Origin: Sphaerotilus natans
Lineage (GTDB): Bacteria; Pseudomonadota; Gammaproteobacteria; Burkholderiales; Burkholderiaceae_C
DNA length: 64,000 nucleotides
Assembly: GCF_900156335.1 (NCBI RefSeq)
Contig: NZ_FTMZ01000007.1
Coordinates: 1 to 64,000 of the forward strand
Direction of reading: 5' to 3'
Below, piece after piece: positions 1 through 64,000 of the stretch. The notes under the pieces are model-generated. The model did not search any database. It was given only the letters and a program-made list of their open reading frames with translations, and had not been told where the DNA came from. A program made the position numbers and the translations under genes. Position 1 is the stretch's first letter. Each line of letters begins with the position of its first letter.

Positions 1-281
1 TCGAACCGCACCGAGTCCAGCAGGGCGAACACCCGGCTGAACGTGTCGTGCGAGGCGATGCCCTGCTCGAAGGGCAGGAAGCGCCGCAGCCACTCCAGCT
101 TGAACTCGCCCCACTCGCTGACATCGACCCAGTCCTCGGCGCCCGCGGCCACCGCGCACAGCGCCGTCAGCAGCAGCTCCTGCAGCGGGTACTGGAAGCG
201 GCCGGTCTGCCGGCGCGGATCGGCCAGGTCTTCAAAGTGCTGCATCAGCTCATCGCCGGGGGCCGTCGGGTGGTCTTGCAT
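1..281 (-). CDS. ISAs1-family transposase, N-terminal part (truncated by window edge)
   Basis: Reading leftward from the ATG at 281, the protein begins MQDHPTAPGDELMQHFEDL and continues with a segment around DPRRQTGRFQYPLQELLL, then CAVAAGAEDWVD and GIASHDTFSRVFALLD. This is the typical N-terminal domain of ISAs1/H-repeat transposases. About 93 residues are visible; the DDE catalytic domain lies beyond position 1. The gene belongs to the mobile element that interrupts the DUF3427 gene on its right. Family assignment is confident; whether the full copy is intact cannot be judged. Confidence 0.85.
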   Translation of the reverse strand, partial: MQDHPTAPGDELMQHFEDLADPRRQTGRFQYPLQELLLTALCAVAAGAEDWVDVSEWGEFKLEWLRRFLPFEQGIASHDTFSRVFALLDSVRF

Positions 282-353
282 CGTGTCTTGGGCTGCGAGG
301 TCGGGCTGGATTGTTACCACTCAATCGGGGTGGTGGCTAATGCAATCGCCCTG
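1..353 (-). mobile_element. ISAs1-family insertion sequence, right end (partial, runs off the window)
   Basis: This is the 5' part of a transposase gene plus about 70 non-coding bases. The plus strand ends in CCCTG at 349-353, so the element read outward-in starts CAGGGCGATTGCATTAGCC, which looks like an ISAs1-type terminal inverted repeat (family termini commonly begin CAGGG). The reading frame of the disrupted gene resumes directly after it. The left end is outside the window, so the partner repeat and target duplication cannot be checked here. Confidence 0.75.
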
Positions 354-1451
354 CGCCGTAACCCGGTTCAAGCCTGGATTGGCGACACCCGGAGCAGCGG
401 GCACTTTCGGCTGGACGGATCACTTTTTGGCTTGAATCGCCCGCTCGTTCCCGAGCAGGCCGCGCCATTGGCGGAATGGCTGCAGGAACTGGTCGACTTC
501 CGACTGGCCACCTATACCAGTCGGCAAGCGACCGAAGCGCAGGAAACCGTCGGGGCTTCGGTCATCGCTTTGCCCACACAACACCGCCCCACCGGCACGG
601 TGATCCCCTTTTTCCCTGACCTCAGGATCGCTTGCGGCCATTTCCGCGCCGCTCGCACTGAATCCGTCGAACAACGCTGGCTGCCGGCCAGCTACGGCAC
701 GCTGGACCCAGAGCGCCATTTCATTGCACCGGCCTCCGGACATTCGATGGATGGCGGCAAGCATCCGATCCGTGATGGCGATCTGCTGCTGCTCGAGCTG
801 ATCACACCCCAGCGCGCCGGCTCGATCACCGGCAGCGTGATGGCCATTGAGCGACAAGACGACAGTGGGGACAACCAGTATCTGTTGCGCGTGGTCAGCA
901 AGAACGCCGCCGGCCAGTACATCCTGAAAGCCCAGAATCCGGATTACGCCGACCTGCCGGCTACCGACGACATGCGCACACTGGCCCGGTTGCGCGCCGT
1001 GATCGATCCCCTGGATCTGGCGCGCGGCCAGCCCTTCATGCGCGAGGAGATTCCTGCACTCTTCGGGGATCAATTCAACCCAGGCAAATGGAATGTCGGC
1101 CATGTCACGCTGCCCTCACGGCGCGCGCATGTCCTGCTGGTCACGCTGAACAAGCAAGGCAAAGCCGAGGAACATCGCTACATCGATCACTGGATCGACG
1201 ATCACACATTCCACTGGCAAAGCCAGAACAGCACCACACCCAGCAGTTCTCGCGGCCAGGAAATCATCCGGCACGCGGCCCTGGGCATCACGATCCATCT
1301 GTTCGTGCGCGACCACAAACTGGCCGCGGGCAAAGCCGCCCCCTTCGTTTATCACGGCCCGGCCGTCTACCGCTCTCACCAGGGCAGCGCACCGATGAGC
1401 GTGGTCTTCGACGTTGAGGCACCGGCTGGATGCCCGCCTGCGCGGGCATGA
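354..1451 (+). pseudogene. Remnant of a DUF3427 protein with an S24/LexA-like domain, 5' end cut by an IS
   Basis: The open frame enters from the IS end at 353/354 and runs to a TGA at 1449-1451. It has no start of its own before an internal ATG at 747, so it is a 3' fragment. The first 100 or so codons resemble the stretch before the C-terminal domain of DUF3427 helicases. A LexA/S24-like domain follows: GHSMDGGKHPIRDGDLLLLE carries the likely nucleophile Ser (codon 744-746), and a Lys in RVVSKNAAG (codon 900-902) could be its partner. The last third (HVLLVTLNKQGKAEEHRYID, TFHWQSQNSTT, IHLFVRD) matches DUF3427, which usually ends superfamily II helicases linked to mobile or defence loci. The helicase part would lie left of the IS. 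The final codons run into a dispersed repeat. Confidence 0.7.
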
Positions 1452-1454
1452 CGG
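1424..1454. repeat. Dispersed palindromic repeat
   Basis: The sequence holds the stem TGCCCGC (1431-1437), a CTGC loop and GCGGGCA (1442-1448), flanked by GGCTGGA and TGACGG. This looks like the short dispersed repeats often seen in proteobacterial intergenic regions, whose cores read CCCGCGCAGGCGGG. Here it supplies the last codons and the stop of the DUF3427 remnant. No second copy was noticed in the window. Confidence 0.55.
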
Positions 1455-1522
1455 ATCAGGGTCGGTACGGCGTGAGCGTACAGTCCCGCCTCCTTCTCCC
1501 CACCGACAAGCCGGATTCCACC

Positions 1523-1867
1523 ATGACCCTGCCCGCCTGCCCCCAGTGCCAGTCCACCTACACCTACGAGGACGGCGCGCTGCTGGTCTGCCCGGAATGC
1601 GCCCATGAGTGGTCGCCCCAGGCGGCGGAGGCCGCGCCCGAGGTCGAGGCCGCGCGGGTGGTGCGCGACGCCAATGGCCAGGTGCTGGCCGACGGCGACA
1701 GCGTCACGCTGATCAAGGACCTGAAGGTGCGCGGCTCCTCGCTGGTCATCAAGGTCGGCACCAAGGTGCGTGGCATCCGGCTGGTCGAGGGCGACCATGA
1801 CATCGACTGCCGCATCGACGGCGTGGGCGCGATGCAGCTGAAGTCGGAATTCGTCAGGAAGGCCTGA
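1523..1867 (+). CDS. yjdM: PhnA/YjdM family zinc-ribbon protein
   Basis: A 114-residue protein starting [18 protein letters not shown]. An N-terminal zinc ribbon has paired cysteines (CPQC near residue 6 and CPEC near 23), and the C-terminal YjdM domain shows [17 protein letters not shown] and [20 protein letters not shown]. Length and both domains fit the family closely. The family was named for linkage to the E. coli phosphonate operon, but it is not needed for phosphonate use and its cellular role is unclear. The ATG at 1523 is chosen because homologues start here and the upstream in-frame codons fall in the repeat. The 3' end overlaps the convergent TctC-like gene by 14 bases. Confidence 0.93.
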
Positions 1868-2876
1868 GCCCGAGCCGCTCGGCGGCGCGCTTCTCGGCGG
1901 CGTAGCTCTCGCGCAGGCTGCGGCCGTAGTCGGCCGGGCCGAGGTAGTCGGGCTCCTGGTCGTACTTGGCCAGCTCGGCCACATGCGCGGGATCGTTCAT
2001 GGCGGCGCGGAAGGCTTCGTGCAGCGCGGCCACCACCGCCGGCGCCATGCCGCTGGGCCCCACCAGCCCGTAGGGCGAGGTGGCGACGATGCCGTGGCCC
2101 AGCTCCTTGAGCGTGGGCACGTTCGGCCAGCGCTTCGTGCGGTGCTCGGCAAAGGTCGCCAGCAGGCGCAGCCGGCCCGAATCGACGAACGGCGCGAAGC
2201 CGTTGGAGTTGATGCCCAGCATCACCTGGCCCGAGGCCACCGCCAGCATCTGCTCGGAGGTGCCCTTGTAGGGCACGTGGATGTAGCTGAAGCCGTGGCG
2301 CGCGGCCAGCTCGTCCATCACCACATGCGGCGTGGTGCCGGCGCCGTTGGTGGAAACGGTCAGCTCGCCCGGGCGCGACTTCGCGAAGGCGATGATGTCG
2401 GCGACGCTGCGCAGCGTGCTGCCGGCCGGCACCACCATGCCGAAGGTCACGCCCGAGATCTGCAGGATCGGCGTGGTGTCGCGGATCGGATCCCACAGCA
2501 CCCGCTGGATGTGCGGCGCGCGCAGCGCCGGATAGGGCAGCTGCGCGATCGTGTAGCCGTCGGGCGCGGCCTGCTGCAGGATCGGCATCGCCAGCGTGCC
2601 GCCGGCGCCGGCGCGGTTCTCCACCACCACCTTCTGGCCCAGATGGCGCCCGGCCAGCTCGGCCAGCAGGCGCATCGTCAGGTCGGTGGCGCCGCCGGCC
2701 GGCCAGGGCACCCACAAGGTGATCGGACGCAGCGGAAAGCGTGTCTCGGCGCCAGCGCCGGACGCCGCGCCGCCCGGCTGCGCCCGCGCGGCCAGCGCCG
2801 CCGCCGGCCCGGTCGCCACCGCCGCCGCCAGCGTGCGCAGCAGCTGCCGGCGGCTCGGGTCGTGCTCGTTGCTCAT
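1854..2876 (-). CDS. Tripartite tricarboxylate transporter (Bug/TctC) substrate-binding protein
   Basis: A 340-residue periplasmic binding protein. The N-terminus has a twin-arginine-like signal ([13 protein letters not shown]) followed by Ala-rich sequence. The mature part has Bug-family landmarks: [33 protein letters not shown] and [11 protein letters not shown]. Such proteins deliver carboxylates or other small molecules to TctAB permeases, but no tctA or tctB is nearby. The ATG at 2876 overlaps the upstream stop (ATGA), so it appears translationally coupled as the last gene of the PQQ-associated ABC operon. A second ATG six bases upstream (2882) is possible. The ligand is unknown. Confidence 0.9.
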
Positions 2877-3601
2877 TGCCATTCCATCAGCTCCATCGTC
2901 ATCGTGCCGCCGGTCAGGAAGGTGGAGTTGGCCGGCTCGCGCCGCTCGACCTTGACCAGCCCGACGCCGGGGCAATACCACTCCAGCGTCGTCAGCGGCA
3001 TGTCCTTGAACCCGTTGACCGGATCGGCGAACAGCCGCAGCAAGGCCGCCCCCTTGACCCGCGTGCAGTGCTCGAAGCGCCCGGCCGGCACCTCGACCCG
3101 GTCGTCCAGCGCCTCGATGGTCCAGACCACCGGCACCGAGGGGTGGGTGTGGCGGATCTCCGGCGGGAACTCGGCGTTGCGCCGCATCAGGTAGGTGGTG
3201 GTCGTGGTCTGCCAGCTCGTGCCCACCGCGATCGGCGCCTTGAGCACGAAGCGCGGCGCCGGGTCGGGCTTCGGCTCGGTGTCGATGTCGGACTTGGACG
3301 CGACCCGGTAGATGCCGCTGGCGTCGGCGCGCAGCCAGTAGTCCAGCCCGGTGTCGCTGCGCCGGCGCCAGGCGCTGCCGGACTCCAGCGCGCCATCCCG
3401 GCCGAGGTTGCTCAGCACCACCGTCTCGCGCTCGCGGGTGTCGTTCTCCCACTCGCTGCTCAGGCGGTAGGTCCAGCGCCGACCCTCTTCCAGCGGAAAG
3501 AGCGAGCTGCCGGGCGGCTCCTTGCAGCCGCTCAGCAGCGCCAGCACCGCCGAGGCGGCCAGCAGCGCAGCGATCGAACGGGAGAACATGCGGCGGCTCA
3601 T
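2873..3601 (-). CDS. Putative lipoprotein of unknown function in the PQQ-ABC operon
   Basis: A 242-residue protein whose signal peptide ends in a lipobox (LALLSGC, Cys near residue 26), so it is probably anchored to a membrane facing the periplasm. The mature part begins KEPPGSSLFPLEEGRRWTY. That opening, together with the TTTTYLMRR and VPAGRFEHCTRV segments, resembles uncharacterised lipoproteins of the kind LFPLxxGxxWxY. I do not recognise an enzymatic domain. It starts one base after the upstream gene stops and its own stop overlaps the next ATG, so it sits tightly inside the operon. A structural or accessory role beside the ExbB/D-like pair is only a guess. Confidence 0.75.
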   Translation of the reverse strand: MSRRMFSRSIAALLAASAVLALLSGCKEPPGSSLFPLEEGRRWTYRLSSEWENDTRERETVVLSNLGRDGALESGSAWRRRSDTGLDYWLRADASGIYRVASKSDIDTEPKPDPAPRFVLKAPIAVGTSWQTTTTTYLMRRNAEFPPEIRHTHPSVPVVWTIEALDDRVEVPAGRFEHCTRVKGAALLRLFADPVNGFKDMPLTTLEWYCPGVGLVKVERREPANSTFLTGGTMTMELMEWQ

Positions 3602-3602
3602 C

Positions 3603-4103
3603 TCACTTCTCCGGCAGCTGCGGCGCGGGCAGGTCGCGGATCTTGACCACCTGCTCGTCCGAGCCCGGGCGCAGCCAGCTCAGGCCCTTCGGCCCGCGCT
3701 TGGGCTCGGAGCTGCCCAGCTGGGTCACGCCCTGGCGGGTCTTCTTGATCGCCTCGCCCAGGAGCGCATGCAGATCCTTGCTGTAGGGCAGCTGGTAGGC
3801 GCGCGGCTGCGGCACCGGCTTGCCGTCGCGGATCTCGTTGACCCAGACGTAGAGCGCGCCCTCGCGGCCCTTGGCCGGCTCGTCGAACACCGCCGCCAGC
3901 AGCACGAAGCGCTCGGGCAGCGCATGCCGGCTCGGCCAGCCCCAGACCTGCTCCAGCGCCGCGTCGCTCCAGAAATACAGCGCCGTCACCACCGTCACCA
4001 GCAGGCCCTTGGCCCACACCGGCCAGCGCGAGGCCACCAGCGCCAGCCCCAGCACGAACAGCACCGCGACAAAGGCCCACAGCACGCCATCGGTCGTCGT
4101 CAT
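3603..4103 (-). CDS. Small membrane protein of unknown function
   Basis: A 166-residue protein starting MTTTDGVLWAFVAVLFVLGL. Two hydrophobic segments in the first 50 residues (about 6-25 and 31-47) look like transmembrane helices. The remainder is soluble, with LPERFVLLAAVFDEPAKGRE and YVWVNEIRDGKP segments. No family is recognised. The ATG at 4103 is preferred because upstream in-frame codons overlap the preceding gene and do not look protein-like. It lies four bases after the ExbD-like gene and one base before the lipoprotein gene. The arrangement suggests one membrane complex built with the ExbB/D-like pair, but that is inference. Confidence 0.75.
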   Translation of the reverse strand: MTTTDGVLWAFVAVLFVLGLALVASRWPVWAKGLLVTVVTALYFWSDAALEQVWGWPSRHALPERFVLLAAVFDEPAKGREGALYVWVNEIRDGKPVPQPRAYQLPYSKDLHALLGEAIKKTRQGVTQLGSSEPKRGPKGLSWLRPGSDEQVVKIRDLPAPQLPEK

Positions 4104-4107
4104 CGCC

Positions 4108-4710
4108 TCAGATCCTTTCCACCAGCGTCTTGGCCAGCGTGTTGACCCCGGTGACCCGCCCATCGCGGTCCACCGAGAAGCGCACCGCGGTCGCCTCGTC
4201 GCCCTTGCGGGGGAGGTTCACGGTGCCGTAGAAGACCACCTCGGCGCGCGGATTGACCTTGACCACCGAGACATTGACCGGCACCGGCTGGCCGTCCTTG
4301 CTGTCGTAGTAGAAGACGTTGACGACATACTCGCCCGGCGCGAAGCCGCGGATCGTCACCACCTCCTGGTTCAGCGGGTTCACCACCTGCTGGCCGTTGA
4401 CCACGATCGCGTCGTTCGACAGGCCGCGGTCGTCGCGGTCGAGGTGCATCATTCCGCCCTCGCGCTGGCGGAACCACACCCGGTTGCCGCCCGGATCCTC
4501 GATCCAGGTGTCGATGTCGTTCGGGTTCATGTCCGGCCAGGTCACGGTGACGATGAACTCGGCCTTGGCATCGATCACGCCGGTCTTGGCCTTCGGGTTC
4601 ATCGCCAGCAGCGCGACGGTGAACAGCATGACGAAGATCAGCAGCGTGTTGAACAGCAGGTCGCTGAACGGGTCGATCTCGTCGGTGCGACGCGGGCGCA
4701 GCACCGCCAT
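4108..4710 (-). CDS. ExbD-like membrane anchor with DUF2135-like periplasmic domain
   Basis: A 200-residue protein. The N-terminus (TDEIDPFSDLLFNTLLIFVM) resembles the single helix of ExbD/TolR/MotB stators, with the Asp just inside the membrane (Asp16) that carries protons in those families. After the helix comes a beta-rich domain with WPDMNPNDIDTWIEDPGGN, GGMMHLDRDDRG and GFAPGEYVVNVFYYD. That pattern resembles DUF2135/YfaP domains, and its Asp residues could bind calcium. The usual ExbD periplasmic domain is absent. It follows the ExbB-like gene by one base, so the pair probably forms a proton-driven motor or stator. Its energy-receiving partner is unknown. Confidence 0.75.
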   Translation of the reverse strand: MAVLRPRRTDEIDPFSDLLFNTLLIFVMLFTVALLAMNPKAKTGVIDAKAEFIVTVTWPDMNPNDIDTWIEDPGGNRVWFRQREGGMMHLDRDDRGLSNDAIVVNGQQVVNPLNQEVVTIRGFAPGEYVVNVFYYDSKDGQPVPVNVSVVKVNPRAEVVFYGTVNLPRKGDEATAVRFSVDRDGRVTGVNTLAKTLVERI

Positions 4711-4711
4711 G

Positions 4712-5419
4712 TCAGCGCCCCACGGCCGCAGCGTCGGCCAGGATGTCGGCCGCCAGCCGGTCGGCCAGGCGGTCGAGCAGCAGCAGCTGCAGCCCCAGCC
4801 ACAGATTGACCACCAGCCCGGCCAGCGTGGTGTAGAGCGCGATCGCCATGCCGCCGGTCATCTGCTGCAGCAGCTTCTGCACCTCGGCCAGCTCGAAGCC
4901 CTGCGACTGGCCGATCTGCATCGACATCAGGATGAAGCCCACCACCGTGCCGAGCAGGCCGAGCTTGATCGTCGCGGCCGCGAACCACCAGGCGGTCTCG
5001 TGCGGGCCATGGGTGCGCTCAGACAGCAGCGCGGTCGCCTCGGGCTGGCCGCGGCGCAGCTCGTCGAGGTAGCTCGCGCGCCAGCCCGACGTCCGGCCGG
5101 GCTGCGCCTCGGCCTGCAGCCGCCAGGCACGCCGGCCGCACCAGCCGGTCACCACCCCGCCCAGCAGCACGATCAGCAGGCTGATGCCGCTGGGATCGCC
5201 CTCGATCAGCCGTGCCCACCAGCCGTGGCGCTGCATCCACCAGATCAGGAAGACGGCCACTCCGGCCAGCAGCGCCCAGCCCCAGAACAGGCGCTGCGCC
5301 AGCGCGGGCAGATCGGCCGCGCCCGCCGCACCCGCCACGCCGCCGGGCGGCGCGTAGTCGGCGGGCAGGGCCGTGCCTGCGCGGTTGCGGTCGCGCATCG
5401 ATTGCCAGAAACCGGACAT
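4712..5419 (-). CDS. MotA/TolQ/ExbB-type proton channel protein
   Basis: A 235-residue inner-membrane protein starting MSGFWQSMRDRNRAG. It has hydrophobic segments at about residues 45-61, 79-93, 150-167 and 190-212. The third and fourth flank a cytoplasmic stretch (QSQGFELAEVQKLLQQMTGG) and end in GMAIALYTTLAGLVVNLWLG, which matches the conserved TolQ/ExbB core GIxxALxTTxxGLxVA. The partner is the ExbD-like gene directly downstream. The ATG at 5419 lies one base after the stop of the ABC permease gene, so the proton-channel genes are transcribed with the PQQ-associated ABC transporter. Energising of an outer-membrane or periplasmic process is likely from family knowledge; the target is unknown. 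Confidence 0.85.
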   Translation of the reverse strand: MSGFWQSMRDRNRAGTALPADYAPPGGVAGAAGAADLPALAQRLFWGWALLAGVAVFLIWWMQRHGWWARLIEGDPSGISLLIVLLGGVVTGWCGRRAWRLQAEAQPGRTSGWRASYLDELRRGQPEATALLSERTHGPHETAWWFAAATIKLGLLGTVVGFILMSMQIGQSQGFELAEVQKLLQQMTGGMAIALYTTLAGLVVNLWLGLQLLLLDRLADRLAADILADAAAVGR

Positions 5420-5420
5420 G

Positions 5421-6266
5421 TCAGCCTCCTGCGCCGCCGGGCGGGCCGCCGCCGCCGCGTTTGGTGAGCGCGCCGAAGCCGCGCTGCGGGTCATAGCCCC
5501 AGGCCGCCAGGCCGAAGCACAGCGCCAGCGTGCCCAGCACGATCCAGGGCGCCTCGCCCGGATCCTTGCCGTACATCGCGTAGCGCATCCACTCGACGGC
5601 GTGGGTGAACGGGTTGAAGCGCGCGATCTGGTACACCCAGGCCGCCCCCGATTCCTCCAGCTTCCACAGCGGATAGAGCGCGGTGGACATGAAGTACATC
5701 GGGAAGATCACGAAGTTCATCGTGCCGGCGAAGTTCTCCAGCTGCTTCACATGCACGCTCAGCAGCAGGCCCAGCGCGCCGAGCATCAGCGCCGCGCTGA
5801 CCAGCGCCAGCAGCAGATGCGGCGTCTGCGGCCCCCACAGCGGCAGCTCGGTGCCGATCGCCCAGGCGATCAGCACGAAGGCCAGCGCCTGCAGCAGCGA
5901 CAGCACCGCGGTGGCGGTGAGCTTCGAGAACAGGATCCACCAGCGCGGCAGCGGCGCGGTCAGCAAGAGGCGCATCAGCCCCATCTCGCGGTCGTAGACC
6001 ATCGCCAGGCTGGACTGCATGCCATTGAACAGCAGCACCATGCCGATCAGGCCCGGCGCGATGTAGACGTCGTAGGCGATGTAGGTGTCGTAGGGCTCGG
6101 CGATCGCCATGCCGAAGACGTTGCGAAAGCCCGCGGCGAACACCGCCAGCCACAGGAGCGGGCGCACCAGCGCCGACACCAGCCGACCGGTCTGGCGCGA
6201 GAACTTCGCCACCTCGCGCCAGACGATGGCGCGCAGGGCCTGCAGAGCGTGGGCGGGGCCGGCCAT
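5421..6266 (-). CDS. ABC-2 type permease of the PQQ-dehydrogenase-associated ABC system
   Basis: A 281-residue membrane protein of the ABC-2 permease fold. It has six hydrophobic segments and the conserved elements SALVRPLLWLAVFAAGF, APGLIGMVLLFNGM and DREMGLMRLLLTAPLP. Its context (ATPase, YVTN propeller and periplasmic binding protein in one operon) identifies the set found beside PQQ-dependent alcohol dehydrogenases, where the permease follows the binding protein. The substrate of that transporter is not established. It shares one base with the preceding stop (TGATG). A Gly-rich tail (GGGGPPGGAGG) ends the protein just before the ExbB-like gene. Confidence 0.9.
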   Translation of the reverse strand: MAGPAHALQALRAIVWREVAKFSRQTGRLVSALVRPLLWLAVFAAGFRNVFGMAIAEPYDTYIAYDVYIAPGLIGMVLLFNGMQSSLAMVYDREMGLMRLLLTAPLPRWWILFSKLTATAVLSLLQALAFVLIAWAIGTELPLWGPQTPHLLLALVSAALMLGALGLLLSVHVKQLENFAGTMNFVIFPMYFMSTALYPLWKLEESGAAWVYQIARFNPFTHAVEWMRYAMYGKDPGEAPWIVLGTLALCFGLAAWGYDPQRGFGALTKRGGGGPPGGAGG

Positions 6267-7459
6267 CAGCGCGCCACCTTGCAGAGCTTCTCGGGCGCGT
6301 CCACGCCCAGGGTGTCGAGGCTGTTCTTCGGATGCAGCACGCCGTCGACCGGCGCGGTGCCGATGACGCCCTGGCCGTCGGTCAGCAGCATCGTCTGGCG
6401 CATCTGGCCGTCCCAGGGGCGGAAGCTCATTGCCACGCCCTTGGAGCCGTCGAGCTCGGCCTCCAGCAGCGCCTTGTGCACCGCGGCGGCCGGCCCCTTC
6501 GGCGCGGCGACCACCGCGGCGGCCAGCGCCTTGCCGCCCATCCAGGCGCTCCAGTCGGCGGCCGACATCGGGCGCTGCGCCGTCTTCGTGAAGCGGCGCG
6601 AGACCTGCGGCGCGCCGAAGCGATCGTACTGCGCATGCCAGGCCAGCGCGGTCAGGCCGGCGTCGCCCACCACCGGGCGCGGCGTGGCGGTGCGGTAAGG
6701 CAGCATGCGGGCGAACTCGCCGTCGCTGTCGACCACCCAGACCACATCATGCGAGCCTTGCGTCAGCAGCAGCGGATTGGCCAGATCGCGCTCGCGCGGA
6801 TCACCCGAGAGCTTGAAGGGCTTGGGGCCGACAAGCTTCAGGCCATAGCGCCGGATCGCGGCCTGCGCGGTGGCGGCGCGCTGGGCGTCCTGCGTCGACG
6901 GGCCGGCGAGCAGCAGCACGTTCGTCCACTTGCGGCTGACCAGGGCCTGCGCCAGCGCGTCGGCGCGCATGCGCTCGCTCGGGATGACATGCAGCAGGCG
7001 CGCGCGGCAGTCCTGCTGGCGCAGCCGGTCCTCCGCCGCGCCCAGGTTCAGCACCGGCAGCTTGACCGCATCCGCGCCGGCCAGCAGCCAGTCGGCCGGC
7101 AGGTCGGCCAGCAGCGCCACCGCCCCGCCCTTCTCGGCCTTCTGCGCCGCCGCGCGGGCCTCGGCGGCCGAGCCGACCTCGACCGTCTCGACCGCCAGCG
7201 AGGCGCCGGCCGACTCCAGCTCCAGCCGCGCCTCCTTCAGCGCCACCTGCACGCCGTCGGAGGCCGGCCCGGTCGGATGGCCGAGATAGGCCCGCTCGAC
7301 CCGAGTGCGATCCAGGCGCTCGTCGCCGGCCGGCACCAGCAGCGTCGCCTTGAAGGCCGCCGCCGGCGCCAGCGTCGCCACGCCCAGCAGCGCCACGCCA
7401 ATCGCCCGGTCACGCCAGGCCCGGGAGAACCTCCGGGAGGAGATGAACTGCACCGGCAT
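6266..7459 (-). CDS. Periplasmic substrate-binding protein, PQQ-dehydrogenase ABC system
   Basis: A 397-residue protein with a signal peptide (ATLAPAAAFKATLL) and a type I periplasmic binding fold. Landmarks include LVPAGDERLDRTRVERAYLG, EKGGAVALLADLPADWLL and HVIPSERMRADALAQALVSR. The length and the DSDGEFARMLPYRT and DGQMRQTMLLTD segments fit the PQQ_ABC_bind family. The ATG at 7459 is preferred for the GAGTGAGGG just upstream; a GTG at 7468 overlapping the YVTN stop is an alternative. It is translationally linked to the permease behind it. The ligand has not been defined for the family. Confidence 0.88.
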   Translation of the reverse strand: MPVQFISSRRFSRAWRDRAIGVALLGVATLAPAAAFKATLLVPAGDERLDRTRVERAYLGHPTGPASDGVQVALKEARLELESAGASLAVETVEVGSAAEARAAAQKAEKGGAVALLADLPADWLLAGADAVKLPVLNLGAAEDRLRQQDCRARLLHVIPSERMRADALAQALVSRKWTNVLLLAGPSTQDAQRAATAQAAIRRYGLKLVGPKPFKLSGDPRERDLANPLLLTQGSHDVVWVVDSDGEFARMLPYRTATPRPVVGDAGLTALAWHAQYDRFGAPQVSRRFTKTAQRPMSAADWSAWMGGKALAAAVVAAPKGPAAAVHKALLEAELDGSKGVAMSFRPWDGQMRQTMLLTDGQGVIGTAPVDGVLHPKNSLDTLGVDAPEKLCKVAR

Positions 7460-7464
7460 CGCCC

Positions 7465-8451
7465 TCACTCCACGACGACGACGCTGTGCGGCACGCGCCC
7501 GACCGGCACCGTCTTCAGCGCCTTGGCCGCGCCCACGTCGATGATCGTCAGGTCATCCGACAGCCCGTTGGCCACCAGCAGCCGGTCCTGCGCCTTGTTC
7601 AGCCCCAGACCCCACGCCCGCTTGCCCGCCAGCACCAGGTCCGTCACCTTGCGGCTCCCCACGTCCACGAAGGCCACATGGTTGGCCTTGCCCAGCCCCA
7701 CGAACGCCCGCTTGCCATCCGCGCTCATGGCAATGCCCACCGGCGTGATGTCCGCCGCTCGCGCCCCCTTCACCTCGAACCGGATCGTGTCCACAACCTC
7801 GTGATCCTTCGTCCCGATCACCGTCACGCTTGCCCCAAGCTCGTTCGTCACCCACAGCTGGCTGCCGTCCGGCGTCAGCGCAAAGCGCCTCGGCCGCTTG
7901 CCCACCTTGATGTTCTTCGTCACCTTGCCACTGGCCGCATCGATCACATGCACCAGGCTCGCCACCTCCGAGGTCACGTACACCGTCCGCCCATCACGGC
8001 TCACCAGCACGCCCTCCGGCTCCTCGCCCACCTTGATCTCGGCGCTGCGCTTGCCGCTGACCACGTCGATCACCCCGACCACGCCGTCTTCCTCGTTCGA
8101 CACATACAGCGTCTTGCCATCCGGCGTCAGGTCGAAGATCTCCGGGTCATCCCCCAGCCCGATCTTCTTCACCGACTTGCGCGTGGCCAGATCGATCAGG
8201 TCGGCCTGGCCCGAGTCCCCGCACGCCACCAGCAGCTGCCGGCCCCCGTCGGTCAACACCATGTGGCGCGGCCGCTTGCAGGTGGCGATCGTGCCCGTCA
8301 CCGCCTGCGTCTTCAGGTCCAGCACCGTCAGCTTGTGGTCCTTCTCGCTCGAGATGAAGGCCGTCTGGGCCTGCGCAGGCAGCGCGGCGGCAACAGCGAC
8401 CAGCAGGGCGGCCAGCGACAGCAGAGGGCGGCGGTGAGAACGAGCAGTCAT
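7465..8451 (-). CDS. YVTN-type beta-propeller protein, PQQ-dependent catabolism
   Basis: A 328-residue secreted protein. The signal peptide ends ALPAQAQTAF, and about seven propeller blades follow, with repeats such as TPDGKTLYVSNEEDGVVGVI, SRDGRTVYVTSE and SADGKRAFVGLG. It fits the beta-propeller that accompanies PQQ-dependent alcohol oxidation modules and usually lies between the ATPase and binding-protein genes, as here. Its molecular task is unknown; a scaffold or binding role in the periplasm is likely. Wobble positions favour G (GTG, GGG, GCG, ACG) more than in the flanking genes, where GTC and GGC are common, so the gene may have had a separate history. Confidence 0.9.
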   Translation of the reverse strand: MTARSHRRPLLSLAALLVAVAAALPAQAQTAFISSEKDHKLTVLDLKTQAVTGTIATCKRPRHMVLTDGGRQLLVACGDSGQADLIDLATRKSVKKIGLGDDPEIFDLTPDGKTLYVSNEEDGVVGVIDVVSGKRSAEIKVGEEPEGVLVSRDGRTVYVTSEVASLVHVIDAASGKVTKNIKVGKRPRRFALTPDGSQLWVTNELGASVTVIGTKDHEVVDTIRFEVKGARAADITPVGIAMSADGKRAFVGLGKANHVAFVDVGSRKVTDLVLAGKRAWGLGLNKAQDRLLVANGLSDDLTIIDVGAAKALKTVPVGRVPHSVVVVE

Positions 8452-8498
8452 GGTTCTTGTCTCCTGGATCGGTTGCACGTCGACGTGCCTGTTGAAGT

Positions 8499-9218
8499 TC
8501 AGGGCGCGTGGGTGGCGCGAATGAAGGCCTCTTCGAGCCGCTCGCCGCCCAGCGCCACCGTGACCGCCGCCGGCGAGCCATCGGCCAGCAGCCGGCCCTT
8601 GTGCAGCACGACGACCCGGTCGGCGGCCTCGGCCTCCTCGACCAGATGCGTCGCCCACAGCACGGTGGTGCCGCGCGCGGCGATGTCGGCACGAATGGCG
8701 GCGAGCAGATCGCGGCGTGACTTCGGGTCCAGCCCCACGGTCGGCTCGTCCATCAGCACCACCTTCGGCCGGTGCAGCAGCGCGCGCACCAGCTCGACCT
8801 TGCGCCGGTTGCCGCCCGAGAGCTCGCGCACCGGCCGCGCCAGATCCTTGTCGAGGCCCAGCGCGCGGCAGCCCTCGGCGATGCGTTCGCCCGCCACCCG
8901 GCGCGGCAGGCCGTGCAGATCGGCATGGAAGCGCAGATTGCGCTCGACCGAAAGATCCAGATCGAGCGACATCTGCTGGAACACCACGCCGATGTCGGCC
9001 AGCGCGCCGACCGCGTCATGCCGCAGCGAGCGCCCCGCCACCGTCACCTCGCCCTCGTCGGCGACGAACAGGCCGGTCAGCACCTGGAACAGCGTCGACT
9101 TGCCCGCGCCGTTGGGCCCGAGCAGCGCGACGAACTGCCCGGCCGGCAGCGCCAGCGTCAGACCGGCCAGCGCGGTGCGCTCGCCGTAGCGCTTGATCAG
9201 GCTCTGGATCTTCAGCAT
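8499..9218 (-). CDS. ABC transporter ATPase, PQQ-dehydrogenase-associated system
   Basis: A 239-residue nucleotide-binding subunit starting MLKIQSLIKRYGERTAL. It has Walker A (LLGPNGAGKSTLF), a Q-loop (GVVFQQMSLDLDLSV), the signature ELSGGNRRKVEL, Walker B (KVVLMDEPTVGLDP) and the switch His (TVLWATHLVEE). It powers the ABC-2 permease four genes downstream. The ATG at 9218 is the family start; in-frame codons upstream include a short tandem ATCGGA repeat and are not conserved-looking. It is the first gene of the nine-gene minus-strand operon, so the promoter should lie between 9219 and 9342 or further upstream. Confidence 0.95.
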   Translation of the reverse strand: MLKIQSLIKRYGERTALAGLTLALPAGQFVALLGPNGAGKSTLFQVLTGLFVADEGEVTVAGRSLRHDAVGALADIGVVFQQMSLDLDLSVERNLRFHADLHGLPRRVAGERIAEGCRALGLDKDLARPVRELSGGNRRKVELVRALLHRPKVVLMDEPTVGLDPKSRRDLLAAIRADIAARGTTVLWATHLVEEAEAADRVVVLHKGRLLADGSPAAVTVALGGERLEEAFIRATHAP

Positions 9219-9221
9219 GGC

Positions 9222-9239
9222 ATCGGAATCGGAATCGGA
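9222..9239. repeat. Short tandem repeat, three ATCGGA units
   Basis: Three consecutive 6-base units sit just upstream of the ATPase start codon. The tract is in the 5' leader of the PQQ-ABC operon. Copy-number change could alter ribosome-site spacing, but three units is few and chance is possible. Confidence 0.4.
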
Positions 9240-9318
9240 AGGAAGAGGTCCGGTTTGTACCCAGGACCCGCCCGGCTGTCCCGTCCGGGCTTTCACCAAG
9301 GCAGATTGCCCGGGGTGG

Positions 9319-9349
9319 GCTCAAAGAACGCTCAAAGGACGCTCAGAGG
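9319..9349. repeat. Three tandem 11-base direct repeats upstream of the PQQ-ABC operon
   Basis: GCTCAAAGAAC (9319-9329), GCTCAAAGGAC (9330-9340) and GCTCAGAGG (9341-9349) follow one another with an 11-base period, about one helical turn. They lie between the PqqB-like stop, which falls in the last unit, and the ATPase start about 100 bases downstream in transcription order. The arrangement would suit cooperative binding of a regulator; no protein can be named. Confidence 0.55.
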
Positions 9350-10185
9350 TCGATTTCCATCCGGTCGGCGGTCAGCTCGATGCCGTGGCGGGCCAGCACG
9401 CCAGCGGGCACCGCAGTGCTCAGGCCGGACTCCGGCACCGGCATCAGCAGCTTGCGCCGCGCGCCGACCTGGTCGAGCTGCGCAAGCAGCTGCTCGCCGG
9501 CCTCGACCTGCTCGCCGGCCTCCAGCCGCGGATCGATCGCGTCGTCGCCCAGCAGCAGGCAGTCGGCCTGCTGCATCCACTCGAGCGCCTCCGGTCCAGC
9601 CCCGAGCAGACTGCGAGCACAGAACAGGCGCTGGCCGGTCACCACGTCGCGCACCGCCAGCGCGATCGTCTCGCCGACCGCCGGCGCCGCTGGCCGGGCC
9701 GAATGCAGCGGCAGCGGCCCGTCGGTCGCCACCGCGGTGAACTCCAGCGTCGGCTGGCCCTCGACCCGGAACACCGCCTCGCGCGATTCGCCCGCCACCG
9801 GGATCACATGCCAGTGCACGCTGCAGTAGTGCTGCAGCAGCGGCAGCACCGGCAGGGTGTGGGTCAGCTCCTCGAAGACGGCCGGGGTCGCGTAGAGGTG
9901 GATCGGCGCGCCGTCGCGCAGGCTCAGCAGGCCGGTCACATGGTCGACCTGCGAATCGGTCAGCACCACCGCGCGCACCGGCGCGTCGGCCAGGCCACGG
10001 TGGCGCAGCAGCCGGGCATCGGTGCCGAGCTGCCCGGCCACCGCCGGCGACATGTTGATCAGCACCCAGCGCATCTGGTCGCCCGACAGCGCCAGCACGC
10101 CGGGCGCGCGGGTCGAGTTGAGCGCCGGCGCGATCGGCTGCAACGGCACGGCGTCGCCGCCCCCCTTGAGTACGACCAGCTTCAT
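9343..10185 (-). CDS. PqqB-like metallo-beta-lactamase-fold protein, partly degenerate
   Basis: A 280-residue protein related to PqqB, the hydroxylase of PQQ biosynthesis. Shared features are VVLTDSQVDHVTGLLSLRDG (the DxxxDH metal motif and following helix), the LPVLPLLQHY segment, GETIALAVRDVVTGQRLFCA, LEWMQQADCLLLGDDAI and a C-terminus like GVEVAFDGMSIEL. Typical PqqB proteins start with a GFPQWNCxC zinc site and carry HINNTNPIL near the end; here the N-terminus is MKLVVLKGGGDAVPLQPIA and the latter motif reads RKLLMPVPESGL. Both are therefore missing. It may be a divergent paralogue with another role rather than true PqqB. No pqqC, D or E is adjacent. Confidence 0.75.
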   Translation of the reverse strand: MKLVVLKGGGDAVPLQPIAPALNSTRAPGVLALSGDQMRWVLINMSPAVAGQLGTDARLLRHRGLADAPVRAVVLTDSQVDHVTGLLSLRDGAPIHLYATPAVFEELTHTLPVLPLLQHYCSVHWHVIPVAGESREAVFRVEGQPTLEFTAVATDGPLPLHSARPAAPAVGETIALAVRDVVTGQRLFCARSLLGAGPEALEWMQQADCLLLGDDAIDPRLEAGEQVEAGEQLLAQLDQVGARRKLLMPVPESGLSTAVPAGVLARHGIELTADRMEIDL

Positions 10186-10253
10186 GGCATCTCCGGCTGC
10201 CCGACCTCTCGGAAAAGAATGCGGCAGGCCTGCTGCGCTTCGAGTTCGGTCAT
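10182..10253 (-). CDS. Possible 23-residue leader peptide upstream of the PqqB-like gene
   Basis: An ATG at 10253 opens a short frame, MTELEAQQACRILFREVGQ then PEMP, whose TGA overlaps the ATG of the PqqB-like gene (ATGA). The position recalls pqqA upstream of pqqB, but the E-x3-Y core that PqqA needs for cross-linking is absent, so it is not PqqA. No strong ribosome site is visible. It could be chance, a translational coupling peptide, or an alternative N-terminal region. Confidence 0.25.
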   Translation of the reverse strand: MTELEAQQACRILFREVGQPEMP

Positions 10254-10431
10254 GATGGAATGAGAAAAAATGGATCCGAGGTCGTTTCGGACGCTGGCCT
10301 GTTTCGTGCAAGACGCGTGCCGGACACGCAATGTCGCGCAAGCGACGCACGCGGCCCGTCAAAGCCGCGGCCCGACCGGCACGACAGGGGCATTCCCGAG
10401 CCCGGACCGAGCCCAGATCGAGCCCTTGCGG

Positions 10432-10441
10432 TGACATGTCA
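10432..10441. promoter_or_regulatory. Palindrome TGACATGTCA in the divergent intergenic region
   Basis: A perfect 10-base palindrome lies 58 bases before the metallohydrolase-like start, in the 245-base region between two divergent PQQ-module genes. A similar string, TCACATGTCA, occurs at 13813-13822 upstream of pedF. The two may be sites for one regulator, perhaps the AcoR-type activator encoded between them. Apart from this palindrome and a short leader-type frame I see no other feature in 10254-10498. Confidence 0.4.
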
Positions 10442-10498
10442 TGCATTGCTCCATTTGGGCACAGTCCACATCCACACGCTGACACAGGGGCAACCCGA

Positions 10499-11458
10499 AT
10501 GCCTGGGCCTGACACAAAAACCGCCGCGCTGGCCATGCTGCTGACGGCAGCCGGCGCCGCGAGCGCCGCGCCAGCGCCCTGCCCCGGCCCGGCGCTGCCG
10601 ATCCACGCGCTGGCCGACGGCGTCTGGCGGATCTCCAGCAGCGCCGGCGACAGCCATGCGATCAACCAGGGGCGCATTTCCAATCTGCTGGCGGTGCGGG
10701 AGGGCCGACGCCTGTGGCTGCTGGGCAGCGGCCCGGATGCACGCTTCGCGCGGGCGCTGGACTGCCAGCTCGCGCGCCATGCCGGCCGACGGGTGAGCGA
10801 CGTGATCGCGCCCTGGCCGCGACCGGAGCTGGTGCTCGGCCAGGGCGGACTGCCGACCGCCCGGCGCTGGGCGCATGAGGAGGTCGCCGCAGCGATGCGG
10901 GAGCGCTGTCCGCAGTGCGTCGAGCGGCTGGCGCAGCGCCGCGACCTGCCCGCCGGCACGCCGGCCGAGCCGGTGGTGCTGCCGAACCGGCTGCTGCGCG
11001 GCGCCAGCGGCCAGCTCGGCCCCTGGCGCTGGCACCGGCTGATGCGCTCGGACAGCACCGCGGTCACCGTGTGGCAGCTGCCGCGCCAGCGCATCGCCAC
11101 CGCGCACGGCCTGCTGTGGAGCGACGGCGCGCCCGACCTGCGCGACGCACGCATCGCGGCGATGAAGGCCTCGCTGCAGGCGCTGTCGGCGCTGCAGCAG
11201 CAGCCGGACGGCCCGCTGCAGTGGCTTCCGGAACAGGGCGAGATGCTCGGCGTGGAGGCTCCGGACGGCCATCTGGCCTATCTGGAAACGCTGGAGCGTC
11301 AGGCCGACCGGGCGATGGAAGACGGCACGCAGGAGAGCGACCCACCTCCGCCCCCCGAGGCCGCCGCGATGGCCGCCGGCCTGCGCCATGGCCTGAACTG
11401 GCAGCACGCCTGGCGCGAGGCCGAGGCGCGCTGGTTCGGCGCCACGGCGCCGCGCTGA
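10499..11458 (+). CDS. Quinoprotein-relay zinc-metallohydrolase-like protein lacking the metal motif
   Basis: A 319-residue secreted protein starting MPGPDTKTAALAMLLTAAGA, with a signal peptide ending near ASAAPAP. The order of elements (ADGVWRI, SNLLAVREGRRLWLLGSGP, GRRVSDVIAPWPRPELVLGQ) follows the metallo-beta-lactamase-fold proteins that accompany quinoprotein and PedF systems. However, the HxHxDH stretch expected in DVVxTHxHPDHVLG is replaced by APWPRPELVLG. Metal-dependent hydrolysis is therefore doubtful. The protein continues with ATAHGLLWSDGAPDLRDARI, where the family has its second His region; one His remains. It ends ten bases before the convergent sigma-54 regulator. Role inferred from context only. 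Confidence 0.65.
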   Translation: MPGPDTKTAALAMLLTAAGAASAAPAPCPGPALPIHALADGVWRISSSAGDSHAINQGRISNLLAVREGRRLWLLGSGPDARFARALDCQLARHAGRRVSDVIAPWPRPELVLGQGGLPTARRWAHEEVAAAMRERCPQCVERLAQRRDLPAGTPAEPVVLPNRLLRGASGQLGPWRWHRLMRSDSTAVTVWQLPRQRIATAHGLLWSDGAPDLRDARIAAMKASLQALSALQQQPDGPLQWLPEQGEMLGVEAPDGHLAYLETLERQADRAMEDGTQESDPPPPPEAAAMAAGLRHGLNWQHAWREAEARWFGATAPR

Positions 11459-11468
11459 CCGCCGCCGC

Positions 11469-13673
11469 TCAGCGGCCGTCGCTGCGCCAGCGCAGCTTGC
11501 GGTAGATGGTGTTGCGGCTGATGCCCAGGCGCTTGGCCGCGACCGAGATGTTGCCGCCGGCCGCATCGACCGCCTGCTGGATGGTGCGCAGCTCGATGTC
11601 CTCGAGCGACATCGCCGGCTCGTCGGGCAGGCGAGCGGCAACCGGTGTCGGCACCTGCGGCGCCGGCATCGACACGGCGGGCGGTACCGGCTCGACCGGC
11701 ACGGCCACAGGCGGCACCGGCACGGCGGCGGCCTGCGCCGACCCGGGCGACGCGGCAAAGACGGGTGCCGCCACCGGCTCGGCGCTGGCGGCGCGCTGCT
11801 GCGCCACCCGGCGCGCGTCGTCGATGAAGTCGTCCGACAGATGGTCGCGGGTGATCAGCGTCTCGCCAGAGGCCATCACGCAGGCGGTGCGCAGCACGTT
11901 GAAGAGCTGGCGCACATTGCCCGGCCAGTGGTAGCCCTGGAACAGCCGCACCACCTCCGGGCTCAGGCGCAGGCGCCGATCCGGGCTCTCGCGGTCCAGG
12001 ATGCGCTCGACCAGCGCCATCAGGTCGGAGCGCTCGCGCAGCGGCGGCAGGCGCACCGCCAGGCCGTTGAGGCGGTAGTAGAGATCCTCGCGGAAGGCCT
12101 TCTGCTCGATCATCTCGCGCAGGTTGCGGTGGGTCGCGCAGACCAGCGTCACATCGACCGAGACCGACTTGGCGCTGCCCAGCGGCGTGACCTGGCGCTC
12201 CTGCAGCACCCGCAGCAGATGCGCCTGCAGGCTGATCGGCATGTCGCCGATCTCGTCGAGAAAGAGCGTGCCGCCGTTGGCCTGCACGATCTTGCCGACC
12301 GCGCCCTTGCGCCGCGCGCCGGTGAAGGCGCCCTCCTCGTAGCCGAACAGCTCGGCCTCGATCAGCGTCTCGGGAATCGAGGCGCAGTTGACCGCAACGA
12401 AGGGCTGGCGGGCGCGCTCGGAGTCCTGGTGGATCGCGCGGGCCAGCAGCTCCTTGCCGGTGCCGGTCTCGCCGAGGATCAGGATCGGGATGTCACGGTT
12501 CAGGACACGGCGGATCTTGTCGATCAGCGCGGCGAACTGGGTGTCGCCCAGGCTCAGGCTGGCCAGGCCGGTGGCCGGCGCGGCGCCAGCTGCCGTGCCG
12601 CCGCCCACGCCGCCGCCGTTGCCGGCCGCACTGCTGCCGGCGGCCTCCGCAGCGCCCGCCTCGGCCGCGCCCACCGGGGCTGCCGAGGCCGCCGCCTCGG
12701 CAGCAAATCCGCTCGAGGCGGCATGCCAGACCGGCCAGTTGAAGCGCGCGTAGACATGGAACTGCCGGCCGCTGGAGAGCTCGACCGGCAGCGGCGTGGC
12801 CAGCGGCGAGCGGAAACGGTCGACCAGCGCCGCCACCGTGGTGCCGAACAGCGACGAGATGGTGTGCATGCGCAGCGCCGCCCCCGACAGGCCGAGCTGC
12901 TCGAGCGCGCCGCGGTTGGCGCCGACCAGCTTGCCGTCCTGGCTCACCGCCAGGATGCCCTCCATCAGCGTGCCGATGAACTCGACCCGGCTGTGGAAGT
13001 GCAGCCGCATGACGTTGCGGTAGTCGTCGGTCAGCCAGTGGTTCTCGATCATGCGCGCGCTCATCTTCACCAGGCCCATCGTGTGCTGGTGATAGCTGCG
13101 CTGGTCGCCCGAGACATCGAGCACACCCAGGATGTTGCCGCGCGGATCCAGGATGGGCGCGGCCGAGCAGGTCAGGAAGTGGTTGGCGTGCATGTAGTGC
13201 TCGTCGGCATGCACGAGCGTGGGCGACTCCTCGATCAGCGCGGTGCCGACCGCGTTGGTGCCCTTGGCCTGCTCCGACCAGTTCACCCCGGGCTGCAGCG
13301 CGACCTTGGAGGCCCGGTTCAGGAAGTCCTGATCGCCGATCGAGTGCAGGATCGTGCCGGTGGCGTCGCACAGCAGCACCATCGACTCGCTGTTGACGAT
13401 CTGCTCGTAGAGCATCTCCATCACCGGCGCGGCATGCGCGTACAGGCGCTGGTTGCGCTCGCGCACCACCCCGAGGTCGGACCGCCCCAGCGGCGAATAG
13501 TCCAGCCGCTCGATGCGCGACAGCCCGAAGGCGGCGCAGCGCTGGTGCGACTGGTCGATCTTGTGCACATGCTCGTTGTCGAGCGGCAGCGCCGAGGCGA
13601 TCGGGCGTCGCGGATCGTTGGCGCCGGGGCGCATGCGCAAACCCGCGGATGCCGGGGTATAGGGACCTGCCAT
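11469..13673 (-). CDS. AcoR-type sigma-54-dependent transcriptional activator
   Basis: A 734-residue enhancer-binding protein. The N-terminal half has a GAF-type sensor region (MVLLCDATGTILHSIGDQDF, NAVGTALIEESPTLVHADEH, HFLTCSAAPI), as in AcoR-like activators of acetoin and alcohol oxidation genes. An Ala/Gly-rich linker of about 60 residues precedes the AAA+ domain, with Walker A GETGTGKE near residue 403, the sigma-54 contact loop GAFTGA near 448 and Walker B GGTLFLDEIGD. A Pro/Ala linker then leads to a Fis-type helix-turn-helix (AAKRLGISRNTIYRKL). The ATG at 13673 has GGAGA upstream. It is divergent from pedF, whose promoter is of the sigma-54 type, so it is the probable activator of this module. 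Confidence 0.93.
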   Translation of the reverse strand: MAGPYTPASAGLRMRPGANDPRRPIASALPLDNEHVHKIDQSHQRCAAFGLSRIERLDYSPLGRSDLGVVRERNQRLYAHAAPVMEMLYEQIVNSESMVLLCDATGTILHSIGDQDFLNRASKVALQPGVNWSEQAKGTNAVGTALIEESPTLVHADEHYMHANHFLTCSAAPILDPRGNILGVLDVSGDQRSYHQHTMGLVKMSARMIENHWLTDDYRNVMRLHFHSRVEFIGTLMEGILAVSQDGKLVGANRGALEQLGLSGAALRMHTISSLFGTTVAALVDRFRSPLATPLPVELSSGRQFHVYARFNWPVWHAASSGFAAEAAASAAPVGAAEAGAAEAAGSSAAGNGGGVGGGTAAGAAPATGLASLSLGDTQFAALIDKIRRVLNRDIPILILGETGTGKELLARAIHQDSERARQPFVAVNCASIPETLIEAELFGYEEGAFTGARRKGAVGKIVQANGGTLFLDEIGDMPISLQAHLLRVLQERQVTPLGSAKSVSVDVTLVCATHRNLREMIEQKAFREDLYYRLNGLAVRLPPLRERSDLMALVERILDRESPDRRLRLSPEVVRLFQGYHWPGNVRQLFNVLRTACVMASGETLITRDHLSDDFIDDARRVAQQRAASAEPVAAPVFAASPGSAQAAAVPVPPVAVPVEPVPPAVSMPAPQVPTPVAARLPDEPAMSLEDIELRTIQQAVDAAGGNISVAAKRLGISRNTIYRKLRWRSDGR

Positions 13674-13805
13674 GCTGTCTCCTGATCTTCTCTGGTCTCT
13701 GGGCGGTGGGCGCGAGACGCCATTGTCTCGCGTTCCTGCCAGTGGACGGACATGTTCGCGGCGGGATCGAACACAGCCATCCGGGTTGTCATCAAATCGA
13801 ACACA

Positions 13806-13822
13806 TGACCCGGTCACATGTC
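13806..13822. promoter_or_regulatory. Candidate upstream activator site for the pedF promoter
   Basis: TGACCCGGTCA at 13806-13816 is a perfect 11-base palindrome, and it overlaps TCACATGTCA at 13813-13822. The site is about 110-125 bases upstream of the sigma-54 element, a usual distance for enhancer-binding proteins. It also lies upstream of the divergent activator gene. Binding by that activator is inferred. Confidence 0.45.
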
Positions 13823-13931
13823 ACAGGGCGCTGGAAAACACCATGATGCCGCGCAAATCGGAAGCATCCGACACCCGCCAGATCAGGACAGACCCTGGTT
13901 TTGCCACCCGATCCGCCCCGATTTCCGTGCT

Positions 13932-13947
13932 TGGCACAGTGATTGCA
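13932..13947 (+). promoter_or_regulatory. Sigma-54 promoter of the cytochrome c gene
   Basis: TGGCACAGTGATTGCA matches the -24/-12 consensus TGGCAC-N5-TTGCA with the invariant GG and GC in correct spacing. Transcription would start near 13957, about 60 bases before the pedF ATG. The divergent AcoR-type protein carries the sigma-54 contact motif, so activator and promoter type agree. This is the main feature of the 345-base gap 13674-14018. Confidence 0.82.
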
Positions 13948-14018
13948 GATTCAATGCCAGCAACAATCAGCCGATGCCTGCAGGCATCCATTCCACCGCA
14001 TTCCCCAAGGAGACACGA

Positions 14019-14492
14019 ATGGCACGTGGCACTTTCTTCCGCGCAGCGGCCCTCGCCGCCCTTGCAACCCTTGCCGGACAGGCGCTGGCCCACGGCGACG
14101 TGACGCCGCAGTCGGTCGACACCTCGGGCCTGCCGCAGCTGGGCACGGAGTGGCGCGCAGAGAACCCCTATCGCAAGAACGACAAGGCCATCGAGGTCGG
14201 CACCTCGGCCTACACGCAGAACTGCGCGCGCTGCCACGGCCTGGATGCCATCTCCGGCGGCATCGCCCCGGACCTGCGCAAGCTCGACAACGACTGCGCC
14301 AACATCAAGGCCCCGGCCCGCCAGGCCGCCTGCGTGAAGGACGTCGACGACTACTACCTGACCAGCGTGCGCCGCGGCAAGGTCCGCAACGGTGCGGTCT
14401 ACATGCCGCCGTTCGAGGGTACCTTCAACCAGGAAGCCATGTGGGCCATCAAGGCCTACCTGGAGACCCGCCGCGAGAAGCCGCTGCCCTGA
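14019..14492 (+). CDS. pedF: Cytochrome c-550 PedF
   Basis: A 157-residue periplasmic monohaem cytochrome c. The signal peptide ends GQALAHGDV, the haem site is NCARCHGLDA, and a likely Met ligand is in the VYMPPFEG segment. The DYYLTSVRRGKVRNGAV segment and overall length match the PedF family that takes electrons from PQQ-dependent alcohol dehydrogenases such as the Ped/Exa enzymes. Ribosome site AAGGAGA lies eight bases before the ATG. Expression is likely driven by the sigma-54 promoter at 13932. A strong terminator follows, so most transcripts may end after this gene. The dehydrogenase it serves must be encoded elsewhere. Confidence 0.92.
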   Translation: MARGTFFRAAALAALATLAGQALAHGDVTPQSVDTSGLPQLGTEWRAENPYRKNDKAIEVGTSAYTQNCARCHGLDAISGGIAPDLRKLDNDCANIKAPARQAACVKDVDDYYLTSVRRGKVRNGAVYMPPFEGTFNQEAMWAIKAYLETRREKPLP

Positions 14493-14538
14493 ACGGGCTG
14501 ACGCCGGAGGGATCGCCCTGCTCGGCGGCACAATCGAC

Positions 14539-14574
14539 GCCGGCCGCCACCCTCGGGTGCCGGCCGGCTTTTTT
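14539..14574 (+). terminator. Rho-independent terminator after pedF
   Basis: A 14-base stem with one mismatch (GCCGGCCGCCACCC pairing with GGGTGCCGGCCGGC, loop TC) is followed by TTTTTT. It lies between pedF and the MxaJ-like gene. It may separate the two genes or set a high cytochrome to binding-protein ratio. Confidence 0.9.
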
Positions 14575-14610
14575 CATCCGGACAGGCTCCGGGAGACGGA
14601 GACAAGAACC

Positions 14611-15486
14611 ATGACCGATCGTGACGAGAACGCCAACCCGCTGCGCCGCCGCCTGATCACTGCGGCGCCGGCGCTGGCCCTGGGCACGCTGCTGGGCGTC
14701 GGCGGCAGCGCCCAGGCCCAGGACGAGAAGAGCGCGCTCACCCGGGTGCGCGAGCGCGGCCGCCTGGTGGTGGGGCTCTACCACGACCTGCCGCCTTTCC
14801 ATGTCAAGGGCCAGGGCATCGACACGGAGCTGGCGCAGGCGCTGGCCAAGGGACTGGGCGTGGAGCTCTCGCCGCTGCCCTTCAATGCCGGCGAGAACAT
14901 GAACGACGACCTGCGCAACATGGTCTGGAAGGGCCATTACCTGGGCTACGGTCCGGCCGACGTGCTGCTGCATGTGCCGGTCGACCGCCCGCTGATGATG
15001 GAGAACCCGCAGGTCAGCATCTTCGGCCCCTACTGGCGCGAGCGGGTGGCCGTCGCCCGCGACCTCTCGAAGCTGCCCGAGCTCGACAGCCTGGAGCCGC
15101 TGCGCGGCCGGCCGGTGGCGGTGCCGGGCCAGTCGCTGGCCGGCTGGCTGATGATCGGCGCCGAGTCGGGCATGCTGCGCGACTCGCTGCAGACCAAGAT
15201 GGACAACGGCGTGATCGCCGCGCAGATGCTGCAGCGCGGCGAGGTGGTGGCCGCCGCCGGCCTGCGCTCGGAGCTGGAATCGACGCTGCAGGGCGACCCG
15301 CGCTTCGCCATCGGTCCGCTGCCGATGCCGCGCGCGCCCAAGGACGGCTGGGCCGTCGGCATGGCGACGAAGAAGAACGCCACCGATCTGGCCGAGGCGC
15401 TGCAGCGCGTGGTCAACGAGCTGGCGGCCTCCGGCGCGCTGAAGGCGATGTTCGCCAAGGGCCGGCTGGAGTGGCGTCCGGTCTGA
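14611..15486 (+). CDS. MxaJ/XoxJ-like periplasmic binding protein of the PQQ module
   Basis: A 291-residue protein. A twin-arginine-like signal (NPLRRRLITAAPALALG) ends near GSAQAQDE. The family-3 solute-binding fold shows VRERGRLVVGLYHDLPPFHV, GIDTELAQALAKGLGVELS and PADVLLHVPVDRP. The VWKGHYLGYGPADVLLHVP stretch is characteristic of the MxaJ-like proteins that accompany methanol and ethanol dehydrogenases and probably help assemble or mature them. It follows pedF by 118 bases that hold a terminator, so it may be read through or have its own promoter. No dehydrogenase gene is adjacent. Confidence 0.85.
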   Translation: MTDRDENANPLRRRLITAAPALALGTLLGVGGSAQAQDEKSALTRVRERGRLVVGLYHDLPPFHVKGQGIDTELAQALAKGLGVELSPLPFNAGENMNDDLRNMVWKGHYLGYGPADVLLHVPVDRPLMMENPQVSIFGPYWRERVAVARDLSKLPELDSLEPLRGRPVAVPGQSLAGWLMIGAESGMLRDSLQTKMDNGVIAAQMLQRGEVVAAAGLRSELESTLQGDPRFAIGPLPMPRAPKDGWAVGMATKKNATDLAEALQRVVNELAASGALKAMFAKGRLEWRPV

Positions 15487-15547
15487 GGCCGCGGCCCGCA
15501 CCGGGCGCGACCGGGCGGCGCCGGGCCACTCCCGGATAATCCGCCCG

Positions 15548-16765
15548 ATGGAACATTTCGACGCCATCATCGTCGGGGCTGGCGCGGCCGGTCTTTTCTG
15601 CGCCGCGCGCGCCGGCCAGCAGGGCCTGCGGGTGCTGCTGCTCGACCACTCGGCCAAGATCGCCGAGAAGATCCGCATCTCCGGCGGCGGTCGCTGCAAT
15701 TTCACCAACCGCGACGCCGGCCCCGCCAACTACCTCTCCGACAACCCGCGCTTCGCGCGCTCGGCGCTGAGCCGCTACACGCCGGCCGACTTCGTCGCGC
15801 TGGTGCAGCGCCACCGCATCGCCTTCCACGAGAAGCACAAGGGCCAGCTCTTCTGCGACCACAGCGCCGAGGACATCATCGCGATGCTGCTGCGCGAGGC
15901 CGAGGCCGGTGGCGTCACCCGCCGCCAGCCCTGCGGTGTGCGCGGCATCCGCCGCACCGAGGGCGAGGCCCCGCGCTTCGAGCTCGACACCGACGCCGGC
16001 CCGGTGGCCGCGCCGCGCCTGGTCATCGCCACCGGCGGCCTGCCGGTGCCGGCCATCGGCGCGAGCGACTTCGGCCTGAAGGTGGCCGAGCAGTTCGGCC
16101 TGCACCTGATCGCGCCGCGGCCGGCGCTGGTGCCGCTGACCTTTGCCGCCGACACCTGGGCGCCATTCGCGGCGCTGTCGGGGCTGGCGCTGCCGGTGGG
16201 CATCTCCACCGGCACCGGCAAGGCCCGCACCACCTTCCTGGAGGACCTGCTCTTCACCCACCGCGGCCTGAGCGGCCCCGGCGTGCTGCAGATCTCCAGC
16301 TTCTGGCGCCCCGGCCAGCCCATCGAGATCGACCTGACGCCGGGTCTGGACCTAGCCGCGCGGCTGCTCGCGGCCAAGCAGGGCTCGCGGCGCCAGCTCG
16401 GCAACGAGTTCGCCACGCTGCTGCCCAGCCGGCTGGCCGAGGCCTGGCTGGCCGGTGCCGGCCTGGACGCGGCACGCCCGATGCCCGAATGCCGCGACCG
16501 CGACCTGCAGACGCTGGCGCAGCGCGCGCGCGCCTGGTCGATCCAGCCCGCCGGCGACGCCGGCTGGAAGAAGGCCGAGGTCATGGCCGGCGGCGTCGAC
16601 ACCCGCGCGCTGAGCTCGCAGTCGCTCGAGAGCCGCCAGGTGCCGGGCCTGCACTTCATCGGCGAGGTGGTGGACGTGACCGGCTGGCTGGGCGGCTACA
16701 ACTTCCAGTGGGCCTGGGCCAGCGCCGCGGCCTGCGCCGACGCGATGGCGGCCGCTCGCGCCTGA
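15548..16765 (+). CDS. BaiN/HI0933-family FAD-dependent oxidoreductase
   Basis: A 405-residue flavoprotein. It has the N-terminal dinucleotide-binding motif [17 protein letters not shown], followed by family motifs [50 protein letters not shown] and, near the C-terminus, [13 protein letters not shown] and [19 protein letters not shown]. Length and all motifs fit the HI0933/YhiN group, whose substrate is usually unknown. It is probably cytosolic and monocistronic. The 181 bases after it hold the rpsU promoter and leader. Confidence 0.93.
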
Positions 16766-16836
16766 GCGCGGCCGCAGCGGCGCCGGACTGGCGCGGTGCT
16801 ACACTCGCGGATTCGCCACTGCCTGCAAAACTGGGC

Positions 16837-16842
16837 TACAAT
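16837..16842 (+). promoter_or_regulatory. Probable -10 box (TACAAT) for rpsU
   Basis: TACAAT lies 105 bases before the rpsU ATG. The -35 region, about 16812-16819, is weak (ATTCGCCAC). A second TACACT sits near 16799. Either could drive rpsU; the leader between the box and the ATG shows no other clear feature. Confidence 0.45.
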
Positions 16843-16946
16843 CCGCGGCTTTGCTGGCAAAGAAGTCCGTTCGAGTCGACGACATCTGGGTTTTCCGGAA
16901 ACCCCGCGCCGGCCACCGAGGACACAACCGAAGGATCCTTCAGTTC

Positions 16947-17159
16947 ATGACGACCATCCGAGTCAAGGAAAACGAGCCGTTCGACGTCGCCCTGCGTCGC
17001 TTCAAGCGCACGATCGAAAAGCTGGGCCTGCTGCCCGAGCTGCGCGCCCGTGAGTTCTACGAGAAGCCGACCGCCGAGCGCAAGCGCAAGAAGGCTGCCG
17101 CCGTCAAGCGCCACTACAAGCGCGTGCGCTCGATGCAGCTGCCCAAGCGCCTGTACTGA
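16947..17159 (+). CDS. rpsU: 30S ribosomal protein S21
   Basis: A 70-residue basic protein, [20 protein letters not shown] followed by [20 protein letters not shown] and a C-terminus of MQLPKRLY. It matches bacterial S21 over its whole length. It helps 30S subunits initiate translation. Here it lies upstream of yqeY, the common order in Burkholderiales; a terminator-like hairpin separates them. Confidence 0.98.
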
Positions 17160-17209
17160 TCGGCAGGGTCCGCCACCTCGGCGGATACCGTCCCGTCAGA
17201 CACTGCCAG

Positions 17210-17238
17210 AACCCGCACGGGACGCCGTTGCGGGTTTT
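17210..17238 (+). terminator. Terminator or attenuator between rpsU and yqeY
   Basis: AACCCGCA (17210-17217) pairs with TGCGGGTT (17229-17236), loop of 11 bases, followed by a short mixed T tract. It would end most rpsU transcripts and let some read into yqeY. Confidence 0.75.
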
Positions 17239-17267
17239 GTCGTTTTCAGACCATCAAGGAATTCACC

Positions 17268-17714
17268 ATGAGCCTCAAGGACCAGATCACCGCCGACATG
17301 AAGGACGCGATGCGCGCCAAGGACAGCGAGCGCCTGGGCACCATCCGCCTGCTGCTGGCCGCGGTCAAGCAGAAGGAAGTCGACGAGCAGATCACGCTGG
17401 ACGACGCCGCCGTCGTGGCGGTCGTCGATCGCCTGATCAAGCAGCGCAAGGACTCGATCAGCCAGTTCACCGCCGCCGGCCGCACTGACCTGGCCGACAA
17501 GGAATCGGCCGAGCTGAAGGTGCTCGAGGTCTACCTGCCGCAGCGCCTGAGCGCCGAGGAGATCGACGCTGCGGTGCAGGCGATCGTCGCCGGCCTGGGC
17601 GCCACCGGTCCTGGCGCGATGGGCCAGGTCATGGGCGCGGTCAAGCAGCAGCTCGCCGGCAAGGCCGACATGGCGCTGGTGTCGGCTGCGGTCAAGCGCG
17701 CGCTGGCCAGCTGA
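17268..17714 (+). CDS. yqeY: GatB/YqeY domain protein
   Basis: A 148-residue protein starting MSLKDQITADMKDAMRAKDS. It has the family segments RLGTIRLLLAAVKQKEVDE, KQRKDSISQFTAAGRTDLAD and EVYLPQRLSAEEIDAAV. The domain resembles the tRNA-binding tail of GatB, but the free-standing protein has no established reaction. Position after rpsU is conserved; dnaG and rpoD, which often follow, are absent here. Confidence 0.95.
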   Translation: MSLKDQITADMKDAMRAKDSERLGTIRLLLAAVKQKEVDEQITLDDAAVVAVVDRLIKQRKDSISQFTAAGRTDLADKESAELKVLEVYLPQRLSAEEIDAAVQAIVAGLGATGPGAMGQVMGAVKQQLAGKADMALVSAAVKRALAS

Positions 17715-17767
17715 CCCGCTTCACGGCCTGCACGGTCTTCTCCACTCCCGCTTCAGCGAGGTTTCCG

Positions 17768-18115
17768 ATGAGCACCACCCTGCCGATCCAGCAAGTCGCC
17801 CCGGACTTCTGCGTGGCACCGCAGCTGACCCCGGCCGCGATGGCCGAGGCCGCCGCCGCGGGCTTCCGCAGCGTCATCAACAACCGCCCGGACTTCGAGC
17901 ACGGCCCGGACCAGCCCACCAGCGCCGAGATCGCGGCGGCCGCGCAGTCGACAGGCCTGCAGTACGTGCACCTGCCGGTGGCCGGCGGCTACCAGAGCCC
18001 GGAGGAGATCGCCCGCTTCGCGGAGCTGCTGGCGACGCTGCCTCGGCCGATCCTGGCCTTCTGCCGCAGCGGCGCCCGCGCAACCCGGCTCTACGTCCAG
18101 GCCACCCAGGCCTGA
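17768..18115 (+). CDS. TIGR01244-family phosphatase-like/sulfur transferase protein
   Basis: A 115-residue cytosolic protein with the fold of small dual-specificity phosphatases. FRSVINNRPDFEHGPDQP is the N-terminal signature, and the C-terminal loop FCRSGARATRLY holds the catalytic Cys and Arg. Similar domains stand alone or are fused to Blh sulfur dioxygenase-type hydrolases, where a role in sulfide detoxification is suspected. It precedes the histidine kinase by nine bases and could share its transcript. Substrate not known. Confidence 0.88.
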   Translation: MSTTLPIQQVAPDFCVAPQLTPAAMAEAAAAGFRSVINNRPDFEHGPDQPTSAEIAAAAQSTGLQYVHLPVAGGYQSPEEIARFAELLATLPRPILAFCRSGARATRLYVQATQA

Positions 18116-18124
18116 GCCTGAGCG

Positions 18125-19588
18125 ATGTCGGCCGTCCCCGCTGCCGATCCGATCGGGCCGCGGCGGCTGCGCCGGCGCATCCTGCTGCTGGCGGTCATGC
18201 CGCTGCTGGCGGCGGTGGCGGTGATCGCGCTGGCAGTGCGCTCGCAGGCGCAGGATCTGGCGAGGCAGGAGCGGGCGCTGGTCGAGACCGCCTACCTCGC
18301 CAGCAAGGAAGCCGAGCTGCGCCACCATGTCGAGATGGCGATGAACATGATCCGCCCGCTCTACGACAGCGGGCGCGACGACGAGGCCACCCGGCAGGAG
18401 GCGATCCGCATCCTCAACGCCTTCGACTACGACAACGGCGACGGCTACTTCTTCGCCTACGACTACAGCGGCCGCTGCCTGGTGCTGCCGCACCAGCCCG
18501 AGCTGGTCGGCCAGAACCTGTGGGAGGTGCGCGACCGCGACGGCCAGCCGGTGGTGCAGGCCCTGATCGCCAAGGCGCGCGAGGGCGAAGGCTATTTCCG
18601 CTATGTCTGGAACAAGCCCAGCGCCCGCGAGGTCGCGCCCAAGCTGGGCTATGTCGTCGGTCTGCAGCGCTGGGGCTGGATGGTCGGCACCGGCATCTAC
18701 CTCGACGACGTGCAGGCCACGCTGGACGCGCTGGAGCGCCAGGGGCGCGCCAACATCGACAAGACCACCGGCTGGATCGCGATCATCGCGCTGATGGCGC
18801 TGGCCCTGGTGGGCGGCAGCACGCTGGCGATGAACCTGGGCGACCACCGCGCCGCCGATGCGCAGCTGCAGCAGCTGGCGCGCCAGGTGGTGCAGTCCCA
18901 GGAAAGCGAGCGCGCCCACCTCTCGCGCGAGCTGCACGACGGCACCGGCCAGACGCTGGTGTCGATCAAGCTGCTGCTCGACAGCAGCATGGAGCAGCTG
19001 CGCGGCGAGCACGGCCGGGTGCCGGTGGCGCTGGAGCGCGCCCGCGGCCGCATCGAGGAGGCCCTGGCCGAGGTGCGCGACATCTCGCACCGGCTGCGCC
19101 CGGTGGTGCTCGACACGCTGGGCCTGCCCAGCGCGCTGCGCCACCTCGGCGAGGAATTCGCCGAGCATGCGCAGATGGCCTTCTTCATGCGCATCGGCGG
19201 CCGCGAGCGCGATCTGCCCGAGGCGGTCAACACCGTGCTGTTCCGCATCACCCAGGAGGCACTGACCAACATCGAGAAGCACGCCGAGGCCAGCCGTGTC
19301 GATCTGCGGCTGATCTACCTCGGCGGCGAGGTGCGGCTCACGGTGGCGGACGACGGTCACGGCTTCGACGCCGAGCGCATCCAGTCCGACCCGCGCCGGG
19401 GCATCGGCCTGCTCAACATGCACGAGCGCGTCGAGGCCATCGGCGGCGTGTTGCGGGTACAGTCGCGCCCGGGCTCGACCCGCGTCGTCGCCCAGATCGG
19501 CGCCGACGCCATCCGCCGGCTGGCGTCGCCAGCCCCTGTCCTTCACCCGCCCTCCTCCCGATCCGATGCGCATCCTGATCGTCGATGA
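18125..19588 (+). CDS. Cache-domain histidine kinase (NarL/HisKA_3 type)
   Basis: A 487-residue sensor kinase. A transmembrane helix (about 18-38) is followed by a periplasmic single Cache domain (FDYDNGDGYFFAYDYSGRCL, LVGQNLWEVRDRDGQPVV, GLQRWGWMVGTGIYLDDV) and a second helix near 215-235. The cytoplasmic part has the HisKA_3 box ERAHLSRELHDGTGQTLVSI with the phosphorylated His and an HATPase domain (QEALTNIEKHAEA, VADDGHGFD, GIGLLNMHERVEAIGG). Cache domains of this kind often bind small organic acids. Its last 23 bases overlap the response regulator gene, so the two form one unit. Confidence 0.93.
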   Translation: MSAVPAADPIGPRRLRRRILLLAVMPLLAAVAVIALAVRSQAQDLARQERALVETAYLASKEAELRHHVEMAMNMIRPLYDSGRDDEATRQEAIRILNAFDYDNGDGYFFAYDYSGRCLVLPHQPELVGQNLWEVRDRDGQPVVQALIAKAREGEGYFRYVWNKPSAREVAPKLGYVVGLQRWGWMVGTGIYLDDVQATLDALERQGRANIDKTTGWIAIIALMALALVGGSTLAMNLGDHRAADAQLQQLARQVVQSQESERAHLSRELHDGTGQTLVSIKLLLDSSMEQLRGEHGRVPVALERARGRIEEALAEVRDISHRLRPVVLDTLGLPSALRHLGEEFAEHAQMAFFMRIGGRERDLPEAVNTVLFRITQEALTNIEKHAEASRVDLRLIYLGGEVRLTVADDGHGFDAERIQSDPRRGIGLLNMHERVEAIGGVLRVQSRPGSTRVVAQIGADAIRRLASPAPVLHPPSSRSDAHPDRR

Positions 19589-20180
19589 CCACCCGCTCGT
19601 GCGCGAAGGCGTGCGCACGCTGATCAACCACCAGAGCGGCCTGGAGGTCGTCGGCGAGGCGGCCGATGCCGACAGCGCGCTCGAGGCGATCGCGCGGCTC
19701 GAGCCTGCGCTGGTGCTGACCGACATCGGCATGAAGCAGGTCAGCGGCATCGCGCTGGCCACGCAGATCCGCGAGCGCTGGCCGGCGATCCAGGTGATCG
19801 TGCTGAGCATGTACGACAACCCGGACTATGTGCACCAGGCGATGCAGGCCGGCGCACGCGGCTATGTGCTGAAGGACGCGCCCTCGTCGGACATCGTCGA
19901 CGCGATCCGCGCGGTGGCTGCCGGCGACACCTTCCTGAGCGCCAGCCTGTCGCGCCAGAGCGCACGCAGCGACGGCCCGCGCCCGATCCTGTCCGAGCGC
20001 GAGGCCGAGATCCTCGCCTGCCTGGCGCGCGGGCTGTCGAGCAAGCAGATCGCCGCCGAGCACGACCTGAGCGTGCGCACCGTCGAGACGCACCGCCAGA
20101 ACATCCGCCGCAAGCTGCGCATCGAGGGCCAGGCCGAGCTGATCCGCTACGCGGTCGAGCACTGCCGCACCGCCGGCTGA
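19566..20180 (+). CDS. NarL/FixJ-family response regulator
   Basis: A 204-residue regulator. The receiver domain starts MRILIVDDHPLVREGV, and the phosphorylated Asp is residue 53 (ALVLTDIGM), with KDAP near 103. The LuxR-type helix-turn-helix is at the C-terminus (LSEREAEILACLARGLSSKQ and SVRTVETHRQNIRRKL). It is the partner of the overlapping Cache-domain kinase. Target genes cannot be read from the sequence. Confidence 0.95.
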   Translation: MRILIVDDHPLVREGVRTLINHQSGLEVVGEAADADSALEAIARLEPALVLTDIGMKQVSGIALATQIRERWPAIQVIVLSMYDNPDYVHQAMQAGARGYVLKDAPSSDIVDAIRAVAAGDTFLSASLSRQSARSDGPRPILSEREAEILACLARGLSSKQIAAEHDLSVRTVETHRQNIRRKLRIEGQAELIRYAVEHCRTAG

Positions 20181-20216
20181 ACGCCCGGGACGGAGCGCGC
20201 CGCTACCATTGCGGCC

Positions 20217-21095
20217 ATGAGCGACACCCCCTCCTCCCCGTCCCCGGCCCGCGACCCGAGCGGCTCGCTGCTGGGCAAGACCGCCAGCTACCGCGCGACC
20301 TACGCGCCCGAGCTGCTCTATCCGATCTCGCGCACCCCGAAGCGCGAGGAGATCGGCCTGACGGCCGAGCGCATCGCCGCCGGGCGCCTGCCCTTCATGG
20401 GCGCCGACCTGTGGACCGCCTACGAGCTGTCGTGGCTGACGCCGCGCGGCAAGCCGCAGGTGGCCATCGCCACCTTCACCGTGCCCTGCGACTCGCCCTG
20501 CATCATCGAGAGCAAGTCCTTCAAGCTCTACCTCAACAGCTTCAACATGACCCGGGTGGAGTCGCCCGAGGTGCTGCGCGAGATGCTGGTGCGCGACCTG
20601 AGCGCCGCGGCCGGCGCCCGCGTGGGCGTGCGCCTGGTGCTGCCGGAGGACTTCGACGCCCAGCCGATCCACGAGCTGTCGGGCGTGCTGCTCGACCGCA
20701 TGGACATCGACTGCGGCCATTACGGCCCGCCCTCGCCAGAGCTGCTGACCGCCGCCTTCGACGAGCAGCCGGTGACCGAGACGCTGACCTCGCACCTGCT
20801 CAAGAGCAACTGCCTGGTCACCGGCCAGCCCGACTGGGGCAGCGTGCAGATCAGCTACACCGGCCCGCAGATCGACCAGGAGGGGCTGCTGCGCTACCTG
20901 ATCAGCTTCCGCGAGCACGACGAGTTCCACGAGCAGTGCGTCGAGCGCATCTTCACCGACCTCCTGGAGCGCTGCCAGCCGGTGCGGCTGCAGGTCTACG
21001 CGCGCTACACCCGCCGCGGCGGCCTGGACATCAGCCCCTGGCGCACCAGCCATCCGGCGACGCTGCCGGCCAACGTGCGCACCGCGCGCCAGTGA
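20217..21095 (+). CDS. queF: NADPH-dependent 7-cyano-7-deazaguanine reductase
   Basis: A 292-residue enzyme that reduces preQ0 to preQ1 in queuosine biosynthesis. The signature [13 protein letters not shown] lies in the N-terminal half, and the catalytic Cys is in [20 protein letters not shown] in the C-terminal half, as in the long YqcD-type QueF with tandem T-folds. The [16 protein letters not shown] and [13 protein letters not shown] segments are typical. No preQ1 riboswitch is seen in the 36 bases upstream. It is followed after 11 bases by the ArsC-like gene. Confidence 0.97.
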
Positions 21096-21106
21096 AGGAC
21101 GCGACG

Positions 21107-21493
21107 ATGCGGAACCCCGCGCTCCGCGTGCTGACGCTGCACGGCATCCCGAACTGCGACACGGTGAAGAAGGCGCGCGCCTGGCTGGCCGCGCAGGCGC
21201 CGGCCGCCGGCGTCGATGTGCTTTTCCACGACTTCAGGAAGCAGGGCGTGCCGCCCGAGCTGCTGGCTCAGGCCGGCGAGGCCCTGGGCTGGGAGCGGCT
21301 GATCAACCGCAGCGGCACCACCTGGCGCCGGCTCGACGAGGCCGAGCGCGCGGCCGTGACCGACGCCGCCTCGGCGACCGCGCTGATGCAGGCCCAGCCC
21401 AGCGTGATCCGCCGCCCGCTGGTGCGCTGGCCGGACGGCCGCTTCAGCGTCGGCTTCGACGCGGCCGACTTCGCCGCGCGGCTGGCCCGCTGA
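21107..21493 (+). CDS. Spx/ArsC/YffB-family thioredoxin-fold protein
   Basis: A 128-residue protein starting MRNPALRVLTLHGIPNCDTV. The GIPNCDTVKKARAWL motif has a single redox-active Cys, as in the YffB branch of the ArsC family. LINRSGTTWRRLDEAER and MQAQPSVIRRPLVRW match the rest of the family. Arsenate reduction is not implied, because the ars-type catalytic triad and an ars operon are lacking; YffB proteins are suspected glutathione-dependent reductases. The gene is probably cotranscribed with queF. Confidence 0.92.
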   Translation: MRNPALRVLTLHGIPNCDTVKKARAWLAAQAPAAGVDVLFHDFRKQGVPPELLAQAGEALGWERLINRSGTTWRRLDEAERAAVTDAASATALMQAQPSVIRRPLVRWPDGRFSVGFDAADFAARLAR

Positions 21494-21512
21494 GCGGGCG
21501 CCCGGCCGCGGC

Positions 21513-22670
21513 TCACCCGTCGGTCAGCAGCTCGAAGCCAGCCTCGGCCAGCGTCTGCCCGTTGACCTGCAGCGTGATGCGGTGCCAGCCCGGGTGGTAG
21601 CGCCGCGTGCTGATTGGGCGCAGCGCGTGGCGGCGCGTCAGCACGCGCGCCTCGCCCGGCGCCAGCGTCAGGGTCCAGCCCTTGAAGACCTTCGGCGAGG
21701 CGCGGCCGTCCGCCTTCACATGGTGGACCGCATAGTCGATCACCAGCGGCTGCGCCGACCCGGCCTGCGACTGCAGCCCGACGCGCAGCTCCACCGCCTC
21801 GCCCAGCGCGATCGCGCCAGGCCGCAGCGTGAGCGTCGCGCGCCCGGCCAGCGGCTCGCCCTGGCCCCAGGCGGCCAGCACCTGCGGGTGGCCGGCCTTG
21901 ATCAGCGTGCGGCTGGCGTGGCGCAGCAGCGCGCGGCGCGGCGCCGGCGCCTGCGGCAGATGCGTCTGAAGCCAGCGCACCAGCTGCTCCGGATGGTCGC
22001 GGGACAGGTCGTTGAGGTGATTGGCGACCGAGCGGCGCACATAGGCGCTCGTGTCATCCTGAAGCCGCGCCAGCAGCGGCAGCGTCGGCGAGGGATCGCG
22101 GATCAGGCCCTGCAGCCGCCGGCCCCAGGGCAGGCGCGGCCGGCTGCCCTCGCTCACCAGCCGGCGCACATGCTCGCTCGGATCCTCGCACCAGGCGGCC
22201 AGCCGCGCCCAGGTCCGCTCCGGATGCGCCTCGATGAAGGGCCGCAGCGCCCATTCGGCGGTAAAGCGCTGCGTCATCGCGTGCAGCGCGTCGAGCGCAC
22301 GATCGGGCGCATGCAGGCCGCAGCGCGCCACCCAGTCGGTCAACGGCCACACCGCCCAGCCCGCCAGGCCGGCGGCCGGATCAGCCGGCCCGCGCGGCGC
22401 CTCTCCCCAGGGCAGCAGGCCGGGTGGCGCCAGCGCCGCCTCCAGCGCGTCGCAGGCCGCTGCGAAGTCCTCGGCCAGCACCTGCTGCAGGTGGCGTTCG
22501 AGCACCGCCGACAAATGCTGCACGCGGGCCTTGAGCTCGAGCGCCGCCAGCCCGGTGCGGGCCTCGCGCTCGAAGGCGTGGCGATCCAGCCCGGGCAGCA
22601 CCCGCGCCAGATGAAATCCGATCTGTGCGACGGCCACTTCGTCGAGCAGGTTCCTGAAGGCTTCGGCCAT
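21513..22670 (-). CDS. DNA alkylation repair protein (AlkD-like HEAT repeats)
   Basis: A 385-residue helical protein. The centre has HEAT-like repeats with WALRPFIEAHPERTWARLAA, DPSEHVRRLVSEGSRPRLPW and DDTSAYVRRSVANHLNDLSR, the pattern of AlkD-related glycosylases that remove N3- and N7-alkylpurines. The ATG at 22670 is chosen as the family start. A C-terminal region of about 110 residues is beta-rich (VELRVGLQSQAGSAQPLVID) and is seen in many homologues of this size. Convergent with the Spx-like gene; divergent from the PBP gene. Confidence 0.88.
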   Translation of the reverse strand: MAEAFRNLLDEVAVAQIGFHLARVLPGLDRHAFEREARTGLAALELKARVQHLSAVLERHLQQVLAEDFAAACDALEAALAPPGLLPWGEAPRGPADPAAGLAGWAVWPLTDWVARCGLHAPDRALDALHAMTQRFTAEWALRPFIEAHPERTWARLAAWCEDPSEHVRRLVSEGSRPRLPWGRRLQGLIRDPSPTLPLLARLQDDTSAYVRRSVANHLNDLSRDHPEQLVRWLQTHLPQAPAPRRALLRHASRTLIKAGHPQVLAAWGQGEPLAGRATLTLRPGAIALGEAVELRVGLQSQAGSAQPLVIDYAVHHVKADGRASPKVFKGWTLTLAPGEARVLTRRHALRPISTRRYHPGWHRITLQVNGQTLAEAGFELLTDG

Positions 22671-22782
22671 GATCGCAGCATAGCAACCCATGCCTTGGCC
22701 GAGGTCGGGAAGCGGTACAGGCGGTTACAGTGCTCAGCTTGCATCGTTTCACCATCGAGAGGTCCGGGCTCGCCCGTCTGTC

Positions 22783-25173
<2,391 letters not shown>

Positions 25174-25588
25174 CGCATAGGCCTCCTTCAGCGCCGGCGG
25201 GCCGAGCTGCTCGCGCACCTGCTCGACCGTCATGCCGGGGCGGATCTGCGCGAAGCTCTCGGGCTGCAGCAGCTGGCGCAGCTGCACCAGCCGGCCATCC
25301 GTGCCGATCGTGGCGACATGGTTGGTCGATCCCTCGGGCTGGGCCGAGAACTCCAGCCGGCGCAGGCCGTCAGGCCGCACCTGGATCGTCACCGGCGTGC
25401 CGAACTCGCGCAGCACCTCCTGCTCGGTGGCCTGACCCGGCTGCAGCCGGGCCTCGCGCTGTGCATCGCAGCCCGACAGCGCCCAGGCCAGCGCCAGCCC
25501 GAGCCCCAGCCCGAGCACCCGGCCGCCCCGGATCGCCGACGACAGTGCGAAGATGCGCGCCGCCCGTTGCGTGATGCCTGCGCCCATA

Positions 25589-27016
25589 ATGAAGATCCTC
25601 CCGATGACAACGACGATGCCGATGATGATGGCCCGGTCTGCCCGCCGGGCCGCCCTGCTGCTGACCGCCAGCGCTCTGGCCGGCGCGGCCGGTGCCGCGC
25701 CGCTGGTGCGCTGCCATGTCGACTATGGCGGCGAGACCCGCGTCGTCGAGCTTGACGAGCGCGCCGAGGCGCTGGCCACGCCGACGCAGCCGGTCGGATC
25801 CTACTTCCTGTGGCGCGCGGTGCTGCAGCGTGACGGCCGCCGGATCGAGCTGCGCATCGACACCGATGCCGACCGCGACGCCGAGCAGTCGCCGCTGCCG
25901 CTGCACCAGGGCCGCTTCCGGCTGCCGGAGCGTGTCTCGGCCGCTGCGGCCGACGGCGGCTTCACCGGCTGGCAGCGGGTGCATGAGCCGCTGCGCGACG
26001 GCGAGCTGCAGTACGCCTGCGAGCGCACCGCCACGCCGCTGCCACCACCGCCCCGGCCAGCGGCAGCTCCGCGCCCGGCCCGGCGCGCCGCCCCCGACGC
26101 CCGCGTGCGCCTGATCTTCGCCGGCGACCTGATGCTCGACGACGGGCCGGGGCGGCTGATCGCCGCCGGCGGCGACCCGCTGGCGCCCTTCGACGCGCTG
26201 CTGCGCCAGGCCGACGTGCGCATCGGCAACCTCGAATGCCCGGTCGCCACCCGCGGCACGCCGCTGCCGAACAAGATCTACAGCTTCCGGGCCGAACCGG
26301 CGACGCTGCGGGTGCTGCAGGGCCGCTTCGACGCGCTGTCGGTGGCCAACAACCATGCCGGCGACCAGGGCCCGGCGGCCTTCGTCGAGACGCTGGAGCG
26401 GGTGCGTGCGGCCGGCATCACGCCCTTCGGCGGCGGGCGCGACCTGCGCGAGGCGCACCGGCCGCTGTGGATCGAGCGCGCCGGGCTGCGCATCGCGCTG
26501 CTGGCCTATGACGAGTTCAAGCCGCGCAGCTTCCGCGCCGGCCCGTCCACGCCCGGCGTGGCCTGGAGCGACGACGCGCAGGTGGTGGCCGACATCCGCG
26601 CCGCACGCCAGGCCGGCGCCGACGTGGTGATTCCCTTCATGCACTGGGGCTGGGAGCGCGAGCCGGAAGCGGGCGAGCGACAGCGCCGCCTGGCGCGGCG
26701 CATGATCGAGGCCGGCGCCAACGCGGTGGTCGGCGGCCACCCGCATGTCACCCAGGGCGCCGACCTGGTGGCCGGCCGGCCAGTGGTCTGGAGCCTGGGC
26801 AACTTCGTCTTCGACGGCTTCGAGGACTTCGCGCCAGCACGCCGCGGCTGGCTGCTGCGCATGACGGTGGATGCACAGGGCGTGCGCGACTGGGACACGG
26901 TGCAGGCCGACATCGACCTGCAGGGCACGCCGCATCCCGACCTGCAGGCCTGGACACCGTGCGGACGGCGCGGCGTCGGCACGGTGCTGCGCTGCCAGGC
27001 CGGCGCTCAGCGCTGA
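25589..27016 (+). CDS. CapA-family (poly-gamma-glutamate synthesis-like) metallophosphatase protein
   Basis: A protein of about 475 residues with a signal peptide ([17 protein letters not shown]). A first region of about 140 residues ends in a Pro-rich linker, and a CapA domain follows: [67 protein letters not shown] and SLGNFVFDG. The metal-ligand motifs of the calcineurin-like fold are intact. CapA proteins are linked to polymer capsules, but no capBC is near, so the role is open. Starts at 25604 or 25619 are also possible and would place the signal peptide better. The stop overlaps convergent minE by ten bases. Confidence 0.82.
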
Positions 27017-27270
27017 GGCGACTCGGGCAGCTCGATCTTGACCTCGAGCACCTCGAGGTTGTCATGGCGCTCGAGGTGGACCTTGACGTCGTTCGGATGG
27101 ATCGCGACGTACTTGGTCACCACCGCCAGCAGCTCGCGCTGCAGCGCCGGCAGGTAGTCGGGGCTGGAGCTGCGCGAGCTGCGCTCGTGCGCCAGGATGA
27201 TCTGCAGCCGCTCCTTGGCCACCGTCGCGGACTTCTGCTTCTCGCCGAGCATGAAGGAAAGAAACCCCAT
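27007..27270 (-). CDS. minE: Cell division topological specificity factor MinE
   Basis: An 87-residue protein starting [20 protein letters not shown], then [13 protein letters not shown], the MinD-interacting segment, and a C-terminal dimer domain. It drives MinD oscillation from pole to pole and so sets the division site. It follows minD by four bases, and the order minC-minD-minE is the usual one. Confidence 0.97.
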
Positions 27271-27274
27271 CGGG

Positions 27275-28090
27275 TCACCTCGCGCCGAAGAGCCGCTTGA
27301 AGAAGCCGGGCTTGACGACATCGATGAAGCGCATCGGCTTGTCCTCGCCGAGGAAGCGCGCCACGACGTCCTTGTAGGCCTCGGAGGCGTCGCTGCCGTT
27401 CATGTGGATCACCGGCACGCCCTGGTTGGAGGCCTGCAGCACCACCTCGGACTCCGGGATCACGCCGATCAGAGAAATGCGCAGGATCTCGTTGATGTCG
27501 GCCAGCGACAGCATCTCGCCGCCCTGCACCCGGCTCGGGTTGTAGCGGGTGATCAGCAGATGCTCCTTGACCGGCTCGCGGCCCTCGATCGCGCGCAGCG
27601 TCTTGGAGCTGAGCATGCCCAGGATGCGGTCGGAATCGCGCACCGAGGACACCTCGGGATTGGTCACCACCAGCGCCTCGTCGGCGAAGTGCATCGCCAT
27701 CATCGCGCCGGTCTCGATGCCGGCCGGCGAGTCGCAGACGATGTACTCGAAGCCCTGCTCGGCCAGCTCCTGGAAGACGCGGCCGACACCCTCCTTGTTG
27801 AGGGCCTCCTTGTCGCGGGTCTGCGAGGCCGCCAGCACATGGAGGTGCTCGCAGTTCTTGTCCTTGATCAGCGCCTGGTGGAGATTGACCTCGCCGTTGA
27901 TCACGTTGATCAGGTCGTACACGACCCGACGCTCGCAGCCCATGATCAGGTCGAGGTTGCGCAGACCGACATCGAAGTCGATCACTGCGGTCTTGTGCCC
28001 CCGCATCGCCAGCCCCGACGCGAAGCTTGCGCTGGTCGTGGTCTTGCCGACTCCACCCTTGCCGGAGGTCACTACGATGATCCTGGCCAT
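27275..28090 (-). CDS. minD: Septum site-determining ATPase MinD
   Basis: A 271-residue ParA/MinD ATPase. It has the deviant Walker [21 protein letters not shown], the switch segment [20 protein letters not shown] and [15 protein letters not shown]. The C-terminal amphipathic helix that binds membrane is in [20 protein letters not shown] and KRLFGAR. It recruits MinC to block division away from midcell. Second gene of the minCDE operon. Confidence 0.98.
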
Positions 28091-28155
28091 CCGTCGTGGT
28101 CCTTTCTTCGTCTTTGTCTGTTGTCGTTGTCCCGCCTGCAGCCCTTGTGGGGGCT

Positions 28156-28968
28156 TCAGGCCTTGATGGCCTCGATGACCAGCGTGTCACCGTCGAGCCG
28201 GACCTGCGCGGCCTTGCCGCGCACCTCCGCCGGCAGCGGCGGGTCGGTGGTCTGGTAGATGCCGGCCACCGAGATCAGCTCCGGCTCCATGCAGGTCGAG
28301 AAGATGCGGGCGCTGATGTCGCCGGTCGCACCGGCGATCGCCTTGCCGCGCAGCGGCGCGTAGACATGGATGCTGCCGTCGGCGATCACCTCCGCGCCGT
28401 GGCTGACCAGCGCCAGCACCACTAGGTCGGCATTCTTCGCGTAGACCTGCTGGCCCGAGCGCAGCGGCCGGTCGACCACCAGCAGCGTCGGCACCGGCAC
28501 CGCCGGCTCGTCCTCGGACGGCGTGTCCGCATCGGCGGCGTCCGCCGCGGTCTCGATCGGCGCGACCGGCTCAGGCTCAGGTTCAGGCACCACCGGCTCC
28601 GGCGGCGGCGCGACCCGGGCATGGGGCAGGTCGGCGCCGGAATCGGGCGCCTCGCACAGGCCGGCTTCCAGCGCCGCCTCCAGCTGCTCGGGCGAACCCG
28701 AGCGCACCGCCACCGGCACCATGCTGTAGCGCCGCAGCAGCGCGGCCAGACCGGCGAAGTCGACCAGCTCGACCTGATCGCGCACATGCGTCAGGTCGAT
28801 GACGACCGGATCGCGGTTGAAGAAGTCGGCCGACGGCGCGATGCGCGCCTCGAACTGCGCCTCCAGCTCGTCGAGACGGGTGGTTCGCAGCACCAGCGCG
28901 ACCAGCGCCAGCGAGGCGCTTTTCAGGTCGAAGGCGTTCGACGGATTTGCCGGGGAGGATGCGGCCAT
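28156..28968 (-). CDS. minC: Septum site-determining protein MinC
   Basis: A 270-residue FtsZ inhibitor. The N-terminal domain (NAFDLKSASLALVALVLRTT, FFNRDPVVIDLTHV) is joined by a Pro/Glu/Ala-rich linker of about 50 residues to a C-terminal beta-helical domain (RPLRSGQQVYAKNADLVVLA, SHGAEVIADGSIHVYAPLRG). That domain binds MinD and dimerises. The ATG at 28968 is the family start. A 65-base gap separates it from minD. Confidence 0.96.
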   Translation of the reverse strand: MAASSPANPSNAFDLKSASLALVALVLRTTRLDELEAQFEARIAPSADFFNRDPVVIDLTHVRDQVELVDFAGLAALLRRYSMVPVAVRSGSPEQLEAALEAGLCEAPDSGADLPHARVAPPPEPVVPEPEPEPVAPIETAADAADADTPSEDEPAVPVPTLLVVDRPLRSGQQVYAKNADLVVLALVSHGAEVIADGSIHVYAPLRGKAIAGATGDISARIFSTCMEPELISVAGIYQTTDPPLPAEVRGKAAQVRLDGDTLVIEAIKA

Positions 28969-29111
28969 TGTGGAGAGCGAGTCGGTACCGTCTGGTGATC
29001 GATTTATGAAGAAACCTGCAGGAACGAGTGTACCCACGCACCACCGCCCCACCCGCCGGGATCAACCGGAACTTGAGGACGAATTACCGGATAAATCCGG
29101 ACGCCGATACA

Positions 29112-30971
29112 TCAGGTTTCATTTTCACCCAGAAAACCGCCACTCTGCCGCGCCCAGAGTCGGGCATAGAGCCCGCCGCGCGCCAGCAGCGTGGCGTGAT
29201 CGCCCTGCTCGACGATGCGGCCGCGGTCGAGCACCACCAGCCGGTCCATCGCCGCGATGGTCGAGAGCCGGTGCGCGATCGCCACCACCGTCTTGCCCTG
29301 CATCAGCGTGTCCAGGCTGGCCTGGATCGCCGCCTCGACCTCGGAGTCGAGCGCGCTGGTGGCCTCGTCGAGCAGCAGGATCGGCGCGTCCTTCAGGATC
29401 ACCCGGGCGATGGCGATGCGCTGGCGCTGCCCGCCCGAGAGCTTGACGCCACGCTCGCCGACCTGCGCGTCGTAGCCGCTGCGCCCGGACGGGTCGGAGA
29501 GCTGGCGGATGAAGCCGTCGGCCTCGGCGCGGCGCGCGGCCTCGATCATCTCGGCGTCGCCCGCGTCCGGGCGGCCGTAGAGGATGTTGTCGCGCACCGA
29601 GCGGTGCAGCAGCGAGGTGTCCTGCGTGACCATGCCGATCTGCGCGCGCAGGCTGTCCTGGGTGACGGCGGCGATGTCCTGACCGTCGATCAGGATGCGC
29701 CCGCCCTGCAGGTCATGGAAGCGCAGCAGCAGGTTGGTCAGCGTCGACTTGCCCGCGCCGGAGCGCCCGACCAGGCCGACCCGCTCGCCCGGACGGATGT
29801 GCAGGTCCAGATCGCGGATCAGCGGCGCGTCGGTCGCGCCGCCGTAGCCGAAGGTGACCTGCTCCAGCCGGATCTCGCCGCGCGGCACCGCCAGCGTGCC
29901 CGCGCCCGGCCGGTCGACCACCCGGCGCGGCTGCGACAGCGTGGCCAGGCCGTCCTGCACCGTGCCGATGTGCTCGAACAGGCCGGTCATCTCCCACATC
30001 ACCCAATGCGACATGCCGTTCAGGCGCAGCGCCATCGCGGTGGCCGCCGCCACCGCGCCGATGCCGACCTGGCCCTGGCTCCACAGCCACAGCGTCATGC
30101 CGGCGGTGGCGGCGATCAGACCCATGCTCAGCAGATGGTTGACGATCTCGAACAGGCTGACCAGGCGCATCTGGCCGTGCACCGTGACCAGGAAGTCGCC
30201 CATCGCGCTGCGGGCGAAGTCGGCCTCGCGCCGTGCGTGCGAGAACAGCTTGACGGTGGCGATGTTGGTGTAGGCGTCGCTGACCCGGCCGGTCATCAGC
30301 GAGCGCGCGTCCGCCTGCGTGCGCCCGACCCGCGCCAGCCGCGGCACGAACCAGGCCACCGAGGCCGCATACAGCAGCAGCCAGACCCCGAAGGGCAGCA
30401 GCAGCCAGCGGTCCAGCCCGCCGGCCAGCAGCGTCATCGTCACGAAGTAGATCGTCACGAAGACCAGGATGTCGGTCAGGATGAAGGTGGTGTCGCGCAC
30501 CGCCAGGGCGGTCTGCATCACCTTGGCCGCGACCCGGCCGGCGAACTCGTCCTGATAGAAGGCCAGGCTCTGGCCGAGCATCAGCCGGTGGAAGTTCCAG
30601 CGCAGCCGCATCGGGAAGCTGCCGGCCAGCGTCTGGTGCTTGAGCATCGTCTGCAGTGCCACCAGCGCCACGCTGCCCAGCACGATGGCCAGCAGCAGCA
30701 GCAGGTCGGTGCGGTGGGTGTGCCAGAGCCCGGCCGGATCGGCCTGGCCGAGCGTGTCGACCACCGTGCCGAGCGCGCCGAACATCCAGGCCTCGAAGGC
30801 ACCGATCAGCGCGGTGCACAGCGCCATCACCAGGATGTGGCCGCGCATGCCGGCGCTGCTGTCCCAGACGAAGCGCCACAGCCCGGGGCGCGGCGGCGCG
30901 ATTTCCTCGGCAGGAAACGGATCGACCCGCCGCTCGAAGGCCTGAAAGAGGGCCCGAAAAACGAAAAACAC
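29112..30971 (-). CDS. ABC exporter, fused permease and ATPase
   Basis: A 619-residue half-transporter. The start is a GTG at 30971 (VFFVFRALFQAFERRVDPFP) with AGAGAGAAG upstream. The transmembrane domain has about six helices over residues 50-340. The nucleotide-binding domain has Walker A VGRSGAGKSTLTNLLLRF, signature KLSGGQRQRIAIARVIL, Walker B ILLLDEATSALDSE and an H-loop (VAIAHRLSTIA). It belongs to the MsbA/multidrug-lipid exporter group. The substrate cannot be assigned. It is divergent from the secreted protein gene, with 116 bases between them. Confidence 0.9.
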   Translation of the reverse strand: MFFVFRALFQAFERRVDPFPAEEIAPPRPGLWRFVWDSSAGMRGHILVMALCTALIGAFEAWMFGALGTVVDTLGQADPAGLWHTHRTDLLLLLAIVLGSVALVALQTMLKHQTLAGSFPMRLRWNFHRLMLGQSLAFYQDEFAGRVAAKVMQTALAVRDTTFILTDILVFVTIYFVTMTLLAGGLDRWLLLPFGVWLLLYAASVAWFVPRLARVGRTQADARSLMTGRVSDAYTNIATVKLFSHARREADFARSAMGDFLVTVHGQMRLVSLFEIVNHLLSMGLIAATAGMTLWLWSQGQVGIGAVAAATAMALRLNGMSHWVMWEMTGLFEHIGTVQDGLATLSQPRRVVDRPGAGTLAVPRGEIRLEQVTFGYGGATDAPLIRDLDLHIRPGERVGLVGRSGAGKSTLTNLLLRFHDLQGGRILIDGQDIAAVTQDSLRAQIGMVTQDTSLLHRSVRDNILYGRPDAGDAEMIEAARRAEADGFIRQLSDPSGRSGYDAQVGERGVKLSGGQRQRIAIARVILKDAPILLLDEATSALDSEVEAAIQASLDTLMQGKTVVAIAHRLSTIAAMDRLVVLDRGRIVEQGDHATLLARGGLYARLWARQSGGFLGENET

Positions 30972-31087
30972 GTCTTGCTTCTCTCTGATACGCGCCAGTG
31001 GCGGATTGTGCGACCGGGAAACGGTCCTTACCGGGCCCGACGCCATGAACACAGACACTTGCGGCGAGCCCCGGAACAATGGCTCCC

Positions 31088-32197
31088 ATGATGAAGAACA
31101 CCGCCCCCACCTCCGCCGCCCTGACCGATGCGCCGATCGATGCCCCGATCGCCGTCGGCCCTGTCGAAGCCCTGACACACACCGCCTCGCAGCGGCGCCA
31201 GCTGCTGGTGGCGCTGGCCGCGCTGGGCGGCGCCCCCGGCCTGTGGCCGGCCCGCGCCGAGGCGCAGACCGTCACCCCGGTCTACGGCAGCCTGAAGGGC
31301 GCCAGCCTGGGCAACAACGCCGCGCTCAACGGCGCCCTGCCCTTTCCGGCCGGACAGGCCTTCAACACCGACATCTCGAAGGCGGCGGTCGATCCGGGCT
31401 CGGCGGCCATGATCGCCAGCATCGGCAGCACCGCGAGCCTGCGGCCGGACTTCGGCTCGGGCACCTGGGACGGCGGCCCGATCGGCATTCCCTATGTGGT
31501 GGTCTCGGGCAGCCAGGCCAAGGTGGCGATCCGCTTCACCGCCTATGCCTCGGAGAGCGAGCCCGGCCCCTACCCGGTGCCGCGCACCGCGCCGATCGAG
31601 GGCGGCGCCAGCAGCTCGGGCGATCGTCATGTGATCGTCATCGACCGCGACAACAACCGCCTGTACGAGCTCTACCGCGCCTTCCCCAACGCCGACGGCA
31701 GCTGGTCGGCCGACTGCGGCGCGGTCTTCCACCTCGACAGCCTGACGATCCGCCCGACCGCCAAGGCCGGCTGGACCAGCGCCGACGCCGCCGGCCTGCC
31801 GATCTTTCCCGGCCTGGTGCGCTACGACGAGGCGATGCGCGGCGCCGGCGGCATCCGCCATGCACTGCGCTTCACCGTGCCGAAGACCCGCAAGGCCTAC
31901 GTGCCGCCGGCGACGCACTGGGCCTCCAGCAGCACCAGCACCGCGCTGCCGCCGATGGGCGCGCGGCTGCGCCTGAAGTCGACCTTCGTGATCCCGAGCA
32001 CCTTCAGCAACGAGGCCAAGGCCATCCTGACCGCGCTGAAGACCTACGGCATGTTCGTCGCCGACCATGGCAGCGCCTTCTACCTGAGCGGCGCGCCCGA
32101 CGAGCGCTGGAACAACAGCCGCCTGATCACCGAACTGAAGACGGTCAAGGGCAGCCACTTCGACGTGCTGACGCTGACCGGCCTGGTCAAGGGCTGA
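31088..32197 (+). CDS. Conserved secreted protein of unknown function
   Basis: A protein of about 369 residues. A twin-arginine-like N-terminus ([17 protein letters not shown]) ends near PARAEAQTV, so export is likely. The mature part contains [78 protein letters not shown] and [20 protein letters not shown] know this pattern only as an uncharacterised family of secreted proteins. The mix of His, Asp and Trp in the conserved blocks suggests a carbohydrate-active enzyme, but no catalytic motif is certain. ATGs at 31079 and 31091 are alternatives. Confidence 0.7.
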
Positions 32198-32216
32198 GGC
32201 CTGGTCGGCCTGCGCC

Positions 32217-34616
<2,400 letters not shown>

Positions 34617-34824
34617 GGGTCGGGCCCTCTCGGCGGATCTGGCGGGGCGAAGGGGAAACCCTCCATTGTCGCCGCAGTCCGCCTCGAGCCGCCAGCCGGA
34701 CCGCCGAAGGCCACAGACAGCGACGGATTCAACCGCCTTGACCATCATCAAGGCCGATCACGTCGCCCGACATACCATGGCCGGTATCAACCACTCCGGG
34801 CCTGCGCTGCCGGCCCTGCCCGCC

Positions 34825-35193
34825 ATGTCCGAGATCCACTATCCCGACCTCACCCGCGACATCAGCCGCGAGCTCGCCAGCCTGCGCCAGACCCAGAAGG
34901 GCACGATGCAGGGCTTCGGCGCGATGGCTGCGGCCTCGATGGCCGACGGCGCACTGTCGGAAAAGCACAAGGAGCTGATCGCCACCGCGATCGCGGTCAG
35001 CCAGCGCTGCGCGGGCTGCATCGGCTTTCACGTCAAGGCACTGGTCCGCCTGGGCACCACACGGGCCGAGTTCGAGGAGATGCTCGGCGTGGCGGTCTAC
35101 ATGGGCGGCGGCCCGGCGCTGATGTACTGCGCCGAGGCACTGCAGGCCTGGACGCAGTTCGCGCCGGCACCGGTCTCAGCCCCAGCGGCCTGA
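34825..35193 (+). CDS. AhpD-like carboxymuconolactone decarboxylase family protein
   Basis: A 122-residue helical protein starting MSEIHYPDLTRDISRELASL. The AhpD motif CAGCIGFH (CxxCxxxH) is at about residue 62, followed by GTTRAEFEEMLGVAVYMGGG. It probably acts as a small thiol peroxidase-like or disulfide reductase protein. Homologues start at this ATG; an upstream ATG at 34777 would add 16 residues. It overlaps the convergent PEP-CTERM gene by 18 bases. Confidence 0.88.
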   Translation: MSEIHYPDLTRDISRELASLRQTQKGTMQGFGAMAAASMADGALSEKHKELIATAIAVSQRCAGCIGFHVKALVRLGTTRAEFEEMLGVAVYMGGGPALMYCAEALQAWTQFAPAPVSAPAA

Positions 35194-35835
35194 ACGGGTC
35201 GTCTGCTGGCGCCGGCGGCCGATGGCGGCCAGGCCCAGCAGACCGGCGCCGAACATCGCCGCGGCCGCCGGCTCGGGCACCGGCGACGCCACCTGGATCG
35301 TCAGCACCTGGGTGGTGTTCCAGGACTGCGCCGCCAGCGCCACCCGACCGCGCAGGCCGTCGCTGAACAGCACCTCGACATAGGCATTGCGCAGCGAGCT
35401 GCCGGTGCTGTCGATGGTCTCGCTGTCGATGCGCACGGGCGAGGTCGAGGCGATGCGGTCCAGATCCAGCCCGCCGAAGCGCATCGACTGGCCGCTGTCC
35501 AGGCTCAGGCCGCTCCAGTAGGCGGTCGAATAGTGATCGCTGGTGCCGGCCAGCGGATCGAGCGTCTGGTGGCTGCCCTCGTAGCGCTCCCAGACCCCGA
35601 TGCCGGCCTCCTGGGCGCCCATCGAGTACCAGAACCCGGTCAGCGTGATGCCGTCCGAGGAATCGTTGCGGACCTGGCCGGACTGCAGGTACCAGTTGCC
35701 ATCGAGCGTGATGACCGCCGCATGGCGGGTCTCGGCGGCGACCGGCGCCGGCGCGGCCGCGCCGATCAGGAGCGCTGCCAGCAAGGCGGAGGTGGAAGCG
35801 GCAGTGAAGCGGGAGGCGATCTTCGTGCGGATCAT
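35176..35835 (-). CDS. PEP-CTERM sorting-signal protein
   Basis: A 219-residue exported protein with signal peptide (ALLIGAAAPAPVAAETRH) and a C-terminal sorting signal: VPEPAAAAMFGAG, a hydrophobic helix and basic RRRQQTTRSGR. That signal is recognised by exosortase, which links such proteins to extracellular polysaccharide export in Gram-negative bacteria. The mature part is a beta-rich domain with Gly/Asp-rich segments (LDGNWYLQSGQVRNDSSDG). No exosortase or prsK/prsR gene is in the window. Position next to a c-di-GMP protein and the polysaccharide locus is suggestive. Confidence 0.9.
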   Translation of the reverse strand: MIRTKIASRFTAASTSALLAALLIGAAAPAPVAAETRHAAVITLDGNWYLQSGQVRNDSSDGITLTGFWYSMGAQEAGIGVWERYEGSHQTLDPLAGTSDHYSTAYWSGLSLDSGQSMRFGGLDLDRIASTSPVRIDSETIDSTGSSLRNAYVEVLFSDGLRGRVALAAQSWNTTQVLTIQVASPVPEPAAAAMFGAGLLGLAAIGRRRQQTTRSGRWG

Positions 35836-35972
35836 GTCGGACCTTCTTGGTGGTGCATTGACGACACGCGGAGGCTCGTCGGACGAGCTTCTTGCTTTCT
35901 GCGTGGGCCGGGTGTCGCATTCCCCTGATCTGCACCGTACCTAGAAAAATCTCGAAAATCACCGCCAGAACA

Positions 35973-35986
35973 CCCGCATATGCGGG
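35973..35986. promoter_or_regulatory. Perfect 14-base palindrome CCCGCATATGCGGG
   Basis: It lies in the unusually AT-rich 237-base gap between the PEP-CTERM gene and the GGDEF-EAL gene, about 140 bases upstream of the PEP-CTERM start. It could be an operator for that gene. A looser AT-rich inverted repeat (TTGACTC to TAATCAA) follows at 35988-36009. Confidence 0.4.
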
Positions 35987-36040
35987 ATTGACTCTTAATA
36001 TTTAATCAATGATTCGCCCCGAAAGAGGAATATTGCACGT

Positions 36041-36063
36041 AAAAAACCCCGTGTTTCAGGGTT
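36041..36063 (-). terminator. Terminator after the GGDEF-EAL gene
   Basis: On the minus strand, AACCC, an eight-base loop TGAAACAC and GGGGTT are followed by TTTT. It lies ten bases beyond the stop of the GGDEF-EAL gene. The stem is short but the T run is good. Confidence 0.65.
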
Positions 36064-36072
36064 GACCAAAGA

Positions 36073-38514
36073 TCACGACTTTGCTGCCGCATTTCTGCCG
36101 CGGTGCCCGAAGTCGTCGGCCATCAGGCGATGCAGGAAGTCGTCGCCAGCGATGGGACGACCGAGCAGATAGCCCTGGATCGCGTCGCAGCCCTGCTCGC
36201 ACAGGAAGTCGAGCTGCTCGACCGTCTCGACACCCTCGGCGACCAGACCGATCTCCAGCGCCCGCGCCATCGACACCATCGCGCCGACCAGCCGGGAGCT
36301 GCCGGCGTCCTGCGGCACCTGACGCAGGAAGGAGCGGTCGATCTTGACCCGCTGCACCGGCAGGTCGCGCAGATAGGCCAGGCTGGAGTAGCCGACACCG
36401 AAGTCGTCGATGGCCACGCCGACGCCCAGATCCGCCAGCCGCGCCAGCAGCAGCCGCGCCTGGGCGACATCGCCCACCGCCAGGCTCTCGGTGATCTCCA
36501 GCTCGAGGCGCTGCGCCGGCAGCGCGTGGCGCCGCAGGGCCTGCGCCACCACCGACGCGATGTCGTCGCCCAGCATCTGCCGCACCGACACATTCACCGC
36601 CACCCCGATCGGCCGGCACGCCAGCGCCGACCATTCGGCCGCCTGGCGGCAGGCCTCGTCGATCACCCAGCGCCCGATCGGCACGATCAGGCCGGACTCC
36701 TCGGCCAGCGGGATGAAACGGTCCGGCGGCACCATGCCCAGCTGCGGATGGCGCCAGCGCAGCAGGGCCTCGGCGCCCACCACCTGCAGCGTGCGGCCAT
36801 CGAACTGCGGCTGGAAGAAAAGCTCGAGCTCGCGCCGCTCGATCGCATGGTGCAGATCGACCTCGAGGCGAAGCTGATCGACCGGGACCGGCACGTCCTG
36901 CCCGGCATCGATGCGGAACTGGGCGCGGCCGGCACGCTTGGCCTGGTGCAGCGCCCGGTCGGTGCGCACCATCAGGCCGATGTCGTCGGCGCCGATGCTC
37001 AGGTCCGCCACCGCGCCGGCGTCGACCCAGGCCAGCCCCAGGCTGCATCCCGGGCGCAGGGTGTGGCTGCCGACCTGCAACGGCTGGCCGAGGCGGTCGA
37101 TGAGCTGGCGCGCCAAGGTCTCGATCACCGCCGCGTCGCTCAGCACCGGGCTCTGGAACAGCAGCATGAACTCGTCCCCGCCCAGTCGCGCCAGCAGGGT
37201 CGGCTCGGCCGGCAGACCGCTCGGCGCTCCGTTCAGGCCGCCAAGCCCGCACAGCCGCTCGCCGATCGCCAGCAGCACCTGGTCGCCCGCGCCGTGGCCG
37301 AGCATCTCGTTGATCTTCTGGAACCGGTCCAGGTCGAGCTGCACCAGCACCAGCCGCCCGGCCGAGGCCGGCTGCAGCGCCCACAGATGCAAGCGCTCGG
37401 CCAGCAGCTCCTGAAAGGCCTCGCGGTTGAGCAGACCGGTCAGCCCGTCCTGGCGGGCGATGCTGCGCAGCCGGGCGTCATCGTCGGCGACGATGCTGTC
37501 GAGCCGGCGGCATTCGGCCTCGCTGCGGCTGGCACGCCGCAGCAGCCGCATCACCAGCGCGACGGCCGCGGCGGTCAGCGCCAGCCCGGACATCAGCGCC
37601 AGCAGGGGCATCGCGCCCAGCAGCGGTTCGGAGGGCGGGCGGACCAGGCTCAGGCGCCAGAGCCGCTCGCCGACCTCGAAGGTCAGATCACGCCGATCGC
37701 GCGATGACACCGGCACGAGCCCGCCGGGATCGGCATGGACCCAGCGGACCGGCTGGACCGCGCGACCATCGGCGACCCCGCCCACATCGCTGAGCTGGAG
37801 CCGCAGTCCGTCGAACTCGGCCTCGCCCACCCGGCTGACCTGCATCAGCCGCGCCGCATCGACCAGCACCCGCAGGTGGCCGGCCTGGTTCTCGCGCCGG
37901 CTCTCGACGGAGCCGGGATCACCCTCGCCGCCCACATACACCGGCGCGCTGATCTGCAGCGCCACCCGGCCATCGGCCAGATGCAGCGGCGCATGCATGA
38001 CCGTCAGGTTGCGGTCGCGGCTGTCCTCGTCGACCGCCGCGGCCTGCGCCGCATCACCTGGCGATGCCGGCAGATCACGGCCCGCCGCGCCCAGGCCGTT
38101 CGCGCTCAGGAAGACCGGCCCGGGGCAGACGGCAGCCGCAGGACAGTTCTCGTAGCGCACCGACAGCACCTCCGGCAGACCGCGAGCGACCTGCAGCACA
38201 TCGAAATGCGCAGCGAACTCCTGGGCCGACACCTGCCGGCTGGCGAGGAACAGCCCCTGAAAGCTGCGCGCCAGACGCTGCAGATGATCGACATGGCGCA
38301 CCAGATGCTGCTGGCGCACCTGCACCTGCATCTCGAAGCGACGATCGGCCTCCTGCGCCTGATGCCGGGCCAGCACCCACCAGGCGACCAGCGACAGCAG
38401 CAGGCCCAGCACCAGCACGCCAGCCGCCACCGGATGATGGAAGGACCCTTCGCCGGCCGACAAATCCGGCAAATCCGATGAACCCGCAGAGGAAGAAGGA
38501 GAAATGCTCGACAC
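36073..38514 (-). CDS. Membrane-bound GGDEF-EAL c-di-GMP protein with periplasmic sensor
   Basis: A protein of about 813 residues. A transmembrane helix (about 29-50) precedes a periplasmic sensor of about 250 residues resembling CHASE domains (SFQGLFLASRQVSAQEFAAH, LPEVLSVRYE, APVYVGGEG), then a second helix near 302-325. The GGDEF domain has LARLGGDEFMLLF, so synthesis is possible, but no RxxD inhibitory site is present before it. The EAL domain keeps GAEALLRWRHP, IDDFGVGYSSLAYL and LVAEGVET, so hydrolysis is likely. The GTG at 38514 is a tentative start; a TTG at 38628 is the other candidate. It is divergent from the polysaccharide locus. Confidence 0.88.
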   Translation of the reverse strand: MSSISPSSSAGSSDLPDLSAGEGSFHHPVAAGVLVLGLLLSLVAWWVLARHQAQEADRRFEMQVQVRQQHLVRHVDHLQRLARSFQGLFLASRQVSAQEFAAHFDVLQVARGLPEVLSVRYENCPAAAVCPGPVFLSANGLGAAGRDLPASPGDAAQAAAVDEDSRDRNLTVMHAPLHLADGRVALQISAPVYVGGEGDPGSVESRRENQAGHLRVLVDAARLMQVSRVGEAEFDGLRLQLSDVGGVADGRAVQPVRWVHADPGGLVPVSSRDRRDLTFEVGERLWRLSLVRPPSEPLLGAMPLLALMSGLALTAAAVALVMRLLRRASRSEAECRRLDSIVADDDARLRSIARQDGLTGLLNREAFQELLAERLHLWALQPASAGRLVLVQLDLDRFQKINEMLGHGAGDQVLLAIGERLCGLGGLNGAPSGLPAEPTLLARLGGDEFMLLFQSPVLSDAAVIETLARQLIDRLGQPLQVGSHTLRPGCSLGLAWVDAGAVADLSIGADDIGLMVRTDRALHQAKRAGRAQFRIDAGQDVPVPVDQLRLEVDLHHAIERRELELFFQPQFDGRTLQVVGAEALLRWRHPQLGMVPPDRFIPLAEESGLIVPIGRWVIDEACRQAAEWSALACRPIGVAVNVSVRQMLGDDIASVVAQALRRHALPAQRLELEITESLAVGDVAQARLLLARLADLGVGVAIDDFGVGYSSLAYLRDLPVQRVKIDRSFLRQVPQDAGSSRLVGAMVSMARALEIGLVAEGVETVEQLDFLCEQGCDAIQGYLLGRPIAGDDFLHRLMADDFGHRGRNAAAKS

Positions 38515-38731
38515 GCCGCGATTGTCGGCGCAGGCCTGCCGCCACTGAAATCCCGAGGCCCGTCGAGCCGGACGCACCGGAACGGAGTCGTTCAAGTCCG
38601 CCACCCGATCGGGCGATATGGCGGGCAATCACCGCGCAGATCCGGTCTGAAGCTCGCCTGAAACCGGTCAGGCGCCGGTCTGCCCACCCTTAACAGCAGG
38701 GGATCGCTCATGCGGCAATCACAAAAAGATA

Positions 38732-38756
38732 CTTTGTTGCGGTTATTCTTACAAAG
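38732..38756. promoter_or_regulatory. Inverted repeat upstream of the polysaccharide locus
   Basis: CTTTGT (38732-38737) and ACAAAG (38751-38756) form an inverted repeat with a 13-base spacer in an AT-rich stretch, about 30 bases before the first ATG of the locus. It may be an operator or overlap the promoter. The whole gap 38515-38786 (272 bases) shows nothing else clear. Confidence 0.4.
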
Positions 38757-38786
38757 AGAAACAAGTCGGCAAAGTTGATCTCTCCC

Positions 38787-40271
38787 ATGCCGACACGCCC
38801 CCCGACGATGTCCCGCCCCCTGATGTCCCCATTTCCGATCCTGCCAGCGGCCCCACGGCGGCGCCTGCGGCTGGGCGCAATCGCGCTCGCGCCGACCCCC
38901 GCGGTCGCCAGTGCCGCACCCGGCTGGCAGCTCGAGGTCGACAGCCTGCTCGGCCCGGTCTGGGCCTGGTCGCTGCTGGTGCTGATGGCCACGATCGTCG
39001 CGCTGATGGCGGTCTACACCGTGCGCCACTACGGCTTCACGCTCAACCGCATGTTCGGCCGCCAGCGCCACCCCTACGCCAGCCTGGTCAGCGCCGACTG
39101 GCCGCGGGTGACGATCTTCGTGGCCGCGCACAACGAAGAAGCCGTCATCGAGGACTGCCTGGTCAACCTGATGGGCGTCGACTATCCTCAGGACCGCATG
39201 ATCGTCGTGCCGGTCAACGACCGCTCGAAGGACCGCACCCGCGAGATCATCGACGCGGTGGTCGAGCGCTATCCCGGCCGCATCCGCCCCTTCCACCGCA
39301 CCGACGGCAAGCCGGGCAAGGCCGCGGCGCTGAAGGACGCCACCGAGACGGTGGACACCGACTTCATCATCGTCTTCGACGCCGACTACCTGCCCTCCAA
39401 GGGCCTGATCCGGCGGCTGATGGCGCCCTTCTTCGACCCGGAGGTCGGCGCTGTGATGGGCCGGGTGGTGCCGCAGAACTGCGGCGCCAACCTGCTGACG
39501 CGGCTGCTGGACCTGGAGCGCTCCGGCGGCTACCAGGTGGACCAGCAGGCGCGCATGAACCTCGGGCTGGTGCCGCAGTACGGCGGCACGGTGGGCGGCA
39601 TCCGGATCGCGGCGCTGCACTCGGTCGGCGGCTGGCATGACGACGTGCTGGCCGAGGACACCGATCTCACCTACCGGCTGCTGCTGGGCGGCTGGAAGAC
39701 CATCTACCAGAACCGGGCCGAATGCTACGAGGAGGTGCCGCAGAGCTGGGCGGTGCGCACCCGCCAGATCAAGCGCTGGGCCAAGGGCCACAACCAGGCG
39801 ATGTGGCGCCACACGGTGGGCTGCCTGACGCAGCCCGACCTGAGCTGGCGCGAGCGCACCGACGGCGCGCTGCTGCTGGGCGTCTACCTGATGGCGCCGG
39901 TGCTGCTGCTGGGCTGGCTGGTGAGCCTGCTGATGTACTTCACCGTCTCGGTGGCCTGGAGCGCACCGGCCCTGGTGGTGCTGGCCTTCATGACGCACGG
40001 CGCGCTGGGCAACTTCGCCGCCTTCTACGAGATCGCGGCGGCCACCCACATGGACCGCTCGGGCAACCGGGTGCGGCTGCTGGCCTTCAACTGGCTGGGC
40101 TTCATCGTCAGCGCGATGGCGATCTCGCGCGGGGTGCTCGAGCAGGTGGTGCTCGACCGCCTGGGCACGCCGCAGCTCAAGTGGGACAAGACCGCGCGCT
40201 ACCGCAGCGCGCCGGCCCGCGCGCCGGGCGCAGCCGCCCAGCCGGGCACCCCGCCGGGAGCGCAGCCATGA
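38787..40271 (+). CDS. Processive family 2 glycosyltransferase (polysaccharide synthase)
   Basis: A 494-residue inner-membrane synthase. One helix precedes the GT-A domain (about residues 55-80) and three or four follow it (360-450). The GT2 domain has VTIFVAAHNEEAVIEDCL, VNDRSKDRTREIID, FDADYLP (near 198), AEDTDLTYRL (near 290) and QIKRWAKGHNQ (near 327). The ED and QxxRW motifs mark a processive enzyme that elongates and exports a chain, as in cellulose, hyaluronan and PgaC synthases. No PilZ domain is fused. It is the first gene of the locus, and its stop overlaps the next ATG (ATGA). From the neighbouring 2-epimerase the donor could be UDP-GlcNAc or UDP-ManNAc. Confidence 0.9.
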   Translation: MPTRPPTMSRPLMSPFPILPAAPRRRLRLGAIALAPTPAVASAAPGWQLEVDSLLGPVWAWSLLVLMATIVALMAVYTVRHYGFTLNRMFGRQRHPYASLVSADWPRVTIFVAAHNEEAVIEDCLVNLMGVDYPQDRMIVVPVNDRSKDRTREIIDAVVERYPGRIRPFHRTDGKPGKAAALKDATETVDTDFIIVFDADYLPSKGLIRRLMAPFFDPEVGAVMGRVVPQNCGANLLTRLLDLERSGGYQVDQQARMNLGLVPQYGGTVGGIRIAALHSVGGWHDDVLAEDTDLTYRLLLGGWKTIYQNRAECYEEVPQSWAVRTRQIKRWAKGHNQAMWRHTVGCLTQPDLSWRERTDGALLLGVYLMAPVLLLGWLVSLLMYFTVSVAWSAPALVVLAFMTHGALGNFAAFYEIAAATHMDRSGNRVRLLAFNWLGFIVSAMAISRGVLEQVVLDRLGTPQLKWDKTARYRSAPARAPGAAAQPGTPPGAQP

Positions 40272-41842
40272 AGATCACGCTGCTGCTGATCGGCCTGACG
40301 CTGCTGGTCATCGTGCTGCCGCTGCTGCCGGCGCTGCAGGAGTGGCGCCGCCCCAGCGATGTCACCCCGCTGCCGATCGACGAGGCCGACGCGCTCGAGC
40401 CCGACTACATGGCGCAGCGCTTCGGCCAGCGCCTGGACGACGCGGTCGACCGCGGCCTGATCGAGATCGGTGGCGTGCCGCTGGTGCATCTGCCGGCCGA
40501 GGCGGTGCGTGCGCCCTGGCCGCTCGACGAGCGCGAGGTGCGCAGCGGCCGCAGCCGCCGCATCTGGCACAGCGACGGCGACTGCCGTCTGCCCGAGCGC
40601 CTGCACGGCCTGGCCGAGATGTCCTGCGCCGGCACGATGCAGGCGGCTGCCGGCCACACCTACCGCGCGCTGCGCGCCCGCCAGGCGCTGCTGCTGCCCG
40701 AGCGGGTGCGGGTGCTGCGCTGGGCGCACGGCCGCCAGGTGGTGGTCGGCGACCGCGGCGTGCTGGCCGGGCGCATCAGCGCCGAGCACTCGCTGCTGAT
40801 CGGGCGCGAGGTGAGCTTCTCGCTGCTGCATGCGCCGGTGATCCGCTTCGCCGGTGCGGTCGATGCCGCGCATCGCCCGCACCCTGAAGGCCTGCCCGCC
40901 GCGCTCGGCCGGGCCGACGGGCTGCGCCCGGGCGCACCGGGCCAGCCGGCGCGGGTCGAGGGCGCGCTGATCGTGGCCGCGCTGCGCCACTGGGACAGCG
41001 ACCTCGATGTCGACGGCCATGTGACGATCGGCGAGGGCTGCCACGGCCAGGGCCGGCTGCGCGCCACCGGCGCGGTCCAGGTCGGCGCCGGCGCGGTGCT
41101 GGCGGGCAGCCTGGCCGCCGTCGGCGAGATCTACATCGCCGCCGGGGCCGAGGTGCAGGGCTCGGTGATTTCCGAGAGCACGATCGTGCTGGGCGCGGGC
41201 TGCGTCATCGGCCTGCCCGGCACGCATGCGACGGTGCGCGCGCCACGGATCGAGGTCGGCAAGGGCACGGTGGTGCACGGCACCGTCTGGGCCGGCCAGC
41301 GCCGCATCGACATCGACACCGCGCCGCCCGGAGCCGCGGTGATCGGCTATGACACGCCGGTGCGCTGGGACCACATCGCCCGCCGCGGCCTGGCCACGGC
41401 GTCGCTCGTGCTGGCGCCGCGCTCGCATCACCAGGGCGACCTGGTCTGCCAGGGAGACCTGGAGATCGGCGCACGCAGCCGCATCCAGGGCAGCCTGAAG
41501 GCGCATGGCGACCTGGCCATCGGCGCGGGCACGCACATCGACGGCACGCTGGTCTCGCCCGGCGAGATCGTGCTGGGCGCGGGCAGCCACATCGCCGGCT
41601 CGGTGATGTCGGAGGAGGCGGTGGTGCTCGGCCCGGGCTGCGTCGTCGGCTCGCCGCAGCAGCCGGCCACCGTCTGCGCGCCGCGCATCGAAGTCGCGCT
41701 CGGCGTGGTGGTGCACGGCACCGTCTGGGCCGGCAGCAGCGGCGACGCGCCCTCGCCGCTGCTGGACACCGGCGGCCGCGACGACGAGGCGCTCGACGAG
41801 CGCACGCCGCTGGCGCCGCTGCCCGGCCAGGCCGCCGCCTGA
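40268..41842 (+). CDS. Bactofilin-like beta-helix protein with a duplicated domain and membrane anchor
   Basis: A 524-residue protein. The N-terminal helix (MKITLLLIGLTLLVIVLPLL) anchors it in the membrane. A middle region of about 220 residues is not recognised. The C-terminal half is built of short parallel beta-helix turns (IGEGCHGQGRLRATGAVQVG, AGAEVQGSVISESTIVLGAG), as in polymer-forming bactofilins. The region is duplicated: residues about 245-343 and 388-489 both run through GSV.SE..VVLG.GCV.G to RIEV.....VHGTVWAG. It could form a scaffold that organises the synthase. Coupled to the GT2 gene by ATGA overlap. Function is inferred from fold and position. Confidence 0.75.
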   Translation: MKITLLLIGLTLLVIVLPLLPALQEWRRPSDVTPLPIDEADALEPDYMAQRFGQRLDDAVDRGLIEIGGVPLVHLPAEAVRAPWPLDEREVRSGRSRRIWHSDGDCRLPERLHGLAEMSCAGTMQAAAGHTYRALRARQALLLPERVRVLRWAHGRQVVVGDRGVLAGRISAEHSLLIGREVSFSLLHAPVIRFAGAVDAAHRPHPEGLPAALGRADGLRPGAPGQPARVEGALIVAALRHWDSDLDVDGHVTIGEGCHGQGRLRATGAVQVGAGAVLAGSLAAVGEIYIAAGAEVQGSVISESTIVLGAGCVIGLPGTHATVRAPRIEVGKGTVVHGTVWAGQRRIDIDTAPPGAAVIGYDTPVRWDHIARRGLATASLVLAPRSHHQGDLVCQGDLEIGARSRIQGSLKAHGDLAIGAGTHIDGTLVSPGEIVLGAGSHIAGSVMSEEAVVLGPGCVVGSPQQPATVCAPRIEVALGVVVHGTVWAGSSGDAPSPLLDTGGRDDEALDERTPLAPLPGQAAA

Positions 41843-41875
41843 CCCGCACGACCCGCCTGACGGCCCATCGCATCC

Positions 41876-43813
41876 ATGACTGACCCCCGCTCCTCGCCCC
41901 GCCCCGCCCGCTCCGCCGGCCTGTCCCTGCTCGCCCTGTCCCGTGCGGGCTGGCAGCGTGTCGGCGTCGTGCTGCTGCTGGTCGGGGCGGCTGCGGCCAC
42001 CCACTGGCATTTCCGCCAGGACAGCGCCGCGCCGGCCCGCAGCACCCGGCTGATCCTGGTGCTGCCGGACACCGAGGCGGCCGACCCGGCGCCGCAGGCC
42101 GCCTGGCAGAACGCCGCCGACGAGCTCGGCCTGAAGCTCGAGCCGATGAGCGCCTCCGAGCTGGTGCGCCAACGCGGCGAGGGCCGCGGCGACGCGCTGA
42201 TCCTGCCCGACGCCCTGCATCGCCGCATGAGCGACGCGCTGGCGATGACGCTGCGCGAGCGGGTGCGCGCCGGCGACCGGCTGATGCTGGTGCATGACGC
42301 CGGCCTGCAGGACATCGACGGCCGCTACCGCGCGGAGCGCTCGCGCCTGTCCGATCTGGCCGGCGTCGACTACGGGCTCTACGGCGAGCTCGGCGCCGGC
42401 ATGCTGCGCGAGACCGAGGTGCAGGTGCAGCCGGGCCAGATCGCTGCGCTGGGCCTGCCGCCAGGCAAGCTGGTGCGCGGCGCGGACGACCTGCCCTACA
42501 GCCGCTACCGCCCCGACCCGGGCCCGGATGGCGAGGCGCTGCCGGTGCTGGCCGGCTACCGCTACGGCCGGATGCGCCATGCCAGCTTCGTCACCCGCGG
42601 CACCTTCGACGGCACGGTGCTGATGCAGGCGCCCGACGGCAGCCTGATCGCCGGCGAGCGAGCGGCCGGCCGCGGCCAGGTGTTGTTCGTCAACCTGCCG
42701 CTGACCCCGCTGAAGCTGGCCACCGACGGCCTGCTGCTGCACGGCTTCCTGCAGCATTTCGCCCGCGACCTGGCCGGCCAGGCCCAGCTCGCCGCGGTGC
42801 CGGACGGCATCGGCGCGGTGGTGATGAACTGGCACATCGACGACCGCAAGGCACTGCCGGCGCTGGAGCGCGCCGACGAGCTGGGCGCCTTCGCCAAGGG
42901 GCTCGGGCCGTACTCGATCCATCTGACGGTCGGCCCGGATGTCGACCAGCCCGGCGACGGCCGCGGCATGGATCTGGCGACCAACCCGCAGGCGCAGGCC
43001 TGGGTGCGCCGCCTCGCCGCCGAGGGCCACGAGATCGGCAGCCATGGCGGCTGGATCCACAACTGGTTCGCGGCCAACCTCGACACGATGGAGCGCGAGG
43101 CCGCCGAGGCGATGATCGACCGCAACTCGCTGCTGCTGACGCAGTTCTCCGGCCGACCGGTGCGCGAGTACTCCGCGCCGGTGGGTCATCACCCGGCCTG
43201 GGTGACCGGCTGGCTGCGCCAGCGCGAGATCCGCGCCTTCTACTTCACCGGCGACACCGGCATGGCGCCGACCCGCAGCTTCCAGGACGGCCAGCGCCCG
43301 CGCCCCGACATCTGGAGCTTTCCGGTGCTGGGCTTCGGCCGCCATGCCTCCTTCGAGGAGGCACGCGCGGCCGGCACGCCGGAGCAGGTCATCGCCGACT
43401 GGCTCGACGAGGTCTCCGACTTCTGCGCCGAGCAGGGCACGCTGCGGCTGGTCTATTTCCATCCCTTCGGCCTGGTGATGTATCCGCAGGCCTTCCAGGA
43501 ATGGCTGCGCCACAGCCGCGAGCTGACCGAGGCCGGCCGGCTGCGCTGGATGACGATGGCGCAGTACAGCCAGTTCGCCAACCGGCGCCTGCGCACCGTC
43601 TGGTCGCTGGCCCCCGAGGGCCGCCAGCTGCAGCTGCAGGCGCGTCACCCCGAGTCGCTCGAGGGCATGACCTGGCTGCTGCCGGCCGCACGCTACGACC
43701 GGCCGGTGGTGCTCAGCGGCAGCGCGCAGGTCGATCGCAGCGGCACGCAGTGGCGGGTGCGCGCCGCCGACGGCCGCGCGCTGAAGGTGCGCGTCGACCC
43801 GGTCCCCGCCTGA
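41876..43813 (+). CDS. CE4-like polysaccharide deacetylase, membrane-anchored
   Basis: A 645-residue protein with an N-terminal helix (about 26-42). Its first 300 residues resemble a glutamine-amidotransferase-like or DUF4350-type fold (LILVLPDTEAADPAPQ, RAGDRLMLVHDAGLQD, GRGQVLFVNLPLTPLKLATD). The deacetylase domain begins near residue 310, with the Asp pair in NWHIDDRKAL (322-323), the metal His pair in GHEIGSHGGW (385, 390) and SAPVG (433-437), where the usual RxPxG stands. The last 100 residues are beta-rich. It probably de-N-acetylates the polymer in the periplasm. A second, longer paralogue closes the locus. Confidence 0.8.
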   Translation: MTDPRSSPRPARSAGLSLLALSRAGWQRVGVVLLLVGAAAATHWHFRQDSAAPARSTRLILVLPDTEAADPAPQAAWQNAADELGLKLEPMSASELVRQRGEGRGDALILPDALHRRMSDALAMTLRERVRAGDRLMLVHDAGLQDIDGRYRAERSRLSDLAGVDYGLYGELGAGMLRETEVQVQPGQIAALGLPPGKLVRGADDLPYSRYRPDPGPDGEALPVLAGYRYGRMRHASFVTRGTFDGTVLMQAPDGSLIAGERAAGRGQVLFVNLPLTPLKLATDGLLLHGFLQHFARDLAGQAQLAAVPDGIGAVVMNWHIDDRKALPALERADELGAFAKGLGPYSIHLTVGPDVDQPGDGRGMDLATNPQAQAWVRRLAAEGHEIGSHGGWIHNWFAANLDTMEREAAEAMIDRNSLLLTQFSGRPVREYSAPVGHHPAWVTGWLRQREIRAFYFTGDTGMAPTRSFQDGQRPRPDIWSFPVLGFGRHASFEEARAAGTPEQVIADWLDEVSDFCAEQGTLRLVYFHPFGLVMYPQAFQEWLRHSRELTEAGRLRWMTMAQYSQFANRRLRTVWSLAPEGRQLQLQARHPESLEGMTWLLPAARYDRPVVLSGSAQVDRSGTQWRVRAADGRALKVRVDPVPA

Positions 43814-43863
43814 AGCCTGAATCCGCCCCGAATCCATCACGAAAACCCAGAGAGAGCCTCCCG

Positions 43864-45045
43864 ATGAACCCGAGCCCCTCCCCCGCCCCGATCCTCATCT
43901 CCGTCGGCACCCGTCCCGAGATCATCAAGATGGCGCCGCTGCACGCCGAGCTGCGCCGCCGCGGCCTGCCGGTGGCCTGGGTGCACACCGGCCAGCATCG
44001 TGAAATGGCCCAGCCGCTGTACGAGTTCTTCGGCATCGAGCCGGAGCACGAGGTCGAGCTGGCGCGCCGCAGCGGCGAGCTCTCGCACCTGAACGCGCTG
44101 CTGCTCGAAGGGCTGGCGGCGGTGTTCGAGCGCACCCGCCCGGCGGCGGTGCTGGTGCACGGCGACACCACCAGCACGCTGGCCTCGGCGCAGGCGGCCT
44201 TCTACCAGGGCGTGCCGGTCGGCCATGTCGAGGCGGGCCTGCGCACCTTCAACCACCGCGAGCCCTTCCCCGAGGAGATGAACCGCGAGCTGACCGCGCG
44301 GCTGTCGCGCTGGCACTTCTCGCCGACCGGCCGCGCGGCCGGCAACCTCGAGCGCGAGGGCATCCGCGCCGGCGTGCATGTGGTGGGCAACACCGCGGTG
44401 GACGCCGCGCTGCAGGGCACCGCGCGGGTGGACGCGCTGCTGGCCGCGGGCGCGCCGGTGCTGCCGGCTGCGCTGGAGCCGCTGCGCCAGGGCCTGGCGC
44501 TGGCGAAGTGGCGCCTGATCACCGTGACCGCGCACCGGCGCGAGAACTGGGGCGAGGGCATCGCCTCGATCGCGCAGGCGGTGGCGCAGCTGCTGGAGGC
44601 GCACCCGGACGTCGCGGTGGTCTGGCCGGTGCACGGCAACCCGGCGGTGCGCGACGCGGTCCATGCCGAGCTGGCGGCGAAGGTGCCGGCGCTCGAAGGC
44701 CGGCTGACGCTGTGCGAGCCGCTCGACTACCCCGCGCTGCTGTGGTGCCTGCACCGCAGCGTGCTGGCGCTGACCGACTCCGGCGGCATCCAGGAGGAAG
44801 GCGCGGCGCTGTCCTGCCCGGTGCTGGTGCTGCGCAACACCACGGAGCGCCCCGAGCTGATCGACGCCGGCGCCGGCCTGATCGTCGGCACCGACCGCGC
44901 GCGCATCGTCTCGACCGTCTCGGGCCTGCTCGCCGAGCCGGACGGCGCCGGCCTGCAGCGCATGCGCGACGCCACCAACCCCTTCGGCGACGGCACCACC
45001 GCGCGGCAGATCGCCGACGTGCTGCAGCGCGACCTCGGCCTGTGA
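43864..45045 (+). CDS. wecB: UDP-N-acetylglucosamine 2-epimerase (non-hydrolysing)
   Basis: A 393-residue cytosolic enzyme that interconverts UDP-GlcNAc and UDP-ManNAc. Motifs are GTRPEIIKMAPLHAELRRR, VHGDTTSTLASAQAAFY, GHVEAGLRTFNHREPFPEEM, VTAHRRENWGEGI and LTDSGGIQEEGAALSCPVLV, all typical of WecB/MnaA. Its place inside the locus suggests that ManNAc or a derivative is a building block. No UDP-ManNAc dehydrogenase (wecC) is adjacent, so the sugar is not obviously oxidised to the uronic acid. Its stop overlaps a GTG that could start the next gene. Confidence 0.95.
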   Translation: MNPSPSPAPILISVGTRPEIIKMAPLHAELRRRGLPVAWVHTGQHREMAQPLYEFFGIEPEHEVELARRSGELSHLNALLLEGLAAVFERTRPAAVLVHGDTTSTLASAQAAFYQGVPVGHVEAGLRTFNHREPFPEEMNRELTARLSRWHFSPTGRAAGNLEREGIRAGVHVVGNTAVDAALQGTARVDALLAAGAPVLPAALEPLRQGLALAKWRLITVTAHRRENWGEGIASIAQAVAQLLEAHPDVAVVWPVHGNPAVRDAVHAELAAKVPALEGRLTLCEPLDYPALLWCLHRSVLALTDSGGIQEEGAALSCPVLVLRNTTERPELIDAGAGLIVGTDRARIVSTVSGLLAEPDGAGLQRMRDATNPFGDGTTARQIADVLQRDLGL

Positions 45046-45065
45046 GACGCGCCGCCGGCAACCCG

Positions 45066-45863
45066 ATGACCCTGACGATGAAGACATCCCTCCCCCGCCT
45101 CGGCCGGCCGCTGCTGGCCGGCCTGCTGGCCGCCGCGGCGGCGCTGCCGGCCGCCGCGGGCGACCTGATCGAGATCGGCGGCAGCGCCAGCCGCTACAGC
45201 GCCGGCCTGCCCGACGGCGGCAGCGCCCACCTGCGCGGCAGCTGGGCCTTCGGCACGGGCACGGTGGTCAACGCCGAGCTGCTGGGCGAGCGCAAGTTCG
45301 ACGCCCGCGGCGGCGTGGCCTCGGCCGGCGTGACGCGCACGATCGACGAGGACTGGTTCGCCAGCGCCGCGCTGGCCGGCGGCTGGGGCGGACCGAACTG
45401 GAACCGCACGCGCGTCGACGCCGCGGTCTCGCGCAAGTGGGGCGCCGAGCGCCGCTGGATCACCACGCTGGGCGGCTACCACGCCCGCTTCGACGCCGGC
45501 CGCAGCGACAGCGGCCTGAAGATCTCGGCGAACTACTACGCCAACCACTTCGCGGTCTTCGAGCTGGGAGCGACCCTCAACCGCAGCCGCCCGGGCAACG
45601 TCGGCTCGACCATGCCCTGGCTGGCGGTGACGCTGGGCGCGCCGGGCGTGCAGACCCTGGCGCTGCGCGTCTCGCATGGCCGCGAGGCCTGGCTGGTGCT
45701 GGGCGACACCGCGCAGCCGGTCGACTTCGCCAGCACCACCGTCGGCGCCGACTGGCGCTGGTGGATCGCGCCCGACTGGGGCGTGGTGCTGCGCGCCGAG
45801 AGCTACCGCAATCCGAGCTACCGCCGCACCACGCTGGGCGGCGGCGTGTTCGTGCAGATGTGA
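45066..45863 (+). CDS. YaiO-like outer-membrane beta-barrel protein
   Basis: A 265-residue protein. Signal peptide MTLTMKTSLPRLGRPLLAGL continues to ALPAAAGDLIEIGG. The mature part is a run of alternating strands (ISANYYANHFAVFELGATLN, TLALRVSHGREAWLVLGDTA, DWGVVLRAESYRNPSYRRTT) ending in GGGVFVQM, with an aromatic residue near the C-terminus as in outer-membrane barrels. It resembles the YaiO_OMB domain. In the locus it is the only candidate for polymer exit across the outer membrane. A GTG at 45042, overlapping the wecB stop, is an alternative start. Confidence 0.8.
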   Translation: MTLTMKTSLPRLGRPLLAGLLAAAAALPAAAGDLIEIGGSASRYSAGLPDGGSAHLRGSWAFGTGTVVNAELLGERKFDARGGVASAGVTRTIDEDWFASAALAGGWGGPNWNRTRVDAAVSRKWGAERRWITTLGGYHARFDAGRSDSGLKISANYYANHFAVFELGATLNRSRPGNVGSTMPWLAVTLGAPGVQTLALRVSHGREAWLVLGDTAQPVDFASTTVGADWRWWIAPDWGVVLRAESYRNPSYRRTTLGGGVFVQM

Positions 45864-45876
45864 GGCCCGGGCCGCG

Positions 45877-46743
45877 ATGAGCAAGCTCCTGCGCCGGCTG
45901 CTGGGCCGCCCGGCCCCGCCCGACTTCCGCCACAGCCTGCAGCACTCGGTGCTGGGCGAGCTGCAGCACCATGGCCACCGTGGCGGCCGCATCGCGATGC
46001 ACCGATCGATCTGGGGCCTGCAGCTGCCACGCCAGCGCCTGTTCAAGGGCCTGCTGCTGGCCACGCTGCTGACGGCCGTGCTGGCGAGCCAGATCGATGC
46101 GGCCGGCCAGCTCTGGGGGCGCCAGCTGCTGTGGTGGCTGGAGCGTCTGGAGCTGTCGGGCCGCTTCCCCGCCGCGCTGCACCCGGCCGATCTGCCCTTC
46201 CTGATCGCCACGCCGGCCCTCGAGCTCTTCGTCGATCTGCCCTCGCCCCGCACGCTGGCCTTCAACGCGATCGGGGTGGTGGCGCTGTGGTGGGCGGCTG
46301 GGCTGCTGCCCGACGCGGGTCGTCCGGCGATGTACCTGCTGCGGCTGGCGGCCCTCATCCATGGCGCGGCGGTGCTGTTCTTCGTGCTGTGGCCGGCGAG
46401 CTTTCCGCACACCGCCCGTGAGCATGTCGGCAACGGCCTGCAGCAGATCTGGGTGCTGATGCTGCTGACGCCCTGGATCCATCTGCCGACCTTCTGGTTC
46501 TTCGAGGTGAGCTGGTGGGCGCGGCTCGGCGTCACGCTGCTGACCTGGGCCTGGCTGCTGCTGCTGGCGCCGCTGCTCTACGCCCTGCACGCGCTGGTGC
46601 TGCATCACGCCGGCCTGCTGGCGATGCCGCTGCTGCATCTGCTGTTCGGGGTGATGGTGGCCATCATCGGCTTCGTCGCGATCTACGGCTGGGCGATCAG
46701 CCTGGCCAACGCCCGCACGCTGCGGCGACTGGAGCCGCGATGA
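45877..46743 (+). CDS. Multi-pass inner-membrane protein of the polysaccharide locus
   Basis: A 288-residue protein. After a soluble start of about 55 residues rich in His and Arg (RHSLQHSVLGELQHHGHRGG), it has about six hydrophobic segments (LFKGLLLATLLTAVLA, LAFNAIGVVALWWAAGLL, LIHGAAVLFFVLWPASF, VTLLTWAWLLLLAPLLYAL and others). No known family is recognised. It follows the barrel gene by 13 bases and overlaps the next gene (ATGA). It might assist synthesis, acyl-group transfer or transport. Function unknown. Confidence 0.75.
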   Translation: MSKLLRRLLGRPAPPDFRHSLQHSVLGELQHHGHRGGRIAMHRSIWGLQLPRQRLFKGLLLATLLTAVLASQIDAAGQLWGRQLLWWLERLELSGRFPAALHPADLPFLIATPALELFVDLPSPRTLAFNAIGVVALWWAAGLLPDAGRPAMYLLRLAALIHGAAVLFFVLWPASFPHTAREHVGNGLQQIWVLMLLTPWIHLPTFWFFEVSWWARLGVTLLTWAWLLLLAPLLYALHALVLHHAGLLAMPLLHLLFGVMVAIIGFVAIYGWAISLANARTLRRLEPR

Positions 46744-47999
46744 GAAACCGCCTGAAGCCGATCCTGGCCGCGCTGGGCTTCAGCCTGGGCCTGGGCCTGG
46801 CGCTGCCAGGCCGCAGCAGCGCCGCGCCGAGCGCACCGCCGCTGGAGAGCGGCTGCGCCGCCGCTGCGCTGGTCGATCCGGCCTTTCGCGACGCGGCAGT
46901 GCTGATGATGCGCCGGCTGGTGGTGCGCGCGCCCGGCCAGATCAGCGACGGCGCGATCCGGCGCACGCTGTCGCCGGCGCATGTCGACGCCTCGGGCCGG
47001 TCCTGGCACCACATCGCCGCCTACGAGGCCAATCTCGGCCTGATCGGCGCGCTGCGCATCGACCCGACGCTGCGCAGCGAGGCGGCGCGCTGGCTGCGCT
47101 GGCAGATCCGCCATCTGCCGGTCGACGGCCAGGACCGCGGCGTGCTGTTCGACCGCTGGATCAGCGCCGACGGCCGCGAGATGACGGTCTGCCCGCCCGA
47201 CATCGAGCCGCGCCACTGCCGCCAGATCGACGCCACCGACAGCACCATCGCGTCGATGTTCCTGCTGGCGCAGGCCTATCTGCGCCACGGCGGCGACCCG
47301 GCGCTGCTGCGCGACCCGACGATCGAGCGGGCCTTTCGCCGCGCCGCCACCACGCTGGCGCAGCTGCAGCAGCCCGACGGGCTGAGCCACGCCAAGCTCG
47401 ATCACCCGGTCAGCTACCTGATGGATGCGGTCGAGGTGGCCGCGGGCTGGCGGGCGCTGGCCGCGCTGCAGCAGGAGGTCTGGAAGCAGCCGGCGGTGGC
47501 CGAGCTCAGCCGCGAGCGCGAGCGGCGCACCTGGCGCGGCATCGAGCAGGTGCTGTGGCAGCCGCAGGACGGGCTCTGGCTGACCAGCGCTGGCGCCACC
47601 CCGGTGCAGAGCGGGCGCTGGTATCCGGACGTGATGGCCCAGGCCTGGCCGCTGCTGTGGAGCCTGCCCGAGGACCGGCTCACCCGCGAGCGCGGCCGCC
47701 AGGCCTGGCAGCGCGTCTCGGCGCGCTGGCCGGAGTGGCCGCGCCGCAATGTCGATCCGGCCGGCTTCTGGTGGCCGGCCGCTGCGGTCGCCGCGCACTG
47801 CAGCGGTGACGGCCGCGCCGCCGCCGAGTGGGTGGCACGGGCGCGCACCGCCTGGCTGCGCCCGGACACGCCCTTCGCCTGGCCCTTCCAGGTCAGCGAC
47901 CTGCTGTGGCTGCTGTGGCTGGCCGAGCCCGGCCCGCCGCAGGCCCCGCTGCCCGAACCGCTGGACGCCGCGGCGCCGGCCAGCGGACGCAGGCCCTGA
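46740..47999 (+). CDS. Periplasmic (alpha/alpha)6-barrel-like protein, possible glycosidase or lyase
   Basis: A 419-residue exported protein with signal peptide ALGFSLGLGLALPGRSSAAP. The rest is helical with repeated WR/RW and aromatic patterns (RSWHHIAAYEANLGLIGALR, DATDSTIASMFLLAQAYLRH, DGLSHAKLDHPVSYLMDAVE, YPDVMAQAWPLLWSL, PFAWPFQVSDLLWLLWLAEP). This pattern resembles (alpha/alpha)6 toroid enzymes such as GH88/GH105-like hydrolases and six-hairpin glycosidases. Acidic residues in DATDST and YPDVMAQ could be catalytic. It may trim or release the polymer. The assignment is by fold impression only. Confidence 0.6.
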   Translation: MRNRLKPILAALGFSLGLGLALPGRSSAAPSAPPLESGCAAAALVDPAFRDAAVLMMRRLVVRAPGQISDGAIRRTLSPAHVDASGRSWHHIAAYEANLGLIGALRIDPTLRSEAARWLRWQIRHLPVDGQDRGVLFDRWISADGREMTVCPPDIEPRHCRQIDATDSTIASMFLLAQAYLRHGGDPALLRDPTIERAFRRAATTLAQLQQPDGLSHAKLDHPVSYLMDAVEVAAGWRALAALQQEVWKQPAVAELSRERERRTWRGIEQVLWQPQDGLWLTSAGATPVQSGRWYPDVMAQAWPLLWSLPEDRLTRERGRQAWQRVSARWPEWPRRNVDPAGFWWPAAAVAAHCSGDGRAAAEWVARARTAWLRPDTPFAWPFQVSDLLWLLWLAEPGPPQAPLPEPLDAAAPASGRRP

Positions 48000-48068
48000 A
48001 CCCCGCAGCCGCATCCCGCATCACGAATCCCGAGTCTTCCGACAACCACAGAGAGAGAGCAGACGATC

Positions 48069-50279
48069 ATGACATCGAAGTTCAGCCCCCCTTCCCTGGC
48101 CGCGCTGGTGAGCCGGCTCTGGCGCCGCCCGGCCGTGCGGCTCGCGCCGCTGGTGCTGGCCACGCTGGCCAGCCTGCCGGCCGCCGCCCAGTCGCGCGAC
48201 ACCCTGGTGCTGCTGGTGCCCGACGATGCGGTGGCCAGCAGCTGGCCGGTCAAGGTCTGGACCGACTCCGCCGCCGAGGAAGGCGTGAAGCTGCAGACCA
48301 TGACCAGCTCGCAGTTCCTCGCGCTGGGCAGCACCTCGGCGGCGAAGATCTCCGGCCTGATCATGCCCGACAGCGCCCACGTCAAGGCCAGCGATGCGGT
48401 GGTGGCCGCGGTCAAGCAGTACACCAACCTCGGCGGCAAGCTGATGCTGGTCTATGACGCCGGCGCGCTGACCGATGCCGGCTTCTACGCGCCGACCCGG
48501 TCGCGCTTCTCCGATCTGGTCGGCGTCGACTACACCCTGTACGACAGCCTGCGCGACCGCGTCGTCGGCTTCGGCCCGGTCGTGGGCACCAAGGCGCGGC
48601 TGGAGAAGCTGTCGCTGCCGCCGGGCAAGTATCTGCCCTACGTGTCGGCCAGCAGCACGGCCGGCACCAGCAGCACCACCACCTTCGTGCCGGCCAGCGC
48701 CAGCGACCCCGGCGGCACCCGCCACATGCAGTCGGCCATCATGGGGCGCGCGATGAAGCGCATCGACGCCAGCTCGCAGAACGTGCGCAAGCGCCAGACG
48801 CTGGCGGTGCGCAACCTGCTCGGCCTGAACGCGCTGCCGGTGCCCAGCGTCAGCCTGTCGACCAAGGTGAGCGCCGCCACCTCGACGCTGCCGCTGCTGT
48901 CGCTCAGCTCGGTGCCGATCACCACCGATTTCCTGCGCGCGCTGCTGTCGGGCAGCAGCTATGTCGACCAGAGCGGCACCACCAGCGCCGCCGACAGCAC
49001 CCCGCAGGCCATCAGCACCTATGGCTATGGCTACGCCGACTACTTCAGCTATGTCACCACCGGCAACTTCGGCGGCAATGTCTGGCTGTCCTCGCCCGAT
49101 CACGGCCTGGTGGCCGGCACCCGCAATGTCGGCAGCGGCCAGGTGCTGTTCGTCAACATGCCGCTGGGCTATTTCAAGGCCATCGGCACCGATTCGGCGC
49201 CGCTGCACGGCTTCCTCGACGCCTTCGCCCGCGATGTGGTGAAGCTGCCGACGATGTCGGTGCAGCCGCGCGGCAAGGGCGGCCTGATCTACAACTGGCA
49301 CATCGACGACGGTGACGACCTGACGGCCGACGCCAAGTACCTGCTCGACAGCACCTCGGTGCTGCGCCGCGGGCCGTTCTCGATCCACTTCACCGCCGGC
49401 CCGGACACGGTCTCCGCGGGGGACGGCAAGGGCATGAGCCTGGACACGAATTCCGCTTCGCAGACGCAGTTCAAGCGCATCCGCGACCTGCCGGTCGGCC
49501 ATCAGATCGGCTCGCACGGCGGCTGGAACCATGACCTCTACGGCCTGGGCGCCAGCGAGGACAACGCCGCCACCTACCTGCCGTGGCTGGAGCTCAACCA
49601 TGCCGCCGTCGATCGCCTGAACGGCAAGCGCGCCACCGAATACTCGGCACCGCAGGGCAACAACCCGACCTGGGCGGTGAACTGGCTGGAGAACCGCGGC
49701 GTGGTCGGCATGTACTTCGTCGGCGACACCGGCGCGGCCGGCGTGCGCTCCTGGCGCGCCGGCAACCGGCTGACGCGCTCGATGTGGAGCTTCCCGATCG
49801 TGCCGCTGGGCAAGTACGCCACCTTCGAGGAGTTCGAGGAGTTCGGCATCAGCGACCAGCAGTCGGGCCAGTGGCTGCTCGACCTGCAGAGCTTCGTGGT
49901 CAACCAGCGCACCAACCGGATGTTCTACAACCATCCGCCGGGCGCGCGCGGCCACCTGCCGGCTCTCGCCCCGATGCTGCAGCGGGCGGACTGGCTGCAG
50001 TCCATGGGCAAGTTCAAGTGGTACACCATGACCGAGATGGCCCAGTTCGGCAACCGCCGTCTGGACGTGCAGTGGACGGCCAGCACCAGCAACGGCTTCG
50101 CGACCTTCAGCGCCAGCCACGCCAGCTCGCTCAAGGACATGACCTGGCTGCTGCCACGCGACAAGTACATGCTGCCGATCGTGACCAGCGGCTACGGCCA
50201 GGTCGGCTACGACAGCACGAACTGGATCATCACCGCCAACGGCGGCACCGCGCTGAAGTTCGTCGCTGCCCAGCGCTGA
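48069..50279 (+). CDS. Second CE4-like polysaccharide deacetylase of the locus
   Basis: A 736-residue exported protein with signal peptide LVLATLASLPAAAQSRD. It is a paralogue of the deacetylase four genes upstream: both share LVLPD-type openings, LMLVYDAGALTDAGFYAPTR, LPPGKYLPYV, GSGQVLFVNMPLGYFKAIG, NWHIDDGDDL (Asp413-414), GHQIGSHGGWNHD (His478, His483) and EYSAPQGNNPTWAV. It has about 90 extra Ser/Thr-rich residues (about 190-310) that the first lacks. It has a cleavable signal instead of a membrane anchor, so it may act at another place or stage of export. It ends the locus; the next gene is 128 bases on. Confidence 0.8.
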   Translation: MTSKFSPPSLAALVSRLWRRPAVRLAPLVLATLASLPAAAQSRDTLVLLVPDDAVASSWPVKVWTDSAAEEGVKLQTMTSSQFLALGSTSAAKISGLIMPDSAHVKASDAVVAAVKQYTNLGGKLMLVYDAGALTDAGFYAPTRSRFSDLVGVDYTLYDSLRDRVVGFGPVVGTKARLEKLSLPPGKYLPYVSASSTAGTSSTTTFVPASASDPGGTRHMQSAIMGRAMKRIDASSQNVRKRQTLAVRNLLGLNALPVPSVSLSTKVSAATSTLPLLSLSSVPITTDFLRALLSGSSYVDQSGTTSAADSTPQAISTYGYGYADYFSYVTTGNFGGNVWLSSPDHGLVAGTRNVGSGQVLFVNMPLGYFKAIGTDSAPLHGFLDAFARDVVKLPTMSVQPRGKGGLIYNWHIDDGDDLTADAKYLLDSTSVLRRGPFSIHFTAGPDTVSAGDGKGMSLDTNSASQTQFKRIRDLPVGHQIGSHGGWNHDLYGLGASEDNAATYLPWLELNHAAVDRLNGKRATEYSAPQGNNPTWAVNWLENRGVVGMYFVGDTGAAGVRSWRAGNRLTRSMWSFPIVPLGKYATFEEFEEFGISDQQSGQWLLDLQSFVVNQRTNRMFYNHPPGARGHLPALAPMLQRADWLQSMGKFKWYTMTEMAQFGNRRLDVQWTASTSNGFATFSASHASSLKDMTWLLPRDKYMLPIVTSGYGQVGYDSTNWIITANGGTALKFVAAQR

Positions 50280-50407
50280 ACCCGCAGCCCGCCCCCTCTC
50301 GATGACCTGACGGCGTGTGGCGACACCCGCCGGCTTCAGGCGGGATGAAGACGATCTGCCGCAGAATCGCGGCCGTCTCTTCATCCTGCCGTCATGGAGG
50401 TTGCGTG

Positions 50408-50740
50408 ATGTGGAAGCGTCTGACCCTGATCTGGTCGCTGGTGCGCGGTGACGCCAAGGTGGCGTGGCATGCCTTCCGGCACCCGCATGCGCCGGGCTGG
50501 TTCCGTGCCGGCGTGATCGGCCTGGGGCTCTACCTGTTCTCGCCAGTCGACCTGGTTCCGGACATCCTGCCGCTGCTCGGCCTGGCCGACGATCTGGTGC
50601 TGGTGCCGCTGGCGCTGCACTGGCTGCTGTCTCGGCTGCCCGCCGAGGTGCTGCAGGAGGCGCGTCGGCGTGCTGCTGGCCATCCGGCCAGCGACACGCG
50701 CCATCCGGTCCGGCCGCCGCTGGTCAAGCGGGTCGACTGA
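50408..50740 (+). CDS. YkvA family (DUF1232) membrane protein
   Basis: A 110-residue protein with the DUF1232 core YLFSPVDLVPDILPLLGLAD followed by DLVLVPLALHWLLSRLP, which places two hydrophobic segments around a Pro-Asp turn. The family is widespread and of unknown function. The ATG at 50408 is chosen for the GGAGG ten bases upstream. The 128 bases before it show only this ribosome site. Confidence 0.9.
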   Translation: MWKRLTLIWSLVRGDAKVAWHAFRHPHAPGWFRAGVIGLGLYLFSPVDLVPDILPLLGLADDLVLVPLALHWLLSRLPAEVLQEARRRAAGHPASDTRHPVRPPLVKRVD

Positions 50741-50782
50741 GCCCGGCGCCAGGCGCGCCGCGCACCGGCTACCATCGGGCCG

Positions 50783-51013
50783 ATGAACCTGATCGACTTC
50801 GAACTGCGCGGCGACTTCATCCCGCTCGATGCCCTGCTGAAGGCCACCGCCGTCGCGCACAGCGGCGGCGCGGCCAAGACCCTGGTGGCCGATGGCCAGG
50901 TCCGGGTCGACGGCCAACCCGAATCCCGCAAGACCTGCAAGATCCGCGCGGGCCAGGAGGTGGTGGTCGAGGCCGCCCATGTGCGCATCCGGGTGCATGC
51001 GCCCCCGCTCTGA
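50783..51013 (+). CDS. S4-domain RNA-binding protein (YbcJ-like)
   Basis: A 76-residue protein starting MNLIDFELRGDFIPLDALLK. It is a single S4 domain, with GGAAKTLVADGQVRVDGQPE and SRKTCKIRAGQEVVVE typical of YbcJ. It probably binds structured RNA. No partner is suggested by its neighbours. Confidence 0.92.
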   Translation: MNLIDFELRGDFIPLDALLKATAVAHSGGAAKTLVADGQVRVDGQPESRKTCKIRAGQEVVVEAAHVRIRVHAPPL

Positions 51014-51133
51014 ATCCGCTCGGACATCCGCCTGGATGTCAGCCCTGCAGAGATAAGGGTTATCCCAGGGAACTTGCGAACCGCGAAATCGGTCTCATCT
51101 GGCGTGTTCAACCTCACTCCCGACGAGACCGCG

Positions 51134-52108
51134 ATGAAAACCTTCCTGCGCACTGCCGTGTGCGTGCTGGCCCTGTCCACCGCCCTGGCTCCGACGCTGG
51201 CCGAAGCCAAGCGTCTGGGCGGCGGCGGCTCCTCCGGAATGCAGCGCAGCGCACCGGCCCCAAAACCCGCACAGCAGCCGGGCACGCCCGCCCAGACGCC
51301 CAACCAGGCGCCGGTGCAGCAGGCCGTGCCGGGCGCGGCCACGGCCGCCACCGGCGCAGCCGCGGCCGCCGGCAAGCGTTCCTGGATGGGCCCGCTGGCC
51401 GGTCTGGCCGCCGGCATCGGCATGGCTGCGCTGCTGAGCCACTTCGGTCTGGGCGAGGCCTTCGCCGACATGATGATGATCGCGCTGCTGGCGCTGGTGG
51501 CGGTCTTCGCCATTCGCTGGCTGATGAACCGCAATCGCAAGACCGCCCCGACGCTGGCCCCCGCAGGGGCGGGTGCCGGTTTCGGCGGCCAGCCGATGCA
51601 ACGTGGCAGCCATGAGGCCAGCTGGCCGAGCGCGGCTCCCCAGTCGGGCAGCACCCCGTCGGTGTCCATGCCCGGCAGCGCGGCGGCCAGCTTCGGTGCC
51701 GCGCCGGCTGCAGCCGCCTTCGCCCCGTCGCTGCCGGCCGATTTCGACCGTGCCGGCTTCGAGCGCGCGGCCCGGATGATCTTCATCCGCATGCAGTCGG
51801 CCAACGACCGCGCCGACCTCGAGGACCTGCGTCGCTTCACCACGCCGGAGATGTTCGCCGCGATCCGCGTCGACCTGCAGGACCGCCAGGGTGCGGCGCA
51901 GCAGACCGATGTGGTCGAGGTGCGTGCCGAGGCGATCGACTTCGCCCGCGAGAGCGACCGCGACATCGTCAGCGTGCGCTACAGCGGCCTGATCCGCGAG
52001 GAGACCGGCCGCGATGCCCAGGCCTTCGACGAGGTCTGGCATCTGGTGCGCGAGCATGCGCGCAGCGACGGCAGCTGGCTGATCGCCGGCATCCAGCAGA
52101 GCCACTGA
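51134..52108 (+). CDS. Tim44-like domain membrane protein
   Basis: A 324-residue protein. The signal peptide ends APTLAEAKRLGGGGSSG, and an Ala/Pro/Gln-rich stretch follows. Then come two hydrophobic segments (WMGPLAGLAAGIGMAALLSH and ADMMMIALLALVAVFAIRWL) and a C-terminal Tim44-like domain (FERAARMIFIRMQSANDRAD, DLRRFTTPEMFAAIRVDLQD, FDEVWHLVREH). Such proteins are common in betaproteobacteria, with a suspected role in envelope or lipid processes. The upstream 120 bases include a small inverted repeat GATAAGGGTTATC at 51053-51065. Confidence 0.88.
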   Translation: MKTFLRTAVCVLALSTALAPTLAEAKRLGGGGSSGMQRSAPAPKPAQQPGTPAQTPNQAPVQQAVPGAATAATGAAAAAGKRSWMGPLAGLAAGIGMAALLSHFGLGEAFADMMMIALLALVAVFAIRWLMNRNRKTAPTLAPAGAGAGFGGQPMQRGSHEASWPSAAPQSGSTPSVSMPGSAAASFGAAPAAAAFAPSLPADFDRAGFERAARMIFIRMQSANDRADLEDLRRFTTPEMFAAIRVDLQDRQGAAQQTDVVEVRAEAIDFARESDRDIVSVRYSGLIREETGRDAQAFDEVWHLVREHARSDGSWLIAGIQQSH

Positions 52109-52122
52109 GCTAGAGACGGCAC

Positions 52123-53322
52123 TCAGAGCGGGTTCAGACTGACCCAGCCGCTGGTCTGGACCTGATTGCGGCCGGCATGCTTGGCCCGATAGAGCAGCAT
52201 GTCGGCCCGTGCAAAGAGCTGATCGGGCGACGGCGTCAGCCGCTCGACCGTCGGGTCGAAGATCACCGTGCCGGCCGAGACCGTCACGCGCAGTGTCTCT
52301 CCCCGCTCGGTCTGCGCGACGGCGGCACGCTCGACCGCATGACGCAGCGCATCGACCACCTCGTGCGCGCCGGCCCGGTCGGTGGCGGGCAGCACGACGC
52401 AGAACTCCTCGCCGCCCATGCGGCCGAAGATGTCCGAATGGCGCAGCCGTGATCGCACCACCTGCGCAAAGCCACGCAGCACCGCGTCGCCCGCCGCATG
52501 GCCGTGGCGATCGTTGACCTGCTTGAAATGATCGAGATCGAGCAGCACCAAGGCCAGAGGCCGGCTGTCGCGCCGGCTGCGCTCGATCTCGTGGCCCACC
52601 AGCGCATGTGCGGCGGATCGGTTGAGGCAGCCGGTCAACCCGTCGGTGGTCGCCATCTGCTCGAGCTGCAGCGCCGTGCGCTCGAAGCTGGCCATCAGCA
52701 AGCCGATCTGGGCGGCCAGCGCCCCGAAGGTCATCACCAGGAACAGCCAGGTCGTCAGCACGCTGGCCGGCTGCAGCAGGGAATCAGCGCGCTCCGGTCC
52801 CAGGTGCGCCTCCAGTGCACGCCCAAGCCCCCCGCCCAGGGCGAACAGGCCACCCAGCAGCACCATGGACAGCGCCCGCTCGCGCCCCCGCCCTTGACGC
52901 CACACCAGCAAGGCGATGCAAAGCATCGGCTGGGCCAGCCACAGGCTGACCCAGGTGACGATCCAGGCATACGGTGCAGACAGCAGCACCAGCAGCGACA
53001 GCACTGCCGCCCCGAGCAGCATGGACTGAAGATCCCCGCGATCTGCTCCCTGGCCGCGCAGCAGCTGCCGAGTGGCCACCGCCAGCAGCCGCACGCCGCC
53101 AGCCACGACGACGTTCGAGATCACCAGCCAGAACGGCCCGGACAGCTGCGTGCGCAGGGCCAGCAGCAGATCACCGACAGCCATGGCCAGCGAGACCAGC
53201 AGCAGCAGCCGCACCTCTGGACGCCGGCCCAGCACCGTGTCGCGCACGATGGTCAGATGCGACAGCAGCAGCAGCTGGCAAAGCAGCAGCGCCAGCAGCA
53301 GCGTGGCAATATCCTTGGTCAT
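52123..53322 (-). CDS. Membrane diguanylate cyclase (GGDEF)
   Basis: A 399-residue protein with about six to seven transmembrane segments in the first 220 residues and a C-terminal GGDEF domain. The domain shows ATTDGLTGCLNRSAAHAL, VLLDLDHFKQVNDRHGHAAG and GRMGGEEFCVVLP, with the GGEEF active site intact. RHSD lies five residues before it, matching the RxxD product-inhibition site. It should make c-di-GMP. The ATG at 53322 is the natural start before the first helix. Unlike the GGDEF-EAL protein at 36073, it has no EAL domain. Confidence 0.92.
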   Translation of the reverse strand: MTKDIATLLLALLLCQLLLLSHLTIVRDTVLGRRPEVRLLLLVSLAMAVGDLLLALRTQLSGPFWLVISNVVVAGGVRLLAVATRQLLRGQGADRGDLQSMLLGAAVLSLLVLLSAPYAWIVTWVSLWLAQPMLCIALLVWRQGRGRERALSMVLLGGLFALGGGLGRALEAHLGPERADSLLQPASVLTTWLFLVMTFGALAAQIGLLMASFERTALQLEQMATTDGLTGCLNRSAAHALVGHEIERSRRDSRPLALVLLDLDHFKQVNDRHGHAAGDAVLRGFAQVVRSRLRHSDIFGRMGGEEFCVVLPATDRAGAHEVVDALRHAVERAAVAQTERGETLRVTVSAGTVIFDPTVERLTPSPDQLFARADMLLYRAKHAGRNQVQTSGWVSLNPL

Positions 53323-53478
53323 GGTCCGCACTCCCTGCGTGCCGCTTCGGGCCATCCCGTGCTGCGGTCTGTCGCTTCATCGTGAACCTGTGCCGAAGTA
53401 TGGCGCTGCAGTCATGCGGCACACCCGAAAAGTGCAAGAAACCGTTCCCGAGTGCTGCTGTTTGCCAGAGATTTCACG

Positions 53479-54009
53479 ATGAACAATACCCCTGACGGCA
53501 TGAAGCCAGCACTGACGCCCAGCCGCATGGATCGGCGGCTGGTGGAGCTGCTGCGCGCCCGGCGCACCCTGGCGCTGGGCACGCTCGACGAGACCGGCGC
53601 CCCGGCCGTCTCGATGGCGCCGTGGGCGCTGGATCCGGCCGGACCCGACCTGATCGTCCTGATCAGCGCCCTGGCCGCGCACACCCGGCAACTGATGACG
53701 CATCCACGTGCCAGTGCCCTGATCTGCGCGGACGAAGAGGCGACCGACAGCGTGCACGCGCTGGCGCGCGCCACGCTGCAGGTCGAGGCGCTGCACCCCG
53801 AGCCCGGCAGCGACGATGCCCGCGCGGCGCTGGCGACCTACATCGCGCGCCATCCGGCCGGGGAGATGCTCGCCAGCCTGCCGGACTTCCGCGTGGTGCG
53901 GCTGCGGGTGCAGGCGGCACGCCAGATTGCCGGCTTCGGTGCGGCACGCGACGTCAGCGCCGCACGCCTGCGCGAGCTGCTGCGCGAAAGCGACAACTCG
54001 GCGACCTAG
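53479..54009 (+). CDS. Pyridoxamine 5'-phosphate oxidase-like FMN-binding protein
   Basis: A 176-residue protein of the split-barrel fold. RTLALGTLDETGAPAVSMAP and PDLIVLISALAAHTRQLMTH, with ASALICADEEA, fit the HugZ/PNPOx-like group that binds FMN or haem. The last helix is followed by an unrelated tail ending SDNSAT. It is likely a cytosolic oxidoreductase of unknown substrate. It lies 78 bases before mscS and may be on the same transcript. Confidence 0.85.
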   Translation: MNNTPDGMKPALTPSRMDRRLVELLRARRTLALGTLDETGAPAVSMAPWALDPAGPDLIVLISALAAHTRQLMTHPRASALICADEEATDSVHALARATLQVEALHPEPGSDDARAALATYIARHPAGEMLASLPDFRVVRLRVQAARQIAGFGAARDVSAARLRELLRESDNSAT

Positions 54010-54055
54010 CCCAAGGAAGGTGGCGCCACAACCGGAAATCCGTCACATTCGAGAC

Positions 54056-54069
54056 GTGCAATATTGCAC
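54056..54069. promoter_or_regulatory. Perfect 14-base palindrome GTGCAATATTGCAC before mscS
   Basis: The palindrome ends 18 bases before the mscS ATG, just upstream of its GAGGAGG ribosome site. It is flanked by TCGAGA on the left and ATTCGAGG on the right, which extend the symmetry loosely. The string ACGTGCAATATT also occurs on the minus strand at 36030-36041. It could be an operator or an RNA hairpin in the leader. Confidence 0.55.
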
Positions 54070-54087
54070 ATTCGAGGAGGATTTCTG

Positions 54088-54894
54088 ATGAACATCGACA
54101 CGATCCAGACCTTCCTGGGCACCACTGCGATCGACCTGCTGATGAAGATCGGCGCCGCACTGATCTTCTGGATCGTCGGCCGCTGGCTGATCTCCAAAGT
54201 GGTGCATTTGATCCAGGCGGGCATGAACCGCAACTCGATCGACCCGACGCTGACCAAGTACCTCGGCTCGATCATCACCATCGCGCTGAACATCACCCTG
54301 GTGCTCGGCATCCTGGGCTATTTCGGCATCCAGACGACCTCGTTCGCGGCGATGCTGGCCGGCGCCGGCGTGGCCATCGGCGCGGCCTGGAGCGGCATGC
54401 TGGGCAACTTCGCCGCCGGCGCCTTCATGCTGGTGCTGCGCCCGTTCAAGGTCGGCGACTTCGTCTCGATCGGCGGCGTGACCGGCACGGTGCACGAGCT
54501 CGGCCTGTTCGGCACCACGATCATCACGCCGGACAACGTCATGACCATCGTCGGCAACGGCAAGGTCTTCGGCGACACGGTGCAGAACTACTCGGCGCTG
54601 CCGGTGCGCCGCGTCGAGCGCACCGCGCAGCTGGCGCAGGGCGTCGATCCGCTGGACGCGATCGCCCGCCTGAAGGCGGCCGTCGCGCAGATCCCCAATG
54701 TCGCGCAGAGCCCGGCGCCCGAGGTCAGCCTGCTCGACTTCAAGCTGGAGGGCGCGGTGATCGCGGTGCGGCCCTACACCCACACCGACCACTACTGGCA
54801 GGTCTATTTCGACACCAACGAGGCGATCGCCCGCGTCGGCCAGGAAGCCGGCTGGCCGGTGCCGGCCGCCCACCACAAGGTGGTCCAGGCCTGA
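54088..54894 (+). CDS. Small-conductance mechanosensitive channel (MscS family)
   Basis: A 268-residue channel with three transmembrane segments. The pore helix reads AAMLAGAGVAIGAAWSGMLG, with the Gly/Ala packing pattern of MscS, followed by NFAAGAFMLVLRPFKVGDFV and a cytoplasmic domain (SIGGVTGTVHELGLFGTTII, NGKVFGDTVQNYSA). The length is near that of E. coli MscS (286). It relieves turgor on osmotic downshock. Its stop directly abuts the stop of methylglyoxal synthase on the other strand. Confidence 0.95.
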   Translation: MNIDTIQTFLGTTAIDLLMKIGAALIFWIVGRWLISKVVHLIQAGMNRNSIDPTLTKYLGSIITIALNITLVLGILGYFGIQTTSFAAMLAGAGVAIGAAWSGMLGNFAAGAFMLVLRPFKVGDFVSIGGVTGTVHELGLFGTTIITPDNVMTIVGNGKVFGDTVQNYSALPVRRVERTAQLAQGVDPLDAIARLKAAVAQIPNVAQSPAPEVSLLDFKLEGAVIAVRPYTHTDHYWQVYFDTNEAIARVGQEAGWPVPAAHHKVVQA

Positions 54895-55311
54895 TCAGGC
54901 CGAAGCAGCGCGCGGCAGCAGCTGCTCGAGCAGCAGCCGCGCGGTGCTGGCATTGGTCGCGCACGGCACGTCATGCACGTCGCAGGCGCGCACCAGCGCG
55001 TTGATGTCGGGCTCGTGCGGCTGCGGCGTCATCGGATCGCGCAGGAAGACTACCGCATCGATCTCGCCGACCGCCAGCCGCGCGCCGATCTGCAGGTCGC
55101 CGCCGAGCGGGCCGCTGAGCAGCCGCTCCACCTCCAGACCGAGCTCGACGGCCAGCCGCCCGCCGGTCGTGCCGGTCGCGCACAGCGTGCAGCCCCGCAG
55201 TCGCGGGGCAAACTCCTGGGCCAGCGCGATCATGCGGTCCTTGCGACCGTCATGGGCGATCAGGGCCAGGCGCAGCGGCCGGCACACGCCGGCAGGATCC
55301 AAGTCCGTCAT
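54895..55311 (-). CDS. mgsA: Methylglyoxal synthase
   Basis: A 138-residue enzyme that converts dihydroxyacetone phosphate to methylglyoxal. Motifs are [20 protein letters not shown] with the HD.KK.D-type start, [40 protein letters not shown] with the catalytic Asp, and [17 protein letters not shown]. The length is a little below the E. coli enzyme (152). It is convergent with mscS with no bases between the two stop codons. Confidence 0.95.
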
Positions 55312-55776
55312 CCATTCATCCTTTGCTGTCCGGATTTCTCGTCCGGGCGATCCTAGCGGCGCGCGGTTACAGACCGGATTCTTCCGCTTCGGGATCAGCG
55401 CGAGATCAGACGACAGACGTGCAGTCCATCAGGGAATGCGCTAGAATCCGGGTCTGCTGTTGGAGCCGCTTTTCACGGGCAGCACCGTTCAGCCTTTCGC
55501 ACATCCCCTCTGACCTTCCTCTTTCCCTCATCCTCCGGCAGACCGCATCCTTTTTCAGGATCGGCGACTGCGGGGCTGCAGGCGCGGTCGGCGGCGATGC
55601 TATTCGACCCCGGCAGGCTTGATTCCAATCCCCTGTACCGACCGCGATGCCTGGCGCCATGCGGATGACGCGCCTTTGCCTTCGCCGGCCTGCCATCCCG
55701 TGTTTCCACCTCGCCCGATGCGAGCCGGAAACCCCTGCCGAATGGCGCCCGAGTGGCGCCGGATGAGAGTATTCAC
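55312..55776 (+). promoter_or_regulatory. Non-coding region with promoter and long leader of the DEAD-box helicase gene
   Basis: No gene is seen in these 465 bases. TAGAAT at 55442-55447 is a good -10 box, with a weak -35 (near 55419-55424), and would give a leader of about 320 bases. Near the start codon, two GGCGCC palindromes (55744-55749, 55755-55760) can form a hairpin. Long structured leaders are common for cold-induced RNA helicases; regulation of that sort is a guess. Confidence 0.45.
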
Positions 55777-57372
55777 ATGAGCTTTTCGACCCTGGGCCTG
55801 AACGAGGCCATCCTGCAAGCCGTCACCGCTGCCGGCTACGAGAACCCGACCGACGTGCAGGCGCAGACCATTCCCGCCGCGATGACCGGCGCGGACCTGC
55901 GCGTGTGCTCCAACACCGGCAGCGGCAAGACCGCCGCCTTCGTGCTGCCGGCGCTCGAGCGCGTGCTGGCCGCCCGTGAAGCCAACCCGGCCGCGAGCCG
56001 CCGCCCGCTGCGCGGCCAGCCGCCGCAAGGTCCGCGCGTGCTGGTGCTGGCCCCGACCCGCGAACTGGCCATCCAGGTCTCCAAGGCCGCAGTGACCTAC
56101 GGCAGCCACATCCCGCACCTGAAGGTCGCCACCGTCGTCGGCGGCGTGCCCTACGGCGCCCAGCTGGCCGCGCTGCGTGGCCCGATCGACCTGCTGATCG
56201 CCACCCCCGGCCGCCTGATCGACCACCTCGACAGCGGCAAGGCCATCCTGGGCCAGGTCGAGATGCTGATCCTGGACGAAGCCGACCGCATGCTCGACAT
56301 GGGCTTCATCGAGGACATCGAGCGCATCGCCGAAGCGCTGCCGGTCGGCCGTCAGACCGTCATGGTCAGTGCGACCTTCGCTGGTCAGGTCGGTCGTCTG
56401 GCCGACCAGATCCTGAAGGACGATGCCCAGCGCATCGAGGTCGCCAACCACACCGACAGCCACGCCAACATCGAGCAGCAGCTGCTGTGGGCGGATGATC
56501 TGGACCACAAGTCGGCCCTGCTCGAGAACCTGCTGACCAGCACCGAGATGCAGCAGGCCGTCATCTTCACCAGCACCCAGCGCGATGCCGACGAGCTGGC
56601 CGCCCATCTGTACGAGATGGGCCACGCGGTCGCGCCGCTGCACGGCGGCATGCCGCAGGGCCGTCGCAACCGCACGCTGATGGCGCTGCGCCGCGGCGAG
56701 CTGCGCATCCTGGTGGCCACCGACGTCGCCGCGCGCGGCATCGACGTGCCGACCATCAGCCACGTCATCAACTTCGGCCTGCCGATGAAGGCCGAGGACT
56801 ACGTGCACCGCATCGGCCGCACCGGCCGTGCCGGCCGCTCGGGCCGCGCGATCACGCTGGCCGAACGCCGCGATGTCGGCATGATCCGCCGCATCCAGCA
56901 GTTCACCACCCAGCCGATCCCGGTGGGCACGCTGGCCGGCCTGGAGCCGAAGCGTCCGGCGCCGGAAATGTTCAGCCGCGCTCCGCGCCGTGACGGCGGC
57001 CGTCCGCCGCATCGCGGTCATGGCGGCCCCGGCGGCTATGGCGGCCGTCCGGACAACCGCGGCGGTGACCGTGGCGGCTACGGCTTCGCGCGTCCGATCG
57101 ACGGCGCGCCGCGCCGCGGTGGCTTCGACGGTCCGCGCTTCGACTCGGCACCGCGTTTCGATGCGCCCCGCTTCGAGGCACCGCGTCAGGAAGGCCGCCC
57201 GGAATTCCGTGGCGAGCCGCGGCATGATGGTCCGCGTGGCAACGGTCCGCGCCGCCAGGACGGCGCTCCGCGCTTCGACGGCGAGCGCCGCTTCGACGAC
57301 CGCAGCGGCCCGCGTGGCGGCTTCGGCGGCGGCCGTCCGGCCCCGCGCGGCCGCGGCCACGGCCCGCGCTGA
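55777..57372 (+). CDS. DEAD-box ATP-dependent RNA helicase (RhlE-like)
   Basis: A 531-residue helicase. It has the Q motif (LNEAILQAVTAAGYENPTDV), motif I (CSNTGSGKTAAF), Ia (APTRELAIQ), Ib (ATPGRLIDHL), DEAD (LDEADRMLDMGF), SAT (VSATFAGQ) and motifs IV-VI (VIFTSTQRDADELA, VATDVAARGIDVPT, YVHRIGRTGRAGRSG). The core ends near residue 400. The last 130 residues are a disordered tail full of RGG, RFD and GGYGG repeats, which usually binds RNA and can phase-separate. It acts in ribosome assembly or mRNA decay. Two ATGs exist; 55777 (MSFSTLGL) is the family start. Confidence 0.95.
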   Translation: MSFSTLGLNEAILQAVTAAGYENPTDVQAQTIPAAMTGADLRVCSNTGSGKTAAFVLPALERVLAAREANPAASRRPLRGQPPQGPRVLVLAPTRELAIQVSKAAVTYGSHIPHLKVATVVGGVPYGAQLAALRGPIDLLIATPGRLIDHLDSGKAILGQVEMLILDEADRMLDMGFIEDIERIAEALPVGRQTVMVSATFAGQVGRLADQILKDDAQRIEVANHTDSHANIEQQLLWADDLDHKSALLENLLTSTEMQQAVIFTSTQRDADELAAHLYEMGHAVAPLHGGMPQGRRNRTLMALRRGELRILVATDVAARGIDVPTISHVINFGLPMKAEDYVHRIGRTGRAGRSGRAITLAERRDVGMIRRIQQFTTQPIPVGTLAGLEPKRPAPEMFSRAPRRDGGRPPHRGHGGPGGYGGRPDNRGGDRGGYGFARPIDGAPRRGGFDGPRFDSAPRFDAPRFEAPRQEGRPEFRGEPRHDGPRGNGPRRQDGAPRFDGERRFDDRSGPRGGFGGGRPAPRGRGHGPR

Positions 57373-57377
57373 ACCGT

Positions 57378-57629
57378 TCAGTCGTCCTGCCAGCGACCGC
57401 CCCGGCGGTCGTGGTGACCACGGCCACCGTGCCCGCGCCGGTCTTCCGGAATGACGATCACGCGCGGCGCCGGCTGAGCCTGAGGAAGCACCACCACCTC
57501 GCGCCCATGACCCCGGTGGTGGCCGTGGCCCGGCACCGGGACCACCACGCAGCCGGACAGCACGCTCAGCCCGCCCAGCATCAGCAGCGCGGCGCCTGAG
57601 CGCCGCCATGTCGACCTTTTCATCGTCAT
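57378..57629 (-). CDS. Small His/Gly-rich lipoprotein
   Basis: An 83-residue protein with lipobox SVLSGC near residue 27. The mature part is VVVPVPGHGHHRGHGREVVV and a tail RRGHGGRGHHDRRGGRWQDD, very rich in His, Gly and Arg. It could bind metal ions or RNA, but the composition is the only evidence. It is convergent with the DEAD-box helicase gene, with five bases between. A start two codons inside (MKRSTW) is possible. Confidence 0.65.
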   Translation of the reverse strand: MTMKRSTWRRSGAALLMLGGLSVLSGCVVVPVPGHGHHRGHGREVVVLPQAQPAPRVIVIPEDRRGHGGRGHHDRRGGRWQDD

Positions 57630-57714
57630 GACACGGCCATGAAGGCCGAAATGAGTTGCAACAGCAGCTCAACGTGCCAGCATGCGGGCCGGCCGACCGG
57701 CCTTCAGCCGAGCC

Positions 57715-58350
57715 TCAGGATCGAGCCGGCGCCATGTTGCCGCTCACCGGCACAGGCACCAGCCGCAGCGTGACGCCCCCCGGGCGCACCTCGATCGGCC
57801 CGGGCTGCAGTCCGGCCTTGGCCGCCAGCTCCAGCGCCAGCCGGTCGATGCGATGAATCTCCAGACCTTCCAGCATCGACTCGGCCAGCCAGCCGCCCCA
57901 GCGGTTCAGGCCGGAGGCCAGCAGCGGCGGCAATCCGTCGATCGCGATGTTCTCGCGCCGCACCCGGTCCAGCCGGATCGTGCCGTCGGACGGTTCGTAG
58001 CGCAGCGCGCTGCTGAACATGATGTTGCCGCGAAAGTCGCGCCGGCTCAGCACCGTCTCGCGCAGGCCCATGTCGAAGCCCAGCATCATGCGACCCGCCC
58101 CCGGCTGCAGCAGCACCCGCGGCGAGCTGATGCGCACCTCGAACACCTCCAGCACCTTCTGCTGCAGCGGGAAGCGCGAGGACAGCGCCGCCTGCATCTC
58201 GCGCTCGCTGGTGGTGAACTCCCTGGGCACCACCGAGGCACAGCCCCACAGCCCGCCGACCAGCGCCATCGCGCCGATCCTCAGCAGCCCGCGACGCCCG
58301 CCCGCCGGCCGACCGCCCTGTGCAGACGCCGCCCCTGTCATTGCGCTCAC
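57715..58350 (-). CDS. DUF1439-type lipoprotein
   Basis: A 211-residue protein with a lipobox in VGGLWGCASV near residue 37. The mature domain has EFTTSEREMQAALSSRFPLQ, FEVRISSPRVLLQPGAGRMM and ENIAIDGLPPLL, which fits the DUF1439/YceB group of lipoproteins with a tubular lipid-binding-like fold. Function is unknown. It is divergent from the TetR gene, and the 40 bases between hold the TetR-like operator, so it may also respond to that regulator. Confidence 0.8.
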   Translation of the reverse strand: MSAMTGAASAQGGRPAGGRRGLLRIGAMALVGGLWGCASVVPREFTTSEREMQAALSSRFPLQQKVLEVFEVRISSPRVLLQPGAGRMMLGFDMGLRETVLSRRDFRGNIMFSSALRYEPSDGTIRLDRVRRENIAIDGLPPLLASGLNRWGGWLAESMLEGLEIHRIDRLALELAAKAGLQPGPIEVRPGGVTLRLVPVPVSGNMAPARS

Positions 58351-58371
58351 TTCATTGCTCCACTACATTAC

Positions 58372-58385
58372 TGACCGGTTAGTCA
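58372..58385. promoter_or_regulatory. Probable TetR operator
   Basis: TGACCGGTTAGTCA is an inverted repeat (TGAC/GTCA) five bases before the TetR start codon, in the gap shared with the DUF1439 gene. Operators of the AcrR/TetR type with ACTGACCGGT-like arms are common in proteobacteria. Autoregulation of the efflux operon is likely. Confidence 0.7.
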
Positions 58386-58390
58386 TTATC

Positions 58391-59101
58391 ATGCCCCGGA
58401 AACCCGCCTTGTCCGCCGAACCGTCCGAACGCTCCGACCTGCCCGCCATGGCAGGAACGCCGGCGACGCCGCCGGCATCGCACCAGCGCCGCAAGGCCGA
58501 GCGACCCAGCGAGCTGCTCGACGCCGCGCTGCAGCTCTTCGTCGAGAAGGGCTTTGCCGCGACCAAGACCGAGGACATCGCCCGGCTGGCCGGCGTCTCC
58601 AAGGGCACGCTCTACCTGTATTACACCAGCAAGGAAGACCTGCTCCGGGAGGTGATCTCGCAGCGGGTGTCGACCCGCATCGCCGAAGGCCTGGCCCAGG
58701 CCGCCGCCCACCAGGGCAGCGCCACCGAGCTGATGCGCACGCTGCTGGTCGACTGGTGGATGCAGACGCTCGAGAGCGACGCCTCCGGCGTGTTCAAGCT
58801 GGTGGTCAGCGAGGTGCGCAACTTCCCCGAGATCGCCGAGCTGTGGTTCAACGAGGTCTCGCAGCCCGGCTCGCAGCTGATCGGCGGCATGGTGCAGCGC
58901 GGCATCGATTCGGGCGAATTCCGGCCGGTCGACGTGCTCTCGGTGGTCTACTCGATCGTCATGCCGCTGGTGATGCTGTGCGTGCACCGGCACTCGCTCG
59001 GCGCCTGCGAATGCCCGGGCATGAGCCTGGAGCCGCAGGCCTTCATCCGCGCCCACATCGATCTGGTGCTGCGCGGCATCTCCACCCACCCGGAACCCTG
59101 A
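58391..59101 (+). CDS. TetR/AcrR-family transcriptional regulator of the RND operon
   Basis: A 236-residue repressor. The N-terminal helix-turn-helix is at about 40-80 (LLDAALQLFVEKGFAATKTE, DIARLAGVSKGTLYLYYTSK). The C-terminal ligand domain is all-helical (ESDASGVFKLVVSEVRNFPE). It lies six bases before the membrane-fusion protein gene, so it is the first gene of the operon. It probably represses the operon through the palindrome upstream until it meets a pump substrate. Confidence 0.92.
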   Translation: MPRKPALSAEPSERSDLPAMAGTPATPPASHQRRKAERPSELLDAALQLFVEKGFAATKTEDIARLAGVSKGTLYLYYTSKEDLLREVISQRVSTRIAEGLAQAAAHQGSATELMRTLLVDWWMQTLESDASGVFKLVVSEVRNFPEIAELWFNEVSQPGSQLIGGMVQRGIDSGEFRPVDVLSVVYSIVMPLVMLCVHRHSLGACECPGMSLEPQAFIRAHIDLVLRGISTHPEP

Positions 59102-59106
59102 AGCCG

Positions 59107-60237
59107 ATGAAGCGATCGACCGTGCTTGCCGCCGGTGCCCTGGCGCTGGGCCTGCTGGGGCTGGCCGGCTGGAAGCTGTCGAGCCGCACGGCGAGCGCCG
59201 CCGCAGCGGCCTCGGCCAGCGCCCCGCTGCAGCCGACCCCGGCCGCGCTGCAGCTTCAGGACAGCGACCTGGTGACGCTGCGCCGGGCCGAGCTGGTCGA
59301 TGCGGTGGCGCTGACCGGCAGCCTGAAGGCGGCGGTCAGCGCGCTGGTCAAGGCACGCAGCGCCGGCGAGCTGCTGGAGCTGGGCCCGCGCGAGGGCGAC
59401 ACGGTGCGCGCCGGCCAGATCGTCGGGCGCATCGACCCGGCCGATGCGCAGCTGCGGCTGCGCCAGGCCGAGCAGCAGATCGAGTCGGCGCAGGCCCAGC
59501 TCGACATCGCCGGCAGGACGCTGGACAACAACCGCGCACTGGTCGAACAGGGCTTCATCTCGCCCACCGCGCTGGAGAGCTCGGCCGCGAACCACCGCGC
59601 CGCGCAGGCCGCGCTGCAGTCGGCCCGTGCAGGCGCCGATCTGGCTCGGCGGGCGCTCGACGACACGGTGCTGAAGGCGCCGATCGGCGGCCAGATCGCG
59701 CAGCGCCTGGCCCAGCCGGGCGAGCGGGTCGCGCTGGACGCGCGCATCCTGGAGATCATCGATCTCGACCGGCTCGAGCTGGAGGCGACCGTGCCGGCGG
59801 CCGAGCTGGCCCGCACCCGCATCGGCGCCGGCGCGGTGCTGCAGGTCGAGGGCGTGGACGCGCCGGTGCGGGCCCGGGTGCTGCGCATCAGCCCGGCCGC
59901 GCAGGCCGGCACCCGGTCGGTGCCGGTGCATCTGGCCATCGAGCCGGCGCCGGGGCTGCGTGCCGGCCTGTTCGCGCGCGGCCACATCGAGCTGGGCCGG
60001 CGCAGCACGCGGGTGCTGCCACTGTCGGCGGTGCGCGTCGACCAGCCGCAGCCGCATGTGATCGAGCTGGACACCGGCGCGGGCCTGCTGCGCCAGCGCC
60101 CGGTGCGCACCGGTGCGCGTGGTGAGGTCGACGGCACCGCGTCGATCGAGATCCTCGACGGCCTGGCCGAGGGCGCGCGGGTGCTGGCCGGCCGGCTCGG
60201 CCCGGTGCGCGACGGCACGCCGGCCGTGCTGCGCTGA
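59107..60237 (+). CDS. RND efflux membrane-fusion (periplasmic adaptor) protein
   Basis: A 376-residue protein with an N-terminal hydrophobic signal or anchor (AGALALGLLGLAGW). The biotinyl-lipoyl domain is in ARSAGELLELGPREGDTVRA and VLKAPIGGQIAQRLAQPGER, split by a coiled-coil hairpin (AQLRLRQAEQQIESAQAQLD). A beta-barrel domain follows (LDRLELEATVPAAELARTRI). It bridges the RND pump and an outer-membrane channel. No TolC-type gene is in the window, but pcm-tolC order is common in this group, so it may lie just beyond 64000. Confidence 0.93.
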   Translation: MKRSTVLAAGALALGLLGLAGWKLSSRTASAAAAASASAPLQPTPAALQLQDSDLVTLRRAELVDAVALTGSLKAAVSALVKARSAGELLELGPREGDTVRAGQIVGRIDPADAQLRLRQAEQQIESAQAQLDIAGRTLDNNRALVEQGFISPTALESSAANHRAAQAALQSARAGADLARRALDDTVLKAPIGGQIAQRLAQPGERVALDARILEIIDLDRLELEATVPAAELARTRIGAGAVLQVEGVDAPVRARVLRISPAAQAGTRSVPVHLAIEPAPGLRAGLFARGHIELGRRSTRVLPLSAVRVDQPQPHVIELDTGAGLLRQRPVRTGARGEVDGTASIEILDGLAEGARVLAGRLGPVRDGTPAVLR

Positions 60238-60259
60238 ACCTCGCGCCCTCAGGTCCATC

Positions 60260-63200
60260 ATGTGGTTCACCCGCGTCTCGATCGCCAATCCGGTCCTGGC
60301 CACCATGGTGATGCTGGCGCTGGTGGTGCTCGGACTGTTCTCCTTCCAGCGCCTGAAGGTCGACCAGTTTCCCGACATCGAGTTTCCGACGGTGGTGGTC
60401 AGCACCGAGTATCCCGGCGCCGCCGCCGAGATCGTCGAGACCGAGCTGACCCGCAAGATCGAGGAAAGCGTCAACGCGATCGCCGGCATCAGCCAGCTCT
60501 CCTCGCGCAGCTATGCCGGCACCTCGGTGGTCATCATCCAGTTCGACCTGACGATGGACGGCCGGCGCGCCGCCGACGATGTGCGCGAGAAGCTCGCCAT
60601 CCTCAAGCCGCAGCTGCGCGAGGAGATCGGCGAGCCCAAGGTGCAGCGCTTCGATCCGGCCAGCCGCCCGATCTGGAGCGTGGCGGTGCGCGCATCCGGC
60701 GACGCTCGGCCGGATGAGGCCGATGCAGCCGGCGCGATGCGGCGCACGCTCTGGGCCGAGCAGGTGCTGAAGAAGCGGCTGGAGAACGTGCGCGGCGTCG
60801 GCTCGGTCGCGCTGGTCGGCGCGGTGCGGCGCGAGATCCAGATCCAGCTCGATCCGGTGCGCATGGAGGCCGCCGGCGTCAGCGCCGAACAGGTGATCGC
60901 CGCGGTGCGCGGCGAGAACCAGGACCTGCCCGCCGGCCTGCTGCGCTCGGCCGAGCAGGAACGGGTGGTGCAGATCCGCGGCCGCATCGAGCGCCCGGAC
61001 GACTTCGCCCGGCTGGTGGTGGCGCGCCGCGGCGCCACGCTGGTGCGCCTGGGCGAGGTCGCGCAGGTGGTCGACGGCCCGCAGGAGACCGACTCGCTGG
61101 CCCTGCTCGACGGCCAGCGCAGCCTGGTGCTCGAGGTGCAGAAGGCCCAGGGCCAGAACACCATCGAGGTGGTCGACGGCCTGGAGCGCGAGCTGGCGGC
61201 GCTGCAGGCCGCCGGCGCGCTGCCCGCCGACCTGCGGCTGGACCGGGTGCGCGACAGCTCGCGCCCGATCCGCGTCTCGGTGGCCAATGTGCGCCAGACC
61301 CTGATCGAGGGCGCGCTGCTGACGGTCGCCATCGTCTTCCTGTTCCTGAACTCCTGGCGCTCGACCGTCATCACGGGCCTGACGCTGCCGATCGCGCTGA
61401 TCGGCACCTTCCTGTTCATGCAGTGGTTCGGCTTCTCGGTCAACATGATCACGCTGATGGCGCTGTCCCTGTGCGTGGGCCTGCTGATCGACGACGCCAT
61501 CGTCGTGCGCGAGAACATCGTGCGCCATGTGCAGATGGGCAAGGACGCCCGGCGCGCCGCGCTCGACGGCACCGCCGAGATCGGCCTGGCGGTGCTGGCC
61601 ACCACGCTGTCGATCGTCGCCGTCTTCCTGCCGATCGGCTTCATGGGCGGCATCATCGGCCAGTTCTTCCACGAGTTCGGCATCACCATCGTCGCGGCGG
61701 TGCTGATCTCGATGTTCGTCAGCTTCACGCTCGACCCGATGCTCAGCGCGGTCTGGCATGACCCGGCGGTGCAGGCCGAAGGGCAGACCTTGCGGCCGGT
61801 CACGCTCTACGAGCGCACGCTCGGGCGGATCACCCAGGCGGTCGACCGCGGCTCGCTGCGGCTGGGCGAGGGCTACCAGGCGCTGCTGGGCTGGTCGCTG
61901 CGCCACCGGCTGCTGACGGTGGTGCTGGCGCTGGGCACGCTGGTGGCAGCGCTGGTGCTGACCCGCTCGCTCGGCACCGAGTTCGTGCCCAAGGCCGACT
62001 ATTCCGAGACCTTCGTCAGCTTCCACACCCCGGTCGGCTCCTCGCTGGAGGTGACCGAGGCCAAGGTGCGCGAGGTCGAGGCGCTGATCCGCCGCCGCCC
62101 GGAGGTGAAATACACCCTGGCGACGATCAATGCCGGCCAGGCGCAGGGCCGCATCTTCGCGCAGATCTACATCCGGCTGGTCGACCGCAAGGACCGCCAG
62201 CTCAGCCAGGACCAGCTCGCCGCGCCGCTGCGTCAGGAGCTGCTGCAGGTGCCCGGCATCACCGTGACCCATGTCGGCCTGCTGGACGCGGTCGGCGGCA
62301 ACAAGCCGCTGATGCTGTCGCTGCAGGGCAGCGACCTGGGCGAGCTGCAGCGACAGACCGAGCGGCTGCTCGAGCGGCTGCGCACGATTCCCGGCCTGGT
62401 CGATCTGGACAGCAGTGCCCGCGCGGACCAGCCGACGCTGGCGGTCACGCTGCGCCGCGAGGCGGCCGCCGACCTCGGCCTGGGCGTGGCCGGCGTGACC
62501 GGCACGCTGCGCGCGCTGGTGGCCGGGCAGACGGTGGGCAACTGGCGCGCCAGCGACGAGCTCAATGTCGACGTCAAGGTCGGGCTGGCGCCGCAGGCCC
62601 GCGACAGCACGGCCGACATCGCGCGGCTGATGATGCCGGCCGGCCAGAACGCCGACGGCAGCGCCCGGCTGGTGCGGCTCGACCAGATCGCCGAGCTGGG
62701 CGAGGACCGCACGCCCCAGCAGATCAACCGCCGCGATCTGGCCCGCGAGGTCGAGATCACCGCCAACGTGCAGGGCCGCTCGCTCGGCGAGGTCTCGGCC
62801 GACATCCGCCGCGTGCTCGAGAGCGAGCCGCTGCCGCCGGGCCTGCGCTGGCGCTTCGGCGGCTCGACCAAGGACATGGCCGAGAGCTTCGGCCACGCCG
62901 TCTCGGCGCTGGCCATGGGCGTGATCTTCATCTACATGATCCTGGCCTCGCAGTTCCGCAGCTTCATGCAGCCGGTGGCGCTGATGAGCTCGCTGCCGCT
63001 GACGCTGATCGGGGTGGTGGGCGCGCTGCTGCTGTTCGGCTCGACGATGAACCTGTTCTCGATCATCGGCGTGGTGATGCTGATGGGGCTGGTGACGAAG
63101 AACGCGATCCTGCTGATCGACTTCGCGATCCGCGCCCGCGCCGGCGAGGTGCATCTGGACGATGACGGCGGCCAGCCCGGCCGGCGGCTCGGGCGCGAGG

Positions 63201-63487
63201 AGGCGCTGCTGCTGGCCGCGCGGGTGCGGCTGCGCCCGATCCTGATGACCACGCTGGCGATGGTCTTCGGCATGGTGCCGCTGGCCTTCGCACTGTCGGA
63301 AGGCGCCGAGCAGCGCGCGCCGATGGGCCAGGCCGTCATCGGCGGCGTCATCACCTCCTCGCTGCTGACGCTGGTGGTGGTGCCGGTGATCTATTGCTGG
63401 ATCGACGACCTGAGCGTGTGGACGAGGCGACGCTTCGGTGCGGATCGTCGGCCCGATGCCACATCCGGCACCGGATCGGCCTCCTAG
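60260..63487 (+). CDS. RND-family multidrug efflux permease (HAE1/AcrB type)
   Basis: A 1075-residue proton-driven pump. It has the N-terminal helix (NPVLATMVMLALVVLGLFSF), first porter segments (QFPDIEFPTVVVSTEYPGAA, TELTRKIEESVNAIAGI), the TM4 Asp pair in LLIDDAIVVRENIVRHVQMG, and TM10-12 with LMGLVTKNAILLIDFAIRAR. The length is about 30 residues more than AcrB, mainly in the LDDDGGQPGRRLGREEA loop. Start ATG at 60260. It forms a tripartite pump with the preceding adaptor. Substrates are not predictable; the TetR protein suggests toxic organic compounds. Confidence 0.94.
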   Translation: MWFTRVSIANPVLATMVMLALVVLGLFSFQRLKVDQFPDIEFPTVVVSTEYPGAAAEIVETELTRKIEESVNAIAGISQLSSRSYAGTSVVIIQFDLTMDGRRAADDVREKLAILKPQLREEIGEPKVQRFDPASRPIWSVAVRASGDARPDEADAAGAMRRTLWAEQVLKKRLENVRGVGSVALVGAVRREIQIQLDPVRMEAAGVSAEQVIAAVRGENQDLPAGLLRSAEQERVVQIRGRIERPDDFARLVVARRGATLVRLGEVAQVVDGPQETDSLALLDGQRSLVLEVQKAQGQNTIEVVDGLERELAALQAAGALPADLRLDRVRDSSRPIRVSVANVRQTLIEGALLTVAIVFLFLNSWRSTVITGLTLPIALIGTFLFMQWFGFSVNMITLMALSLCVGLLIDDAIVVRENIVRHVQMGKDARRAALDGTAEIGLAVLATTLSIVAVFLPIGFMGGIIGQFFHEFGITIVAAVLISMFVSFTLDPMLSAVWHDPAVQAEGQTLRPVTLYERTLGRITQAVDRGSLRLGEGYQALLGWSLRHRLLTVVLALGTLVAALVLTRSLGTEFVPKADYSETFVSFHTPVGSSLEVTEAKVREVEALIRRRPEVKYTLATINAGQAQGRIFAQIYIRLVDRKDRQLSQDQLAAPLRQELLQVPGITVTHVGLLDAVGGNKPLMLSLQGSDLGELQRQTERLLERLRTIPGLVDLDSSARADQPTLAVTLRREAAADLGLGVAGVTGTLRALVAGQTVGNWRASDELNVDVKVGLAPQARDSTADIARLMMPAGQNADGSARLVRLDQIAELGEDRTPQQINRRDLAREVEITANVQGRSLGEVSADIRRVLESEPLPPGLRWRFGGSTKDMAESFGHAVSALAMGVIFIYMILASQFRSFMQPVALMSSLPLTLIGVVGALLLFGSTMNLFSIIGVVMLMGLVTKNAILLIDFAIRARAGEVHLDDDGGQPGRRLGREEALLLAARVRLRPILMTTLAMVFGMVPLAFALSEGAEQRAPMGQAVIGGVITSSLLTLVVVPVIYCWIDDLSVWTRRRFGADRRPDATSGTGSAS

Positions 63488-63533
63488 AATGTCGGGTTTT
63501 GTTGCGCATGCTCTTTCTCGCGAGGAATCCAAG

Positions 63534-64000
63534 ATGAACGTCGAACAGGCCCGTTTCAACATGATCGAGCAGCAGATCCGTCCGTGGGACGTGCTCGACC
63601 CGTCCGTGCTGTCGCTGCTGGCCGTCGTCAAGCGCGAGGACTTCGTTCCGGCCGCGCACCGCGCCGTCGCCTTCATGGACCTGGAAGTGCCGCTGCCCGG
63701 CGGTCAGGTCATGCTCGCACCGCGCGTCGAGGCCCGCCTGCTGCAGGAGCTGGGCCTGCTGCGCCACGAGAAGGTGCTGGAAGTGGGCACCGGCTCGGGC
63801 TTCATGGCCGCGCTGATGGCCCACAAGGCCCAGACGGTCGTCACCTACGAGAAGCGCGCCGAGCTGGCCTCGCTGGCCCGCGAGAACCTGCGCCACGCCG
63901 CGATCATGAACGTCGAGGTCCGCCAGGGCGATGGCTCGAACGGTGACGCCGGCCGCGGCCCCTGGGACGCGATCGTGCTGTCGGGCTCGGTCGCCGAGGT
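63534..64000 (+). CDS. Protein-L-isoaspartate O-methyltransferase family protein (partial at window end)
   Basis: The first 155 codons of a PCMT-type methyltransferase: MNVEQARFNMIEQQIRPWDV, LSLLAVVKREDFVPAAHRAV, then the AdoMet site KVLEVGTGSGFMAALMAHKA and VVTYEKRAEL. This variant begins NxxQARxNMIEQQIRxWDV, as in the betaproteobacterial homologues found before tolC, rather than the classical Pcm. It repairs isoaspartyl residues in classical members; activity here is unproven. Start has CGAGGAA upstream. TAGAAT at 63485-63490, overlapping the pump stop, may be its -10 box. Confidence 0.9.
   Translation, partial: MNVEQARFNMIEQQIRPWDVLDPSVLSLLAVVKREDFVPAAHRAVAFMDLEVPLPGGQVMLAPRVEARLLQELGLLRHEKVLEVGTGSGFMAALMAHKAQTVVTYEKRAELASLARENLRHAAIMNVEVRQGDGSNGDAGRGPWDAIVLSGSVAE

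Follow-up and report, generated by a model that had tools for sequence, protein, structure and literature searches.

An apparently undescribed synthase-dependent exopolysaccharide gene cluster in Sphaerotilus natans, probably for an N-acetylmannosamine polymer

Eight adjacent genes of Sphaerotilus natans apparently encode an undescribed type of synthase-dependent exopolysaccharide system, whose polymer is probably built from N-acetylmannosamine (ManNAc). They occupy positions 38,787 to 50,279 of contig NZ_FTMZ01000007.1, within the 64,000-nucleotide stretch that we analyzed (the window). On balance we favor the reading that they form a self-contained machine for a ManNAc-type polymer in which the parts act as proposed below. 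In the literature, where subscription papers and bioRxiv were thinly covered, we recognized no description of this gene set.

Gene layout and encoded proteins

As originally predicted, all eight open reading frames are present, open and co-directional on the plus strand. With start codons of our own choosing (the true starts may be further in), the genes lie close together, with gaps of, in order, -4, 33, 50, 20, 13, -4 and 69 bp. Overlapping stops and starts thus exist, but in two places only, of 4 bp each, rather than the several first described: the start of the bactofilin-like gene overlaps the stop of the GT2 gene, and the start of the (alpha/alpha)6 gene overlaps the stop of the multipass gene. 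The start first given for the region, 38,515, was too early; the sequence before 38,787 separates the operon from a divergent gene for a GGDEF-EAL protein (36,073 to 38,508, minus strand; PF00990, PF00563). This gene is outside the operon, and its product is a possible regulator of it. It adjoins the cluster in five of six uncut genus loci (L029 to L032 and L034) and was not found within 2.4 kb beyond the GT2 gene in the sixth, L035. A Pfam search of the eight proteins detected no c-di-GMP receptor domain, a point against the model favored here. A scan for promoters and terminators gave three terminator-like sites and none resembling a promoter, close to what chance would yield.

The first gene (38,787 to 40,271; 494 aa) encodes a putatively processive GT2 synthase, which matches PF13641 at 108 bits (cut-off 27). 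Its D145, DxD, ED and QxxRW residues are invariant in all 84 aligned GT2s, a set that takes in one distant second GT2 (L106, 48 bits). These motifs and its membrane helices agree with the single GT2 that characterizes synthase-dependent exopolysaccharide systems. A multipass inner-membrane protein (45,877 to 46,743; 288 aa) is the probable membrane partner of the synthase. None of its 63 homologues had a Pfam match below E 0.06, and its AF2 model (pLDDT 90) found no PDB fold at E<=0.001.

The second gene (40,268 to 41,842; 524 aa) encodes a bactofilin-like protein with two PF04519 stretches, scoring 47.4 bits against a cut-off of 27.9. Among 77 homologues examined, 49 show an N-terminal transmembrane-like segment, followed in 48 of them by K/R. 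This pattern suggests an inner-membrane anchor and a cytoplasmic domain, and the predicted polymer-forming domain may serve as a scaffold.

A non-hydrolysing UDP-GlcNAc 2-epimerase of the WecB type (43,864 to 45,045; 393 aa) scores 375 bits against TIGR00236 (cut-off 210). Residues D101, E123, E137, E138, R225 and R226 are invariant in 69 of 69 sequences, and H224 in 68 of 69. It is the sole full-length PF02350 match found in the genome, and three of three cluster-negative genus mates examined had no UDP-GlcNAc 2-epimerase above the cut-off. UDP-ManNAc is therefore the likely substrate of the predicted synthase, and the original suggestion of a ManNAc-containing polymer gains support, with the identity of the sugar still a prediction.

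The fifth gene (45,066 to 45,863; 265 aa) encodes an outer-membrane beta-barrel of the YaiO family (107 bits to TIGR04390, cut-off 32; 61 bits to PF19413). YaiO barrels are small, which counts against the predicted role as the outer-membrane pore. The periplasmic glycosidase-like protein (46,740 to 47,999; 419 aa) was proposed to have an (alpha/alpha)6-like fold, and a confident AF2 model (pLDDT 88) bears this out: every one of the 25 Foldseek matches at E<=0.001 is a glycoside hydrolase or a transglycosylase. W121, D164, D167, D229, E232 and Y295 are invariant in 47 sequences, and the protein may trim the polymer. We rejected its assignment as a GH126/PssZ protein: sequence searches of the PDB gave nothing convincing (the best hits, at E 0.057 and 0.014, were unrelated proteins), and in the fold search CPF_2247 (GH126) ranks no higher than 37.

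Deacetylation is the weakest part of the model. Deacetylase 1 (41,876 to 43,813; 645 aa) has an N-terminal hydrophobic segment and NWHxD and HGGWxH motifs, and its residues 374 to 443 match PF01522 barely above the cut-off (27.1 bits against 23.1). Its paralogue, deacetylase 2 (48,069 to 50,279; 736 aa), has no Pfam match, yet its own residues 314 to 731 align with deacetylase 1 at 39% identity; three genus mates (L029, L030 and L034) carry two tandem copies of it. CE4 deacetylases have an Asp-His-His metal triad with HxxxH spacing. In the CE4-like proteins the spacing is instead HxxxxH, Cys stands in place of D322 in 13 of 67 sequences, and a second Asp follows D322 in 24 of 67. A search of the deacetylase profile against the PDB gave no convincing relative (best E 0.57). 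Given these altered motifs, deacetylation is only a putative activity. The case for a partly cationic polymer is accordingly weaker than first stated, with an atypical motif and no homologue found in 11 of the 54 diderm loci with full flanks.

Distribution and co-occurrence

The cluster is present in 7 of 12 genus mates. Comparison across genomes showed the identical eight-gene order in seven loci (L045 to L050 and L053), four of which (L045 to L048) belong to genus mates, and a near-identical order in L055 and L124; the recurrence indicates an arrangement that is more than chance. A genome scan led by the GT2 turned up these parts again, variously ordered, in other Burkholderiales and other proteobacteria, as well as in Nitrospiraceae, Acidobacteria, one diderm firmicute and Lachnospiraceae. 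Related gene sets are patchily distributed across many bacterial groups.

We counted co-occurrence only in loci with full flanks, 54 diderm and 12 monoderm. The bactofilin-like, multipass and YaiO genes were present in 54 of 54 diderm loci, the (alpha/alpha)6 gene in 50, the epimerase in 49 (not found in five) and a deacetylase-like gene in 43. For the monoderm loci the counts were 12 of 12 for bactofilin, 11 for the epimerase (not found in one), 9 for multipass and 8 for (alpha/alpha)6, with YaiO and deacetylase each at 0 of 12. Across the diderm loci the gene set is conserved although its order is shuffled from one to the next; the loci where the epimerase was not found count against the favored model. 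The confinement of YaiO to the sampled diderms fits a role as outer-membrane conduit, and an outer-membrane barrel gene in every diderm full-flank locus is itself a trait of synthase-dependent exopolysaccharide systems.

Two ideas about the genomic site were rejected. In G003, a genus mate, YgiQ and Tim44, whose genes flank the window's cluster, are encoded 0.9 kb apart; we do not claim this as a clean empty site because the two genes are convergent there and divergent around the window's cluster. Nor is there one fixed site, since in G012 some 2 Mb separate the cluster from this gene pair. Lone deacetylase homologues occur in G018 and G051 (L036 and L038), and none of the four neighbours scanned is a polysaccharide gene. 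In G051 a multipass homologue lies on a different contig from the lone deacetylase homologue.

Known systems and alternative products

The cluster had been described as a synthase-dependent locus lacking the partner genes of pga, pel, cellulose and alginate, and what Pfam and NCBIfam find in the eight proteins agrees, with no BcsB/BcsC, Pel or Alg partner among them. We consider it very improbable that the cluster represents a diverged form of a system already known, be it Nfr/NGR, Listeria Pss or Pga. Such a relationship would account for the GT2 superfamily common to all of these, for the WecB logic common with Nfr, and for the resemblance of the deacetylase-like genes to the DUF2334 gene that adjoins the Listeria GT2, but it is contradicted at the sequence level. 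We ran the cluster profiles against E. coli NfrA, NfrB, YbcH and PgaA-D and four L. innocua pss proteins: only the GT2s matched (146 bits for the L. innocua GT2, taken for PssC on account of its neighbours, 113 for PgaC and 13 for NfrB), and no partner protein scored above 6 bits. By these searches the cluster has only the GT2 in common with the three systems, plus the WecB logic in the case of Nfr.

Nfr/NGR of E. coli is similar in that published accounts describe a GT2 synthase, dependence on a WecB-type epimerase, an outer-membrane barrel and a proposed ManNAc polymer. A WecB-type epimerase gene is present in our cluster too, with UDP-ManNAc use by its GT2 predicted. However, those accounts give NfrB an MshEN c-di-GMP domain and make NfrA a TPR-barrel rather than a YaiO; the cluster has neither the GT2-MshEN fusion nor the TPR-barrel, and homologues of the bactofilin, multipass, (alpha/alpha)6 and deacetylase-like proteins are missing from the nfrBA-ybcH operon. 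Listeria Pss (pssA-E) and Yda are reported to have BcsB-like and degenerate GGDEF proteins, whereas Pfam finds none among the cluster's eight, and a 14.9-kb L. innocua stretch holds no multipass, (alpha/alpha)6, bactofilin or cluster-type deacetylase homologue. B. subtilis ydaJ-N, which we group with Listeria Pss, was compared through published descriptions. Pga/Ica is the nearest curated GT2 family and has deacetylase and hydrolase logic, but the cluster lacks the PgaA TPR porin, PgaB and PgaD (E. coli PgaA, PgaB and PgaD score at most 1.2 bits) and has an epimerase, a bactofilin and YaiO. The E. coli K-12 yaiP-yaiX-yaiO-yaiS region brings together a GT2, a YaiO barrel and an 'acyltransferase' pseudogene that weakly matches the bactofilin-like profile (12.7 bits). 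There yaiX is split by IS2 and no epimerase, multipass or (alpha/alpha)6 gene is present; E. coli YaiO, though in the same NCBIfam family (182 bits), is missed by the profile of cluster YaiOs, and YaiP scores 34 bits, too weak for the same system. Salmonella O:54 (WbbF/MnaA) poly-ManNAc also pairs a synthase with its own epimerase, but is a plasmid-encoded O antigen without the cluster's other parts.

No homologue with a known product was found for the cluster's GT2 group, which weighs against the favored reading. A first tree placed PssC, PgaC and YaiP inside this group because the distant second GT2 of L106 was among its rows. Without that row, the 84 cluster GT2s group as a single clade that excludes PssC, PgaC, YaiP and NfrB, but with a node value of only 0.26 and as few as four outgroups the tree does not settle the matter.

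The product itself could differ from the one we favor. If the GT2 polymerised UDP-GlcNAc to a PNAG-like product, with the epimerase serving another pathway or balancing pools, its best NCBIfam match to PgaC/IcaA (123 bits, far under the cut-off of 422) and the 113-bit score of PgaC would be explained. We think this improbable: the epimerase accompanies the cluster in nearly all full-flank loci and is the only full-length one in the genome, and the presumed PssC scores higher than PgaC, with the L. monocytogenes Pss product reported to be beta-1,4 ManNAc with galactose. NfrB and Listeria Pss, according to published reports, are precedents for GT2 systems tied to UDP-ManNAc. The galactose in the Listeria product, and the enterobacterial versions of the cluster, which carry an acyltransferase gene but none annotated as a deacetylase, could point to a mixed polymer (for example GlcNAc-ManNAc, or branched ManNAc) with extra transferases or acylation encoded elsewhere. 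The Pfam scan finds only one glycosyltransferase among the eight proteins, and we hold this version of the product to be unlikely as well.

The suggestion that the cluster produces the polymer of the Sphaerotilus sheath, or a holdfast, found no support, and we give it very little credence. The genus is sheath-forming and the sheath contains amino sugars. Yet 5 of 12 genus mates lack the cluster, and it occurs in Ralstonia, Burkholderia, Variovorax and Lachnospiraceae, groups not known for sheaths. In its favor, the reported sheath gene sthA (AB050638) encodes a glycosyltransferase, according to two sources (PMC11087309, PMC6975536). The same sources, however, report GlcA, GalN and Glc for Sphaerotilus-type sheaths and do not list mannosamine for the Leptothrix type (PMC11087309), and give glucose and galactosamine for an S. 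montanus isolate (PMC6975536). On the basis of this composition and of distribution, we judge that the cluster product is probably not the bacterium's sheath.

Proposed mechanism and implications

In the ManNAc machine that we favor, the WecB-type epimerase would convert UDP-GlcNAc to UDP-ManNAc, and the GT2 with its multipass partner would polymerise it and thread the chain through the inner membrane. The synthase may be clustered or positioned there by the bactofilin-like protein, which would be held by its membrane anchor and have its polymer-forming domain on the cytoplasmic side. Once in the periplasm, the chain would be modified by the CE4-like proteins and trimmed by the (alpha/alpha)6 protein, before passage across the outer membrane through YaiO. 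A broader proposal seems possible but doubtful to us: an undescribed machine class common to diderms and monoderms, with a bactofilin-scaffolded GT2, a new membrane-subunit family, a ManNAc (perhaps partly mannosamine) homopolymer, a fixed envelope site and, in diderms only, a small TPR-less YaiO pore.

The cluster gives the YaiO family, whose name turns up in papers that by their titles often deal with PCR detection, a testable function; it also ties bactofilin to polymer secretion and brings out two core protein families absent from Pfam. An Escherichia fergusonii conjugative plasmid carries the gene set, and a related GT2 occurs in 3 of 5,426 E. coli genomes, with the set confirmed in the one E. 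coli chromosome examined. The product may therefore be a mobile surface glycan and, we infer, possibly a phage receptor like NGR.

Gene families of the cluster

The cluster belongs to a 4,630,083-base genome and consists of eight co-directional genes on the plus strand, positions 38787-50279, with intergenic gaps of -4, 33, 50, 20, 13, -4 and 69 bp. The original prediction of such a set was upheld by the open reading frames (ORFs) and by family scans, which backed the GT2, bactofilin, WecB-type epimerase and YaiO assignments. The prediction of two CE4-like deacetylases held only in part: deacetylase 1 was barely over its Pfam cut-off, and deacetylase 2, like the multipass and (alpha/alpha)6-like proteins, matched no Pfam family above cut-off in the scan. 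In the deacetylase-like family, H320 and H395 are kept in 67 of 67 proteins, H390 in 65 and D322 in 54; the other 13, all from Burkholderia or Paraburkholderia loci, have Cys in place of D322. Because these residues are not those of the textbook CE4 triad, the activity of the deacetylase-like proteins is uncertain. In two loci the gene appears as two ORFs (L124:12492-14414 and L090:14473-16608).

Foldseek returned 25 matches at E<=0.001 for the (alpha/alpha)6-like model (pLDDT 88), none of them close (TM 0.40-0.53 by query): invertases, GH116 enzymes, dextran dextrinase, exo-oligoxylanases, alpha-1,6-mannosidase, methylmannose polysaccharide hydrolase and entries named only 'Glycosidase'. Toroid-shaped proteins that are not glycosidases, such as squalene-hopene cyclase, fell just short of this threshold. 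Across 47 homologues, six residues never vary.

At its N-terminus the bactofilin-like protein has a hydrophobic segment, with basic residues after it. A crude rule detects such a segment in 49 of 77 homologues; the other 28 score too low, in some cases only just (1.57 against 1.6) and in others perhaps because a late start was chosen. Lys and Arg are more numerous after the segment than before it in 48 of the 49 and equal in one, which suggests that the bactofilin domain is cytoplasmic.

Catalytic residues of the GT2 are invariant in all 84 aligned sequences, one row being the distant second GT2 of locus L106. Its best PDB sequence match is the family 2 glycosyltransferase 6yv7 (E 1.9e-20), with cellulose synthases next. 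The multipass model is confident (pLDDT 90) and has no PDB fold match at E<=0.001, and none of 63 homologues has a Pfam match below E 0.06. We read the multipass protein as a putative synthase partner, because in several distant loci its gene lies immediately upstream of the GT2 gene, overlapping it in L097 and L109.

Conservation and rearrangement of the set

A search for deacetylase 2 in 60 genomes, including the cluster's own, found matches in 11: its own, seven of 12 genus mates, one of 23 other family members and two of 24 other order members. In each of five cluster-negative genus mates a GT2 orthologue is missing, the best identity being 25-29%. The complete eight-gene order is present in all six genus loci uncut by a contig end, three of which carry a tandem duplication of deacetylase 2; a seventh is cut within deacetylase 1, and all six genes reached are present. 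G042, a genome of another family, carries seven of the parts in a different order.

Scanning named genomes with the GT2 alignment gave 203 seed-pattern stretches, of which 97 encode relatives; we kept the best 80 of these. The closest named record among the matches listed, from which records of the genome itself may be left out, is Sphaerotilus sulfidivorans D-501 (GT2 97% identical). These 80 loci and ten genus or order loci were searched with seven family profiles (both deacetylases as one; E<=1e-4, ORFs of at least 70 codons), a part being scored present if matched anywhere in the locus, on either strand, up to 10 kb on each side of the GT2. Monoderm or diderm status was taken from record titles, with Sporomusaceae set as diderm. 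Loci counted as full-flank when the sequence reached at least 1.2 kb upstream of the GT2 ORF and at least 6 kb downstream of it, a rule that removed 8 of the 62 diderm loci and 6 of the 18 monoderm loci. Among the full-flank diderm loci of the best 80, bactofilin, multipass and YaiO are each present in 54 of 54, (alpha/alpha)6 in 50, epimerase in 49 and deacetylase in 43. The corresponding monoderm loci have bactofilin in 12 of 12, epimerase in 11, multipass in 9 and (alpha/alpha)6 in 8; the profiles found YaiO and deacetylase in 0 of 12, although a highly divergent YaiO could escape. Gene order differs greatly between loci, so the set has been kept through rearrangement. The gene set is rare: the multipass family occurs in 8 of 399 sampled order genomes and 5 of 398 sampled phylum genomes, counting its own and one short, weak match in each.

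Several individual loci may be recorded here. A monoderm version in a Lachnospiraceae MAG (L109:7880-18765) begins with multipass, GT2 and bactofilin and ends with (alpha/alpha)6 and epimerase; the genes between we take, by eye, to be like DHHW, VTC, DUF4956 and CotH proteins. The Escherichia fergusonii IncI1/B/O conjugative plasmid NZ_CP057682 (L152:4581-11206) carries a seven-gene version: bactofilin, wecB, YaiO, multipass, acyltransferase, (alpha/alpha)6 and GT2. Both this and the E. coli version have the acyltransferase gene and no annotated deacetylase, and a deacetylase profile search of the E. fergusonii locus found no match. A related GT2 occurs in 3 of 5,426 E. coli genomes. Order member G401 has two deacetylase homologues (contig C1, near 2035000 and 2703000), each near a multipass homologue, and possibly carries two copies of the system. 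In genus mate G003 (contig C3:31534-35602), the YgiQ and Tim44 genes, which border the cluster studied here, are convergent with 0.9 kb between them; in G012 about 2 Mb separates them from the cluster.

Neighboring genes, probable precursor supply and putative export

A divergent GGDEF-EAL gene adjoins the cluster (36073-38508, minus strand); such a gene also adjoins it in five of the six uncut genus loci and the cut GT2 in L099, whereas a search beside the L035 cluster gave none. Beyond these, only weaker GGDEF/EAL matches were seen, in L067 and L073. Scanning the eight proteins revealed no c-di-GMP domain; a connection with c-di-GMP is possible but unproven. A PEP-CTERM protein is encoded nearby (35176-35835), and a lone deacetylase homologue in L038 likewise adjoins one.

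We searched for PF02350 in the cluster's genome and 12 relatives, a sample that leaves G010 and G011 outside. The genome has one full-length epimerase, that of the cluster (330 bits), which retains the conserved acidic, His and Arg residues; a second match elsewhere is partial (35.5 bits against a cut-off of 30.6, positions 44-150 of 347). All matches in the cluster-negative genus mates G002, G003 and G008 are below cut-off. The same logic appears in a study of Nfr, where wecB lies beside nfrB in organisms with no other WecB (PMC8669469).

The NCBIfam YaiO cut-off is passed by the barrels of the cluster (107 bits), E. fergusonii (36.5), L097 (131) and E. coli K-12 (182). A profile built from cluster YaiOs misses E. 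coli YaiO, so extending the function to the E. coli protein would be a considerable leap. In K-12 (L135:4845-6873), yaiX, flanked by yaiP and yaiO, is interrupted by IS2; this locus may be what remains of a related system.

Relation to known polysaccharide systems

The original prediction offered a sheath or holdfast-like polymer as a possible product. Reported sheath sugars give this no support: glucuronic acid, galactosamine and glucose are listed for the Sphaerotilus-type sheath, with sthA and lthB named as sheath genes (PMC11087309), and glucose and galactosamine were detected in an S. montanus sheath (PMC6975536). Sheath genes of the group are described as poorly understood (PMC13386937). 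We found no link between cluster and sheath, and consider a sheath or holdfast role very improbable, a judgment softened slightly because sthA lay outside the comparison.

It is likewise hard to believe that the cluster is a divergent member of Nfr/NGR, Listeria Pss or Pga. By profile score the GT2 is the shared part (Listeria innocua GT2 taken for PssC, 146 bits; E. coli PgaC, 113; YaiP, 34; NfrB, 13). Judged by these scores the cluster GT2 appears separate, with Pss and Pga nearest; a GT2 tree is not decisive. The partner proteins of all three systems differ from those of the cluster, none scoring above 6 bits with its profiles. In the literature searched we recognised no publication describing the gene set. 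On these two grounds we place the cluster as a variant of the synthase-dependent exopolysaccharide systems and, judging from sequence, apparently an undescribed variety of them.
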